Assembly: GCF_018448905.1 (NCBI RefSeq)
Contig: NZ_RCWA01000032.1
Coordinates: 1 to 54,676, forward strand
Reading direction: 5' to 3'
Source: Photorhabdus heterorhabditis
GTDB taxonomy: Bacteria; Pseudomonadota; Gammaproteobacteria; Enterobacterales; Enterobacteriaceae
DNA: 54,676 nt
The notes beneath the pieces were generated by a model, which was not told where the DNA came from, ran no database searches, and saw only the letters and a list, made by a program, of their open reading frames with translations. Positions 1 to 54,676 of this stretch are shown here, one piece after another. Position numbers and translations under genes: made by a program. Within the stretch, counting starts at the first letter, position 1, and each line of letters starts with the position of its first letter.

Positions 1-2
1 TA

Positions 3-122
3 TGCCTGGCGGCGATAGCGCGGTGGTCCCACCTGACCCCATGCCGAACTCAGCAGTGAAACGCCGTAGCGCCGATGGTAGTGTGGGGTCTCCCCATGCG
101 AGAGTAGGACACTGCCAGGCTT
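3..122 (+). rRNA. rrf: 5S ribosomal RNA
   Basis: This is a complete 5S rRNA of 120 nt. Its two ends pair (TGCCTGGC at the start, GCCAGGC near the end), and the interior is nearly identical to the E. coli 5S, including the GGTCCCACCTGACCCCATGC loop region. It marks the 3' end of an rRNA operon whose 16S and 23S genes lie left of the window. A terminator follows directly. Confidence 0.97.
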
Positions 123-134
123 TAAATCCGGTGA

Positions 135-165
135 ACCCCCTCAGCGTAAGCTGGGGGTGTTTGCG
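135..165 (+). terminator. Rho-independent terminator of the rRNA operon
   Basis: A GC-rich stem (CCCCTCAGC pairing with GCTGGGGG, loop GTAA) is followed by a T-rich tail (TGTTTGCGTTT). It sits 13 nt after the 5S gene. Confidence 0.8.
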
Positions 166-636
166 TTTGGGGGTCAGAGACGCGATGACATGTCGGCTCG
201 CCTGGGGTATCCTGCGCGGTTGAGCCGGTTTGAAGGCATTCATGCAGTCAAACATTCGGATAATTGCCTGCACAATCGCTCATGGGACGGCTCCCAGTGG
301 GTAAAGTCTGTATGCGCTAGGTAACCGGCTGATGTGGATGTGGAAACTCGCTTAGCGGTTTTGGGTTTTCATCCGATGGCGGCTTTTTAAGAGTCCGGCA
401 GCTTATCTGCCTGTGAATCATTAAAACCGGTTATAGTCATAGCCGGCCCGAAAAATAACTGAAACCCGGTTTCTTCAGGCTGATAGACAATGGCGAATGC
501 TAAAGCTAGCCCGTTATTATGGCTTACTATTGCATTAAGAGTTTTAAAAATTACGGATTAGTTATATCCTTATCTTATGTCTACGAATTATTCTTTTAAG
601 TTGATGCTAGAGGCAATAGATCTGAGCATCTAGAAA
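166..636. other. Intergenic stretch after the rRNA operon
   Basis: No convincing gene was found. On the minus strand an open frame runs from about 547 to 388 without a stop and ends in residues DSQADKLPDS, but it has no start codon, no ribosome-binding site and no family I recognise. A 13-bp palindrome (GAAACC-C-GGTTTC) lies near 461-473. The stretch could hold a decayed gene 3' end. Confidence 0.4.
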
Positions 637-2220
637 TCACTTACCTGAAGCTTTGATATCTTTTTCGTCGGGGAGATTGCTGTATTGCATCAGGTTTTTA
701 TTGCCATCTATTACCATTAATTCTTTTGACGGTTTAAAACAGTTGCTTAATGGAGAGCGGCAGTGTTCTGGAGATTTATGGTGAATACCTAGCCAGTCAC
801 TAATAAGGTAATAATTATCTGAAGTTGAGAAGTGGGTGTTTATCACGCCGGTGTGGCGATATTGTGGATTAACATTATTGTTATACCAGATAAATAGAGG
901 GATATTATAAGCATCTTTTCGTGGATTACTGACACCATGATGATAACGAATATTGCCATCTTTATCTAAACGTTGTAATCCATGATCTGAAAAATAGAGA
1001 ATAGATGCTTTATTTCCTTTGATTTTGTTAATTATTTTTCTTATTAACTGATCTGTATAAGCTATTGAGCTATCATAGCAGTTGTCATCCTCATTTGAGG
1101 AGAAGGAAATTAGTTTATTGTCTGGAAATCGGTTACAGGATGGTTCATGACTGCCGTAGATATGCATGATGATAAGTTTTTTACCTTTCTGTTCTAGTGT
1201 GTCATCTAAATAGGGTAGTAACTCTTCATCATATCCAATATATTTATTCCATTTTTGATTATCAGACATATTAGAAATAGCTGTGATCAGACTGTTACTT
1301 TTCCCGGCTTTCCCTTGGTTACTTATCCAGATTGTTTTAAATCTGGCATCTTTAGCTAATGATATAATATTGTCGGCATAGTGCGTTTTATTTCTAAGCT
1401 GATATAAGGTGATGTTAGAAAGTGAAATAGGTACGGATAATATAGTCACTGGTGCTGGAGAAATAGCTTGATTAAATATCAGCATATTTTCTCGCATCAT
1501 GTCCAACGTTGGTGTTGTAGTTTTATCATAACCGTACAGGGACATATGGTCTCTTCTTGCTGATTCTCCTATCAGTAATATATAAAGATCAATATCCTTG
1601 TCTTCTTGTATATAATTGAAATTTACTCTAACAGATCCGATTTTCCTGATTTGTTGATTTTCGTATATTGCCCTTACCATTGCTGATGAGTTATAGAATG
1701 GTGTTCCCATTAAAAAGTGTTCTGACAAAATAATTTTCCCGGAATGTTTTTTTCCTGAAATATAATAATCAATAGGTACTAATAGGCAGGCAAAGAACAA
1801 AGCCCATACACTGGATTTAAGTAATCGGTTATCTATATTTTTTGAGAGCCATCGAATAGATAAGAAATATATTAACAGCATGAAAATAAAGAAGAATACA
1901 TAGTATTTATTGTAAGACAACATACCTACAGCTTCATTGCTATTCGTATTGATAAAAGTATTTGCAATAGTTGAGGAAAAACTTATCTGGTGTTCGTTGG
2001 AGAAAAAAAATGATGTGGATGTATTGATCGACCATAATAAAGAGGTAAGTACAACTAAAGGTTTAAAATATTTTAAATGATAGAAAAAAGCGTTAGTACC
2101 TGCTAGCAAGAAACCCAATAATACTATTTTTAACTTATACTCATTAGTCATATTGCCAATGAAAATTATTGGCAATATAGCGAGGACGAAGACAATAAGA
2201 ATAGACCATTTATTTCGCAT
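637..2220 (-). CDS. Sulfatase-fold phosphoethanolamine transferase, OpgE/EptA-type
   Basis: This inner-membrane enzyme probably moves phosphoethanolamine from phosphatidylethanolamine onto a periplasmic acceptor (lipid A, core LPS or osmoregulated glucans). The 527-residue protein has about five N-terminal membrane segments within residues 5-155, then a periplasmic sulfatase-type domain. The catalytic motif is GESARRDHMSLYGY, with the nucleophile position at Ser220 where EptA has Thr. FSDHGLQR and HHGVSNPR are the later metal-ligand regions. Length and motifs (GES, SNQGQ/SNQGK, GSH, YFSDHG) resemble E. coli OpgE (YbiP) more than EptA. The acceptor cannot be told from sequence. The gene stands alone downstream of actP. 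Confidence 0.8.
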   Translation of the reverse strand: MRNKWSILIVFVLAILPIIFIGNMTNEYKLKIVLLGFLLAGTNAFFYHLKYFKPLVVLTSLLWSINTSTSFFFSNEHQISFSSTIANTFINTNSNEAVGMLSYNKYYVFFFIFMLLIYFLSIRWLSKNIDNRLLKSSVWALFFACLLVPIDYYISGKKHSGKIILSEHFLMGTPFYNSSAMVRAIYENQQIRKIGSVRVNFNYIQEDKDIDLYILLIGESARRDHMSLYGYDKTTTPTLDMMRENMLIFNQAISPAPVTILSVPISLSNITLYQLRNKTHYADNIISLAKDARFKTIWISNQGKAGKSNSLITAISNMSDNQKWNKYIGYDEELLPYLDDTLEQKGKKLIIMHIYGSHEPSCNRFPDNKLISFSSNEDDNCYDSSIAYTDQLIRKIINKIKGNKASILYFSDHGLQRLDKDGNIRYHHGVSNPRKDAYNIPLFIWYNNNVNPQYRHTGVINTHFSTSDNYYLISDWLGIHHKSPEHCRSPLSNCFKPSKELMVIDGNKNLMQYSNLPDEKDIKASGK

Positions 2221-2330
2221 ATTGGTTAATAATGTTAGGTAGCGAATTGAAATAAAAAGTTAATCATTAACCTAAGAATAAAACAAGAGCTTAATTTGTG
2301 AAATAGCTCTGAATTTGGAATGCTTCTTAA

Positions 2331-2362
2331 TAAAACAACCTCTCCCGAAGGAGAGGTTGGGT
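2331..2362 (-). terminator. Terminator of the acs-yjcH-actP operon
   Basis: Read on the minus strand, the stem CAACCTCTCC pairs with GGAGAGGTTG around a TTCG tetraloop and is followed by TTTTATT. It lies 12-40 nt past the actP stop, an excellent rho-independent terminator. Confidence 0.9.
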
Positions 2363-2373
2363 ATAAAATCGTA

Positions 2374-4023
2374 TTAGTGTGTTTTTCCTTGAGCGATACC
2401 AAGCCCTGTTTGTGATCGAATAAACTGATTTCTAAATTGTTCTCTTTCTTGTATACCTTGTAGTGAATTATCGGTAATGGAAAATAGCCATGAACCAGTG
2501 AAAGCGACAATCATTGAGAATAGTGCTGGATACTCGTAAGGATAAATTGGTTTTTCATGGCCGAGAATGCTAACCCAAATTGTTGGACCGAGAATCATCA
2601 GAACCACAGCTGTGATTAACCCAAGCCACCCTCCGGTTAATGCACCTCGGGTTGTAAGTTTACGCCAGTACATAGACAACAGAATGATTGGAAAATTACA
2701 GCTTGCAGCAATAGAAAATGCCAATCCAACCATGAAGGCGATGTTCTGATTCTCAAATAAAATACCTAATCCGATTGCGACAAACCCAAGTATCACAACA
2801 GTAATTTTTGATACATTTAATTCATCTCGTTCATTGACTTTACCGTGTTTAATGACATTTGCGTACAAGTCATGTGATACAGCTGATGCACCAGCCAGTG
2901 TCAGACCAGCTACAACGGCTAGAATAGTGGCAAAAGCTACTGCGGAGATAAAGCCAAGGAATAAATTACCTCCAACTGCACTAGCAAGGTGAACTGCCGC
3001 CATGTTAGTACCACCGATAAGAGCACCTGTGGCATCTTTGAATGAAAGGTTTGGGCTAACGAGTAAAATAGCGCCGAAGCCGATGATAAAAGTCAGAATG
3101 TAAAAATAGCCTATGAAACCAGTAGCATAAAAAACACTTTTCCGTGCTTCTTTGGCATCATTTACGGTAAAGAAGCGCATAATAATATGAGGTAAGCCAG
3201 CAGTACCAAACATCAACGCAAGGCCCAGAGAGAGTGCAGAGATCGGATCAGAAACTAATCCTCCAGGACTCATGATAGCTTCTCCCTTTGAATGAACGGC
3301 AACAGCTTCTTTGAACAGTGTGTTGAAATTGAAGTTGACTGCTTTCATGACCATAAGAGCCATAAAGGTGGCGCCAGCCAGCAATAGAATGGCTTTGATA
3401 ATTTGCACCCAAGTAGTAGCCAACATTCCGCCAAACAGAACATAAAACACCATTAGGATGCCAACCAATACGACTGCAATGTGGTAATCCAGACCAAAAA
3501 GTAATTCGATAAGCTTACCTGCTCCAACCATTTGAGCGATAAGATAAAGAGCAACAACAACCAGTGAGCCAATTGCAGATAATGTACGGATTGGACGTTG
3601 CTGTAACCGGTAAGAAGCAACATCTGCAAAAGTATAACGTCCAAGGTTTCTTAATCGCTCGGCAATCAGAAACAGAATAATGGGCCAGCCAATCAGGAAG
3701 CCTATAGAGTAAATCAGTCCATCGTAACCAGATGTATAGACTAGGGCGGAAATTCCAAGGAATGATGCTGCGGACATAAAATCACCTGCAATTGCCATTC
3801 CGTTTTGGAATCCAGTAATACGTCCGCCTGCGGTGTAATAATCGGTGCGGGAGCGTGTTCTTTTTGAAGCCCAGTAAGTGATATAGAGTGTGAAGCCAAC
3901 GAACAGGATGAACATAATAATGGCTTGAATGTTGACCGGTTGCCTTTCTACGTTCCCAGAGATTGCGTTGGCCCAAGTGAGATTAGAAAATAGTAGTATG
4001 ACTATCAGCAAAAATTTTTTCAT
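2374..4023 (-). CDS. actP: Acetate/cation symporter ActP
   Basis: ActP is a sodium:solute symporter (SSS/SLC5 family) that takes up acetate and glycolate. The protein is 549 residues, the same length as the E. coli enzyme. It starts with a cleavable-looking signal ([20 protein letters not shown]) and has about 13 membrane segments. Family-typical stretches include [22 protein letters not shown] near residue 60 and [23 protein letters not shown] near residue 365. Its start overlaps the yjcH stop by 4 nt, so the two genes are translationally coupled. It is third in the acs-yjcH-actP operon, which suggests a role in acetate scavenging. Confidence 0.97.
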
Positions 4024-4331
4024 TTTTTTACCTCACTGAGAATTTGTGAGGTAAGGGAATCAAACTCACTATTAGCTCTGATTACATATAGGCCGGTTAA
4101 GATGAATGAAATAACAATTAAGCCAATGCCAACTGGTATCCCACGGGTAATATGGGAGCCTGTGTAAAGGGGAGTACCTAGCCATTCGGGTGCAAATGCA
4201 ATGATGAAAATAAAGCTGACATACAGAACCAATGTAATTATTGATAGCAACCATGCAAAACGGCCTCGTTTTTTAACTAATTCTTTGAAACGAGGGTTAT
4301 TTTCAATCCCTTGGTAAATGGCGTCATTCAT
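4020..4331 (-). CDS. yjcH: DUF485 inner-membrane protein YjcH
   Basis: This 103-residue protein has two membrane helices (residues about 25-48 and 61-86) and the family signature [20 protein letters not shown] near the N terminus. It belongs to DUF485, always found beside acetate permeases. Its exact job is unknown; a subunit or assembly role for ActP is often proposed. It lies between acs (65 nt upstream) and actP (overlapping). Confidence 0.95.
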
Positions 4332-4371
4332 TAGAGTATATCCTCTTATATTTATTATATTAATTGATTAC

Positions 4372-4389
4372 TGCCGCCTTGTGGCGGCA
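4372..4389 (-). other. GC-rich hairpin between acs and yjcH
   Basis: TGCCGCC pairs with GGCGGCA around TTGT/ACAA, starting 8 nt past the acs stop. There is no T-run after it on the minus strand, so it looks like a processing or mRNA-stabilising hairpin rather than a full terminator. It could set acs above yjcH-actP in expression. Confidence 0.5.
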
Positions 4390-4396
4390 TTGTCTG

Positions 4397-6352
4397 TCAC
4401 GAAATACTCATTGTTTGTTTTTCTTCCAATAGTTTTTCTACTACTCCTGGATCTGCCAGTGTTGAAGTATCTCCCAAGTTACTAATATCGCCGGAGGCAA
4501 TTTTGCGCAGGATGCGGCGCATAATTTTTCCTGAACGAGTTTTTGGTAAGGAATCTGTCCAGTGCAGGATATCTGGTGTAGCGATTGGGCCGATTTCTTT
4601 ACGTACCCAATTACGGACTTCGGTATATAATTCTGGAGAAGGTTCCTCGCCGTGAATTAACGTGACGTAGGCATAAATTGCTTGCCCTTTGATGTTATGT
4701 GGGACACCTACGACAGCGGCTTCTGCAATTTTGGGATGAGAAACTAAAGCAGATTCAATTTCAGCAGTACCTAGACGATGACCAGAGATATTCAACACAT
4801 CATCAACACGGCCAGTGATCCAATAATAGCCATCTTCATCACGGCGTGCGCCATCACCACTAAAGTACATGCCCTTAAAGGTGGAAAAATAGGTTTGTTC
4901 GAAACGATCATGATCGCCGAACAGTGAACGTGCTTGTCCTGGCCAGGAATCAGTAATAACCAGATTTCCTTCACAAGCACCTTCTAATGGCTCACCAAGA
5001 TTGTCAACCAGTGCTGGTTGAACACCGAAAAAAGGTAAAGTTGCGGAACCTGCTTTTAGTTCGGTTGCTCCTGGTAGTGGCGTTATCATGAAGCCACCGG
5101 TTTCTGTCTGCCACCAGGTATCAACAATCGGGCATTTTTTATTACCAATTTTCTGGTAATACCATTCCCATGCTTCTGGGTTAATAGGTTCACCAACTGA
5201 TCCCATAATACGTAGGGAAGTACGTTTCGTTCCTTCAATGGCTTTATCTCCCTCTGCCATCAGGGCACGAATCGCTGTTGGCGCTGTATACAGGATATTA
5301 ACCTGATGTTTGTCAATAACCTGACTTAAACGGTTAGCTGAAGGATAGTTTGGTACACCTTCAAACATCAGAGTAATAGCACCACAGGAAAGTGGCCCAT
5401 AGAGAAGATAACTATGCCCAGTAACCCAACCGACATCTGCTGTGCACCAATAGATTTCACCCGGATGATAGTCAAATACATATTTAAATGTTAGGGATGC
5501 ATATACAAGGTAGCCCCCGGTCGTGTGCAACACGCCTTTAGGTTTACCTGTAGAGCCGGAGGTATAGAGAATAAATAGAGGGTCTTCTGCATTCATTTCT
5601 TCAACTGGACAGTCAGCACTAACGCCTGCTGTTAATTCGTGCCACCAAAGGTCTCGACCAGAATGCCAGTTACCAATATTTCCCGTGCGTTTGAAAACAA
5701 TCACATTGGATACATTGACAACAGCTGTGTTACTTAATGCATCATCAACATTCTTTTTTAGAGGAATGGCACGTCCTGCTCTCAAACCCTCATCGGCGGT
5801 AATGACCAGTTTGGTATTTGAATCAATAATACGTCCAGATACTGCATCAGGAGAAAAACCTGCGAAAATAACAGAGTGGATAGCACCAATACGGGCACAT
5901 GCCAACATAGCAACGGCAGCTTCTGGCACCATCGGCATATAAATAGCAACAACATCGCCTTTTTTAATACCTATATTTTTCAATGCATTAGAAAACTGGC
6001 ATACATCATGATGTAGTTCACGATAGGTTACAGTTTTGGATTCTGTTGGATCATCGCCTTCCCAAATAATAGCGGTTTGATCTCCACGCTCTTTTAAATG
6101 ACGATCGAGACAGTTTGCGCTTAGATTTAGTGTTCCATCTTCAAACCAGCGGATATTGATATGTCCGGGATCAAAAGAGGTATTCTTTACTTTGGTGTAG
6201 GGTTTAATCCAGTCAACGATTTTACCGTTTTCACCCCAGAACCTTTCGGGATCTTGCAGTGATAATTGGTAGTTTTGCTGATATTGTTGTTTATTCATCA
6301 GGGTATGTTCTGCAATGGTAGCAGGAATGGGATATTTCATTATTTGGGTCAT
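4397..6352 (-). CDS. acs: Acetyl-CoA synthetase (AMP-forming)
   Basis: The enzyme activates acetate with ATP and CoA to acetyl-CoA through an acetyl-AMP intermediate, in the cytoplasm. The protein is 651 residues (E. coli 652). It has the AMP-binding loop [12 protein letters not shown] (near residue 263), the WWQTETGG motif (near 413) and the C-terminal [15 protein letters not shown] motif, whose Lys is the usual acetylation-controlled catalytic residue. It is the first gene of the acs-yjcH-actP operon. Its promoter region is shared with divergent sodA. Confidence 0.98.
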
Positions 6353-6626
6353 ATTATATTCTCCTTGCGAATGTTAATATTATGTCAAAACAAAGTTAAC
6401 TAAAGTGTAAAGAGAATTTTTGTTTTTTTTTTGCGCGGAAGATCACGCAATAAAAAGAATATTTTTCACAATATTGTCATTTAGTGTGGCAGGTTTATTT
6501 AGGTTTAATCGCTAAGCAAAAATAGTAATTTAAAATCCTAATCCAATAATAATGTTAAATATAGATAAATTGGCTGATAAGTCACTGAAACACAGTTGCA
6601 TGATAAAACCATAGTGAGACTATGGT
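6353..6626. promoter_or_regulatory. Divergent acs/sodA control region with CRP-like site
   Basis: This gene-free spacer lies between acs (minus) and sodA (plus). At 6431-6450 the symmetric sequence TTGCGCGGAAGATCACGCAA keeps the GATCAC half of the CRP consensus and TTGCG/CGCAA outer symmetry. That would fit cAMP-CRP control of acs as in E. coli, but one half-site is poor, so the call is tentative. Confidence 0.35.
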
Positions 6627-6628
6627 TT

Positions 6629-6648
6629 TGATAATCATTTCCAATAAT
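6629..6648 (+). promoter_or_regulatory. Fur-box-like site upstream of sodA
   Basis: TGATAAT-C-ATTTCCA matches the 7-1-7 Fur motif (TGATAAT N ATTATCA) in all of the left half and 5 of 7 positions on the right. It lies about 80 nt before the sodA start. Known biology: sodA is Fur-repressed in E. coli. Confidence 0.6.
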
Positions 6649-6726
6649 ATTTAATTAACTATAATGATCATGTTGTTCACAGAGATGTGGACTTGGAATC
6701 ATTCTTATATGACTGGAGTACATGAT

Positions 6727-7353
6727 ATGAGCTATTCATTACCTTCTCTTCCTTATTCTTATGACGCTCTGGAACCTCATTTTGATAAGCAGACGATGGA
6801 AATTCATCATACCAAGCATCATCAGACTTACGTTAATAATACCAATAGTGCTCTGGAGGCTTTCCCTGAGCTAGCAAAGCTTGATATTGATGATTTGATC
6901 CAGCAATTAGATAAGATACCAGCGGATAAACGTACTTTTGTACGTAACAATGCTGGTGGTCATTCTAACCACAGTCTGTTTTGGAAGGGACTGAAATTAG
7001 AAACAACGCTGAAAGGCCCATTGAAAGAAGCTATTGAACGTGATTTCGGTAGTGTTGATGTTTTTAAAGAAAAATTTGAGCAGGCGGCAGCTACCCGTTT
7101 TGGTTCTGGTTGGGCGTGGCTGGTACTGAAAGATGATGGTAAACTGGCGGTTGTTTCTACTGCTAATCAAGACAGCCCATTAATGGGTGAAGCTATTTCT
7201 GGTGCATCTGGCTATCCGATTATTGGTCTGGATGTTTGGGAACATGCTTATTACTTGCAGTATCAAAACCGTCGTCCTGACTACATCAAAGCGTTCTGGC
7301 ATGTTGTTAACTGGGATGAAGCAGCAGACCGCTATCAGGCAAAAGTGAAATAA
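6727..7353 (+). CDS. sodA: Manganese superoxide dismutase
   Basis: SodA converts superoxide to oxygen and hydrogen peroxide in the cytoplasm. The 208-residue protein begins [20 protein letters not shown], closely matching E. coli SodA. Metal ligands sit in MEIHHTKHH (N-terminal His), NHSLFW (second His) and LDVWEHAYY (Asp and His). The start at 6727 is chosen because homologues begin there; an in-frame ATG at 6664 would add 21 unrelated residues. A Fur-like site lies upstream and a terminator downstream. Confidence 0.97.
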
Positions 7354-7381
7354 CTTTCTAACCCATTTTCTCTTTTCTGCT

Positions 7382-7413
7382 ATGCCGGCTGATATTACTG
7401 CCGGCATTTTTAT
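7382..7413 (+). terminator. Terminator after sodA
   Basis: The stem ATGCCGGC / GCCGGCAT with a 10-nt loop is followed by TTTTTATT, 29 nt past the sodA stop. Confidence 0.85.
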
Positions 7414-7472
7414 TGGCTAAGGTATTGGTTTATGATGATGCCGGGCTGATTTCAATTTAAGGAAAGTGAATT

Positions 7473-8144
7473 ATGCATTATCCGCAGGTATATACAGGCA
7501 AAATTGAAATATCAGAAAAACTGTCTGCCAGTGCAATTAACAAACGGATGGTTGATGGCCGCTTGCATCTGACTTGTCTCGGATTAGAAGGTGATGAACA
7601 GGCTGAAACTCGTTTCCACGGAGGCACTGATCGGGCGCTTTGTCATTATCCTCGAGAACACTATGATTTCTGGAAACGTCAATTTCCAGAGCAGGAAGAT
7701 TTTTTTATTGCGCCGGAATTTGGTGAAAATATTTCTACAATTGGGCTGACTGAAGAAAATGTTTGTATAGGTGATATTTTCAGTTGGGGAGAGGCAATGA
7801 TTCAGGTAACTCAGCCTCGTTCACCTTGTTATAAACTCAATTCTCATTCCGGTATCAGCAATTTTTCTGTCATTATGCAGGAGAGTGGCCGTTGTGGCTG
7901 GCTTTATAGAGTCATTGCTTCGGGAAATATCAGCCCGGATGAGCCTCTTGTTCTTGTTTCTCGTAATAGCGATGTTTCAGTTAAAGAAGCGATAGCTATT
8001 GCTTTTAATATGCCATTTGATGAAGAGCAGTATCGGCGTTTAATGAGCGCAGCCGCGCTTTCTGCCAGTTGGAGCTTTACTATGCAAAAAAGGGTAAGGT
8101 TTGGAAAGATTGAAGATTTTAATCGCAGGTTGTTTGGGAAATAA
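7473..8144 (+). CDS. yiiM: MOSC-domain protein YiiM (6-N-hydroxylaminopurine resistance type)
   Basis: This molybdenum-cofactor-dependent protein is linked in E. coli to reduction of N-hydroxylated bases. The 223-residue product has a MOSC domain at about residues 30-165, with the motifs GDEQAETRFHGGTDRALCHY, FGENI and the cofactor-binding Cys in QPRSPCYKL. A C-terminal 3-alpha domain (about 170-220) follows. The E. coli homologue is almost the same length. A good ribosome site (AAGGAAAG) precedes the ATG. It ends at a palindromic terminator that recurs at 11012. Confidence 0.93.
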   Translation: MHYPQVYTGKIEISEKLSASAINKRMVDGRLHLTCLGLEGDEQAETRFHGGTDRALCHYPREHYDFWKRQFPEQEDFFIAPEFGENISTIGLTEENVCIGDIFSWGEAMIQVTQPRSPCYKLNSHSGISNFSVIMQESGRCGWLYRVIASGNISPDEPLVLVSRNSDVSVKEAIAIAFNMPFDEEQYRRLMSAAALSASWSFTMQKRVRFGKIEDFNRRLFGK

Positions 8145-8146
8145 TA

Positions 8147-8174
8147 AAATGTGCACGTGGTAAACGTGCACATT
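8147..8174. repeat. 28-bp palindromic repeat, copy 1 (terminator-like)
   Basis: The 10-bp arms ATGTGCACGT / ACGTGCACAT surround the loop GGTAA, directly after yiiM. The same 28 bases occur at 11012-11039. The T-run is weak (CATTGATT), so termination strength is uncertain. Confidence 0.85.
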
Positions 8175-8398
8175 GATTGCTGACTTTTGGCATCTCGACT
8201 GTTACCACCAGATTTTCATCAATAAAAAAATTTGTACTGGCAGTTTTAAATACCTTTTCATCGAATTTTGTTACTACCAAATGGTTTAACTTTGTGATTT
8301 AGCGCTTTTTATTTATTTCACAGAGCCTGACTTGCTCAGGTTAGATCATGTGGACTATCGTTTTTCATGGTATTTAGAAGCAAGAGGGGAGGCTTGTC

Positions 8399-8431
8399 AT
8401 GAAAAAACAGGGTAAAAGCTTTAATCAATAA
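8399..8431 (+). CDS. Possible 10-residue leader peptide
   Basis: The ATG follows a strong Shine-Dalgarno (GAGGGGAGG, 6-nt spacing) and opens a frame coding MKKQGKSFNQ, then TAA. The ribosome site is better than that of many genes here, but so short an ORF can be chance. If real it would be a leader peptide or sRNA-encoded peptide 370 nt upstream of the autotransporter. Confidence 0.25.
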   Translation: MKKQGKSFNQ

Positions 8432-8608
8432 AGATAAAAATAAGTGATTAATGATTTTTTTATCAGGGGTATATTCACATAACAGGTGTAAAATCGTTAA
8501 TCGGGAAGTAAACATGTTCGTATTCTCTTAAATAATTCATTCGGTGTTTTCCCTCCCCGTATTTTTCGGGGCCGATTATTTAATCAGTTTACTACAAAGC
8601 GGAAATAT

Positions 8609-8628
8609 GCCTATCGATATCGATAGGC
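8609..8628. promoter_or_regulatory. Perfect 20-bp palindrome
   Basis: GCCTATCGATATCGATAGGC is fully self-complementary without a loop, as expected for a dimeric regulator's operator rather than a hairpin. It lies 170 nt upstream of the autotransporter start. No regulator is assigned. Confidence 0.5.
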
Positions 8629-8798
8629 TGATCGCCGGGATTAAGCTTTGATGAAGACTTATTTGCTGACCTCAGCGGCACAACAATGTGCCATTTGATG
8701 ACGGTGAACAGGGGTGAATGAAACATCAGAGCATTATCTGAAAGTTTCATACACCAGATTTGGTAATAACTCTTTAGATTCTATAGGGATGTAACTTT

Positions 8799-10778
8799 AT
8801 GAAAGTTAATAATTATAAGAAAAGCGCAATATCAATCGGAATCGCTTCATTTCTTATCGGCTTGTCTAATACCGCATGGAGTTGGGATAGGTTAGATAAT
8901 GAACAAATCAAACCTAATACTACTTATAATGACGCCGATCTCACCTTAGATAAGCAAACAAAAACACAACGGATTAAGATTACAGGCGATACTATCTTCA
9001 GAATACAAGGGGATAGTCAGGCCACCGATACGGTGGTTGAAGACAACTCTCATATTCAGATGAGCCAATTTGGCTATAACAATACTCTGGGTAATCCCGT
9101 TATCCAGAACACGACTGTCAATGGTCGCGGAAGAATCGATATGGGTGCGGGTTCAGTCTCATTCGGGCAGTTATTTATTGGTAAAGATGCTGAATTATCC
9201 ATTGATAATAATGACATGTATTTTACCAACGTTTCCGTTAACTCCCCGGTTCCCGCAGGAAATGTCTATATCGAAAACCTGACACTTGCTGGAGTTGCGG
9301 ATATTGCCTCAGCATGGACGGGCGACGGTGAAGATGGGGATGCTCCACTACCTGAAAAACCTGGCCCTGTACTGGTGACTCGCATTGATAATCTGACAAT
9401 GCAACTTGGTAGTAAATTAAAAATGGAAGCATATGCTTCCGGTGTGCAGTTTAACCGTCTCGAGTTAAAAAATCTCTCCGGCGAAGGTAATTTTTATCTG
9501 ACTACCAGTCTGGCTGATGGCCTTAGCGACAAAATATATGTATCAGAACGTGCTTCCGGTAAGTTTGGTTTACAGGTAAATGATAGCGGTCGGGAAGTCG
9601 TTAATCCAAAAAACGTCCAGTTGGTCTATATCAACAGCGGTGATGCGCACTTTAATTTACTGAATAATGGCGGGATTGTCGAAGCAGGTGTCTGGCAATA
9701 CAAACTGCATAACAAAACAGAGAACGGACATACTGAATGGTACCTGGTGGGCGGAAAACTAGGGGAATTGGCACCACAGGAGACGAATACGCCATCTGAT
9801 ACAAATACAGATACACCACTAGGAAACAATAGCGCACCTTTAACACCATCTGTTGTTCCACATCCTGTACTGAGTAACAGCGCACGTGCAGTCATTAACA
9901 TGGCAACGGCTCCATGGTATATCCTCGAAACGGAAACCAGCACCCTGCGCCAAAGAATGGGCGATTTGCGCCGCAATGATGGAAGTATAGGAGTATGGAC
10001 TCGTTATCTGAGTGATAATTCTCGCCTGAACGACAAACGTTACAGCGCGTTCCATTCAAATTTAAACGGTATGCAGCTCGGTGCAGATAAAAAAACAGAA
10101 TTTAGTAACGGAACTTTATTGCTTGGCGTTTTTACATCTTACAGCAAGAGCAACATCAAATCAGACAATACAAATAATGGAAATATCCGAAGTTATGGTG
10201 GTGGGGTTTACACCACATGGTTCGATAATTCTGGTTTATACATGGACACTCTGTTGAAAGCGAACCACCTCAGCAATGAGGTACGTACAAACATGAACAG
10301 CGGTAACAGCGTCAAAGGAAATTATAGCCAGAATACGATCACCGCATCAACGGAGGCAGGATATTCCATCAAGTTAACGGATGCGTTCAGTCTGACACCT
10401 TACGGCAAAGTAGCTTATTCCCGTACAGGAAAGGCTGACTACTCACTGGATAATGGCATGGAAGCAAATGTCCATGCGGCCAACAGTTTACGGGGTGAGG
10501 TTGGTACGTTGCTGGAAAGTGAATTCAGTATTGCGGAACACAGCGTCAGACCTTACGCGAAAACCGCAGTATCCCGTGAGTTTATCAAGAATAATGAGAT
10601 AGAAATCAACAACGTTTCATTCGACAGTAACTATTCTGGCAACGTCGGTAAGTATGGTCTCGGTGTAACTGCAGACGTGGGAGGTAACGCATTGGTTTAT
10701 ACTGAAGTTAACTATCAGAAAGGTAACAAGGTAGAAACTCCGATCTATGCAACAGCGGGATTCAGAGTCAGTTTTTAA
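8799..10778 (+). CDS. Type V autotransporter with short passenger
   Basis: This is a surface or secreted autotransporter of 659 residues. It has a Sec signal peptide (residues 1-29, ending NTAWSW) and a passenger of about 300 residues rich in beta-strand and Asn/Thr repeats, like a pertactin-type helix. A Pro/Thr/Asn linker (about 325-360) follows. The C-terminal 12-stranded beta-barrel (about 390-659) includes VWTRYL, SNGTLLLGVF and GGGVYTTWF and ends in the outer-membrane signature AGFRVSF with a final Phe. There is no visible protease motif in the passenger, so adhesion or aggregation is more likely than proteolysis. It is a single gene with its own terminator, flanked by two identical palindromes, which suggests lateral placement. 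Confidence 0.9.
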   Translation: MKVNNYKKSAISIGIASFLIGLSNTAWSWDRLDNEQIKPNTTYNDADLTLDKQTKTQRIKITGDTIFRIQGDSQATDTVVEDNSHIQMSQFGYNNTLGNPVIQNTTVNGRGRIDMGAGSVSFGQLFIGKDAELSIDNNDMYFTNVSVNSPVPAGNVYIENLTLAGVADIASAWTGDGEDGDAPLPEKPGPVLVTRIDNLTMQLGSKLKMEAYASGVQFNRLELKNLSGEGNFYLTTSLADGLSDKIYVSERASGKFGLQVNDSGREVVNPKNVQLVYINSGDAHFNLLNNGGIVEAGVWQYKLHNKTENGHTEWYLVGGKLGELAPQETNTPSDTNTDTPLGNNSAPLTPSVVPHPVLSNSARAVINMATAPWYILETETSTLRQRMGDLRRNDGSIGVWTRYLSDNSRLNDKRYSAFHSNLNGMQLGADKKTEFSNGTLLLGVFTSYSKSNIKSDNTNNGNIRSYGGGVYTTWFDNSGLYMDTLLKANHLSNEVRTNMNSGNSVKGNYSQNTITASTEAGYSIKLTDAFSLTPYGKVAYSRTGKADYSLDNGMEANVHAANSLRGEVGTLLESEFSIAEHSVRPYAKTAVSREFIKNNEIEINNVSFDSNYSGNVGKYGLGVTADVGGNALVYTEVNYQKGNKVETPIYATAGFRVSF

Positions 10779-10837
10779 AACAGGTGAATGCCAGGAGTTG
10801 TCTTCACCGGGATTCACATTAATCCTAACACCCGCTG

Positions 10838-10873
10838 TAAAAACGTCCTGATGCCTCTCAGGGCGTTTTTAAC
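10838..10873 (+). terminator. Terminator of the autotransporter
   Basis: AAAAACGTCCTGA pairs with TCAGGGCGTTTTT (one mismatch) and ends in a T-run, 60 nt after the stop. Confidence 0.85.
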
Positions 10874-11011
10874 AAACAACAGGAGAGAACAAAGATTTTG
10901 AGTGCTCTGATCTGGAATTCCAATTACAGGCCAGACGGAATTTTCGGCGGTTTGAGCGTGGAACCTCTAAGAAGATACATCTTGTTTTTAAATGGGTTTA
11001 TCGGCAGCTTG

Positions 11012-11039
11012 AAATGTGCACGTGGTAAACGTGCACATT
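11012..11039. repeat. 28-bp palindromic repeat, copy 2 (trpS terminator)
   Basis: This sequence is identical to 8147-8174. It lies 8 nt beyond the trpS stop and can end the minus-strand damX-trpS transcript. Read on the minus strand, the stem is followed only by TTTC. Confidence 0.85.
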
Positions 11040-11047
11040 TATCTCTA

Positions 11048-12085
11048 TCAAGGGTGGGCTATAAAGCCAATAGCTTCATACACTTTATCTAGTGTAATTT
11101 GGGCACGGGCTTTTGCCTTGGCTGCACCTTCTGCCATGATTTTATTCAGTAGAGCCTCATCATTGCGGAAATGATAGAAACGCTCCTGTAATTCAGTCAA
11201 CATACCGGAAACTGCATCAGCTACAGCACTTTTTAAATGACCATACATTTGGCCTTCAAATTCAGCTTCCAGTTCAGGAATGGTTTTACCAGTAACGCCT
11301 GCTAAGATATCCAATAAGTTAGAAACACCTGGTTTTTGTTCCAGATTGTAACGAACGCGAGGGGGTTCTTCCGAATCTGTAACTGCACGCTTGATCTTTT
11401 TAGCAGCTGATTTTGGATCTTCCAACAGGGCGATAACATTATTGCGGTTATCGTCTGACTTGGACATTTTCTTTTCTGGGTCTTGCAGAGCCATAACACG
11501 AGCGCCACCTGTTGGGATAAATGGCTCTGGTACAGTGAATATATCGCCATAGATAGCGTTAAATCGCTGAGCGATATCACGACTCAGTTCAAGGTGCTGT
11601 TTCTGATCAATACCTACCGGAACTTGGTTTGTTTGATATACCAAAATATCCGCAGCCATCAGTACTGGATAATCAAACAGACCTGCGTTAATGTTTTCGG
11701 CATGACGAGCTGATTTGTCTTTGAACTGAGTCATACGGCTGAGTTCACCGAAATAGGTATAGCAGTTCAGAACCCAGCTTAATTGAGCATGTTGTGGTAC
11801 ATGGGACTGAACAAAAATGGTGCTTTTCTTCGGATCAATACCACAAGCCAGGTAGAGTGCCAATGTATCCAGAGTGCGTTTTCTCAATTCTTTTGGGTCT
11901 TGGCGGACAGTGATTGCATGTTGGTCGACGATGCAATAGATGCAGTCATAATCATCCTGCATTTTAACCCACTGACGTAACGCCCCCATATAGTTACCGA
12001 TGGTTAATTCACCGGAAGGTTGTGCGCCGCTGAATACAATAGGTTTTTGGGAGTTTGGTTTTTCAGATACAGTGGGTTCACTCAT
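11048..12085 (-). CDS. trpS: Tryptophanyl-tRNA synthetase
   Basis: TrpS charges tRNA-Trp with tryptophan. It is a class I synthetase of 345 residues. The HIGH-like motif is TIGNYMG (near residue 25) and the KMSKS loop is [10 protein letters not shown] (near residue 205). [17 protein letters not shown] and [17 protein letters not shown] (tRNA/Trp pocket) match the family. It is the last gene of the aroK-aroB-damX-dam-rpe-gph-trpS run, 4 nt after gph. Confidence 0.98.
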
Positions 12086-12089
12086 TTTA

Positions 12090-12794
12090 TTATGCTTCCT
12101 GAAGTTTCAAAGATGGGAGTCCAATTGTGGATAGCAGATCCGAGAAATTCGTTAATAGGTAGTCTGGATTGCTTAATTCAATAGATTCACCGTAGTTATA
12201 TCCATAGGTTAAACCAACACAAGGGCAACCTGCCGCTTGCGCCGCTAAAATATCATTACGAGAATCACCGACAAAGAGCAATTCTTCCTTACGTAGTCCG
12301 AATGTGCCCATTGTTAGATAAATAGGTGCTGGGTGTGGCTTTTTCTCTTTAACATCGTCACCACCTAGTACCAATGAAAAATATTCACTGATGCCTAAAG
12401 AGGCCAGCAGAGGGGCAATAAAAGCGGTGGGTTTATTGGTGATGATACCCATTGGCAGGTTGTGTTTTGCCAATTCTTTTAATGTGGTTTTGACTGCCGG
12501 GAACAACTGACTACCTGTTGTTACGGTTGTTTCATAGAAATGGTCAAACAGCTCACGGGTTTCTTTATGCAATTGTGCAGTCAAGTTGACTTTAGCCCAT
12601 GTCAGTGCACGTTCGACCATAATGTCTGCACCGTTACCGATCCAAACAGCAACTCGCTCTTTTCCCGCTGTGGGAAAACCTTTAGCTAACAGTGCCTGAT
12701 CCAGTGCATCGGCTAGACCACCGGCGCTGTCTACTAATGTACCATCTAGATCAAAGGCGATAGCACGGATACCTTTTAATACCTTATTTGCCAT
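12090..12794 (-). CDS. gph: Phosphoglycolate phosphatase
   Basis: Gph is a HAD-family phosphatase that removes phosphate from 2-phosphoglycolate, formed during repair of oxidised DNA ends. The 234-residue product has motif [11 protein letters not shown], motif II IITNKP, and motifs III/IV KKPHPAP and FVGDSRNDI. The start at 12794 (MANKVLKG) overlaps the rpe stop by 11 nt; an upstream in-frame ATG at 12830 would lie deep in rpe and adds unrelated residues. The usual dam-rpe-gph-trpS order is conserved. Confidence 0.95.
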
Positions 12795-13464
12795 GAGATA
12801 CCTTTGACAATTCACTACGCATATTATCAATTACTGTTTTGTAATCTGGCTGACTGAAGATGGCTGAGCCAGCAACGAACATATCTGCACCAGCGGTTGC
12901 TGCCGCTGCAATATTGCTAGCCTTAATACCACCGTCTACTTCAAGACGAATGTCATAACCGCTTTTATCGATGATTTTACGAACCTGACGTAGCTTATCC
13001 AGTGTTCCAGGAATGAAAGATTGGCCACCAAAACCAGGATTTACCGACATCAACAGAATAATATCTAGTTTATCCAGGATATAATCAAGATAACTTAATG
13101 GAGTTGCAGGATTGAATACCAGACCTGCTTTACAGCCATGTTCTTTGATAAGTTGTAGACTACGGTCAATATGCTCACTAGTTTCTGGGTGGAAGGTAAT
13201 GTAAGTGGCTCCTGCCTTGGCGAAATCAGGGATAATGCGATCAACCGGTTTTACCATCAGATGAACATCAATTGGTGCAGTAATGCCATAATTTCGTAGA
13301 GCCTGGCAGACCATAGGCCCGATAGTCAGGTTAGGAACATAATGATTATCCATGACATCAAAGTGAACGACGTCAGCACCTGCTGCCAGTACCTTAGCGG
13401 TATCTTCACCCAACCGCGCAAAATCCGCAGATAAAATGGATGGGGCAATTAGAAAATCTTTCAT
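12784..13464 (-). CDS. rpe: Ribulose-phosphate 3-epimerase
   Basis: Rpe interconverts ribulose 5-phosphate and xylulose 5-phosphate in the pentose phosphate pathway. It is a TIM barrel of 226 residues. [16 protein letters not shown] opens the protein, [14 protein letters not shown] and VNPGFGGQ carry metal and phosphate contacts, and [12 protein letters not shown] is the C-terminal catalytic and phosphate region. The start at 13464 is set by a GGAG site 7 nt upstream and by family starts. Confidence 0.97.
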
Positions 13465-13526
13465 TATCTTCTCCAAATCGTTTCTATCATCCCTTAATTG
13501 CAAGGCAAAAAGGGGGTGGATAACAG

Positions 13527-14339
13527 TCAGCGATATAATGCTAAAAGTTCGTCTACTTTACTGCGAGCAAGAATATTCCTGCTGATAGTACGACGTGCTT
13601 TGACAATATGAAGTGAAGCCTGGTAGTACCATTCTCGGGTCATTGGCGTATCGTGGTTGGATATCAAAACAGGAATCGCACGTTCTGATGATAACTTAAA
13701 TGCAATATGCGCCAGATTTTCCTGATCAGTAATGTTAAAGCTGTTGGTGTGATACGCCGTAAAGTTTGCGGTTGCTGATAAAGGAGCATAAGGAGGGTCG
13801 CAATAGATAACTGAACCTTTCCGTGCTTTATTCAAGGTGTATTGATAGTGCTCACAGATAAAAGTCGCATTTTGGGCTTTTTCAGCAAACCAATATAATT
13901 CATCTTCAGGAAAGTAGGGTTTTTTATAACGACCAAATGGTACGTTAAACTTACCATGAGAATTATAACGGCAGAGGCCGTTGTAACAATGGCGATTGAG
14001 ATAAAGGAATAACACGCTGCGGTGAAACGGGTCAGTGCTTTGGTTAAATTGTTCCCGTAACTGATAAAAATGTTCGGCTGTGTTGTATTCTTGGGTAAAC
14101 AGAGGGCGCGTATGAACGATAAACTCATTAGCCCTTAATTTTACTGTGTTGTACAGATTAATCAGGTCACTGTTGATATCAGCGAGGATGTAAGAATCGT
14201 AGTCTGTGTTCAGAAAGACAGAACCTGCGCCAACAAATGGTTCTATCAGACAACTACCGGCTGGCAGATGACGTCTGATGTCATCTACCAACGGGTATTT
14301 TCCACCGGCCCATTTTAAGAAAGCGCGTTTTTTTTTCAT
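13527..14339 (-). CDS. dam: DNA adenine methylase (GATC)
   Basis: Dam transfers a methyl group from S-adenosylmethionine to adenine N6 in GATC, marking strands for mismatch repair and replication timing. The 270-residue protein has the AdoMet motif [15 protein letters not shown] at its N terminus, [10 protein letters not shown] (near residue 36) and the catalytic DPPY in [12 protein letters not shown]. It sits between damX and rpe as in other Enterobacterales. Confidence 0.97.
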
Positions 14340-14423
14340 GCTGTCAATTAATTACTCAATCATTCCAGAGCCGCAGATTGTACTCTGTTTAGGACAGCAT
14401 ATCAGCGCCTAATAAATATTGTT

Positions 14424-15341
14424 TTATTTTCTCAGGTCTTGTTGCACTTGCTGCATCGTTCTGACCCAAGGTTTCTTTGCCTGAATTTCAGCCGGTAGAG
14501 ATGAAACAGCCTGCTTCGCTTCAGAAACGGAATTGTAATCACCGTGAATCAAGACAAACCAGGTTTTTCCATTACGTTTAGTTTCGTAAACTTTGTAGTG
14601 GATGAGGTTATGCTTTTTAGCAAAAGCGGTCAGGGTATCTGAACGGCTGGCACTACTTAATTGCAAAGTGTAGTGGCTTACCGGGGTTTTCAGCAGATTA
14701 TTGCCAGTGTTGGTCACATTATTTTTACTGTTAGTGTGACTTGTTGATGGTTTTGATTTAGCCGATTCCTCTGGTTTCAGTGGACGGATATTTTCCGGTT
14801 TCTGTTGTACCTCAGGTGGCGGTGTTACTGTTTGCGGTTGTTGGGTTTGATTCAGATTCTGCACCGCATGGTTTATATTACTTTGTTGCTGAATCAAAGC
14901 ATCAGGAATCTTTCCTGATAATTCAATTCGTTGACTTTCGCCATTGTTAACTTGGTGCTGTTGAGGTTGTGTTGGAGTACCACTGACAGGAGGAATATTA
15001 ATTTCCTGTGACCTGTTAATTGTATCTGAGGTGGTATTCTCTGATGTTACGGATTGATGGTTATCATCCTTGGATGGTGAACCCGATAAATCAATATTTT
15101 TCTCTGCAACATTTGGTGATTGCTGTTTTTCATGTTCAGTTGGCGCTTTTAAAGCAGAGCTGATAGCTATAATCAGTAGTAGCAGTACTAAAATCCCAAT
15201 ACCGAGCATCATTTGCTGGCGCGAGATTGCAAACTTGGGTTTGTTTAATTGCTGACGTGATCGTGAAGGGCGGCGATCTGAGGTATCTGGTTTAAACTCA
15301 CTATCTGCCCTTTGCTCGTTTTTTGATTTGAATTCGTCCAT
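14424..15341 (-). CDS. damX: Septal-ring SPOR protein DamX
   Basis: DamX is an inner-membrane division protein that binds septal peptidoglycan. It is 305 residues, clearly shorter than E. coli DamX (428), mostly through a shorter cytoplasmic N terminus and linker. It has a cytoplasmic charged segment (1-55), one membrane helix (MMLGIGILVLLLLIIAIS), a long Gln/Pro/Asn-rich periplasmic linker, and a C-terminal SPOR domain (HYTLQLSSASRSDTLTAFA to the end). The start MDEFKS at 15341 has a GGAGGG ribosome site and matches homologues. Confidence 0.95.
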   Translation of the reverse strand: MDEFKSKNEQRADSEFKPDTSDRRPSRSRQQLNKPKFAISRQQMMLGIGILVLLLLIIAISSALKAPTEHEKQQSPNVAEKNIDLSGSPSKDDNHQSVTSENTTSDTINRSQEINIPPVSGTPTQPQQHQVNNGESQRIELSGKIPDALIQQQSNINHAVQNLNQTQQPQTVTPPPEVQQKPENIRPLKPEESAKSKPSTSHTNSKNNVTNTGNNLLKTPVSHYTLQLSSASRSDTLTAFAKKHNLIHYKVYETKRNGKTWFVLIHGDYNSVSEAKQAVSSLPAEIQAKKPWVRTMQQVQQDLRK

Positions 15342-15489
15342 ATGCCCTCCAAACAGAGCTAATACTGCCAATTGCAATTAAAATCGGTCCGGTAGGTTGA
15401 TCTAACTAGAATAAAAATTCGTCATTAAAGTAGCTACTTTATGACACAACAACCAGATGTATGCAAAAAAACATTTAATTTATTGATAA

Positions 15490-16590
15490 TTACACATTCT
15501 CGGATGGTAAACACTGATGAATAGCTTCAAGAACACAATCATGTCTAATATCTGAGCATAGACCAGCTTTGCCAATTGCAGTTGGAAGAATCAGACGTAA
15601 TTTCCCTGCTATAACTTTTTTATCTCTCATCATATGTGGAAGATAGGTTTCCGGCGGCATATTTTGTGGCCCGTGTACAGGTAGATTTGCCCTTCTCAGC
15701 AATCGGATAATGCGTTGAGTGTCTTGCTCAGAGAAATTCCCTGCGAGCTGGGCTGTTTTTGCCGCCATAACCATTCCCGCAGCAACAGCTTCTCCATGTA
15801 GCCAGATGCCATATCCCATTTCTGTTTCAATTGCGTGACCAAATGTATGACCAAGATTCAGCAGGGCACGCAGGCCGCTTAATTCTTTTTCATCTGCGGC
15901 GACAACTTCTGCTTTTAATTCGCAGCAGCGACGGATGCAGTAAGCCATTGCTTTGTTGTCGAGAGCCAGCAGTTTATCCATATTATCTTCAAGCCAGCTG
16001 AAAAACTCACTGTCGAGAATGATGCCGTACTTAATGACCTCAGCCAGACCAGAAGAGAGTTCGCGGGCTGGAAGCGTTTGCAGGCAATTGAGATCGACCA
16101 TCACAGAAACGGGCTGATAGAACGCGCCTATCATATTTTTGCCGAGAGGATGATTTACTGCGGTTTTTCCTCCAACAGAAGAATCAACCTGAGCGAGAAG
16201 AGTGGTAGGGACCTGAATAAAACGGACACCACGTTGATAACAGGCAGCGGCAAAACCGGTCAAATCACCGATTACGCCGCCGCCGAGAGCGATAAGTGTT
16301 GTATCTCGACCGTGGTTATTTTCCAGCAGAGCAGAGAATACATCGTCTAATATGGAAAGAGATTTGTACTGTTCACCATCAGGCAGAATAATTTCATCTA
16401 CCCGAACCCCGGCTTGTTGCAAAGTGGCTTTTACTTTTGCCAAATACAGTGGAGCCAGCGTTTGATTCGTCACCAGCATAACTTGCTGGTCTGCTTCTAG
16501 TGGTGCAAAAGCAGAAGGATCATCGAACAATCCTTGTGCAATGGTAATCGGGTAGCTACGCTCCCCTAAAGTAACAATTATCTTTTCCAT
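15490..16590 (-). CDS. aroB: 3-dehydroquinate synthase
   Basis: AroB is the second step of the shikimate pathway: DAHP to 3-dehydroquinate, using NAD and a divalent metal. It is 366 residues. The NAD site is [14 protein letters not shown], the [20 protein letters not shown] segment forms the active site, and metal ligands lie in EVIKYG and [11 protein letters not shown]. It is directly downstream of aroK (46-nt gap). Confidence 0.98.
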
Positions 16591-16636
16591 AGCAGCTTTA
16601 GCCTTAATTATTTATCGCTGTACAGACTTGCCTAAA

Positions 16637-17158
16637 TCAGTTTTTTTCCAGTAACTCGATGATTTGGTTAGCAACAACTTTCGCGCTTTGCTCATCGGTA
16701 CGGATAGTGACATCAGCAATTTCCTCATACAGAGGATTACGTTCGTCCGCTAAATTTTCTAAAACTTCACGTGCTGGTGCATCAACTTGAAGTAAAGGAC
16801 GTTTTTTATCGCGCTGGGTGCGTGCTAGCTGTTTTTCAATGGTGGTTTCCAGGTAGACTACGACACCACGGGCAGACAGACGATTTCGGGTTTCTCTGGA
16901 TTTTACAGAGCCTCCACCAGTCGCCAGTACAATGCCTTGTTTTTCAGTGAGTTCGTTAATCACTTTTTCTTCGCGTTCGCGGAAGCCTTCTTCGCCTTCC
17001 ACATCGAATACCCAGCCCACGTCAGCTCCGGTACGTCGCTCAATTTCTTGATCGGAGTCGTAAAACTCCATATTGAGTTGCTGAGCTAACTGACGACCAA
17101 TAGTGCTTTTGCCGGCACCCATAGGCCCAACCAGAAAGATATTACGTTTCTCTGCCAT
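16637..17158 (-). CDS. aroK: Shikimate kinase I
   Basis: AroK phosphorylates shikimate with ATP. It is 173 residues with the P-loop [12 protein letters not shown] (residues 11-22), the shikimate-binding [11 protein letters not shown], the GGGSV loop and the lid around [11 protein letters not shown]. It is first in the aroK-aroB-damX-dam-rpe-gph-trpS run. Confidence 0.97.
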
Positions 17159-17525
17159 GTTTTTGGTATTACTAAGACTATTCGTTAATGATAACCCGCC
17201 CCGCTAATCAAATCAGCAGCGGGACCTAAACTGAAACCTCATGAGCGGTAATGTGAGATCAGATGATGAAATTATCTCAGTTCACCAGCCAGTTTTGCAA
17301 CTATATAAATCAATGATGAGCTTCCTGTAGCAGAAGCTCTAGTTTTATTGGCTTATTATTGTGATGTTAACCCGACCGCTCAATTAGCTAACCCTTGTAT
17401 GCTAAATCGGACTCAGCGTCAAATCTATAAACAGGGTTAGCTGAAAAAATCTGCGCATGATCATACTGAATAGTCGTTTTTTTATTTTCAATTCATTGAT
17501 ATAACTGTTTTATTATTTTTTGTGG
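17159..17525. other. Intergenic region between hofQ and aroK
   Basis: No gene seen. The stretch should hold the aroK promoter. It contains a 10-bp inverted repeat (AGCTAACCCT at 17386-17395, AGGGTTAGCT at 17433-17442, 37-nt loop) and a CCCGC/GCGGG pair near 17195-17220, which could act as RNA structures. Confidence 0.5.
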
Positions 17526-18560
17526 TTAAATATCCATCAGTTGAGGTGTGATAAATATTATCAGCTCTCGACGGCTGTGTTTATGACCTTTCTGATCAAA
17601 TAGTGAACCGAGCAGAGGAATGTCTGATAGATAGGGGACTTTCTGAGTTTTCTCACCTTTTTTTTGTTGGAAAATCCCACCGAGAATAAGTGTTTCACCA
17701 TTTTTTACAGTGACTTGAGTCATTATTTCCTGTTTGTCGATGGTCAGGTTTTCACCTCCTCCCTGACTTATTGAGATTCCTGGCATATTTTGACTAATTT
17801 TTAGAGAGAGTCTGATTTTGTCTTTTCTGAGTATATGAGGGGTGACTTCCATTCCCAGTACAGCTTCTTTAAATTGCACGGTACTTTTATCTTTTTCCTG
17901 ACTGACATAGGGGATATCCGAGCCTTGCTTAATGCTGGCTAACTGTTGATGTGAGGCTGTCAGTCTTGGGCTAGCGATGATATCCAGTTGATTTTCTTGT
18001 TCCAGGGCGCTGAGTTCTAGTTCCAGTAAGCTGGTGTGAATACGGGCAATATTGAGCGAAAATCGATGCATATTGTCGTTGGCTGTTTGGTTGATATTGA
18101 GGCGATTTATACCTGTTGATGTATTAAGCTGTTCTCCTATCGGCATTCCCCAATAAATTCCCAGTTCATGCAGTGCTTCTCTGCTACTGGTCACGATATG
18201 TGCAGTAATCTGCACTTGCTGCTGTGGAGTATCTATTTCTTTCAGCCAACTTTTTATCTGCGCGATTGCGATGGGAGTATCTTGTAAAATTAGGCTGTTA
18301 GTTTCAGGATCAAAATCGGCTTTACCCTCTTTTGTCATGAGTGCCGGTATATTTTGTCTGAGATTAAGGGCAATTCTTTCTGCATCTGCATATTGTAATG
18401 CTGTTGCAAGGTACTGAATTTCAGTCTCATAGACTGACTGAGTAATTAGCTCAATGGGTTGTTCTTCTGCCTCTGTTATGGGGGGAGCAAAAGGATTTCT
18501 TATCTCTGCAACACAAATAACGGGCAGAAAAATCATAAATAGAATAAATTTCTTAGTCAT
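17526..18560 (-). CDS. hofQ: Secretin-domain HofQ with HofP-like N terminus
   Basis: This is the outer-membrane secretin of a DNA-uptake or pilus-like apparatus (HofQ/PilQ family), used in E. coli to take up DNA as food. It is 344 residues versus about 412 in E. coli. Residues 1-18 are a signal peptide. Residues 19-40 carry RNPFAPP, the PilP/HofP hallmark. From about residue 52 (LQYADAERIA) the protein follows HofQ: the N1-type domain, then the secretin core with LELSALEQENQLDIIASPRL, GMEVTPHI and the C-terminal GGIFQQKK and RRELIIFITPQLMD. The N0/STN part of HofQ and most of HofP are absent. The start at 18560 has a GAGG site and overlaps hofO by 8 nt. Confidence 0.85.
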   Translation of the reverse strand: MTKKFILFMIFLPVICVAEIRNPFAPPITEAEEQPIELITQSVYETEIQYLATALQYADAERIALNLRQNIPALMTKEGKADFDPETNSLILQDTPIAIAQIKSWLKEIDTPQQQVQITAHIVTSSREALHELGIYWGMPIGEQLNTSTGINRLNINQTANDNMHRFSLNIARIHTSLLELELSALEQENQLDIIASPRLTASHQQLASIKQGSDIPYVSQEKDKSTVQFKEAVLGMEVTPHILRKDKIRLSLKISQNMPGISISQGGGENLTIDKQEIMTQVTVKNGETLILGGIFQQKKGEKTQKVPYLSDIPLLGSLFDQKGHKHSRRELIIFITPQLMDI

Positions 18561-19098
18561 AAAGTTCCTCATGTGAGGTTTCTGACAAGGTCATTTTGAC
18601 ATTTAGAGACTCACCTGACGGCGAAATAGAAAACTGTTTGATTAGCAGCGGTGGATATAACGCTTGTAATGCACTAAGAAAATCCAACATTTGTTCGTAG
18701 TTTAAATAAATCATTATTTGCCAGAGTGTTTTTTCTCCTTCTTTCTTACGCTGCCATTCAAGAACTTGCACACCAGAATTCATCAATGGTTGTTGCAGTT
18801 GTTTTACTGCGGAAATTTTCACGGTACTTTGTGATGACTTACTAAGTTCATGTTCTATTTGGTTTATGTGTTGTTGTATATTTTCCAATAAAGGTAACTG
18901 ATTTAGTCGGTCATTAGTTGATTTTGTATTAATTTCCTGGGCTGCTATTTTCTGTGTCAGGTTTATTTCCTGTTCAATTCTCTCTTGCCAGAAGAAAAAA
19001 TAAAACAGAATTAGAAATGGGGTAATGATAGTTTGCTGCCAAATAAAGAGTAACCAGACTGGTTTGGCAAACCACCATAAATTATCACTTTTTATCAT
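18553..19098 (-). CDS. hofO: HofO-like inner-membrane pilus-assembly protein
   Basis: This small bitopic protein is equivalent to PilO. It is 181 residues with one membrane helix (about 13-45), a coiled-coil-prone Gln/Glu/Lys stretch (about 50-90) and a C-terminal ferredoxin-like domain (LWQIMIYLNYEQMLDFLSAL). The start at 19098 (MIKSDN) has GGAG 8 nt upstream and overlaps the hofN end by 14 nt. It presumably pairs with HofN across the periplasm. Identification rests mainly on gene order and architecture. Confidence 0.8.
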   Translation of the reverse strand: MIKSDNLWWFAKPVWLLFIWQQTIITPFLILFYFFFWQERIEQEINLTQKIAAQEINTKSTNDRLNQLPLLENIQQHINQIEHELSKSSQSTVKISAVKQLQQPLMNSGVQVLEWQRKKEGEKTLWQIMIYLNYEQMLDFLSALQALYPPLLIKQFSISPSGESLNVKMTLSETSHEELYD

Positions 19099-19636
19099 TG
19101 GGTATCTCCGCCTGCCAGTTAGCGTCAATAGTAAATTGCTTGATTTGTTGCTCGGTTGTGGTCATTTTTTTTAGTTGAATTTCAGAAAGTTGTTCGTTGT
19201 TTTCAAGATTATCCAGTAGAGATGTCATACTGGAATAATCCAGACTATTAGCAACGAGTTTCAATTGACCTGCATGGTCATCGAAAGCTGTCAGCCAACT
19301 CCCTCCCGGAAGCAAATCCGGTAGTTGATTAAATAATTTCAAATGCTGCTGATTCTGTTTCAGCCGTGTTTGTTGTTGCTTTAATTTATAGGCCAGCTTG
19401 TTGTGAAGATTGAACGCTTCTTCTGTCTGAGTTATCTGTTGTTGCAAATGTAATTGCTGCTGGTTGAGTTGTTGCAGTTGCCTTTGATGCTGGTTAATCG
19501 TTTCCTGTTGTTTAAAAGAGATCCAAATAAATACGATTAGCCACAACATCAATTGCAGTAAGAGAAGAACAACCCACCAGCGATAGCGATGTTTCAGCCG
19601 TGTTTGTCGCCAGGGTAGAAAATTAACTTGATACAT
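19085..19636 (-). CDS. hofN: HofN-like inner-membrane pilus-assembly protein
   Basis: This PilN-type protein has 183 residues. It starts with the characteristic YQVNFLPWRQTRLKHR, which in PilN contacts the PilM/HofM groove. A membrane helix (about 20-42), a long Gln-rich coiled coil (45-100) and a C-terminal periplasmic domain follow. Its ATG overlaps the hofM stop by 1 nt. Confidence 0.87.
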   Translation of the reverse strand: MYQVNFLPWRQTRLKHRYRWWVVLLLLQLMLWLIVFIWISFKQQETINQHQRQLQQLNQQQLHLQQQITQTEEAFNLHNKLAYKLKQQQTRLKQNQQHLKLFNQLPDLLPGGSWLTAFDDHAGQLKLVANSLDYSSMTSLLDNLENNEQLSEIQLKKMTTTEQQIKQFTIDANWQAEIPNDKK

Positions 19637-20466
19637 TATTTATCATCCGGTCTGAGTGCTAAACCACCGGCTATCACATACTCCATTAGTTGAATTGGAA
19701 GTGGGGGATGATAGTGACGGAATGCTGCCAGCATGTCCCAAGAGCAGGTTCCTTCAGGTAGAGCTTCCTGCTGGAAGCTGCTGTAATAAATATTTTTTTC
19801 AGTAATGGATGAGGCCGGTAATTGGCTAATAACCTGTTGTGGAGAGACAACAGTATTTGCTGATACCAAATCATAGGCAAAAGGTGCATTAGCCGGAGAT
19901 ACCCATAACCAACCGGATTGTTGCCTATGTAATAACCAGCTATCAATTGGCACGCCAGAATATTGCGCCATATAGCGAAGTGCGCAGGGAGCAATGTCAA
20001 TGGCATCTGGGCATATTCCTGCTTGTGCAAGACATTGTAGCCAGAGGTCTAGGTCTTTCTGGCGAGCTGCGCTGATATAGGCATTTTGCTCAATAATACG
20101 ATAATCCAATGTCAATTCACGGGTGTTAAAGGGAAATTGTTTTTCGGCACTGGCATTGATAAACCAACCTTGTTCCGGCTCTTTAAGACTAATATCTGAA
20201 GGTAAAATCAGATTCCGCTGCAACGTTTGCTGTACAGGTAAGGCGAGTCTGAAACTGATTTTTTTAGGTAATTTCTGCCGCCATTGATTTAAAATATCAC
20301 GTAATATTTCTGGTCGTTGTAAACGACCTTCTGGCATAACCACATCAGGTAAAAGATATTGCCAGCAATGGCGAAGCTGCCAACCATCACGGCGTTTTAT
20401 GGCTGCGACGGCACGAACGATGCCATTTTGGATGTCCAATCCGACATACCACTTTGGTGAGTACAT
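19636..20466 (-). CDS. hofM: HofM-like cytoplasmic actin-fold protein
   Basis: This PilM-type ATPase-fold protein links cytoplasmic parts of the machine to HofN. It is 276 residues from the start at 20466 (MYSPKWYVGLDIQNGIVRAV), chosen because GGAG lies 9 nt upstream; an alternative ATG at 20481 has no ribosome site. GLDIQNG is the phosphate-1-like loop. It is the first gene of the hofMNO-Q operon, divergent from mrcA as in E. coli. Confidence 0.87.
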   Translation of the reverse strand: MYSPKWYVGLDIQNGIVRAVAAIKRRDGWQLRHCWQYLLPDVVMPEGRLQRPEILRDILNQWRQKLPKKISFRLALPVQQTLQRNLILPSDISLKEPEQGWFINASAEKQFPFNTRELTLDYRIIEQNAYISAARQKDLDLWLQCLAQAGICPDAIDIAPCALRYMAQYSGVPIDSWLLHRQQSGWLWVSPANAPFAYDLVSANTVVSPQQVISQLPASSITEKNIYYSSFQQEALPEGTCSWDMLAAFRHYHPPLPIQLMEYVIAGGLALRPDDK

Positions 20467-20586
20467 ATTGGTGATCTCCATATCAGTAATTTTAATAAAA
20501 GACCATATTCAAGGTGCTGTGTAACCTTTATACTACGCGCCGATTGTTTATAAACCACCCAACTAACGTGGCATGGGAAATTTCAG

Positions 20587-23115
20587 GTGAAGTTCGTAAA
20601 GTATTTTCTAATCCTTGTTGTGTGTTGCATTTTTCTGGGAACGGTCTCGATTTTTGGTATGTACAAATATATCGAGCCTCAGCTACCAGATGTGGCGACA
20701 TTAAAAGATGTTCGATTACAGACACCAATGCAGGTGTTCAGTGCGGATGGGGAGCTTATTGCTCAGTATGGTGAAAAGCGCCGTATGCCTCTTACACTGT
20801 CCGAAATTCCACCGATTATGGTGAAAGCATTCATTGCAACGGAGGACAGTCGTTTCTATGAACACCACGGCGTTGACCCTGTAGGAATTATCCGGGCTGC
20901 ATCTGTAGCGCTGAGTTCAGGACGTGCTTCTCAGGGGGCAAGTACTATTACTCAGCAACTAGCGAGAAATTTCTTTCTCAGTCCTGAGAAAACGTTGACG
21001 CGTAAAATCAAGGAAGTTTTTCTCGCTATCAGGATTGAGCAGTTACTGAATAAAGATGAGATCCTCGAACTCTATCTTAATAAAATTTATCTTGGTTATC
21101 GGGCTTATGGTGTTGGAGCTGCGGCCCAGGTTTATTTTGGTAAGAATGTCAATGAGTTGACTCTGAGCGAGATCGCCATGATTGCCGGTTTGCCAAAGGC
21201 ACCTTCTACTTTTAACCCGCTTTATTCTTATGGCCGGGCAATTAATCGCCGGAATGTGGTTTTAGGTCGTATGTTCGATCAGGGTTACATTACTCAGCAG
21301 CAATATAATCAAGCCAGAAGTGAAAAGCTGGTGGCTAATTACCATGCTCCTCAAATTGCTTTTTCTGCTCCATATTTATCTGAGATGGTGCGTCAGAACA
21401 TGATTGAGCGCTATGGTGAGAATGCTTATACCGACGGTTATAGAGTTTACACTACCATTACCCGTAAACTTCAGTTGGCCGCTGTAGAGGCGGCTCGTAA
21501 TAACGTCATTGATTATGATGTCCGTCATGGTTATCGTGGGGCGCAGGAAGTTTTATGGAAAGTGGGTGAACCAGCTTGGGCTCAGGAGCAAATCCTCAAG
21601 AAGCTTAAGACGCTGCCAAATTATGACCCGTTAATGCCAGCAGTGGTGACCAGAGCAGGTACTGATCAGGCAACAGTGATGTTAGCTGATGGCAGTAATG
21701 TAGAATTACCAATGGCTGGTGTTCGTTGGGCCAGAAAGTTCAGATCTGATAGTACGCAGGGTGCTGTTCCTCGTAATGTGAGTGAAGTGGTTCAGGCGGG
21801 TGAACAGGTTTGGGTACGGAAAGTAAAAGATATTTGGTGGCTGGCACAGATACCGGAAGTTAATGTTGCTCTAGTTTCTATTGATCCTAATGATGGCGCT
21901 GTGAAGGCGCTGGTGGGTGGGTTTGATTTCAACTTGAGTAAATTTAACCGGGTCACTCAATCATTACGTCAGATTGGTTCCAATATTAAACCGTTTCTTT
22001 ATGCGGCAGCAATGGATAAAGGGCTGACGCTGGCCTCTTTGCTCAATGACCTGCCAATCAGCCGCTGGGATGCGGGAGCGGGTACCGATTGGCGTCCGAA
22101 AAACTCACCACCAACTTACGTTGGGCCAATTCGTTTGCGTCAAGGGTTAGGGCAATCGAAGAATGTTGTGATGGTTCGGGCAATGCGGGCAATGGGGGTT
22201 GATTATGCTGCGGACTACCTACAACGATTTGGCTTCCCAGGGAAAAATATTGTTCGTACAGAATCTTTGGCTTTGGGGTCCCCATCGTTTACACCAATGC
22301 AGGTGGTACGTGGATATTCGGTGATGTCTAATGGTGGCTATCTGATTGATCCCTACTTCATTACTAAGATTGAAAATGAGGATGGAAATATTCTGTTTGA
22401 GACCAAACCTAAGATTGCATGTCTACAATGCGATATTCCAGTGATTTATGGTGATACTGCACGTTCAATCGAACTTTCTGAAAACTCGATTGAAAATGTC
22501 GCTCAATCTCACGTTAGCCAACAGGAGATATTGCCGTTACCTGAATTGGAAAAAGTGCCGGTAATTGATGGTAATGGAAATGAGCAAAAATATGCTCCTC
22601 ATGTTATCAGTACTCCTCTAGCGTTTTTGATCCATGATGCTCTGAATACCAATATTTTTGGTGAACCGGGTTGGACTGGTACGGGTTGGCGTGCCTCACG
22701 TGATCTGAAACGTCGTGATATTGGTGGTAAAACGGGTACAACTAACAGTTCAAAAGATGCTTGGTTCTCAGGTTATGGGCCGGATATTGTGACAACCGTC
22801 TGGATTGGTTTTGATGACCACCGTAGAAGCCTTGGCCGTACTGCCGCCAGTGGTGGTGAGGCGGGAGCGAAGAGCGCACAGCCAATTTGGGATGACTTTA
22901 TGAAAGTGGCGCTGGAGGGGGTTCCTGAAAAAGACATAGCGCCTCCGCAGGGCATTGTTTCTGTCGTGATAGATCGTAGGACAGGTAAACTTGCTGGTGG
23001 AGGCGGGGATACTCGCAGTGAATACTTCATTGACGGAACTCAGCCTACAGAAAGTGCGATACAGGAAGTTGGCACAACCTTGATTGAAGATGGTGAAAGC
23101 CAGGAATTGTTCTGA
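20587..23115 (+). CDS. mrcA: Penicillin-binding protein 1A
   Basis: This bifunctional class A PBP polymerises glycan strands and cross-links peptides in the periplasm. It is 842 residues with a GTG start (MKFVKYFLIL, as in E. coli). It has an N-terminal anchor (5-25), a GT51 domain with EDSRFYEHHGVDP (near 93) and the QLARNF, IKEVFLA and KIYLGYRAYGVGAAA motifs, an OB-like insert, and a transpeptidase domain with SNIK (near residue 465), SKN and KTGT (near 715). The whole protein is intact. Confidence 0.98.
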   Translation: MKFVKYFLILVVCCIFLGTVSIFGMYKYIEPQLPDVATLKDVRLQTPMQVFSADGELIAQYGEKRRMPLTLSEIPPIMVKAFIATEDSRFYEHHGVDPVGIIRAASVALSSGRASQGASTITQQLARNFFLSPEKTLTRKIKEVFLAIRIEQLLNKDEILELYLNKIYLGYRAYGVGAAAQVYFGKNVNELTLSEIAMIAGLPKAPSTFNPLYSYGRAINRRNVVLGRMFDQGYITQQQYNQARSEKLVANYHAPQIAFSAPYLSEMVRQNMIERYGENAYTDGYRVYTTITRKLQLAAVEAARNNVIDYDVRHGYRGAQEVLWKVGEPAWAQEQILKKLKTLPNYDPLMPAVVTRAGTDQATVMLADGSNVELPMAGVRWARKFRSDSTQGAVPRNVSEVVQAGEQVWVRKVKDIWWLAQIPEVNVALVSIDPNDGAVKALVGGFDFNLSKFNRVTQSLRQIGSNIKPFLYAAAMDKGLTLASLLNDLPISRWDAGAGTDWRPKNSPPTYVGPIRLRQGLGQSKNVVMVRAMRAMGVDYAADYLQRFGFPGKNIVRTESLALGSPSFTPMQVVRGYSVMSNGGYLIDPYFITKIENEDGNILFETKPKIACLQCDIPVIYGDTARSIELSENSIENVAQSHVSQQEILPLPELEKVPVIDGNGNEQKYAPHVISTPLAFLIHDALNTNIFGEPGWTGTGWRASRDLKRRDIGGKTGTTNSSKDAWFSGYGPDIVTTVWIGFDDHRRSLGRTAASGGEAGAKSAQPIWDDFMKVALEGVPEKDIAPPQGIVSVVIDRRTGKLAGGGGDTRSEYFIDGTQPTESAIQEVGTTLIEDGESQELF

Positions 23116-23167
23116 TAATAAGACAGGCACAACTGGGAAAGATCTGTTGTGCCTGTTACTGTTAGCT

Positions 23168-23716
23168 TCAGCGACGCTGTAAGTATTTTTGTGCCAGAAA
23201 CAGGGCACTAACATTTCGTGCTTCGTTGAAGTCAGCGTGATCCAGTAATGACATCATATCTGCTATTGGCCAGCGTATTTGTGGCAATGGTTCAGGTTCA
23301 TCTCCTTCCAGATTTTCTGGGTAGAGATTCTCAGCAATAACAATGTTCATTTTATTAGAAAAATAGGAGGGGGCCATGGTGAGTTTGGCTAATTGTTCCA
23401 TTCTTTGCGCACCAAAACCGACTTCTTCTTTTAATTCACGGTTAGCTGCTTCAAAGATACTTTCACCAGGGTCGATAGCACCTTTAGGAAAACCTAATTC
23501 GTATTGTTCAATACCTACTGCATACTCACGAATAAGTAACAATTCGTCTCCAAGGACTGGGATTATCAGAACGGCTTCCCGATTGGCCGGACGCATCCGT
23601 TCATAAACGCGTTTTACACCGTTACTGAATTCGAGATCTACTGATTGAATATGGAATAAACGTGAATGGGCAATATTCTCTATGTTCAAGATTTTAGGGT
23701 TTTTCGGGTCATTCAT
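23168..23716 (-). CDS. nudE: ADP compounds Nudix hydrolase NudE
   Basis: NudE hydrolyses ADP-ribose, Ap3A and NADH to mononucleotides. It is 182 residues from the start at 23716 (MNDPKNPKIL), which has an AGGGG ribosome site; an in-frame ATG further upstream is not conserved. The Nudix box GX5EX7REUXEEXGU is visible as GAIDPGESIFEAANRELKEE followed by VGFGA. It is divergent from igaA and convergent with mrcA. Confidence 0.95.
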   Translation of the reverse strand: MNDPKNPKILNIENIAHSRLFHIQSVDLEFSNGVKRVYERMRPANREAVLIIPVLGDELLLIREYAVGIEQYELGFPKGAIDPGESIFEAANRELKEEVGFGAQRMEQLAKLTMAPSYFSNKMNIVIAENLYPENLEGDEPEPLPQIRWPIADMMSLLDHADFNEARNVSALFLAQKYLQRR

Positions 23717-24051
23717 AATTGCCCCTGATGGTATTAATATTGGTTGAGTTGAGTATCTATGCATCATGAATTGTTTTGTTAACTTTAGATTTCATGGCGA
23801 AATTAGAGCTACTCCATAGCTTGACTAAATATGGCCGATTATTTTAATAAATGATAGTGATTATCGCTTGTCATTTCTGTTGCTGCTATCTTTAATCCTC
23901 ATAGGGAATAGAGTTATGTTATAAATAGTTTAGGGTGTGATTACATAACTTGTTGTAAAGTAGATTAAAAAATGGGAATGGTCTGATTCAGAACTTAACG
24001 TGTGGTTGTTATTCTGCAAACAGTAATATTGTCATGGATGTGGGGGGAGAA

Positions 24052-26157
24052 ATGAGCGTAACGGTCATTATATTGGTTATCTTGATCATTAGCCTGATTA
24101 TAATGGCTTCCTTTCTGATTTTCAGATGGAAGCTGCATGATAATGTCCGTTATCTGCCTTCTGTTGCTGAGCCAAGCTGTCGTAAACTTAATGCTGATGA
24201 ATATCAGGCTATTGAATGTTATCTGAACCGTGTATTACCTCCGGTTATGACTGATCGTATCAATAAAACAGGGCCAGCCCAGGTAGGCAAAAATGACACG
24301 ATTTATACTATCTGTAATTCCATTACCCGGTTTGCTATTGCTACAGATGAACCACATAGCTGGCGTTATTATATTGATATGGCAGAAGTTCATTTGCCGT
24401 TTTTCTTTGAGCCTTTTATCAAACAGCAGAATATTATTGACGTAGTTCATACTGCGACAATACCGCTTGTCATTTCGATTAATGGTCATTTTTTAAAAGA
24501 TTTTCAGCGGGATTTCCTTTCAGCTCTGGTCGTTTCAGATGTGCCTCATCAACAGGCATCGATCCAGAAAAATGATGATACCAGCGTAAGATTACAAAGT
24601 ATCCGCAAAGAGACGCCGGAAGAATACCGGTTGAATCACTCATCGGGTGTTTGGGAAGGAGGATTTTTGTGTCTCGGATTTTTTATTTGGTTCCTTGCTT
24701 TGTTTTCACCTGCATTATTTTTGCCTTGGCTGATATTGATTGCAGGCAGTTTAATGGCTGTTAGCTTCTGGTTGTTGTTCTGCCCATTCTCAGTACGTCG
24801 GCGTCAGGATATTCATTGTTTTACCGGCATACCAAAACGATGGGGATTATTTGGAGAGTTTGAACAAGGGCAAATGAGTAATATTTCTCTTGGTGGGATT
24901 GATTTGATTTACCCACCTCACTGGGAACCTTATGTTATTCACAATCTTGATCAAAAAACTAATATTGATATTTACACTAATGGTCAGGTAGTCAGGCAAG
25001 GGCATTATCTTTCTCTGCATGATGAAGAGAAGAATTATCCTTATCACCGTTATGGAAAGAATCTGATGATGATTAGTAGCAGCTTGCTTATTATGTTACT
25101 GCTCTATTTTTATCAGCCAATTAGTGTCCCAATGAAGCTGAGTTTTGCCTGGTTGCATGGTAGCAGTACAAAGGTTGTCACCGATGCTAATGTGATGGAA
25201 GGGATGGAGTTGCGAGTTGGGGATGTATTGAAAGCAAAAGGCGTTGGTATGTGTTATGTGCCGCCAAATAATATGAATGGCAAAGCAGACGCACATTTTT
25301 CTCCATTCGATTGCTCAGGAATATATTGGAATAGTGCTAACCCACTGCCAATGCCAGAATCAGAAATTATAGAAGATGCGGCTAAACTCATTGCAACCGT
25401 TAATAAGCAACTGCGCTTACAGGAAAACAGTGATGTAATTAATCTAGGTCTTGCTCAGGAAATTTCCAAATCTGGTATGATTTTGTTAGATAATTTCTCT
25501 GATATCATATTGAAAACTAAAAGCTTATGTGGGAAAGACGCAGACTGTTTTCGATTGAAGAATGCTTTGGTTAACCTTGGCAGTGCCAATGATTGGGTAA
25601 CTTTGTTAAAAGATGCAGAAAGTGGCAAGTTTGACGATACCCACGTTTTATTGCGTCCGGCAGGGGCTGAAGCGCTGGGAAAGCTAGTTGATGCTACCAC
25701 ATCGTCCTTTATCTATCGGGAAATAGACAAAGCAGCAATGTTGCTTAATAGCCCTTCACCGGGAGGGGTTCTGCTGATCAGTGATGAAGGCAAACAGTTG
25801 GTTGAATATATGATGCCGTTAATCATTTCTTATGATCATAATGCGTTGGAACAGTGGCGTGATTTACAGCGGTTATCAGAAATGTTGTTGCAAACGCCCT
25901 TTGAGACAACGGGAATTATCACGGAATTATCTGAGGATACTAGTGGAACCCGTCGGGTTGTGTTGCACAGTGTGCTGGATTCTATGACACTTGCTCGTTG
26001 TATTAGTACAACCCTTTTACTCCTGGCTCTTTTTGTCACTTTGATCATTAATCTTGTATTCGTTGTTAAGAAAAACCGGCAAAACAAGCAACGCTTCAGC
26101 AAAATCAGGCAGTATTATGATAACTGTTTCAATATGACTTTCCCGCCTACGCGTTAG
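24052..26157 (+). CDS. igaA: Rcs phosphorelay attenuator IgaA (YrfF)
   Basis: This inner-membrane brake on the Rcs envelope-stress phosphorelay works through RcsD in enterobacteria. It is 701 residues with a first helix at residues 4-26, two more near 205-248, another near 345-365, a large periplasmic part with Cys residues (GVGMCYVPP, CSGIYW, KSLCGKDADCF), and a last helix near 646-670. The start at 24052 is set by GGGGGAGAA directly upstream; an ATG 18 nt earlier lacks this spacing. E. coli IgaA is 711 residues. Confidence 0.94.
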   Translation: MSVTVIILVILIISLIIMASFLIFRWKLHDNVRYLPSVAEPSCRKLNADEYQAIECYLNRVLPPVMTDRINKTGPAQVGKNDTIYTICNSITRFAIATDEPHSWRYYIDMAEVHLPFFFEPFIKQQNIIDVVHTATIPLVISINGHFLKDFQRDFLSALVVSDVPHQQASIQKNDDTSVRLQSIRKETPEEYRLNHSSGVWEGGFLCLGFFIWFLALFSPALFLPWLILIAGSLMAVSFWLLFCPFSVRRRQDIHCFTGIPKRWGLFGEFEQGQMSNISLGGIDLIYPPHWEPYVIHNLDQKTNIDIYTNGQVVRQGHYLSLHDEEKNYPYHRYGKNLMMISSSLLIMLLLYFYQPISVPMKLSFAWLHGSSTKVVTDANVMEGMELRVGDVLKAKGVGMCYVPPNNMNGKADAHFSPFDCSGIYWNSANPLPMPESEIIEDAAKLIATVNKQLRLQENSDVINLGLAQEISKSGMILLDNFSDIILKTKSLCGKDADCFRLKNALVNLGSANDWVTLLKDAESGKFDDTHVLLRPAGAEALGKLVDATTSSFIYREIDKAAMLLNSPSPGGVLLISDEGKQLVEYMMPLIISYDHNALEQWRDLQRLSEMLLQTPFETTGIITELSEDTSGTRRVVLHSVLDSMTLARCISTTLLLLALFVTLIINLVFVVKKNRQNKQRFSKIRQYYDNCFNMTFPPTR

Positions 26158-26220
26158 CGATAATCAGTAATGGTGTGTTACGCTCTGTTTTTTTACCAGC
26201 GCTGATATTGGGAGATAAAG

Positions 26221-26637
26221 ATGAAGGATAATTCAGACTCCGATCAAGCTGTCCGTCTGGATAAGTGGCTGTGGGCTGCCCGCTTTTATAAAACGCGGGC
26301 TGTTGCACGGGAAATGATAGATGGTGGTAAAGTTCATTATAATGGTCAAAGAAGTAAACCGAGTAAATTGGTTGAACTGAGGGCTGAGATTAAACTACGT
26401 CAGGGTAATGATGAACGTATTGTTGAAGTTCTTGCATTAAGCAGCTCTCGGCGCAGTGCGCCAGAAGCTCAGTTACTTTACCGAGAAACTGAAGCAAGTA
26501 TGGCTAACCGGGAGAAAATGGCAATAGCGCGTAAAATGAATGCATTAACTATGCCTCATCCTGATCGTCGGCCAGATAAAAAAGAAAGGCGCACGCTGAT
26601 TAAGTTTAAGAACACTAAATTGAGTGAGCTGGAATAG
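26221..26637 (+). CDS. hslR: Ribosome-associated heat shock protein Hsp15
   Basis: Hsp15 is an S4-domain RNA-binding protein that rescues 50S subunits carrying stalled nascent chains. It is 138 residues. The S4 fold is at residues 9-70 (VRLDKWLWAARFYKTRAVAREMIDGGKV), with a basic C-terminal tail (RRPDKKERRTLIKFK). It lies 63 nt after igaA; the yrfG gene found between them in E. coli is absent. It is followed by hslO (26 nt). Confidence 0.96.
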   Translation: MKDNSDSDQAVRLDKWLWAARFYKTRAVAREMIDGGKVHYNGQRSKPSKLVELRAEIKLRQGNDERIVEVLALSSSRRSAPEAQLLYRETEASMANREKMAIARKMNALTMPHPDRRPDKKERRTLIKFKNTKLSELE

Positions 26638-26663
26638 CTTGCTCATAAAGATGAGAGATATTT

Positions 26664-27536
26664 ATGTCTAAACAAGACCAATTACACCGCTTTTTATTTG
26701 AGAATTATTCTGTACGTGGTGAGCTGGTTTTAGCCAGTGAAACTTACCAGCATATTCTGGAAGATCATGATTACCCGCAGTCAGTACAACAATTATTGGG
26801 AGAATTGTTAGTAGCAACCAGTTTATTAACTGCGACACTGAAATTTGATGGAGATATTACTGTTCAGATTCAGGGAGATGGGCCGGTGAAACTGGCCGTG
26901 ATTAATGGTAATCACCAGCAACAGATGCGTGGTGTTGCTCGTATTGATGGATTAATTGCTGAAAACAGCGGCCTGAAGCAGATGGTTGGGACAGGTTATA
27001 TGGTAATTACGATTACCCCAACGCATGGTGAGCGTTATCAAGGTGTGGTTGCTTTAGAAGGTGAAACTCTGGCGGACTGTCTGGATGATTATTTCAGACA
27101 GTCTGAGCAGTTACCAACCCGTCTGTTTATCCGTACCGGTATTCAGGATGGAAGTATCGCTGCTGCGGGTATGTTATTACAGGTTCTGCCGACGGCGGGA
27201 CAGGATAGTACAGAAGCATTTGATCATCTGGTGCAACTTACTGCTACCATTAAAGGTGAAGAACTTTTCTCACTGGAAGTTAAAGAGATTCTGCATCGTC
27301 TTTATCATGAAGAAGATGTGACATTATATGAGCCGCAATCGGTTGAATTTCGTTGCACTTGTTCCCGTCAACGTTGTGCTGACACGTTAGTGACACTTTC
27401 TGACGAAGATATTCATCATATTTTGCAGAAAGATGGCAACATTAACATGGGGTGTGAGTATTGTGGTACACACTATATTTTTGATGCTGATGATATCACT
27501 GCAATTAGGTCGGAAAAAAAGGGTCGATTACACTAA
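26664..27536 (+). CDS. hslO: Redox-regulated chaperone Hsp33
   Basis: Hsp33 is a cytosolic holdase switched on by oxidative unfolding. It is 290 residues. The zinc-binding redox cluster is complete: Cys231 and Cys233 in RCTCSRQRC, and Cys264 and Cys267 in GCEYCGTHY. The N-terminal core contains [12 protein letters not shown] and the [19 protein letters not shown] region. It is probably co-transcribed with hslR. Confidence 0.97.
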
Positions 27537-27551
27537 TCTGTTTCAGCTTTT

Positions 27552-27574
27552 AGGGCGCGGGTTCGCGCCTTTCT
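27552..27574 (+). terminator. Terminator after hslO
   Basis: The stem GGCGCG / CGCGCC with loop GGTT and tail TTTCT lies 17 nt past the stop. Confidence 0.8.
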
Positions 27575-27736
27575 GCCAATATCCATAATATTCAAAGTCT
27601 TCCTTTCGTGCATTTCGCCTCAAATTAACCTTAAAAAAATGATAGGTTTTCAATTTTTTGATAACAATCGCTGTTAATTAATCGTAATTATTTATTATTG
27701 CTCACAGAAAAAGTGTGACTACCCAGGAGCAATAAC

Positions 27737-29356
27737 ATGAGTGTTAAAGGCATTACCCCGCAGGAACTCGCGGGCTACGGAATCCATGATGTTAGCGAAG
27801 TTGTTTATAATCCAAGTTATGAGCTGTTATTTTCAGAAGAAACTGAACCTTCACTCGAAGGCTACGAAAGTGGCACTCTGACCAACCTGGGGGCTGTAGC
27901 TGTCGATACGGGGATCTTCACTGGTCGTTCTCCCAAAGATAAGTATATTGTTCGTGATGATGTAACCCGTGATACCGTATGGTGGTCTGATCAGGGGAAA
28001 GGCAAGAATGATAACAAGCCATTACATCAGGAAACATGGACACATCTAAAAGGGCTGGTCACTAAACAACTTTCAGGAAAACGTTTGTTTATTGTCGATG
28101 CTTTCTGTGGGGCGAATGCAGATACACGCCTGAAAGTCCGCTTTATTACTGAAGTTGCGTGGCAGGCTCACTTCGTTAAAAACATGTTTATCCGTCCATC
28201 AGATGAAGAACTGGCTGGATTCAAACCTGACTTTATTGTGATGAACGGTGCAAAATGCACTAACCCACAATGGAAAGAGCAGGGTTTGAACTCTGAGAAC
28301 TTTGTTGCATTTAACCTGACAGAGCGTATGCAACTGATCGGGGGTACCTGGTACGGTGGCGAAATGAAAAAAGGGATGTTCTCAATGATGAACTACCTGT
28401 TGCCATTGAAAGGGATTGCTTCAATGCACTGTTCTGCCAATGTTGGAGAACAGGGGGATGTTGCTGTCTTCTTCGGCTTGTCCGGTACAGGTAAAACCAC
28501 ACTTTCTACTGATCCAAAACGTAAACTGATTGGTGACGACGAACACGGTTGGGATGATGACGGTGTATTTAACTTTGAAGGTGGTTGTTACGCAAAAACT
28601 ATCAATCTGTCCAAAGAAGCGGAACCGGATATCTACAATGCGATTAAACGTGATGCATTGCTGGAAAATGTTACTGTACTGGCAGATGGCGCAGTTGATT
28701 TCAATGATGGTTCAAAAACCGAAAACACGCGTGTTTCTTATCCTATCCACCATATTGAAAACATTGTTAAGCCAATTTCCAAAGCGGGACATGCTACCAA
28801 AGTGATCTTTCTGACGGCTGACGCATTTGGTGTGTTACCTCCGGTATCCCGACTGACACCAGAGCAGACTCAATATCACTTCTTATCTGGCTTCACGGCA
28901 AAACTGGCAGGTACAGAACGTGGTGTGACTGAACCAACGCCAACATTCTCAGCATGTTTCGGTGCTGCATTTTTGACTCTGCATCCTACCCAATACGCAG
29001 AGGTATTAGTAAAACGTATGCAGGCCGCAGGAGCTAAAGCTTATTTGGTAAACACTGGCTGGAATGGGACGGGGAAACGAATCTCTATCAAAGATACCCG
29101 TGGGATCATTGATGCCATTTTGAGTGGTGATATTGAGGAAGCCGAGACTATCGAATTACCGATCTTCGAGCTGGCAGTTCCTACTGCATTGCCTGGTGTT
29201 GATACCAATATTCTTGATCCACGTAATACTTATGCAGATAAATCTCAGTGGGAAGAGAAGGCGAAAGACTTAGCACACCGTTTTGTGGATAACTTTGATA
29301 AATACACGGATACCCCGGCAGGGGAAGCTTTGGTAAAAGCAGGCCCTAAACTGTAA
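27737..29356 (+). CDS. pckA: Phosphoenolpyruvate carboxykinase (ATP)
   Basis: PckA is the gluconeogenic enzyme that converts oxaloacetate and ATP to PEP, ADP and CO2. It is 539 residues. It has the kinase-1a P-loop [16 protein letters not shown] (near 248), the kinase-2 motif [23 protein letters not shown] (given in part: [18 protein letters not shown]) and the substrate loop [14 protein letters not shown] good ribosome site (CCAGGAG) precedes it. Together with acs-actP it would support growth on acetate or amino acids. In E. coli envZ-ompR lie next door; here ryhB and a broken sensor kinase do. Confidence 0.98.
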
Positions 29357-29369
29357 TTGCAAATTTTTT

Positions 29370-29400
29370 AAACCTCATCCGTATGGGTGAGGTTTATTTG
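29370..29400 (+). terminator. Terminator after pckA
   Basis: AAACCTCA pairs with TGAGGTTT, extended by CC/GG, then TATTTG. It lies 14 nt past the stop. Confidence 0.8.
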
Positions 29401-29687
29401 GGATTTATCCAATGCGCCTTATATCTCGCTCCTGAGTCACGAAGTGCGAAGGTGGGGGAGGATGTCAAAAAGTTGGCGTCATAGTAGTTGGCAAATGAGA
29501 CGGTATGCCAACTATTTAACCATCCATGGTTATCATGACCGCGATCTGATGCTTTACGTAAATAGATCATATTCAGTTCTCCTCAATGTTTTTTTACAGT
29601 CTAATTGAGAGGAGAGAGCATAAAATCTTAAAAATATAACCTTATAATTCAAATATTTTGAATCAATAATGATCGCATTGATCCAAT
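29401..29687. other. Intergenic stretch between pckA and ryhB
   Basis: No gene supported. A 73-codon plus-strand frame here has no ribosome site or recognisable family and overlaps the pckA terminator. Confidence 0.5.
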
Positions 29688-29789
29688 AAAAAAAAGCCAG
29701 CACCCGGCTGGCTAAAGTAAACACTGGAAGCAATGTGAGCAATGTCGTGCCTTCATATGTCCCCTGAAGGTGGTTCATCTGAAAGCGAT
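29688..29789 (-). ncRNA. ryhB: RyhB iron-stress small RNA
   Basis: RyhB is a minus-strand Hfq-dependent small RNA of about 100 nt that represses iron-using proteins when iron is scarce. The core CATTGCTCACATTGCTTCCA is, as I recall it, identical to the E. coli RyhB seed. The terminator stem AGCCAGC / GCTGGCT with its GGGT loop region and eight-T tail also matches E. coli RyhB. The 5' part differs. A perfect Fur box lies just upstream at 29795-29809 and a TTTACA -35-like hexamer beyond it. The 5' end is estimated, so the start could shift by several bases. Confidence 0.93.
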
Positions 29790-29794
29790 ACGAA

Positions 29795-29809
29795 TGATAA
29801 TAATTATCA
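29795..29809 (-). promoter_or_regulatory. Perfect Fur box over the ryhB promoter
   Basis: TGATAAT-A-ATTATCA is an exact 7-1-7 inverted repeat. On the minus strand it overlaps the probable -10 of ryhB, so Fur-Fe(II) should block transcription in iron-replete cells. Confidence 0.92.
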
Positions 29810-30100
29810 CTATCGATTGTAAAGCGTTTTTTCTGATCAAATAGGAAATAATTATGGGGAATTTAATTAATTGATTGATAATATTGGTATTTTTTAGGGT
29901 GAAATTTGTGAGTTTATTGAACGAGAATCATTTCATATGGTCTGTTCACTAAATAGCGTTCTAATTACCTTCAATTACTTAGCGGAAATCTCTATAAATA
30001 CTCGCCTTTTCCCTATGTCAATGTTTTATCTTAGGTTAAAAAATGTGTAGGTAAAATGAACAAGGCTAACCCAGTACTGGAATCTGATAGCCATTTCCTT
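29810..30100. other. AT-rich spacer upstream of ryhB
   Basis: It holds the ryhB -35 region (TTTACA on the minus strand near 29819-29824), then AT-rich sequence up to an ERIC copy. No gene seen. Confidence 0.5.
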
Positions 30101-30227
30101 TATACCTGTTATCTTTCAAGTTGCCTCTTTGTTGGCTGCACTCACTCACCCCGGTCACAGAGTTATCTATGCTCCCGGGGATTCGCTCCCTTGCCGTCGC
30201 GATGCATCTTGAAATCTATTGGGTATA
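30101..30227 (+). repeat. ERIC repeat, copy 1
   Basis: This full-length 127-bp ERIC element runs from TATACC to GGGTATA, with the central inverted pair CTCACCCCGGTCAC ... CCCGGGGATTCG. It lies 26 bp before the start of the broken sensor kinase. It has the 'ACCTGTTATCTTTCAAGTTG' type end. Confidence 0.92.
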
Positions 30228-30253
30228 TATATTCTGATTACGTCTTTAACGTC

Positions 30254-30953
30254 ATGAAAGATATCTTTTCAGGTAATCATAGGTGGCATTTTTTTGCGTG
30301 GATTATATTAACTGTCTTGACCGCTTTGGGAATGATTAATCATTCATTAAATCAAAATTATCAACAACAAACTGTTTCATTTAATATTCTTTATCGAGAA
30401 TTGAGCGAAAAGCTTGCACAGCATGATGCCATTGTTTCGCTCATGGATGCGAATATCGGATTAAAGCAGTTACAGGAAAATTTTCCGCAAATTGTCGGAT
30501 TACAAGAGATTCCTGTGTATGTATTAATTTTCCCTATGCTAAACTGCCATGGGGTTATATTACTTGTCTCAGTTTTTTATGGGCAGTAATTATCTATTTT
30601 ATCTTTTTAATTCAGAAAAATAGAAGACTGAGAAAGGCTTCTGATTTACGGGCACATTTCTTTGAATTCACTCGCCTGAATACGATAGATGAAGTGGCAA
30701 CAGGGATCGTTCATGAATTAAACCAGCCTTTGACAGCGATTATGAGTTATAACCAGAGTGCACTGCGACTAATGAAAAATCAGCAATATGATGAAATTAT
30801 TGCAATATTGGATTCATCAGTTTTGCAAACTCAACGTATCGCGAATTTATTAACGCAATATCATGATAAACTGAAAACTGGTAGCTCTATTTTACAGCCT
30901 GTGAATATTCTCTCGATATTAATTACCTATTCTAATGGAAGGTTGGTTGATAA
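30254..30953 (+). pseudogene. Broken sensor histidine kinase (DctS/FixL-like)
   Basis: Reading starts at MKDIFSGNHRWHFFAWIILT with one membrane helix and a short periplasmic part (YRELSEKLAQHDAIVSLMDA). Near 30530-30545 the frame is lost: the second membrane segment (WGYITCLSFLWAVIIYFIFLI) and the His-box VATGIVHELNQPLTAIMSYN continue in another frame. The HELNQPLTAI box, with the phospho-accepting His, is typical of DctS/FixL-type kinases. The gene stops at an ERIC repeat (30954), so the ATP-binding domain is missing. No partner response regulator is nearby. Confidence 0.82.
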
Positions 30954-31080
30954 TATACCCAATAGGTTTCAATTTGCAGCGCGGTGGCAAGTGAACGCAT
31001 TCCCAGGAGCATAGATAACGATGTGACTGGGATAAGTGAAAGTAGCCAACAAAGCAGTAACTTGAAGGATGAAGGGTATA
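30954..31080 (-). repeat. ERIC repeat, copy 2
   Basis: A 127-bp ERIC in reverse orientation, sitting exactly where the sensor kinase coding sequence ends. It has the 'CCCTTCATC' type end. Confidence 0.9.
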
Positions 31081-31330
31081 ACAGTGATTTACCCGAGTAT
31101 ATAATGTATGAAGTAATACATATAAATTCACACCAGTCTTATGTAATAAAAGATAATTACATTATTATCGTGCGCAATGTCACGAAAAAACAGCTCCCCC
31201 TGCGTTCTCCTCCCTCTTTGTATTAGGTGTAGGAGGATGTTGACCTGTCTGAGACATTATTTAATATTTCATTCTTATTTTATTAACAATAGTATCATCG
31301 ATGATTTATTTCTATTAAAAAGGTCTGATT

Positions 31331-34300
31331 ATGGTGGAGCATTTTTGGAAAAAGGCTTACCTAGCCCTATTAAGCAGTACATTTGTTTTACTACTGGCAA
31401 GCTGTGATAACAATAGTTCTTTACCCAAATCCCCGGAGGAGCCGATGGCGTATATTCCTAATAAGGTACCTAGTGAGGCTGCTATTGCTGGCAATTTTCA
31501 GGCAGTGATCCACTTGGTGGACATTGCTAAATTAGGTCAAAGTCCAACAACAAATCATGACTACAGCACTAACACACTTTATCTATGGAACGATAAAAGC
31601 TGTGACGCCTTAGATTCTCCCTCATTGAGCTGGGATGATATCAGTGCAACTCCTACAGGTAGCGATAGTTATGGGCCTTACTGGGTAGTACCCTTAACTA
31701 AGAACGAGGGTTGTATCAATGTTATTGTGCGTGATGGTAACAATAATAAATTGATCGACAATGATCTGAAAATTTCCTTCTCTGATTTTAGTAACCGTAC
31801 CGTCTCTGTGATACCAGGTAATCATCAAATCTATGGCAGTCGTGCGGAAGCTTTTAATTCTGTGTTTGGCGTTTCTCAAGCTTCGGCACATTGGGTTGAT
31901 AGCCGGACTCTATTATGGTCGGGCGGAGCAGATAAGCCTTATGTCCGCTTATATTACAACCGGAACGGTAAGGTAGAAGCGAATGACGAAGGAAACTTCA
32001 CTGATGGCTATCTGATGTTAACACCGACAACTCTAAGCCAGAAAACGGCAGATCGATTCCCTCATTTGGCGAAGTTGACAGCATTCCACCTGCCAACGGA
32101 CGTGGATGTTGATACGTTACTTACTGGCGATCTGGTGGCGTTGGCGACCAACAAAGAGGGCTTACTATTATCGGCTACTCAAGTACAAACGGCTGGCGTG
32201 TTGGACGACCGCTTTGCCAGCGCAGCGGACACACTGGAATATGGTGCATTAATCAACGATGCCGGTGTTACCTTCCGCTTGTGGGCGCCTACGGCTCAGC
32301 ATGTTGGGTTGGTTATCTATGATGCAAATAAACAAGTTATCGCCAATCATACAATGAACCGTGATCCTGCTAGCGGCTCTTGGTCATGGCAAGGCGATAA
32401 AGATTTGATCGGGGCTTACTACCGCTACGCTTTAACGGTGTACCACCCACGTTCCCGCAACGTGGAGCATTATGTCGTTACCGATCCTTATTCACACAGT
32501 TTGTCTACGAATTCGGAATACAGTCAAGTTGTTAACCTGGATGACGAAGCGTTGAAACCACAGAACTGGGATAGCTTGATTATGCCGCGTTCGCAAAGTA
32601 CACCGGCGGATATTGCGCGTATGACAATATACGAATCTCATGTCCGTGATCTCTCCATTGCAGACAGCACGGTACCGGAAGCTTGGCGTGGTAAATACCT
32701 GGCTTTGACAGCGAATAACAGCGATATGTTCAAACATCTCAAGGCGCTAAGTCAGGCTGGGGTTACTCATATGGAGCTATTACCTGTATTTGATGTGGCT
32801 TCCATTAATGAATTTAGCAACCAAGTGGCTGATCTTAATCACCCATTCAGTCGTTTATGTCAGGTCAATGCGGCGGTGAGGAACAGCCGTTTTACTGCTT
32901 ACTGTAATGGCTTACAGACTGTGGGCGAAGTGTTGCAGGAGCTGAAGAGTGGTGACAGCGCTAATAACCCGCAGGTACAAGAGCTGAATGCAATGATTGC
33001 AGAAACCGACTCCTATAACTGGGGCTACGATCCGTTCCATTACTCGGCGCCGGAAGGTTCTTATGCCACTGATGCTGAAGGTTCAGTACGCATAAAAGAG
33101 TTTCGCGCTATGGTTCAAGCTATCAAGCAACAGCTGGGAATGAATGTAATCATGGATGTAGCGTACAACCACACCAATGCTGCGGGTCCAACAGACAGAT
33201 CTTCCGTGTTGGATAAGGTCGTCCCTTGGTATTATCATCGTCTGAATGAAATTAGCGGTAATGTTGAATCCAACACTTGTTGTCACGATACAGCGCCAGA
33301 ACACCGTATGTTCGCTAAGCTCATTGAAGACTCTTTGGTGACTTGGGTTAAGGATTATAAGATAGATGCATTTCGATTTGACCTCATGGGCTTCCATCCC
33401 AAGGCTCAGATGTTATCGGCGTTGGCAAAGGTACGAACGATTAACCCATCGGTCTACTTTTTGGGCGAAGGTTGGAACTCTGGGCAAGATGACCGTTTCG
33501 AGATTGCTTCACAGATTAATCTTAAAGGCACGGGGATTGGCACTTTCTCTGATCGACTGCGCGACGCGGTGCGAGGTGGCGGACCGTTCGATTCCGCTGC
33601 CAGTATTCGCATTAACCAAGGTGTGGGTAACGGTGCGGGCACACTACCGAACGAAATAACTGGGTTAAACGTTGATGAAGTACGTCATCTGGCGGATCTG
33701 GTACGCCTTGGTATGGCGGGTAATCTGGCTGATTTTGTGTTGATTGATAAAAATGGGGCGGTGAAAACTGGTAGAGAAATTGACTACAAAGGGGCTATAG
33801 CTGGTTATGCCGCTGATCCGATTGAAGTAATCAATTATGTCTCCAAGCACGATAACCAGACATTGTGGGACATCATCAGTTATAAAGCTTCACGTGAGGC
33901 GAATTTAGCGACACGGGTTCGTATGCAGGCGGTATCCCTCGCTACCACGTTCCTTGGGCAGGGACTGGCTTTTTCCCAACATGGATCGGAGCTACTGCGT
34001 TCAAAGTCTTTTACTCGTGATTCCTATAATGCCGGTGATTGGTTTAACCGTGTTAGCTACACCTATCAGGACAACAACTATGATGTTGGGATGCCGGGCC
34101 AAATCGGTGACGGCGAAAACTATGCATTGATTGAACAAGTGAAAAACGCAGTAGATAAGCCGGGGCAAACTGAGTTATTACAGATGACCGCTTTCTATCA
34201 GGAACTGGTGCGTTTACGTCAATTTTCACCCTTGATGGTTTTGGGGGATGGTGCATCAGTTAAGCAACGCATTGATTTTCGCAACGTCGGGCCGCATCAG

Positions 34301-34603
34301 CAACTTGGACTGTTAGTGATGACGATAGATGATGGTAATACCACTAATGATGACCGAGATTTACGGTTTGACGGTTTGGTGGTGATGATTAATGCTGCGT
34401 CGCAGCCGGCCACGGTGAGAGATCTTAACGTCAGGGGATTGAAGTTGAATGATATTCAGAGCGAACTGGGCAGTGTTTCTCTGGCGGCGGGTATCAGAAT
34501 AGCTGAGGATGGTTCTGTCACTTTGCCGTCTTGGTCGGTGGCTGTGCTAGTTCTGCCGCAGGATGGCGTTCGTGGCATAGGTTTGCCAGTCCGTAGTAAG
34601 TAA
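31331..34603 (+). CDS. pulA: Secreted lipoprotein pullulanase (GH13)
   Basis: This debranching enzyme hydrolyses alpha-1,6 links in pullulan, starch or glycogen. It is 1090 residues. The signal peptide ends in the lipobox LLLASC (lipidated Cys25). N-terminal carbohydrate-binding and pullulanase-associated modules (about 50-330) lead to a CBM48-like segment (AGVTFRLWAPTAQHV), then the GH13 barrel: region I DVAYNHTN, region II DAFRFDLMGFH (nucleophile Asp684), region III GEGWNS (acid/base Glu713) and region IV SKHDNQTLWD (Asp841). The domain order and the lipobox match Klebsiella-type PulA. No type II secretion genes are in the window. A terminator follows. Confidence 0.94.
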   Translation: MVEHFWKKAYLALLSSTFVLLLASCDNNSSLPKSPEEPMAYIPNKVPSEAAIAGNFQAVIHLVDIAKLGQSPTTNHDYSTNTLYLWNDKSCDALDSPSLSWDDISATPTGSDSYGPYWVVPLTKNEGCINVIVRDGNNNKLIDNDLKISFSDFSNRTVSVIPGNHQIYGSRAEAFNSVFGVSQASAHWVDSRTLLWSGGADKPYVRLYYNRNGKVEANDEGNFTDGYLMLTPTTLSQKTADRFPHLAKLTAFHLPTDVDVDTLLTGDLVALATNKEGLLLSATQVQTAGVLDDRFASAADTLEYGALINDAGVTFRLWAPTAQHVGLVIYDANKQVIANHTMNRDPASGSWSWQGDKDLIGAYYRYALTVYHPRSRNVEHYVVTDPYSHSLSTNSEYSQVVNLDDEALKPQNWDSLIMPRSQSTPADIARMTIYESHVRDLSIADSTVPEAWRGKYLALTANNSDMFKHLKALSQAGVTHMELLPVFDVASINEFSNQVADLNHPFSRLCQVNAAVRNSRFTAYCNGLQTVGEVLQELKSGDSANNPQVQELNAMIAETDSYNWGYDPFHYSAPEGSYATDAEGSVRIKEFRAMVQAIKQQLGMNVIMDVAYNHTNAAGPTDRSSVLDKVVPWYYHRLNEISGNVESNTCCHDTAPEHRMFAKLIEDSLVTWVKDYKIDAFRFDLMGFHPKAQMLSALAKVRTINPSVYFLGEGWNSGQDDRFEIASQINLKGTGIGTFSDRLRDAVRGGGPFDSAASIRINQGVGNGAGTLPNEITGLNVDEVRHLADLVRLGMAGNLADFVLIDKNGAVKTGREIDYKGAIAGYAADPIEVINYVSKHDNQTLWDIISYKASREANLATRVRMQAVSLATTFLGQGLAFSQHGSELLRSKSFTRDSYNAGDWFNRVSYTYQDNNYDVGMPGQIGDGENYALIEQVKNAVDKPGQTELLQMTAFYQELVRLRQFSPLMVLGDGASVKQRIDFRNVGPHQQLGLLVMTIDDGNTTNDDRDLRFDGLVVMINAASQPATVRDLNVRGLKLNDIQSELGSVSLAAGIRIAEDGSVTLPSWSVAVLVLPQDGVRGIGLPVRSK

Positions 34604-34630
34604 TACAGGCGTTTTCCATTGTTTGCATCG

Positions 34631-34657
34631 GGGCGGTTTGGACAAACCGCCCATTTT
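34631..34657 (+). terminator. Terminator after pulA
   Basis: GGGCGGTTT / AAACCGCCC with loop GGAC, followed by ATTTTT, 27 nt past the stop. Confidence 0.92.
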
Positions 34658-34835
34658 TACCTTGCAAGGGGACTCCAACCGCTTTTCTTGTTGATGATAA
34701 TTGAGACACTATTTAGCTTCCTTAATTATCTGTCTGCGCTAGCAGTTTTTGTTTTTCACTATTATGTTGCCGCTCTTCTTCACAAAATAGGTGACTTTAA
34801 AGGGAAGCCGCCAGATGAGATGTGTTTTCTATTTA

Positions 34836-35156
34836 TCAGAAATCGTCACTTTCTTGGTGTACATCGAAACGGTGCGTGATTAGATTGGCGAATGCCTGAC
34901 TCGCAGCACTTCGATATGCACCACGGCGCCACAACAGTACGGCATTGCGTTGCGGTAACGTAGGTCGAATTGCAATGGAATAAAGCCTGGTCTGTTCGTG
35001 GGCTATGACATCAGGTAACAGAGTCGCGAGTCGCCCCCGACGGACAATTTCTACGATTGTACTGATGGAGTTGGCCTCAATTGCAATGCGTGGTGTGATC
35101 CCCTGTTTCTGGAAGTACAAATCAATATGGCTTCGCGTTGCAAAGTCTTTACTTAG
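34836..35156 (-). pseudogene. cynR: cynR remnant (LysR-type regulator, C-terminal third)
   Basis: The reading frame LSKDFATRSHID ... RIAIEANSISTIVEIVRRG ... TLLPDVIA ... AVLLWRRGAYRSAASQAF follows the last ~105 residues of E. coli CynR. It begins after a stop at 35157-35159, a few bases from an ERIC repeat. The DNA-binding helix-turn-helix and most of the effector domain are gone. Its position, divergent from cynT-cynS, is the normal one. It cannot act as a regulator. Confidence 0.85.
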
Positions 35157-35165
35157 TTAATTTGT

Positions 35166-35292
35166 TATACCCTTCATCTTTCAAGCTGCTGCTTTGTTGG
35201 CTGCGTTCACTTACCCCAGTCACACAGTTATCTATGCTCCTGGGGAGGCGTTCTCTTGCCGCCGCGCTGCAACTTGAAATCTATTGGGTATA
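35166..35292 (+). repeat. ERIC repeat, copy 3
   Basis: A 127-bp ERIC of the 'CCCTTCATCTTTCAAGCTGC' type, occupying the place where the 5' two-thirds of cynR should be. Confidence 0.92.
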
Positions 35293-35559
35293 TATTCTGC
35301 GTGAGTGGCTATATGCTTGACATACTAGGCGTTTATTAACGAAATTTATATAGGCAATCATTCGTAAGTTTTGCCCGTCTATATCATTTGCCGTTTATAA
35401 GATGCAAACAACAAAAAACAAATACGTCGCCGCAGAATGACAATAAACTATTGGAAAATACTATAGAGATGATAGAAATTCGATCTTTGACGCTATAAAT
35501 AAATTCGTTCATTCTTTATCCATCCGCTTTCTTACCGATCACGATGGAGTAGTGAAGAC
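35293..35559. promoter_or_regulatory. Former cynR-cynT control region
   Basis: This AT-rich spacer between ERIC copy 3 and the cynT remnant presumably holds the cynTS promoter. No operator could be assigned with confidence. Confidence 0.35.
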
Positions 35560-35742
35560 ATGCAGGATATTATTGAAAGCTTTTTACAATTCCAGCACGA
35601 GGTATTTCCAAAGCGTTACGAGCTTTTCAAACGGCTTGCCACCAGCCAAAATCCGCGTACTTTGTTTATCGCGTACTCCGAAGACGGTTTGGTTGGTCAA
35701 TTTGTTTCTCTTGCGGACTATCCGCATGTTTCTGCAACGTAA
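35560..35742 (+). pseudogene. cynT: cynT remnant (beta-carbonic anhydrase, internally deleted)
   Basis: Residues 1-45 ([20 protein letters not shown], then [20 protein letters not shown]) match the CynT N terminus. The next residues, [15 protein letters not shown], match its extreme C terminus (E. coli RQFVPLAANPRVCA). About 150 residues between are missing, in frame. The first zinc-ligand segment, CSDSR in E. coli, reads YSEDG, so no carbonic anhydrase activity is possible. It precedes cynS as in the normal operon. Confidence 0.85.
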
Positions 35743-35793
35743 TCCGTGTTTTACCACGGTACTTGAATAGTTCATCAATCTAAAGGAATCATC

Positions 35794-36264
35794 ATGACAC
35801 AATCACAATATTCCCAAATGCCCCGCCAGATCCTTACCGATGCTATCATCGACGCTAAGACACGCAAAAATTTGACGTTTGAGGATATTGCCCAAGGAAC
35901 TGGCCTAAGTCTCGTATTCGTCACTGCTGCACTGCTTGGTCAGCACCCATTGCCTGAAAGTGCCGCGAAGATTGTGGTTGAGCGACTTGAACTTGGCGAA
36001 AACGCTCTCCGTCTGCTGCAAACTATCCCTGTGCGTGGCAGTATCCCCGGTGGTATACCGACTGATCCGACTATTTACCGATTCTATGAAATGGTGCAAG
36101 TTTATGGTTCAACGCTGAAGGCGTTGGTTCATGAGGAGTTTGGTGATGGCATTATCAGTGCGATTGATTTCAAACTTGATATCAAAAAGGTCGATGACCC
36201 TAATGGCGGCTCGCGGGCTGTAATTACACTAGATGGAAAATATTTACCGACCAAACCGTTCTAA
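35794..36264 (+). CDS. cynS: Cyanate hydratase (cyanase)
   Basis: Cyanase turns cyanate and bicarbonate into ammonia and CO2, working as a decamer. The protein is 156 residues, the same length as E. coli CynS, with an N-terminal helical DNA-binding-like domain and the C-terminal catalytic part. Catalytic Arg96, Glu99 (YRFYEM) and Ser122 (IISAIDF) are all present, and the end GKYLPTKPF is conserved. It appears functional although its regulator and the bicarbonate-recycling CynT partner are broken. The ribosome site is AAAGGAATC. Confidence 0.97.
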
Positions 36265-36278
36265 AGCGATTAATTAAT

Positions 36279-36325
36279 ATTGGCAAAGGACTAAGTTCGA
36301 GGGGAAAAGTCCTTTGCCAATTCAA
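36279..36325 (+). terminator. Terminator after cynS
   Basis: 14-bp arms ATTGGCAAAGGACT / AGTCCTTTGCCAAT around a 15-nt loop, 14 nt past the cynS stop. The T-run is weak, so it may instead stabilise the mRNA end. Confidence 0.65.
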
Positions 36326-36364
36326 TAATGAATATCCGAGCTCATTGCTTTTGGTGTTTATTGG

Positions 36365-37879
36365 TTATGTTGTAATGTGATGTATATAGGGAGCAGGATC
36401 AAAATTGCTATTACGTTTCCTGAACGTATGAGCAAAATCCGGCCATACCAGTGTCAGACGCTTACTTCGGGGATCAAGGTACCAGTTTGTACAGCTACCG
36501 CTAACCCATATCGTATCTTTAATCTGATTTTGTAATTCAGTTACATAACGCTCCTGAGCTTCGGCAGAAACTTCAAGGACATAGTTGCTATTTTGCCTGC
36601 TGTATTCAATAGCGCCAAGAATGTATTCTATTTGAGATTCAATTATGTAGATAATTGAGTTATGGGTAAGCGTCGCATTTGGCCCGTTGATAATAAATAG
36701 ATTTGGGAAACTTGTAACTGCGGTTGATGCAAAAGCTTCCATACCTTGGGTCCAGTGATCTGCGAGGCTAAAGCCATCACGACCATGAACCAGATGGGTA
36801 TAAGCCGGCTGGGTGGCTTGAAAACCAGTACAGAAGATAAGTACATCAAGTGGATAACTGTTGCCAGACACTGAGATTGCATTTTGTCCATCAACTTGCT
36901 TTAAGGCTGATGTTTCGAGTTGAACGTTATCTCGGAGAAAGGCAGGGTAATAATTGTTTGCGGACAGGATTCTTTTACAACCAGGTTCGTAATTGGGGGT
37001 GAGTTTTATGCGTAATTCTGGATCGGAGATTTGCTGTTTAAGATGATTGAAAGTTATACGTTTTAATTCTGCCAAATATTGCGGAATAGAACGGCAAGCG
37101 GGATACAGAGATTCAAAGTGCCAGAATATATCTGAACGAAGACTAGAAATAGACTCTGGATCGCGTCGGAACAACTGCTTTTCAGCCTCTGAATAACGTC
37201 GGTCAGGACGCGGTAGGACGTAGGGGGCGCTGCGCTGGAAAATAACGAGTTCAGAGACATTGTTAGCCACTTCAGGAATTACTTGTGCTGCTGAAGCACC
37301 CGATCCAATAATACCCACGCGTTTACCTTGAAGAGGGATGTGATGTTTCCAACGGGCTGAATGGAAAACGTCCCCAGTAAAGCTGTTCAGTCCTTCAATC
37401 TGTGGAATATTTTCATCTGTTAAATGCCCGGTGCCTGCGACTAAGAAGCGGCCACTGAAAACCCCTGTGGTTGTGACAATTACCCAGCGTTCTTCTTGGT
37501 TATCCCAGTAAGCTTTTTTAACGTTGGCGCCCAAACGGATATGGGGCCATAACCCTTCATCTCTGGCTGTAGCTTGAAGATAGGCAAGTATTTCATGTCC
37601 CGGTGAAAAAACATGAGACCAGTCAGGGTTGGGACGAAATGAAAACGAATAAAGATGTGAAGGGATATCACAGGCTATGCCGGGGTAAGTATTAGCGCGC
37701 CAGGTGCCTCCGACATCATTGGCACGTTCGAGAATAAGAAAACTGTGCTGAGATCTGCGCTTAAGCCGGGTTCCCATACCAAGGCCAGCAAAGCCTGCGC
37801 CGATGATAATAATTTCTACATCAGTGGCCCGCGATATATCTGTTTGTCGATTATGGTCTGGTGTACTTTTATTCATCAT
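36365..37879 (-). CDS. Flavin monooxygenase, Baeyer-Villiger type
   Basis: This FAD/NADPH monooxygenase, 504 residues, would insert oxygen next to a ketone carbonyl or hydroxylate a related substrate. It has the FAD Rossmann motif GAGFAG (27-32) and the fingerprint F-T-G-D-V-F-H-S-A-R-W (167-177), which fits FxGxxxHxxxW except that Lys replaces the usual Pro/Asp after Trp. The NADPH motif is GSGASA (192-197), and GTGHLT fits the second FAD-contacting region. It lies 23 nt after an alpha/beta-hydrolase, so the two probably form an operon. The substrate is unknown. Translation may start at the second ATG (37876). Confidence 0.85.
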   Translation of the reverse strand: MMNKSTPDHNRQTDISRATDVEIIIIGAGFAGLGMGTRLKRRSQHSFLILERANDVGGTWRANTYPGIACDIPSHLYSFSFRPNPDWSHVFSPGHEILAYLQATARDEGLWPHIRLGANVKKAYWDNQEERWVIVTTTGVFSGRFLVAGTGHLTDENIPQIEGLNSFTGDVFHSARWKHHIPLQGKRVGIIGSGASAAQVIPEVANNVSELVIFQRSAPYVLPRPDRRYSEAEKQLFRRDPESISSLRSDIFWHFESLYPACRSIPQYLAELKRITFNHLKQQISDPELRIKLTPNYEPGCKRILSANNYYPAFLRDNVQLETSALKQVDGQNAISVSGNSYPLDVLIFCTGFQATQPAYTHLVHGRDGFSLADHWTQGMEAFASTAVTSFPNLFIINGPNATLTHNSIIYIIESQIEYILGAIEYSRQNSNYVLEVSAEAQERYVTELQNQIKDTIWVSGSCTNWYLDPRSKRLTLVWPDFAHTFRKRNSNFDPAPYIHHITT

Positions 37880-37902
37880 AGTTCTCCAGAGGGTAAGAGA
37901 GA

Positions 37903-38778
37903 TTATGGCTGATCTGTAGGGATAATAGTTCCGGCAGGATAAAACGAAGGGGCCGTACAGAACTGGTCAATAACCTGCACTAACTGGAAAGGGCGTTCAT
38001 AAATGACTGCGTGCCCACACTCTATCTCTGTATAACGTGCATCCTGAATTGCACCAAAAAGTGCTTTGCTATGGTAAGTAGGAATGATGTGATCATATTT
38101 GCAACCAATAATCAGAGTTGTGGCTTTTATGGCAGGAACCAGTTGGGTGATATCAACTTGGGCATCAAGAGTTATTTGCAATGCATCAAATTCCCCCGGA
38201 TGGGTATTTTCAAATCCGTGTGCAATTTGGTCTGGAAGCATGTTCACATGACAGGGACCTCTGAACGCGCAATACATCATAAAGTCGGTAATAGCGGGTG
38301 ACTGGATTGCATATAACTGATGCCAGACAGCAGCAAATCGTTTTAGCTGTAAATCTGATTGCATCCATCCTGCGATCAGAACTAAATTACGAACCAGATC
38401 CGGACGTTTAGCGGCAACAGCAGCAACAACGGCTGCACCCAAAGAATAACCAATCAGTGTGACCGACTCTCCTGATGCCGCTGCTTCAATAACGGCTTCG
38501 ACCTGCTTTCCAAGGTGTTCAAGAGTCAGCGTTTCGTCTGCGTTTACTGGTTGAGTAAAATCCAGTGATATAACCCAGTGTTCTGTAGCAAGTAATTGAA
38601 ACAGAGAACTGAAATGTATCTGTGTACTTCCGCCAGTACCATGCACTAAGACCACCGGATTTTTCTTTTCATTATCCTTAATTGGCTCTAGGGGTTTAGA
38701 GGTAAAAAACTTTACATCTTTTCCATCTACTTTTATAACACTTTCATTGGCATTGAATTTTTGTTCGGATCTATTCAT
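37903..38778 (-). CDS. Alpha/beta-hydrolase (esterase/lactonase-like)
   Basis: This alpha/beta-hydrolase has 291 residues, with oxyanion-side HGTGG (46-50), nucleophile elbow GYSLG (Ser112), acid Asp229 (GCKYDHIIP) and His256 (ECGHAVIYERP): a complete triad. No signal peptide is seen, so it is cytoplasmic. Encoded just ahead of a Baeyer-Villiger-type enzyme, it could cleave the ester or lactone that enzyme makes; this is inference from pairing. A deleted ERIC lies 19 bp upstream of the start. Confidence 0.85.
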   Translation of the reverse strand: MNRSEQKFNANESVIKVDGKDVKFFTSKPLEPIKDNEKKNPVVLVHGTGGSTQIHFSSLFQLLATEHWVISLDFTQPVNADETLTLEHLGKQVEAVIEAAASGESVTLIGYSLGAAVVAAVAAKRPDLVRNLVLIAGWMQSDLQLKRFAAVWHQLYAIQSPAITDFMMYCAFRGPCHVNMLPDQIAHGFENTHPGEFDALQITLDAQVDITQLVPAIKATTLIIGCKYDHIIPTYHSKALFGAIQDARYTEIECGHAVIYERPFQLVQVIDQFCTAPSFYPAGTIIPTDQP

Positions 38779-38797
38779 AGTAGTTAAACACTCCTGA

Positions 38798-38879
38798 TAT
38801 TCCCGTCATCTTTCAAGTTGCTGTTTTGTTGGTCGCTTTCTCTTGCCGCTGCGCTGCAATTTGAAATCTATTGGGTATA
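38798..38879 (+). repeat. ERIC repeat, copy 4 (internally deleted, 82 bp)
   Basis: Both ends of the ERIC are present (CGTCATCTTTCAAGTTGCTG at the left, TTGAAATCTATTGGGTATA at the right), but 45 bp of the centre are missing. Confidence 0.88.
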
Positions 38880-39021
38880 AATAATTAAGTCATTGTCTTA
38901 TCATTGCTTAATTAAATTAATAACTAATGATAGAGTTATTGTCAAATTATAAAATTAAAATAGTATCGTGATTGAATATTATTATTATAAAGTTCAATAT
39001 TAGGACTTGTTTATTGTATTT

Positions 39022-39148
39022 TATACCTGTTATCTTTCAAGTTGCCTCTTTGTTGGCTGCACTCACTCACCCCAGTCACATAGTTATCTATGCTCCCGGG
39101 GATTCGCTCCCTTGCCGTCGCGATGCATCTTGAAATCTATTGGGTATA
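39022..39148 (+). repeat. ERIC repeat, copy 5
   Basis: A full-length 127-bp ERIC, nearly identical to copy 1, 142 bp from copy 4 and in the same orientation. Confidence 0.92.
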
Positions 39149-39486
39149 GAGGTGATTGAAAATAAAATCATGAACTGCTAATAAATCTGAAAAAATTATG
39201 ATGATTGTCGTTTGTTAAGTAGTTTAAAGGAACAAGGGGTATCGACCAACTATTTAATTAAAGGGCAAATGCACAGAATTATTTACAGGGTCTTTCATTT
39301 TCATACCATAGTAATTACATTGAATATAGTCTTTATTTTTCCTGTTTGATTTGTTTTTTGTTGAATAATTTAATTTTCTTATTATTTTTACTTTATTGGG
39401 TAATAATTCACATAATTAAGTATAGACGGCGCAATTTAAGCTTCATTATTTTCCGCGATTCCGGCTCAGGGTCCCATGTCTGGCCC
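39149..39486. other. AT-rich intergenic stretch
   Basis: No supported gene. A plus-strand frame from 39346 starts with a hydrophobic run but then reads the opposite strand of the GlxA-like remnant, so it is probably chance. Confidence 0.45.
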
Positions 39487-39753
39487 TCAGTTTTCTTCAT
39501 TTGTACCGGTCTGCTGTGTTTGTATGAATATTTTTCTGTAAACAGAGGGGGTCACCCCCACAGCCGTTCTCAGAGAACCGTCAGCCATGTAGAGCACATC
39601 TGGTTCAACAGTGATTTCGGGAAAACGCATTGCGAGCAGTTCGGTACATGCCCAGTGGGTTGTCACCCGACGCTGCTTCAGCAGTCCGGTCTGTGCCAAC
39701 AGCAGGGCACCAGTACAGATGGGACGAATCACTCCACACGGTTTAAAGTGCAA
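39487..39753 (-). pseudogene. GlxA-type AraC-family regulator remnant
   Basis: The frame GVIRPICTGALLLAQTGLLK, then RRVTTHWACTELLAMRFPEI and VEPDVLYMADGSLRTAVGVT is the C-terminal half of a DJ-1/PfpI-like sensor domain (nucleophile-elbow Cys in ICTGA). It then jumps to TPSVYRKIF, which is the end of an AraC DNA-binding domain (family pattern GVTPSxYRxxF). The N terminus and about 120 residues between the two parts are missing. The joint lies at a GGGGGT-C-ACCCCC palindrome (39547-39559). Confidence 0.72.
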
Positions 39754-39794
39754 GACAGATACTATGTCCCTGTACTAAACAAGCATCGAGATTG

Positions 39795-40979
39795 TCACAA
39801 CGCCTGCGCACATGCCCAGGCGGAACTCCATGCCCATTGAAAATTGTAGCCACCAAGCCAGCCAGTGACGTCTACCACTTCACCAATAAAATAGAGTCCT
39901 TTTACTTGATTAGCCTCCATCGTTTTAGATGAAAGCTGGTGAGTATCAATGCCGCCCATTGTCACTTCGGCGGTGCGATAACCTTCAGTGCTGTTGGGTT
40001 GCACTTGCCATGATTGAAGGTTGGTTACTAGCTGCCTTTGCTGAGCTGAGTTAAGTTGTTTAAGCGAGATATCCGGGAGCTGGCTGAGCGTTTGCAGGCA
40101 TTCTGTTAGCCGCTTCGGTAATAATTTTGCCAAAGAATTTTTTACACTTTGATTTGGGTGAGAACTTTGTTCTTGTTCTAGAAAAGTTGCCAAATCAATA
40201 TCTGGAAGTAAGTTAATACTCACAAACTCTCCGGGCTGCCAGTAACTGGAAATTTGTAAAATTGCCGGGCCAGAAAGCCCTCGGTGGGTAAACAGGATAT
40301 TTTCTTTGAACAGAGAGCCATCTTCTGCGGTGACAATAGCGGGAACAGATACACCGGAAAGCACATGGAGTTGTTCCAGTAGTGGCTTATGCAGAGTAAA
40401 AGGGACGAGAGCGGCGCGGGTTGGTAAGATTTTCAGACCAAACTGCTCTGCAATCTGATAACCAAAAGGGGTAGCGCCAAGCCCTGGCATAGATAATCCA
40501 CCGGAAGCAATGACGAGTGAGCGGGTACTTACTTCTTTTCCATTAACGGTGATAACGAAATCCTGCTCCTTTTTTTCTACGTGGCTGACGTCACTGCGCA
40601 GACGGATAGTAACTTGACTGGCTTCACACTCTTTTAGCAACATATCAACTATCTGTTGGGCAGAATCATCACAAAAAAGCTGCCCCAAGGTTTTTTCGTG
40701 GTAGGCAATACCATGACGCTGAACCAGTTCGATAAAATCCCATTGTGTATAGCGGGCCAGTGCAGACTTACAGAAATGAGGATTAGCAGAAAGATAAGCC
40801 GATGGTTCTGTATACATATTAGTGAAGTTACAACGCCCACCACCGGACATCAAAATTTTACGTCCGGCTTTTTTACCGTTGTCCAGAACCAGCACCCGTA
40901 AACCGAGTTGCCCGGCCTGAGCTGCGCAAAACAGACCAGCTGCACCGGCGCCAATAATAATTGCATCAAATCTTTCCAC
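39795..40979 (-). CDS. yhiN: HI0933-family flavoprotein YhiN
   Basis: This NAD(P)/FAD-dependent oxidoreductase has unknown substrate. It is 394 residues from a GTG start (VERFDAIIIGAGAAGLFCAA), where homologues begin; an in-frame ATG at 41036 would add 19 residues. The FAD motif is GAGAAG, and the family blocks NGKKAGRKILMSGGGRCNF, YHEKTLGQLFCDDSAQQIVD and GLYFIGEVVDVTGWLGGYN are conserved. It is divergent from pitA as in E. coli. Confidence 0.94.
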   Translation of the reverse strand: MERFDAIIIGAGAAGLFCAAQAGQLGLRVLVLDNGKKAGRKILMSGGGRCNFTNMYTEPSAYLSANPHFCKSALARYTQWDFIELVQRHGIAYHEKTLGQLFCDDSAQQIVDMLLKECEASQVTIRLRSDVSHVEKKEQDFVITVNGKEVSTRSLVIASGGLSMPGLGATPFGYQIAEQFGLKILPTRAALVPFTLHKPLLEQLHVLSGVSVPAIVTAEDGSLFKENILFTHRGLSGPAILQISSYWQPGEFVSINLLPDIDLATFLEQEQSSHPNQSVKNSLAKLLPKRLTECLQTLSQLPDISLKQLNSAQQRQLVTNLQSWQVQPNSTEGYRTAEVTMGGIDTHQLSSKTMEANQVKGLYFIGEVVDVTGWLGGYNFQWAWSSAWACAQAL

Positions 40980-41070
40980 TATTTTTCTCTTTATAACTGA
41001 ATAATTTAGTGGGGAATTTCCCCTAACATGTTGCATTTTTGATAAATTTACAGAGAAAAAGCTCCATATA

Positions 41071-41101
41071 ACCTGAATTTGTCAGGTAAACTTTTTTTTT
41101 G
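41071..41101 (+). terminator. Orphan terminator-like hairpin between yhiN and pitA
   Basis: ACCTGA / TCAGGT with a 5-nt loop is followed by AAAC and nine T residues. No plus-strand gene precedes it. It could end a short untranslated RNA or be an attenuator in a long pitA leader. Confidence 0.45.
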
Positions 41102-41279
41102 TCTTAAAATTGTCAATTTTTCAAAATATATATAAGTGTATGATATATAAAATATATTCCTATTTCTTATTGTTGTCTGGTTGTCATGAAATCAAAAAAA
41201 GTTCATATTTCACTTTCCCCGCTAGCATTTGTCACTGATAATGCGCCGCGTTCATGTCCAACTAACTGGCTTAACGTTT

Positions 41280-42770
41280 ATGCTACATCTTTTTACTGGC
41301 CTGGATTTTCACACCAGCCTCATGTTAGTACTGGCACTGCTGTTTGTGCTGTTTTATGAAGCCATTAATGGCTTTCATGATACCGCGAATGCGGTAGCAA
41401 CAGTTATTTATACCCGTGCTATGCGAGCACAGTTTGCTGTCGTCATGGCTGGGGTATTTAACTTTTTCGGTGTTCTTCTTGGTGGATTAAGTGTCGCCTA
41501 CGCGATTGTACATTTACTCCCTACCGATCTTCTCCTCAATGTCAGTTCTGCTCATGGTCTTGCTATGGTGTTTTCCATGTTGCTGGCTGCGATTGTCTGG
41601 AACCTTGGTACTTGGTATTTCGGTTTACCTGCTTCCAGCTCTCATACCCTGATTGGTTCCATCATTGGTATTGGTTTGACTAATGCCATTGTGACCAGCT
41701 CTTCTGTGGTTGATGCGTTGAATGTGCCGAAGATGATACAGATTTTCCTGTCGCTGATCCTCTCTCCTTTAATTGGATTGATTATCGCTGGGGCAATGGT
41801 ATTTCTGCTGCGTCATTATTGGAGTGGAACCAAGAAACGCAAACGTATTCATCTGACGCCTGCTGAACGCGAAAAGAAAGATGGTAAGCGTAAGCCACCT
41901 TTCTGGACGCGCACTGCGCTAATTCTGTCTGCGGTGGGAGTAAGCTTCTCACATGGGGCGAATGATGGTCAGAAAGGTATTGGTTTGATTATGCTGGTGT
42001 TGATTGGCGTCGCTCCGGCGGGATTTGTCGTAAACATGAATGCTAATGGTTATGACATTGCCCGTACTTACGATGCTGTTACTCACCTGCAACAATATTA
42101 TCAGCAGCATGGCACAGCGTTATCTCATGCCATTGAGCTGACGCCATCGGTAGCTGTTGTTAAGAATGAACCGGAAGGGAGATTCCATTGTGATAGCACC
42201 CGTGCCGTAGTTGTTCTTAATCATACAGAAAGCATATTGAAGGGCATTCAGAGTTACAGTGAGCTGAATCCTGAACAGCGTAACAATATGCGCCGTATGT
42301 TGATGTGTATTGCTGATACTGCGGAATCTGTGGCTAAACTGCCGGAAACCAGTGGTGAAGATGCTCGTTTCCTGAATAAACTGCGTAAAGACTTATTACA
42401 TACTGTTGAGTATGCACCGGTCTGGATCATCATTGCGGTAGCACTGGCTCTGTCTCTGGGCACTTTGGTTGGCTGGAAACGTGTTGCGGTGACTATTGGT
42501 GAGAAGATTGGTAAGAAAGGCATGACCTACGCGCAGGGTGTTTCAGCTCAGATGACTGCGGCTGTTTCAATCGGTGTTGCGAGTTATACCGGGATGCCGG
42601 TTTCTACTACACAGGTATTGTCTTCTGCGGTTGCAGGTACGATGTTGGTTGATGGTGGTGGTGTTCAGGGTAAAACAATCAAGAACATCATGTTGGCCTG
42701 GATACTGACATTGCCAGTTTCAATCGCGCTGTCCGGTACTCTCTACTGGTTCGCTTTGAAATTGATTTAA
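41280..42770 (+). CDS. pitA: Low-affinity inorganic phosphate transporter PitA
   Basis: PitA is a proton-coupled carrier of neutral metal-phosphate complexes in the inner membrane. It is 496 residues with about ten membrane helices. The two family repeats are visible as [19 protein letters not shown] (near 32) and [13 protein letters not shown] (near 223), and [13 protein letters not shown] and [16 protein letters not shown] are the paired helical hairpins. The start at 41280 (MLHLFTGLD) is chosen from homologues; it lacks a clear Shine-Dalgarno, so an upstream ATG (41241) or TTG (41229) is possible. Confidence 0.95.
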
Positions 42771-42788
42771 TTGTTCAACGGATAATTG

Positions 42789-42823
42789 AAAGGCGGTATG
42801 GGTTAACTACACCGCCTTTTGTT
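42789..42823. terminator. Bidirectional terminator between pitA and uspB
   Basis: AAAGGCGGT / ACCGCCTTT with a 13-nt loop and TTTTGTTTT on the plus side, AATT-rich on the other. It separates convergent pitA and uspB. Confidence 0.85.
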
Positions 42824-43159
42824 TTAGTACCAAATCAACATAGAAATAAGGCAAACAACAACTAACCCACTCAGTGCACTTGTCAGAATAAATTGCTTCC
42901 TCAGCCTTTCACAGCGAAGCACCACTTCTGGATCATGATGGTCAAGATAACGTTGTGAATTGATATAGCGCACTAACCGAATCTGCTTATTGAGCTGTCC
43001 ATGAGTAGTAAAAAAACCGTTACCGTCTACTGATTGGTAAAGCAAGGGATCGGACTGGCGAAGAATAGACAGCAATGCCCGCAGCGAAGAGAAGTAGCGC
43101 ATCATATTCATAATGCAGACAAGACACAGCGCCCAAAACAGCGCAATTGTACTGAACAT
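42824..43159 (-). CDS. uspB: Universal stress protein B
   Basis: UspB is a sigma-S-controlled inner-membrane protein linked to ethanol tolerance in E. coli. It is 111 residues, the same length as E. coli, with helices at about 1-20 and 88-110. The start at 43159 ([18 protein letters not shown]) has an AAGGAGGGG ribosome site. It normally sits divergent from uspA across a short spacer; here uspA is 6.4 kb away. Confidence 0.96.
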
Positions 43160-43632
43160 AATCCCCTCCTTAGAATGGTTAGCCAAAGCTGTCACAAAAG
43201 GAAAAAATCAAAATTGCAGGCGGCGACGTCTTATATTTATTGTAGGAAAGATAGTCAGATAGTACAAAAAAACCTTCTTTGGAGCAAAGTTATTGTCTTT
43301 CTTTAGAGTGGCGGTTAAGTCGTGGTGATTGTAGTAATAGTCAGAAGCTTTAAGCCTTTCAAGTGATGGCCTGCTGGTAGTGAGCGTGGAAAGGGCAATC
43401 CATCCTCCAGGCTTTCTGAGCAGGACTCTGGACATCAGGGAAAATTCGATTGTATTTGTGATAATATGCATTTGAATAGGATTGAAGGGCTTATCAGAAG
43501 TGACTCCTGTCAGAATCACACGGTTAGAGTTGAAACATTTATGAACATTTTTTGGTGGAAGTGGAGAAGCATAATTATTCCATCAAATACGCCTGAAGAA
43601 AGATTATTAACATAATCCACAATAAAGAAAAA
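43160..43632. other. Left edge of the uspB-uspA island
   Basis: This stretch holds the uspB promoter side. A 103-codon minus-strand frame (43208-43519) includes the relatively GC-rich segment KPGGWIALSTLTTSRPSLER, but I recognise no family and see no good ribosome site. It may be a remnant of an older gene at the insertion edge. Confidence 0.35.
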
Positions 43633-44829
43633 TTAATTAACTAAGACTTGGTGTATAAGGAAAACATATAGCGACCAAGAAAATACATTTGTTATGACTA
43701 AGTATTTTTTCACAGAATTGATCCTGTCTATAATAAAAACAAAAAATAATGACAACAAAAATAGACAAAGAGAATGATGGATATTTATTAAAGACAAAAA
43801 TATACTTACAGGGACAAAAAAAACAAACATTAAAATAGTAAGCCAGAAAATTCTAGTTAGATATAAATATTGATTAGTGATACCAATTGAGGTTAGGTAA
43901 AGGAAAAAGTCTTTCATTATTACATCAAAATATGATGCAGAGCTTATTATATTAAGAGAAAGCATCAGATAAGAAAGAACAATAAGATATGTAAATTCAT
44001 TGAAAGAAATATATTTTTCATTAAAGAAAAGAACAATTATAATTGAAAAAAAAGATATTAAGAGTTTAGCTATTAATCTAAATGAATAATCAGGACTAAA
44101 TATGAATTTTAATAATATAAAGGTGATGTTTTTAAAGAAAGAAGAGTTTTTTATAGAGTGTGTTTTTTTGTCTTTTTTAAGAATAGAGAAATTTATCCTG
44201 AAATTATCCGATAAATATAAAGATGAAAAAATTAAAAATAAACAAAGAAATAATAAGGGGTAATAATTATATAACAATAAAGGTATAGATAAGGATATAA
44301 TAAATAAAATAAATCCCATTAATATAGACTTTAAGAATAAAATTTGCAATGAAACTAATAAAAGCAAAATTGCGATAATTAATACATTAGTTTCTATTGA
44401 AGAAGATAATGATTCATTAGTGTAATCTCTGAAAAAAAGGCTAGAAAGGAAAGGTAATAACAAAGGAATATCAATTATAAGATATGTAATATAATCAACT
44501 AATCTACGCGCATTTCTCTTTAAAGGCAAAGTTTTTAAAAATAGATCGCTGTCATTACTCATTATAGATTTTTTTTGCGCTCCTATCCAAAACACAAAAA
44601 TACCTACAATTAATGACCAATAAATAAGGGAGCTATATAATTCCCTCATTGAAAGAAATGACATTATTGGTATTGATAACAATCTCATTTGTGAAATAAA
44701 TGGGACTGCCATAGGAGAAATCATTAACAATATAAGTAAAAAAAATAACACTCTTTTCTTTAATAAATTAAATGTATTATTAATATAATACATTATTCTC
44801 CATGATATAATTTTATATATACTAAACAT
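43633..44829 (-). CDS. Multi-spanning membrane protein, probable ABC exporter permease
   Basis: 398 residues, with ten or more predicted hydrophobic segments separated by short Lys/Asn-rich loops. The DNA and protein are extremely AT-rich and Ile/Leu/Phe/Ser/Lys-rich. The start at 44829 has a GAGGTGAAA ribosome site. Its role as the permease partner of the ABC ATPase at 45312-45899 is inferred from position in the same operon; no permease signature is clear. It probably exports, or gives immunity to, the product of the MNIO locus. Confidence 0.6.
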   Translation of the reverse strand: MFSIYKIISWRIMYYINNTFNLLKKRVLFFLLILLMISPMAVPFISQMRLLSIPIMSFLSMRELYSSLIYWSLIVGIFVFWIGAQKKSIMSNDSDLFLKTLPLKRNARRLVDYITYLIIDIPLLLPFLSSLFFRDYTNESLSSSIETNVLIIAILLLLVSLQILFLKSILMGFILFIISLSIPLLLYNYYPLLFLCLFLIFSSLYLSDNFRINFSILKKDKKTHSIKNSSFFKNITFILLKFIFSPDYSFRLIAKLLISFFSIIIVLFFNEKYISFNEFTYLIVLSYLMLSLNIISSASYFDVIMKDFFLYLTSIGITNQYLYLTRIFWLTILMFVFFVPVSIFLSLINIHHSLCLFLLSLFFVFIIDRINSVKKYLVITNVFSWSLYVFLIHQVLVN

Positions 44830-44869
44830 CTGTTTCACCTCAACTTTATCGTAAAAAAATGCAACGCGG

Positions 44870-45308
44870 TTATTGTTTAATATTATCAACAAAATCTAAT
44901 ATTTCACGACGACATATATTCCATGAGTTCCCAAAATTAAATATATGACCTTCGTTCTCAATGGTAACTAATTTTCTATTTTGGTGACCAATAGTAAATT
45001 TAACTGATTGTTCCCAAGGCGCTACTTCATCTTCTCGTCCATGCAATATTAGCATATCAGTTGTTACTATTGCTATAAATAAGATAAGATGAATGAGTAA
45101 CGAAAGCATTGTTGAAAGAAATTTTTTCTGAGCTGTATAAAAATTTTGTTTTATTATCTTCAATTGAAAACCATTCTTGAAGTGTTTTTCCGTTTTTATA
45201 TATAATCCATGATAATAAAGTTTCTCCTTGAATGGTTTTTAGGAAAGACACATATGGTGCACAGAATAGGTTATTTTCTGAAGAGGCGTTCTTTATTGGT
45301 TTGTTCAT
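44870..45308 (-). pseudogene. Broken S9/prolyl-oligopeptidase-like serine peptidase
   Basis: The first part (45308 to about 45060, from MNKPIKNASSENNLFCAPYV) resembles the start of a beta-propeller domain (GETLLSWIIYKNGKTLQEWF). It ends at a TGA in SNSNN. Overlapping in another frame, TTDMLILHGREDEVAPWEQS ... TIENEGHIF is the C-terminal end of an alpha/beta-hydrolase peptidase, with acid Asp and catalytic His. The middle, including the Ser nucleophile, is missing, so a frame-shifting deletion is likely. In an intact locus it could have been the leader-peptide protease. Confidence 0.6.
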
Positions 45309-45311
45309 AAT

Positions 45312-45899
45312 TTATCTCTTGAAGTAGGTTATAGAGATAGTATTTGGATCAATAATATTATTGAATTTCAAATCATGAGAGGCAAAGATAATTAAATTAC
45401 GATCTTTAATTTTCATAAGAATTGAAATAAGATATTTAATTGAATCTTGATCTAATCCATTAGTGGGTTCGTCCAACACGAGAAGAATATCTAAATACAT
45501 GAGAGCTGTTACCAACATAAATTTCTTAGCGGTACCTAATGACATGTCAGAAAACCTAACATTCATAAATTCACGTAATTTGAAGCCGTTGATTAGATCA
45601 TTTTTTGTTTGAGGAGAGCAAGGTTGCAATGATTCAATTAAATTTATATACTCATATCCTTTAATAAAACCATATATAGGACATTTTTCAGGGACATATA
45701 ATTTTTTTTCTTTATAGATAATCTTACCAGAATCAGGTTTAATTATACCCGCTAAGATACTTAAGAGAGTTGATTTGCCAGATCCATTAATACCATCAAT
45801 ACGGACTAAACCATTTGATGGAAATTTGTAACTAGCATTGCTAATTATTTTATTATTACTAAAGCTCTTATTAATATTAATTATTTCAATCATCTTCAT
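45312..45899 (-). CDS. ABC transporter ATP-binding protein
   Basis: 195 residues. Walker A GINGSGKST (36-44), signature MSLGTAKK (about 119-126, diverged from LSGGQ), Walker B ILLVLDEPTNGLD (138-150) and H-loop His175 (ASHD). Architecture fits exporter-type ATPases used for peptide export or self-immunity. The start at 45899 follows AGGTGA by 5 nt. A membrane gene in the same operon is the likely permease. The transported substrate is unknown. Confidence 0.88.
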   Translation of the reverse strand: MKMIEIININKSFSNNKIISNASYKFPSNGLVRIDGINGSGKSTLLSILAGIIKPDSGKIIYKEKKLYVPEKCPIYGFIKGYEYINLIESLQPCSPQTKNDLINGFKLREFMNVRFSDMSLGTAKKFMLVTALMYLDILLVLDEPTNGLDQDSIKYLISILMKIKDRNLIIFASHDLKFNNIIDPNTISITYFKR

Positions 45900-46428
45900 A
45901 ATCACCTGATAATATAAAATCAATATTTTCTTGATACGACTAAACGTGACAATACATTAGATGTGTAAATCATTTAAAAGTTCAATTTAATTTTGGAGTT
46001 GTAAAAGAATACAAAGAAATGGATTAAAAATATCATTAACTATTTCATAATGTCAGTATATACCCAATGGATTTCAAGATGGATCGCGGCGGCAAGGGAG
46101 CGAATCCCCGGGAGCATAGATAACTATGTCGTAGAGAACTATGTGACCGGGGTGAGTGAGTGCAGCCAACAAAGAAGCAACTTGAAAGATAACGGGCATA
46201 ACATTTAATTCAATATACTTAAGGTTATAAGGTTTAATTGCAATTTATTTATTGTTTTTTGCTGATGAATTCTAAACAGTGGATCTATCATTTATTAACA
46301 AAAAATACTACTCAATATTATGATATTCATCCACCTTTTGCCTGTGGGAATATCAAAGATGATTCACATAGATAAATATCTAACTTATATAGTATTACGT
46401 AAAGGTATATAAAATTGATGTTTAAAGT
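45900..46428. other. Gap between the MNIO gene and the ABC genes
   Basis: It contains ERIC copy 6. Around it I see only short frames without ribosome sites: a 36-codon plus-strand frame at 46265-46375 (ending CGNIKDDSHR) and minus-strand frames of 17-28 codons. None is convincing as a precursor peptide. The ABC operon promoter should lie between 45900 and 46058. Confidence 0.4.
46059..46200 (-). repeat. ERIC repeat, copy 6 (142 bp, with 15-bp internal insertion)
   Basis: ERIC in reverse orientation. Compared with the other copies it has 15 extra bases after AACTATGT, including a second AACTATGT, consistent with slippage or imperfect duplication. Confidence 0.88.
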
Positions 46429-47319
46429 TTATATTCTACACTCCCATGAAGCGTTGTTATTAAGATCAAGATAATATGGACTAGAGGATAAAATATTTTT
46501 AGCCTTTTCTAAAGTGAATAAAATATCCTTCATATCAAAATTAGCGTCTCGTTCTAAAACTATTCCATTCGGGGTGATTTCTGAACAGGTGAATTCTAAA
46601 AGTTCCCATACTGGTTGAGAGATACTATGGGCGTGACTATCTATATAGAGGCCGTCACGTAGAAAACCGCCAGCAATATGTATTTCATAAACATATGATA
46701 AATCAATTTCACTTAAAAATTGATAGGGATCAAAATTATGATTTTTGGAATTCAAATAGAGGTTATTAAGATCTAATAATAATCCACAACTTGTTTCGTT
46801 TAGTATATTATTGATGAATTCGGATTCTGTGAACTCGTCATCACCCATGTTAAAGTAATATGTTATATTTTCTATCAGAAAAGGCAAATTTGTTTTTCTT
46901 TTTATATATTTTATTTTTTCTACAATTAAATCTAAATTCTTCTTGTTACGTCGTATAGGTAAAAGTTGATTAGCATCAATATCAGATATTTTTATGTATG
47001 ATAAATGGTCACTGAACCAATAAGGTTTCCATTTGTTAATACAATTTATGGTGTTTTCTATATAACTTTCATCAAGTGCTTCAGCTGAACCTAATGAAGT
47101 TTTTAGACTATGAAAAACACATGGTTTTATTTTCAATAAGTTAGCCATAGCATCAGGAATAGTATTAGTCACGAAAAATAAATCTGTTATTATTTCTATA
47201 AAATCGAAAGAGTTTAAATTTAATAATAAATCGTTCATAATTTCATGGCGGAAGTTAATGCCGACACCGGAGGGTAATTTGTCAGACATTTTTCTTATCA
47301 TAATATCATTTAAAATCAT
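46429..47319 (-). CDS. DUF692 multinuclear iron oxidative enzyme (MNIO), RiPP-modifying type
   Basis: This 296-residue TIM-barrel enzyme belongs to the family of MbnB, TglH and BufB, which use a di- or tri-iron centre and oxygen to modify Cys, Asp or other residues of ribosomal peptides. The family's metal-ligand blocks are all present: VFHSLKTSLGS (His70), WFSDHLSY (Asp104, His105), LIENITYY (Glu150), GLLLDLNNLY (Asp183), YEIHIAGG (His214) and IDSHAH (Asp227, His229). The start at 47319 has a GGGGTGA ribosome site and overlaps the upstream partner gene by 14 nt. Its substrate peptide is not certain; a 25-residue candidate is encoded at 48612-48689. Confidence 0.88.
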   Translation of the reverse strand: MILNDIMIRKMSDKLPSGVGINFRHEIMNDLLLNLNSFDFIEIITDLFFVTNTIPDAMANLLKIKPCVFHSLKTSLGSAEALDESYIENTINCINKWKPYWFSDHLSYIKISDIDANQLLPIRRNKKNLDLIVEKIKYIKRKTNLPFLIENITYYFNMGDDEFTESEFINNILNETSCGLLLDLNNLYLNSKNHNFDPYQFLSEIDLSYVYEIHIAGGFLRDGLYIDSHAHSISQPVWELLEFTCSEITPNGIVLERDANFDMKDILFTLEKAKNILSSSPYYLDLNNNASWECRI

Positions 47320-48169
47320 TATTAATCACCCCGTATATTTTTAATTTGTTTATTAAATGGATTGTATTATTGTGTTCTTTATGAAATTCTAATTCTTTCA
47401 TAATATCATTAATAAATGGAAGATTAAAAAAATATTTACTTGAATTTTCAATGAAAATAGATGTTTTATTATCTATTCTTAATGTATGGACTTTTTTATT
47501 TTTCCATGATTTATAAATTAGTATTTTAACCTCACTGCAATGCTCATCATCATAGGAATTATGTTTAATTTTCTCTGTTTTATTATTTCTCAAATCATGT
47601 ATTTTTCTTATAATATGGGGAGGTAAGTTTATAATAATAGGTTGGGATAAATAAAGTAAATTATACTGATTGTTTTTTTCTCCTTTACATATGGAATTTA
47701 ACTCATTATCTATTAGCCCTAAAGATACATGTAATATGTTTTTTTCATATTCAAATATATTTTTACAATCAATATTTAAAAGACTCCATAATTCAGTTTC
47801 ATGAGGCATTGATAATAAAAGATCAAACGCGTACTGAGCTGTGTTGTTTCTGTATTCTTTTTTTTGTTTTCTATAATGAATCCAAAATTCATTTAATAGA
47901 GAATTTTTTAATTTCATATTTAATAATGGTATATAGCGTTTAACGTTATTTAGCAATCTTTCATCTAATATATTGCTGATAATCAACATATTCTTATGGT
48001 TTTTATTTATTATATCTTCGACTTCTTTTTTAATATTTTTGTCAGGAAAATCATTTATGGCTTCAAAACTTCCTCCTTTTATAATGTCCATTAATCTATA
48101 TGGATTTGTAATAATTATCCCTAAAGCTTTTTGAACTTCCTTGTCATGATAAAAATCACTAGCGTTCAT
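47306..48169 (-). CDS. MNIO partner protein (BufC/TglI-like, putative peptide-binding)
   Basis: 287 residues, AT-rich. The N-terminal helical half (MNASDFYHDKEVQKALGIII) and the C-terminal part (ILIYKSWKNKKVHTLRIDNK, then FINDIMKELEFH) resemble the DUF2063-like partners that present precursor peptides to MNIO enzymes. Similarity is weak, so the call leans on overlap with the MNIO gene. The start at 48169 is preferred, with GAAGGG 9 nt upstream lying inside an ERIC repeat. A frame open through the ERIC could add 32 residues from 48265. Confidence 0.65.
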   Translation of the reverse strand: MNASDFYHDKEVQKALGIIITNPYRLMDIIKGGSFEAINDFPDKNIKKEVEDIINKNHKNMLIISNILDERLLNNVKRYIPLLNMKLKNSLLNEFWIHYRKQKKEYRNNTAQYAFDLLLSMPHETELWSLLNIDCKNIFEYEKNILHVSLGLIDNELNSICKGEKNNQYNLLYLSQPIIINLPPHIIRKIHDLRNNKTEKIKHNSYDDEHCSEVKILIYKSWKNKKVHTLRIDNKTSIFIENSSKYFFNLPFINDIMKELEFHKEHNNTIHLINKLKIYGVINNDFK

Positions 48170-48174
48170 AATTC

Positions 48175-48302
48175 TATACCCTTCATCTTTCAAGCTGCTG
48201 CTTTGTTGGCTGCGTTCATTTACCCCAGTCACATTGTTATCTATGCATCCCGGGGATGCGTTCACTTGCCACCGCCCTGCAACTTGAAATCTATTGGGTA
48301 TA
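48175..48302 (+). repeat. ERIC repeat, copy 7
   Basis: A 128-bp ERIC of the 'CCCTTCATCTTTCAAGCTGC' type, placed between the small membrane gene and the MNIO partner gene, inside the presumed operon. Confidence 0.9.
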
Positions 48303-48333
48303 GTTATGCTTAGATAATTATCTTATTTATAAT

Positions 48334-48612
48334 TCATGTATTCTGTTTACGACGAGCAATGATATATGGGATACAACATGAATACGCAAGGACAAATGAA
48401 GCATAATGTAAAAAATCATCATTTGTTGTGTCTATATTTAGTAAAGGGATAAAATCAAAATGAAAAACATAAAGATGAAAAGCAGATAGAGATAATGGTA
48501 ATATTATAGCATAAAGATGATGATAGATATTATCTGATATTAAAAGCTTTTTTATGAAAACATATGTAGGTCTTAGTATTATCAAAGATAATAATATATA
48601 GAGAAACCCCAT
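48334..48612 (-). CDS. Small membrane protein upstream of the MNIO genes
   Basis: 92 residues with three hydrophobic segments (about 2-22, 33-52, 68-86), no family recognised. The start has an excellent ribosome site (GAGGAG, 6-nt spacing) located inside the preceding 25-codon ORF, whose stop overlaps this ATG (TAATG). It is therefore translationally coupled to that ORF. An immunity or transport helper role is possible but only inferred. Confidence 0.55.
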   Translation of the reverse strand: MGFLYILLSLIILRPTYVFIKKLLISDNIYHHLYAIILPLSLSAFHLYVFHFDFIPLLNIDTTNDDFLHYASFVLAYSCCIPYIIARRKQNT

Positions 48613-48689
48613 TAATTACTCCTCATATATCCATATGCAGTACTTATATCGCTAACAATCTCAATAATGATTTCTTCTATACTCATCAT
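48612..48689 (-). CDS. 25-residue ORF, candidate RiPP precursor peptide
   Basis: ATG-ATG start at 48689 or 48686, 25 codons, stop overlapping the next start. The peptide has an acidic, Ile-rich helix-like first part (SIEEIIIEIVSDIS), as in leader peptides, and the polar tail TAYGYMRSN, which could be a core. A GCGGAA sequence lies 6-7 nt before the first ATG. It has no Cys, unlike many MNIO substrates, though some MNIO enzymes act on Asp, Asn or aromatic residues. It is the first gene of the putative operon. It could also be just an upstream coupling ORF. Confidence 0.45.
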   Translation of the reverse strand: MMSIEEIIIEIVSDISTAYGYMRSN

Positions 48690-48743
48690 TTTTATTCCGC
48701 GATTCTTTAATCCGTATAGGAGATCTGTATTTATATATCGATA

Positions 48744-48870
48744 TATACCTGTTATCTTTCAAGTTGCCTCTTTGTTGGCTGCACTCTCTCACCCCGGTCA
48801 CATCGTTATCTATGCTCTCGGGGATTCGCTCCCTTGCCGTCGCGATCCATCTTGAAATCTATTGGGTATA
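48744..48870 (+). repeat. ERIC repeat, copy 8
   Basis: Full-length 127-bp ERIC, close to copies 1 and 5. It lies 54 bp upstream of the 25-codon ORF, in the place of its promoter region. Confidence 0.92.
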
Positions 48871-49542
48871 TATAGATGACAAATTACATATTAATTAATT
48901 TCGTTAATTAATCTATATCAAATGATTATCAGGCTAACAATGGTCATCTATTTTCCATATATTATAATATGAATAATATTGACCATTTCTCCTTTTTATC
49001 CTTAATATTTTTTAATGTCAATGATATTTTAACATTAAAAATTAAGCTTTCTTTATTTTTTGTTAACTTATTGAAATATTATAAAAATAAAATAATTATT
49101 TTACCCTTGTTGAAGAAAAAATTAACACTAGCATATAAGAATTTAAATAATGTTTTTAAAATTAGTAAAATCAGATGGATAAGTAATGATTTAGTGAATG
49201 AACACAGATTAATTGGAGATGTCCTGTTCCTGTTTGCGAGCCGTATCAGTAATATCTACCTCAGATTATTAGGATTTCACGTAAGAAATGCTATTTGAGA
49301 ATGGAAAGACATAAGGTGGACAAGAAAGACCATAAAACCAGAGTCTGATTTTGTTCTCCATCAAGTGGCAGGAATAGCGATTGTGGTATATGTTGTTGGG
49401 TGAATGTTCTTTGTTCGATAGCTAAATACGATGAGTTGTGATCGAAACAACACTTTCAGGACATTCTAAACAGTAATAAACATAGGATAGTGGCAATTTT
49501 CCCTGCCAACTCATTAATTAGCATTATGGAAGGAGTTCGCTT
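48871..49542. other. AT-rich right edge of the island and uspA promoter region
   Basis: A 109-codon plus-strand frame (48969-49298) is rich in Lys, Leu, Ile and Asn with no recognisable domain and no good ribosome site; I do not call it a gene. From about 49300 the base composition returns to normal and the stretch up to 49542 should hold the uspA promoter. Confidence 0.4.
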
Positions 49543-49974
49543 ATGGCTTACAAACATATTCTTGTTGCGGTTGATTTATCCCCGGAAAGTCAGGTGTTGG
49601 TGCAAAAAGCTGTTTCCATGGCAAAACCGTACAATGCTAAAGTTTCCTTGATCCATGTTGATGTTAACTATTCTGATCTCTACACCGGTTTGATTGACGT
49701 TAATCTCGGTGACATGCAGCAACGTATTACTGATGAAACCCGCAATGCGTTAAAAGAGCTTTCCACAGAGTCAGATTATGACATTCAGGAAACTTTGAGT
49801 GGTAGCGGTGATCTGGGCCAAGTATTGGTTGATGCAATTAAAAAATATGACATAGATCTGGTTGTTTGTGGGCATCATCAGGATTTTTGGAGCAAACTAA
49901 TGTCTTCTGCTCGTCAGTTAATTAACACTGTTCATGTTGATATGTTGATTGTTCCTCTGCGTGATGATGAATAA
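49543..49974 (+). CDS. uspA: Universal stress protein A
   Basis: UspA is a cytoplasmic stress protein of the Usp fold, 143 residues (E. coli 144). It opens [20 protein letters not shown] and has the conserved end [20 protein letters not shown] then [12 protein letters not shown]. The ribosome site is GGAAGGAG. Its usual divergent neighbour uspB lies 6.4 kb to the left. Confidence 0.97.
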
Positions 49975-50002
49975 CCACAAATTGAAAAATTATTCGGTTA
50001 AA

Positions 50003-50029
50003 ATGCCTGCTTATGCAGGTATTTTTTTT
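50003..50029 (+). terminator. Terminator after uspA
   Basis: ATGCCTGC / GCAGGTAT with loop TTAT and eight T residues. Confidence 0.92.
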
Positions 50030-50233
50030 GATGAGATGAGGTGTAGTTTGGTTTGTTCCCAGTGCCATCAAGAAATTTTTTTTACCATTCTGTAAAAAAA
50101 CTTCTTGAAAGATGAATATAGAACAGTGATATATTCAAAGAGCAAACACAACTTACCTCACATTTTCGACAAAAATAATTATCAGAAAATGGTGGGGGAG
50201 ACATCACAACTGAAGTAAAAAAGGAAGGGTTAA

Positions 50234-51577
50234 ATGAGCTGTTTACTATCTTTGTCTTCATTTCTTGGATCAATTCAGCGCAGGGATGAGTATCAACCCG
50301 AATATCTCCAAGCTGTCCGGGAAGTTTTCACCTCACTTTGGTCGTTCCTTGAACAAAACCCAAAATATCGAGAACAAAGCTTACTGGAACGTATGGTAGA
50401 ACCGGAAAGGGTTATTCAGTTCCGGGTTTGTTGGGTAGATGATCAGGGCAAGGTTCAGGTAAACCGTGCATGGCGTGTACAGTTCAACTCGGCCATTGGT
50501 CCATATAAAGGTGGTATGCGTTTTCATCCATCGGTGAACCTTTCTATTCTGAAATTCCTTGGCTTTGAACAAACATTGAAAAATGCACTGACAACCTTAC
50601 CAATGGGTGGGGGTAAAGGGGGTTCAGATTTTGATCCTAAAGGAAAAAGTCAGGGCGAAGTGATGCGATTTTGTCAGGCGTTAATGACAGAATTGTATCG
50701 CCATCTGGGACCAGATACCGATGTTCCGGCGGGTGATATTGGTGTGGGTGGCCGTGAAGTGGCCTTTATGTCAGGGATGATGAAAAAGCTCTCTAATAAT
50801 ACGGCTTGTGTATTCACTGGCAAAGGTCTCTCTTTCGGCGGTAGTTTGATTCGCCCGGAAGCAACCGGTTATGGTCTGGTTTATTTCACCAATGCCATGT
50901 TGAAACGCCATGGTATGGGCTTTGAAGGTATGCGTGTATCGGTTTCCGGTGCAGGCAATGTTGCACAATATACGATCGAAAAATGCATGGCATTGGGTGC
51001 GAAAGTGGTTACTGCTTCTGATTCAGGCGGTACAGTGGTTGATGAGGAGGGGTTCACGCTGGAGAAATTGGCTCATCTGGAAGAAATTAAAAACCAACAC
51101 TATGGTCGTGTGGAAGAGTATGCCAAAGAACGGGGACTGACTTTCTTAAAGGGGTTACAACCTTGGTCTGTGCCAGTTGATATTGCTTTGCCATGTGCCA
51201 CTCAGAATGAGTTGGATCTGGATGCGGCCAAAGTGCTTATCAAGAATGGCGTTAAAGCTGTTGCTGAAGGGGCAAATATGCCTGCAACCATTTCAGCGAC
51301 TGAAGCCTTTATTGAAGCGGGTGTGTTGTTTGCGCCAGGTAAAGCCGCTAACGCGGGGGGGGTGGCAACGTCTGGCTTGGAAATGGCACAAAACGCAGCA
51401 CGTTTAGGCTGGAAGGCTGAGAAAGTGGATGCACGTTTGCATCACATCATGCTAGATATTCATCACGCTTGTGTTGAGTATGGTGGCGAGAACAAACAGA
51501 CCAATTATGTTCAGGGGGCGAATATTGCTGGATTTGTAAAAGTTGCCGATGCCATGCTTGCCCAAGGCATTTTGTGA
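50234..51577 (+). CDS. gdhA: NADP-specific glutamate dehydrogenase
   Basis: GdhA makes glutamate from 2-oxoglutarate, ammonia and NADPH. The hexameric enzyme has 447 residues, as in E. coli. Substrate motifs are GPYKGGMRFHPSVN, the catalytic-Lys region LPMGGGKGGSDFDPKGK and PAGDIGVGGREV. The NADP-binding motif is SGAGNVAQY, and the end YVQGANIAGFVKVADAMLAQ is conserved. It occupies the place where dtpB lies in E. coli, between uspA and rsmJ. Confidence 0.98.
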   Translation: MSCLLSLSSFLGSIQRRDEYQPEYLQAVREVFTSLWSFLEQNPKYREQSLLERMVEPERVIQFRVCWVDDQGKVQVNRAWRVQFNSAIGPYKGGMRFHPSVNLSILKFLGFEQTLKNALTTLPMGGGKGGSDFDPKGKSQGEVMRFCQALMTELYRHLGPDTDVPAGDIGVGGREVAFMSGMMKKLSNNTACVFTGKGLSFGGSLIRPEATGYGLVYFTNAMLKRHGMGFEGMRVSVSGAGNVAQYTIEKCMALGAKVVTASDSGGTVVDEEGFTLEKLAHLEEIKNQHYGRVEEYAKERGLTFLKGLQPWSVPVDIALPCATQNELDLDAAKVLIKNGVKAVAEGANMPATISATEAFIEAGVLFAPGKAANAGGVATSGLEMAQNAARLGWKAEKVDARLHHIMLDIHHACVEYGGENKQTNYVQGANIAGFVKVADAMLAQGIL

Positions 51578-51587
51578 ATTGAAGATA

Positions 51588-51613
51588 TCAGCCGCAATAT
51601 GCGGCTGACTTTT
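51588..51613. terminator. Terminator between gdhA and rsmJ
   Basis: TCAGCCGCA / TGCGGCTGA with a 3-nt loop and CTTTTC, between convergent genes. Confidence 0.88.
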
Positions 51614-52356
51614 CAGCAAGGATAAATATCAAAACGGTGGTTTTTCGTAGTGATAGCTGCTGATGCAGCTATTCCAGCTAAAGGCTCTGCATAATCAGGC
51701 CGTTTTACTACTACACGACGTTTTGCTAAAGCGCGAGCAGGGGATAATAAATTATCAGCATCTTCATCAGCGCCAACCAGAGACTGAAACACTCGCATCT
51801 CTTTTTTCACCAATGCACTTTTTTGCTTGTGTGGATACATAGGATCGAGATAAACGACATCAGGCTGTGGCGTAATATCGGCCAGCGCTGTAATGCTCGA
51901 GGCATGGAGCAGAGTCATACGTTCTTGCAACCAGCCACCAATTTCTGCATCCTGATAACCGCGTTGCAGCCCATCATCCAGCAATGCCGCGACTACAGGA
52001 TGGCGTTCCAGCATCCTTACATGGCAACCCAATGATGCCAATACAAAGGCATCTCGCCCCAGACCTGCGGTAGCATCCACAACTGTCGGCAGATAATCTT
52101 TTTTGATCCCTATGGCTTTAGCGACTGCTTCGCCGCGACCGCCACCAAAGCGGCGGCGATGTGCCATGGTACCTGATATAAAATCGACATAGATACCACC
52201 TAGCTTTGGCTCATCCAGTTTGCGAAGTTCAAGGCGTTGAGGGGTAAGAACCAACGCCATAATAGCGTTTTCATCATGTACCAACCCCCAGCGCTCCACT
52301 CGTTGAGATAAGGCGCTGTTATCAGCGCCTTGTTCACAGATTAAACAGATACCCAC
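51613..52356 (-). CDS. rsmJ: 16S rRNA (guanine-N2 1516) methyltransferase
   Basis: RsmJ methylates G1516 of 16S rRNA with S-adenosylmethionine. It is 247 residues with a GTG start ([10 protein letters not shown]). The AdoMet motif is [19 protein letters not shown], the catalytic-type motif is [20 protein letters not shown], and [13 protein letters not shown] precedes the domain. It starts 6 nt after the prlC stop, so the two are co-transcribed. Confidence 0.95.
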
Positions 52357-52362
52357 CTTAAA

Positions 52363-54405
52363 TTATCCTTTAATACCGGCCTTGCGCAGCATTGCATCCA
52401 GTTTTGGTTCACGGCCACGGAAGCGTTTGAACAGCTCCATTGGCTCTTCTGAACCGCCACGGGACAAAATGTTATCAAGGAAAGATTGCCCGGTTTCGCG
52501 GTTAAAAATGCCTTCTTCCTCAAAACGGGAGTAAGCATCGGCTGCCAACACATCAGCCCATAGATAACTGTAGTAGCCAGCGGCATACCCACCGGAAAAG
52601 ACGTGGGTGAATGAGTGAGGGAAACGACCCCATTCAGGTGAAGGCACTACGGAGACCAATTTCTTCACTTCCTTTAAGGTCTTCATGGTCTGAGCACCTT
52701 TCTTTGGATCATACTCAACATGTAGACGGAAATCGAACTGACCAAACTCAAGCTGACGTAAGATCCGCATAGCAGCCTGATAGTTTTTCGCGGCTAAAAG
52801 GTTATCCAACATGGATTGTGGTAGCGGTTCTTGAGTTTCGTAGTGACCAGAGATAAATGCCAGTGCTTCTGGTTCCCAACACCAGTTCTCCATGAACTGG
52901 CTTGGCATTTCTACCGCATCCCACGGTACACCACCAATACCGGAAACGCCGGCGGTTTCAATCTGGGTCAACATATGATGTAGACAGTGACCGAACTCGT
53001 GGAACAGCGTGTTGACTTCACTGTGAGTGAACAGCGCTGGTTTATCGCCAACAGGTCTGTTGAAGTTGCAGTTCAGATAAGCGACAGGCTTTTGCAGTTC
53101 GCCGTTGGAACGACGCATTCTGCTGATACACTCATCCATCCAGGCGCCACCACGTTTATTCTCACGTGCGTATAGATCCATATAGAAGCTACCGCGCAAC
53201 TCATTGGTGTCATCATACAGATCAAAGAAACGGACATCTGGGTGCCAGGTTTCTACATCATGGCGTTCTTTGGCAGTAATACCATAGATACGACGAACAA
53301 CCTCGAATAGCCCTTCAACAGCTTTTTGTTCAGGGAAATAAGGACGTAACTGCTCATCATTGATAGAGAACTCGTACTGTTTTTGTTTCTCGCCATAATA
53401 AGTCATATCCCAAGCTTCTAGCTTGTGGGCACAATGATGCCATTTAGCAAAACCTTTTAATTCATCTACCTCTTCTTCGCCTTGTGGATGAGCACGTTTT
53501 GTCAAATCATTCAGAAAATCCAATACTTCCTTAGGATTTTTTGCCATTTTGGTAGCAAGGGATTGTTCAGCATAATTTTTAAAACCAAGCAATTGAGCTT
53601 GTTCGTGACGCAGCGCAAGAATTTCGGCGATCACTTCGCTGTTATCCCACTTACCTGCATTTGGTCCCTGTTCGGATGCGCGGGTATTGTAGGCATAATA
53701 AATTTCCTGACGCAGTTCGCGGTTATCTGCATAGGTGATAACTGGCTGGTAACTTGGTGCTTCTAAAGTCAGTAACCAGCCTTTTTGCCCTTTGGCTTCT
53801 GCTTGGGCTTTAGCGGCGGCAATCGCACTTTCAGGCAGACCAGACAGATCCTTCACGTCAGTAATTAACTTGGTCCAGCCCATAGTGGCATCAAGCACAT
53901 TATTGTTGAATTGCGAACTTAAATCCGACAAACGGGCACTAATCTCGCCATAGCGTTTCTGCTTCTCTTCCGGCAGACCAATACCTGATAATTTAAAATC
54001 ACGCAGTGAATTTTCGACAGCTTTGCGTTGAGGTTGAGAGAGTTTCTCAAATTCAGCACTCTCACGTAATGACTTATACGCTTGATATAACCCCTTGTGT
54101 TGACCTAGCCAGGTACTGAATTCGGACAGTAATGGCAAACTTTCTTCATAGACGGCGCGTAATTCTGGACTGTTTTTCACCGAATTCAGATGATTGACAG
54201 GTGACCATGCACGGGACTGCTTATCACCGGCTTCGGCCAAGGGTTGACACAGATTATCCCAGGTAAAAACAGTATTCTCGGCCAATATTTTTTCGACAGT
54301 TTGGCGATAATTGGCAATCACTTCTTTCACAGCGGGAACAACATGTTCTGGTTTAATAGAAGAAAATTTTGGTAAACCTGATGGAACGAGTAACGGATTA
54401 GTCAT
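52363..54405 (-). CDS. prlC: Oligopeptidase A
   Basis: PrlC is an M3-family zinc metallopeptidase that degrades signal peptides and small peptides in the cytoplasm. It is 680 residues, as in E. coli. The zinc motif HEFGH (LFHEFGHCLHHMLTQ) and the downstream ligand Glu in VEMPSQFMENWCWEPEAL are present, as is the YAAGYYSYLWADVLAADAYS block that closes the active site. It is the first gene of prlC-rsmJ. Confidence 0.97.
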   Translation of the reverse strand: MTNPLLVPSGLPKFSSIKPEHVVPAVKEVIANYRQTVEKILAENTVFTWDNLCQPLAEAGDKQSRAWSPVNHLNSVKNSPELRAVYEESLPLLSEFSTWLGQHKGLYQAYKSLRESAEFEKLSQPQRKAVENSLRDFKLSGIGLPEEKQKRYGEISARLSDLSSQFNNNVLDATMGWTKLITDVKDLSGLPESAIAAAKAQAEAKGQKGWLLTLEAPSYQPVITYADNRELRQEIYYAYNTRASEQGPNAGKWDNSEVIAEILALRHEQAQLLGFKNYAEQSLATKMAKNPKEVLDFLNDLTKRAHPQGEEEVDELKGFAKWHHCAHKLEAWDMTYYGEKQKQYEFSINDEQLRPYFPEQKAVEGLFEVVRRIYGITAKERHDVETWHPDVRFFDLYDDTNELRGSFYMDLYARENKRGGAWMDECISRMRRSNGELQKPVAYLNCNFNRPVGDKPALFTHSEVNTLFHEFGHCLHHMLTQIETAGVSGIGGVPWDAVEMPSQFMENWCWEPEALAFISGHYETQEPLPQSMLDNLLAAKNYQAAMRILRQLEFGQFDFRLHVEYDPKKGAQTMKTLKEVKKLVSVVPSPEWGRFPHSFTHVFSGGYAAGYYSYLWADVLAADAYSRFEEEGIFNRETGQSFLDNILSRGGSEEPMELFKRFRGREPKLDAMLRKAGIKG

Positions 54406-54600
54406 ATAAAGCGTCCTTTATTATGTGTTGGATACATTGCTGAGCGGAGCAACCTTGTATCGTAATGGGTATCGGCTAATAAGATGTAGGTAAAATTCGA
54501 CAAACTCAACGCGAATGTTGAGTTTATGAACAATAAAATTTAATGCTTTTTAGCGAAAAACGCCGTAAACCCTCGGCCAGTGCGGGCGGGGATATAAGGC
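54406..54600. promoter_or_regulatory. prlC upstream region
   Basis: Non-coding stretch holding the prlC promoter. I could not place -35/-10 elements with confidence; in E. coli prlC is heat-shock controlled. Confidence 0.3.
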
Positions 54601-54622
54601 GAAAAGCCCGCAGGGCTTTAAA
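54601..54622 (-). terminator. Terminator of the gene at the right edge
   Basis: On the minus strand AAAGCCC / GGGCTTT with loop TGC and a TTTTCG tail, directly after the stop codon at 54625-54627. Confidence 0.7.
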
Positions 54623-54624
54623 GA

Positions 54625-54675
54625 TCAATCTGGCGTTGACTGACTCTGAACGTAGGCTCTGAGCGTTTCAATCGT
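54625..54675 (-). CDS. 3' end of an unidentified minus-strand gene (partial)
   Basis: Sixteen codons (TIETLRAYVQSQSTPD) and a TGA are followed by a terminator, which suggests the tail of a real protein whose body lies right of the window. It is too short to identify. Confidence 0.4.
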   Translation of the reverse strand, partial: TIETLRAYVQSQSTPD

Positions 54676-54676
54676 T

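Follow-up and report, generated by a model that had tools for sequence, protein, structure and literature searches.

A candidate MNIO-RiPP cluster in decay in Photorhabdus heterorhabditis, with a fuller counterpart in Photorhabdus khanii

The window, a 54,676-nucleotide stretch of P. heterorhabditis DNA, carries at 43633–48169 a minus-strand gene block that we read, on balance, as the remainder of an AT-rich and patchily distributed RiPP cluster. It would belong to a small lineage of MNIO (DUF692) enzymes seen so far only in Photorhabdus. The only close relative of the cluster, among the matches listed, is in P. khanii NC19 (NZ_AYSJ01000015, locus L031, 5041–13362). We found no published description of this lineage or of the fuller khanii version. 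Features are collected in Table 1.

Table 1. Features of the MNIO block and of the adjoining remnant (positions in the window)
Feature	Position	Strand	Basis
Polytopic membrane protein, 398 aa, presumed transporter permease	43633..44829	-	Hydropathy
Broken alpha/beta-hydrolase (S9-peptidase-like), two pieces in different frames	44870..45308	-	Weak PF00326 match; overlapping frames
ABC transporter ATPase, 203 aa	45312..45923	-	PF00005 E 1e-14; motifs
ERIC-like repeat, between MNIO and ABC genes	46057..46205		Repeat search
MNIO (DUF692, PF05114), 296 aa	46429..47319	-	Profile match, iron ligands, P. khanii homologue
Putative MNIO partner, 287 aa	47306..48169	-	Open frame, upstream of MNIO
ERIC-like repeat, abutting the partner start codon	48170..48302		Boundary of MNIO cluster and T6SS-type remnant
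Immunity-like small membrane gene, outside cluster	48334..48612	-	DUF4225/Hcp module member
DUF4225 C-terminal tail, 25 codons, cut by ERIC; not a precursor	48612..48689	-	Sister loci

The MNIO, its partner and its place in the family

The preliminary description of this DNA reported a single AT-rich minus-strand block, and composition agrees: GC content is 23–35% in the 1-kb windows between 43001 and 50000, against 40% or more in 36 of the 47 others (range 32–49%), and 23–29% in the MNIO cluster genes. GC content and patchiness, taken on their own, suggest that the block may have been acquired by horizontal transfer.

The MNIO matches PF05114 with an E value of 2e-70 and 237.5 bits (gathering score 25). 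The iron-binding residues given for TglH in part of PMC10880893 are H71, H107, E151, D184, N187, H216, D229, H231 and E258; the aligned columns of the window MNIO hold H70, H105, E150, D183, N186, H214, D227, H229 and E256 (9/9), which confirms the full metal-ligand set claimed earlier. The P. khanii MNIO is 40% identical, with clear homology by local alignment (shuffle z 69).

The gene upstream shares 14 nt (47306–47319) with the MNIO gene, in line with the overlap described earlier, and is equivalent in size and position to the gene upstream of the khanii MNIO. We infer that it encodes a partner that would capture a short leader peptide. Its sequence gave no Pfam match above cut-off, no NCBIfam match at E 1 or better, no DUF2063 match at E 1 or better in the Pfam search and no match in a PDB profile search. 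Comparison with nine BufC proteins gave an hhalign probability of 0.1%, from a weak query profile of two rows. Against the khanii upstream gene, similarity was at the level of chance (z −0.8 local and 2.1 global, the latter reached in 11 of 400 shuffles; an unrelated control pair gave 2.3). Neither partner matched anything in a plasmid search, or at E 1 among the ORFs of 98 MNIO loci. The AlphaFold2 model of the window partner (pLDDT 33) is not usable for judging whether it has an RRE fold.

In a tree of MNIO sequences the window and khanii enzymes pair (support 97/89) and lie outside a closed group of 54 others (100/99), although both are long branches of odd composition that drew a program warning. 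The 54 are mostly of the bufferin/Hvf type, and a DUF2063-like gene lies nearby in 53. For this tree, rows more than 72% identical to another were removed, leaving 64 (those removed include L065, 78% identical to TglH, and L067); L066, the first MNIO of L070, L055 and L096 were then also left out. An earlier tree under a mixture model was discarded for its absurd branch lengths. Across the 98 loci inspected, with 92 different MNIO sequences, a DUF2063-like ORF occurs on the same strand in 92, the exceptions being L065, L066, L067, L070, L072 and L112.

In scans covering 295 genomes of the family, 369 of the class and 299 of the phylum (partly overlapping sets), nothing near the pair except P. 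khanii stood among the matches listed: the best other MNIO scored 219 bits against 541–575 for the pair, whose own scores are inflated because the profile was built from them. Pattern scans of genome contigs confirmed none at first and later only P. khanii among the matches listed; the scan of viral contigs confirmed none.

The locus had been set apart from bufferin and methanobactin loci, and the tree position outside the 54-enzyme group, the lack of a DUF2063 match and the khanii-type gene order support this. The MNIO shares its family with the bufferin/Hvf enzymes (BufABC, HvfABC), and MNIO_BufB and the HvfB family are its best NCBIfam models, but its scores of 198 and 180 bits fall far under the curated cut-offs of 310 and 360. 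The window partner precedes rather than follows the MNIO, no Cys-rich precursor with a Sec signal lies ahead of the MNIO (ORF lists, by eye), and none of seven window ORFs scanned matches DoxX. Methanobactin systems (MbnABC) likewise combine an MNIO with a partner; the khanii precursor is also short, with no obvious signal peptide by eye, and the window MNIO has the ERD motif, including the Asp absent from TglH. Against this, TIGR04159 gives 51 bits (cut-off 325), the window partner has no MbnC match (NCBIfam, E 1 or better), and no MbnT or MATE match was found in the seven ORFs. The pearlin/3-thiaglutamate system TglHI resembles the window in its iron ligands and in a partner without DUF2063. 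It differs in that the block holds no ORF of PEARL-ligase size, TglH Asn73 is Leu72 in the window MNIO, and a window-plus-khanii profile gives TglH (8hci) 97 bits compared with 148 for 3bww.

The P. khanii counterpart and the precursor

The P. khanii cluster has the same partner-then-MNIO order, and its ABC ATPase, accompanied by a permease, belongs to the same subfamily as the window ATPase; homology of its partner and permease to those of the window is not demonstrable. Unlike the window block, it also contains a PIG-L/GT2-like protein, PhyH, an aminotransferase, TauD, an HQLTH protein and a precursor gene. The latter, directly before the partner, encodes a 23-aa peptide with two cysteines. 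It is kept in a third species (G001) with four synonymous and two replaced codons, and the last eleven residues, VEVLCNSVDCP, are identical. A candidate RiPP precursor gene is present in these two genomes. In the window, no convincing small Cys peptide adjoins the partner or the MNIO among ORFs of at least 20 aa (by eye), and a search of the whole genome for a khanii-type precursor gave nothing better than E 0.5.

In our estimation it is rather unlikely that the window cluster remains functional, its hydrolase being dispensable and its precursor either encoded at another place in the genome or so diverged that it escapes recognition. The MNIO, upstream, ABC and membrane genes each retain an open frame, and many MNIO precursors are hard to assign, according to part of PMC12452194; yet the searches just described speak against it, as does the ERIC repeat set directly against the partner gene.

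The ABC ATPase gene and the membrane gene listed in the preliminary description are both present. The ATPase has what we take to be Walker A, signature, Walker B and H-loop motifs. It is 33–36% identical to the ABC of the khanii cluster (shuffle z 47, local), which is its top match in the khanii genome at 99.6 bits, with a khanii-type orphan close behind at 97.6. Conversely, the khanii ABC finds a khanii-type orthologue in the window genome at 371 bits, the window ABC second at 99 and the next at 43. The membrane protein has no Pfam family match, and its similarity to the khanii permease is not significant (z 0.8 and 1.7). The peptidase-like gene is indeed broken, lying in two frames, while its S9 similarity is weak: the C-terminal piece (44870–45163) aligns to positions 143–208 of the 213 in PF00326 at 17.5 bits, short of the 22.6 that Pfam requires, and the other piece (45057–45308) has no Pfam match.

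The MNIO and ABC genes are 505 bp apart, with an ERIC repeat inside the gap, and may therefore form separate operons. That spacing, together with the lack of demonstrable homology between the permeases, would also suit a partner–MNIO unit of two genes next to which the ABC, hydrolase and membrane genes lie by chance. We think this unlikely in view of the same-subfamily ABC inside the khanii MNIO cluster, despite the nearly equal score of the orphan, and propose that all three may act on the MNIO product.

The preliminary description made conservation of the neighbours beside the MNIO in relatives a test of its reading, and the outcome is only half favourable: one of 12 other Photorhabdus genomes has a comparable cluster, and one more has a khanii-type remnant. 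Khanii-type permease and ABC genes occur at an MNIO-free site in all four Photorhabdus genomes checked, with dN/dS of 0.14–0.28 where both are intact, a pattern expected of an immunity module. The uspB–uspA site is empty in seven of the 12 sister genomes. G006 has two short, decayed remnants of the window permease at the same site; searching its locus (L161) with the khanii and window ABCs returned generic matches only (25–26%).

A protein or small molecule, rather than a RiPP precursor, is an improbable substrate for the MNIO. Full proteins may be substrates of some MNIOs (PMC12452194, in part), and the window yielded no precursor, but the khanii cluster has its conserved 23-aa gene right before the partner.

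The upper boundary and a type VI secretion remnant

Three ERIC-like repeats, absent from the preliminary description, were found by repeat search: the two in Table 1 and a third at 48744–48872. The repeat at 46057–46205 has similar copies elsewhere in sister genomes and in Salmonella and E. coli records. The three Rfam matches are weak and do not reach gathering score; two fall on the repeat at 48170–48302 and one on the membrane gene.

The cluster had been drawn as reaching 48689 and as including the small membrane protein. Neither is upheld: its upper end is at the ERIC repeat after 48169, and the stretch beyond comprises that repeat and a DUF4225/Hcp remnant. Positions 48301–48738 share 98–99% identity with a portion of a type VI secretion module (Hcp/DUF4225/immunity) in G003 and G011, which carry it at the same uspB–uspA site without the MNIO; G012 has a partial version. 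The 92-aa membrane protein is 96.7% identical to proteins in L141, where it lies next to a DUF4225 gene, and L144, and 96.4% identical over 84 aa in L136. The 25-aa ORF matches in 25/25 residues in L141 and 24/25 in L144, as an in-frame continuation of the DUF4225 C-terminus, and was ruled out as a precursor.

That this ORF and the membrane gene are nevertheless the MNIO precursor and its accessory is scarcely credible. The ORF lies upstream of the partner and MNIO, is coupled to the membrane gene and ends in Asn, and MovX is a known MNIO working on a C-terminal Asn (PMC12452194, in part); but the same DNA stands without an MNIO in sister genomes, G012 lacks the ORF, and one DUF4225 effector is described, in part of PMC9765294, with an 89-aa three-helix immunity protein following it. 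A neighbouring type VI effector/immunity remnant can thus mimic a RiPP cluster member, and sister genomes with the same site tell the two apart.

A proposed pathway and its meaning

In the RiPP reading of the block, the partner would bind a short leader peptide and pass the core to the MNIO, which would oxidise it, in P. khanii most likely at its two Cys. The S9-type hydrolase would have removed the leader, and the ABC pair would have exported the product or protected the producer. If the P. khanii arrangement is a guide, the precursor gene would have stood immediately ahead of the partner; it may have been lost when the ERIC repeat at 48170–48302 moved up against the partner gene, and the same event may have joined the partner to the remains of the Hcp/DUF4225/immunity module. 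On this reading the window copy is probably no longer productive.

The claim that the cluster once made, processed and exported a modified peptide thus stands in part. The MNIO, partner and ABC fit it, and "once made" fits because the hydrolase is broken, no precursor was found and G006 holds membrane-gene remnants; the small membrane protein has no place in it.

More tentatively, the lineage could have its own partner class and a 23-aa peptide whose core, LCNSVDCP, is oxidised at both Cys and further tailored to a toxic or metal-binding product. The permease and ABC would then confer self-immunity, orphaned where producer genes were lost, and the window would represent a second, simpler branch. 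The tailoring set would comprise two 2-oxoglutarate oxygenases, an aminotransferase and a deacetylase/glycosyltransferase.

In Photorhabdus, a genus known for antibiotics, these findings thus point to a candidate MNIO lineage that has unassigned partners and, as candidate substrate, a two-Cys peptide of very small size. Its product should be sought in P. khanii rather than in the window strain.

Gene content and state of the window cluster

An AT-rich block occupies the interval between two genes that we take to be uspB and uspA, and its genes are listed in the table in the order of minus-strand transcription. The DUF692 iron oxygenase (MNIO) matches PF05114 with E 2e-70 and carries all nine iron-holding residues of TglH, as these are identified in the available text of PMC10880893; it differs from TglH in having the Asp of the ERD motif and in lacking the TglH-specific Asn73. 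The overlapping partner gave no match near the cut-off in Pfam and none in NCBIfam or the PDB, and a profile comparison with nine BufC proteins showed no similarity; its structure model (pLDDT 33) was unusable.

Features of the window, in order of minus-strand transcription, and of loci in other genomes
Sequence	Feature	Coordinates	Strand	Remark
Window	uspA (presumed)	49543	plus	
Window	very AT-rich DNA (19% GC)	48880-49217		between last ERIC repeat and DNA common to sister uspA sides
Window	ERIC-like repeat	48744-48872		
Window	ERIC-like repeat	48170-48302		touches partner start codon
Window	partner, 287 aa	47306-48169	minus	first transcribed
Window	MNIO, 296 aa	46429-47319	minus	14-nt overlap with partner gene
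Window	ERIC-like repeat	46057-46205		between MNIO and ABC ATPase genes
Window	ABC ATPase	45312-45923	minus	
Window	alpha/beta-hydrolase	44870-45308	minus	broken
Window	polytopic membrane gene	43633-44829	minus	last transcribed
Window	uspB (presumed)	42824-43195	minus	
L031 (P. khanii NC19)	MNIO cluster	5041-13362		apparently intact
L070 (G005)	tandem MNIO-like genes	1161-3156		
L072 (G480)	MNIO locus	1144-3064		
L065 (G124, window's family)	MNIO	1501-2418		78% identical to TglH

The cluster ends at ERIC repeat 48170-48302. A neighbourhood comparison, as proposed in the preliminary description, gave a divided answer: of the 12 other Photorhabdus genomes of the set, one (P. khanii) has a comparable cluster and one more a remnant of the khanii type. 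The uspB-uspA site, compared across all 12, is empty in seven. One genome (G004) has only an ERIC-type repeat there, another (G006) two fragments of the window membrane gene, one of 101 bp with 92% identity and one of 88 bp with 95%, and three (G003, G011 and G012) an Hcp/DUF4225-type module or its remains. Window segment 48301-48738 is shared with these three, at 98.9% identity over 438 bp in G003, 97.8% over 445 bp in G011 and 98.3% over 287 bp in G012. The G003 counterpart adjoins a DUF4225 gene (PF13988, 124 bits), with an ERIC repeat before the gene end, and an Hcp/TssD gene (TIGR03344, 199.5 bits). In G011 a transposase-like gene interrupts the DUF4225 region and the Hcp frame is shifted; a 25-aa tail there continues the C-terminal part of DUF4225 within a single open frame. 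Decay is more advanced in G012. The window DUF4225 gene is truncated at an ERIC repeat, and the tiny ORF before the small membrane gene is best read as the effector's tail. According to the available text of PMC9765294, a DUF4225 protein acts as an antibacterial T6SS effector, and the immunity protein encoded after it has 89 aa and three helices. Because of this precedent and the modules at the sister sites, we read the small membrane protein as an immunity gene of the DUF4225/Hcp module. Its earlier assignment to the MNIO cluster is therefore withdrawn, while the MNIO, its iron ligands, the overlapping partner and the ABC genes stand as first described. The Hcp/DUF4225/immunity-like modules at this site in three Photorhabdus genomes are loci L141, L144 and L136, variously broken by an ERIC repeat or transposase-like gene, or decayed.

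The sister cluster in P. khanii

Among the matches listed, P. khanii has the sole close relative of the window MNIO (274 aa aligned at 40% identity); an overlapping gene of similar size (285 aa) precedes it there too. Downstream, this larger cluster has a PIG-L/GT2-like protein, both of whose domains score under the Pfam cut-off, the 2-oxoglutarate-type oxygenase PhyH, a HisC-like aminotransferase and an HQLTH-motif protein that matched no family; a second oxygenase of this type, TauD, follows, and then the membrane and ABC ATPase genes. Approximately 50 bases upstream of the partner, behind a Shine-Dalgarno-like AAGGAG, is a 23-codon ORF, MEIEFIEESEPSVEVLCNSVDCP, encoding a two-Cys peptide. 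Another genome (G001) has MEIELIEESEPEVEVLCNSVDCP; after it come 79 codons from the start of the partner, which has an early stop, and then a putative transposase. The two peptide genes, the only ones in 13 Photorhabdus genomes, differ at six codons, and since four of these differences are synonymous and the C-terminal eleven residues do not vary, we take the ORF as a real gene. In the available text of PMC12452194, precursors without a Sec signal accompany non-DUF2063 "type 2" partners, which the khanii cluster fits (no signal peptide, by eye), and partner genes mostly come after the MNIO, which it does not.

Homology between the two clusters is clear for the MNIO (local shuffle z 69) and the ABC ATPase (z 47). 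None could be demonstrated for the permeases (0.8 local, 1.7 global) or the partners (local z -0.8; global z 2.1, a value that one of five unrelated control pairs, at 2.3, exceeded); these genes correspond by position only. In the khanii genome the best hit of the window ABC is the cluster ABC (99.6 bits), closely followed by an orphan khanii-type copy (97.6 bits). The reverse search in the window genome gives first an 84% orthologue on a different contig and second the window ABC (99 bits), the rest being at or below 43 bits.

Orphan transporter pairs

A khanii-type permease/ABC pair lies between genes that are presumably mazG-like and pyrG-like in all four genomes compared there (G000, G001, G009 and G011), with no MNIO there in any of them and a TauD piece retained in three. 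P. khanii (G009) has this pair as well as the full cluster elsewhere. Both frames are intact in G009 and G011; the permease is broken in G000, and the G001 contig starts inside it. Between the G009 and G011 copies dN/dS is 0.28 for the permease and 0.14 for the ABC, and against the khanii cluster 0.14-0.25. Upkeep of a transporter without adjacent producer genes is expected of an immunity module, and the orphan pairs fit this role; they may instead export something else. Loci L177, L178, L179 and L180 are such pairs, with low dN/dS where intact.

Place in the MNIO family and proposed function

In a tree of 60 MNIOs, 54 form a closed group (100/99), which we read as bufferin/Hvf-type because a DUF2063-like gene lies near 53 of them. 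Outside it are the enzymes of the window and P. khanii, and also MbnB, a Photorhabdus MbnB-like enzyme, TglH and the L072 enzyme. BufB and HvfB are the best-scoring NCBIfam families for the window MNIO, far under the cut-off. The separation from bufferin loci in the preliminary description thus holds. The window and khanii enzymes pair (97/89), and since the tree program flags both for long branches and odd composition, the pairing rests also on gene order.

L072 has the best-scoring MNIO outside this pair among the matches listed, with a 59-aa four-Cys ORF upstream (no obvious signal peptide) and a 245-aa gene downstream (no DUF2063 match). L065 is a probable 3-thiaglutamate-type cluster. At L070, a 25-codon ORF, MQKKTSVEIEVEVEDKEMTCGSYNK, precedes the two tandem genes; this is probably the methanobactin-like operon type known from P. 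luminescens TT01 (PMC3621798, available text), whose MNIO differs from that of the window. We found no description of the window/khanii cluster in literature on Photorhabdus MNIO/DUF692, methanobactin or RiPP genome mining, provisionally, as subscription literature was mostly outside the scope. The available texts of PMC11002830, PMC3621798 and PMC10676414 do not describe it, and of two MNIO chemistry papers, PMC12257519 and PMC12636437, that of the former does not mention Photorhabdus.

Gene content and conservation suggest a pathway in which the partner would hold an acidic leader and the MNIO would oxidise the core, at Cys in P. khanii; tailoring enzymes would act next in the khanii type, leader removal in the window type would fall to a hydrolase, and export of the product or protection to the ABC pair. 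The RiPP interpretation first offered is supported in part, the khanii peptide gene being among the points in its favour. No precursor is recognisable for the window copy, the best match to the khanii-type peptide in its genome having E 0.5. Because of this, the broken hydrolase and the ERIC repeats cutting the locus, the window copy is likeliest a relic. Our best reading of the window block is that it belongs, in decayed form, to a new MNIO-RiPP lineage, for which P. khanii is a better subject than the window strain.
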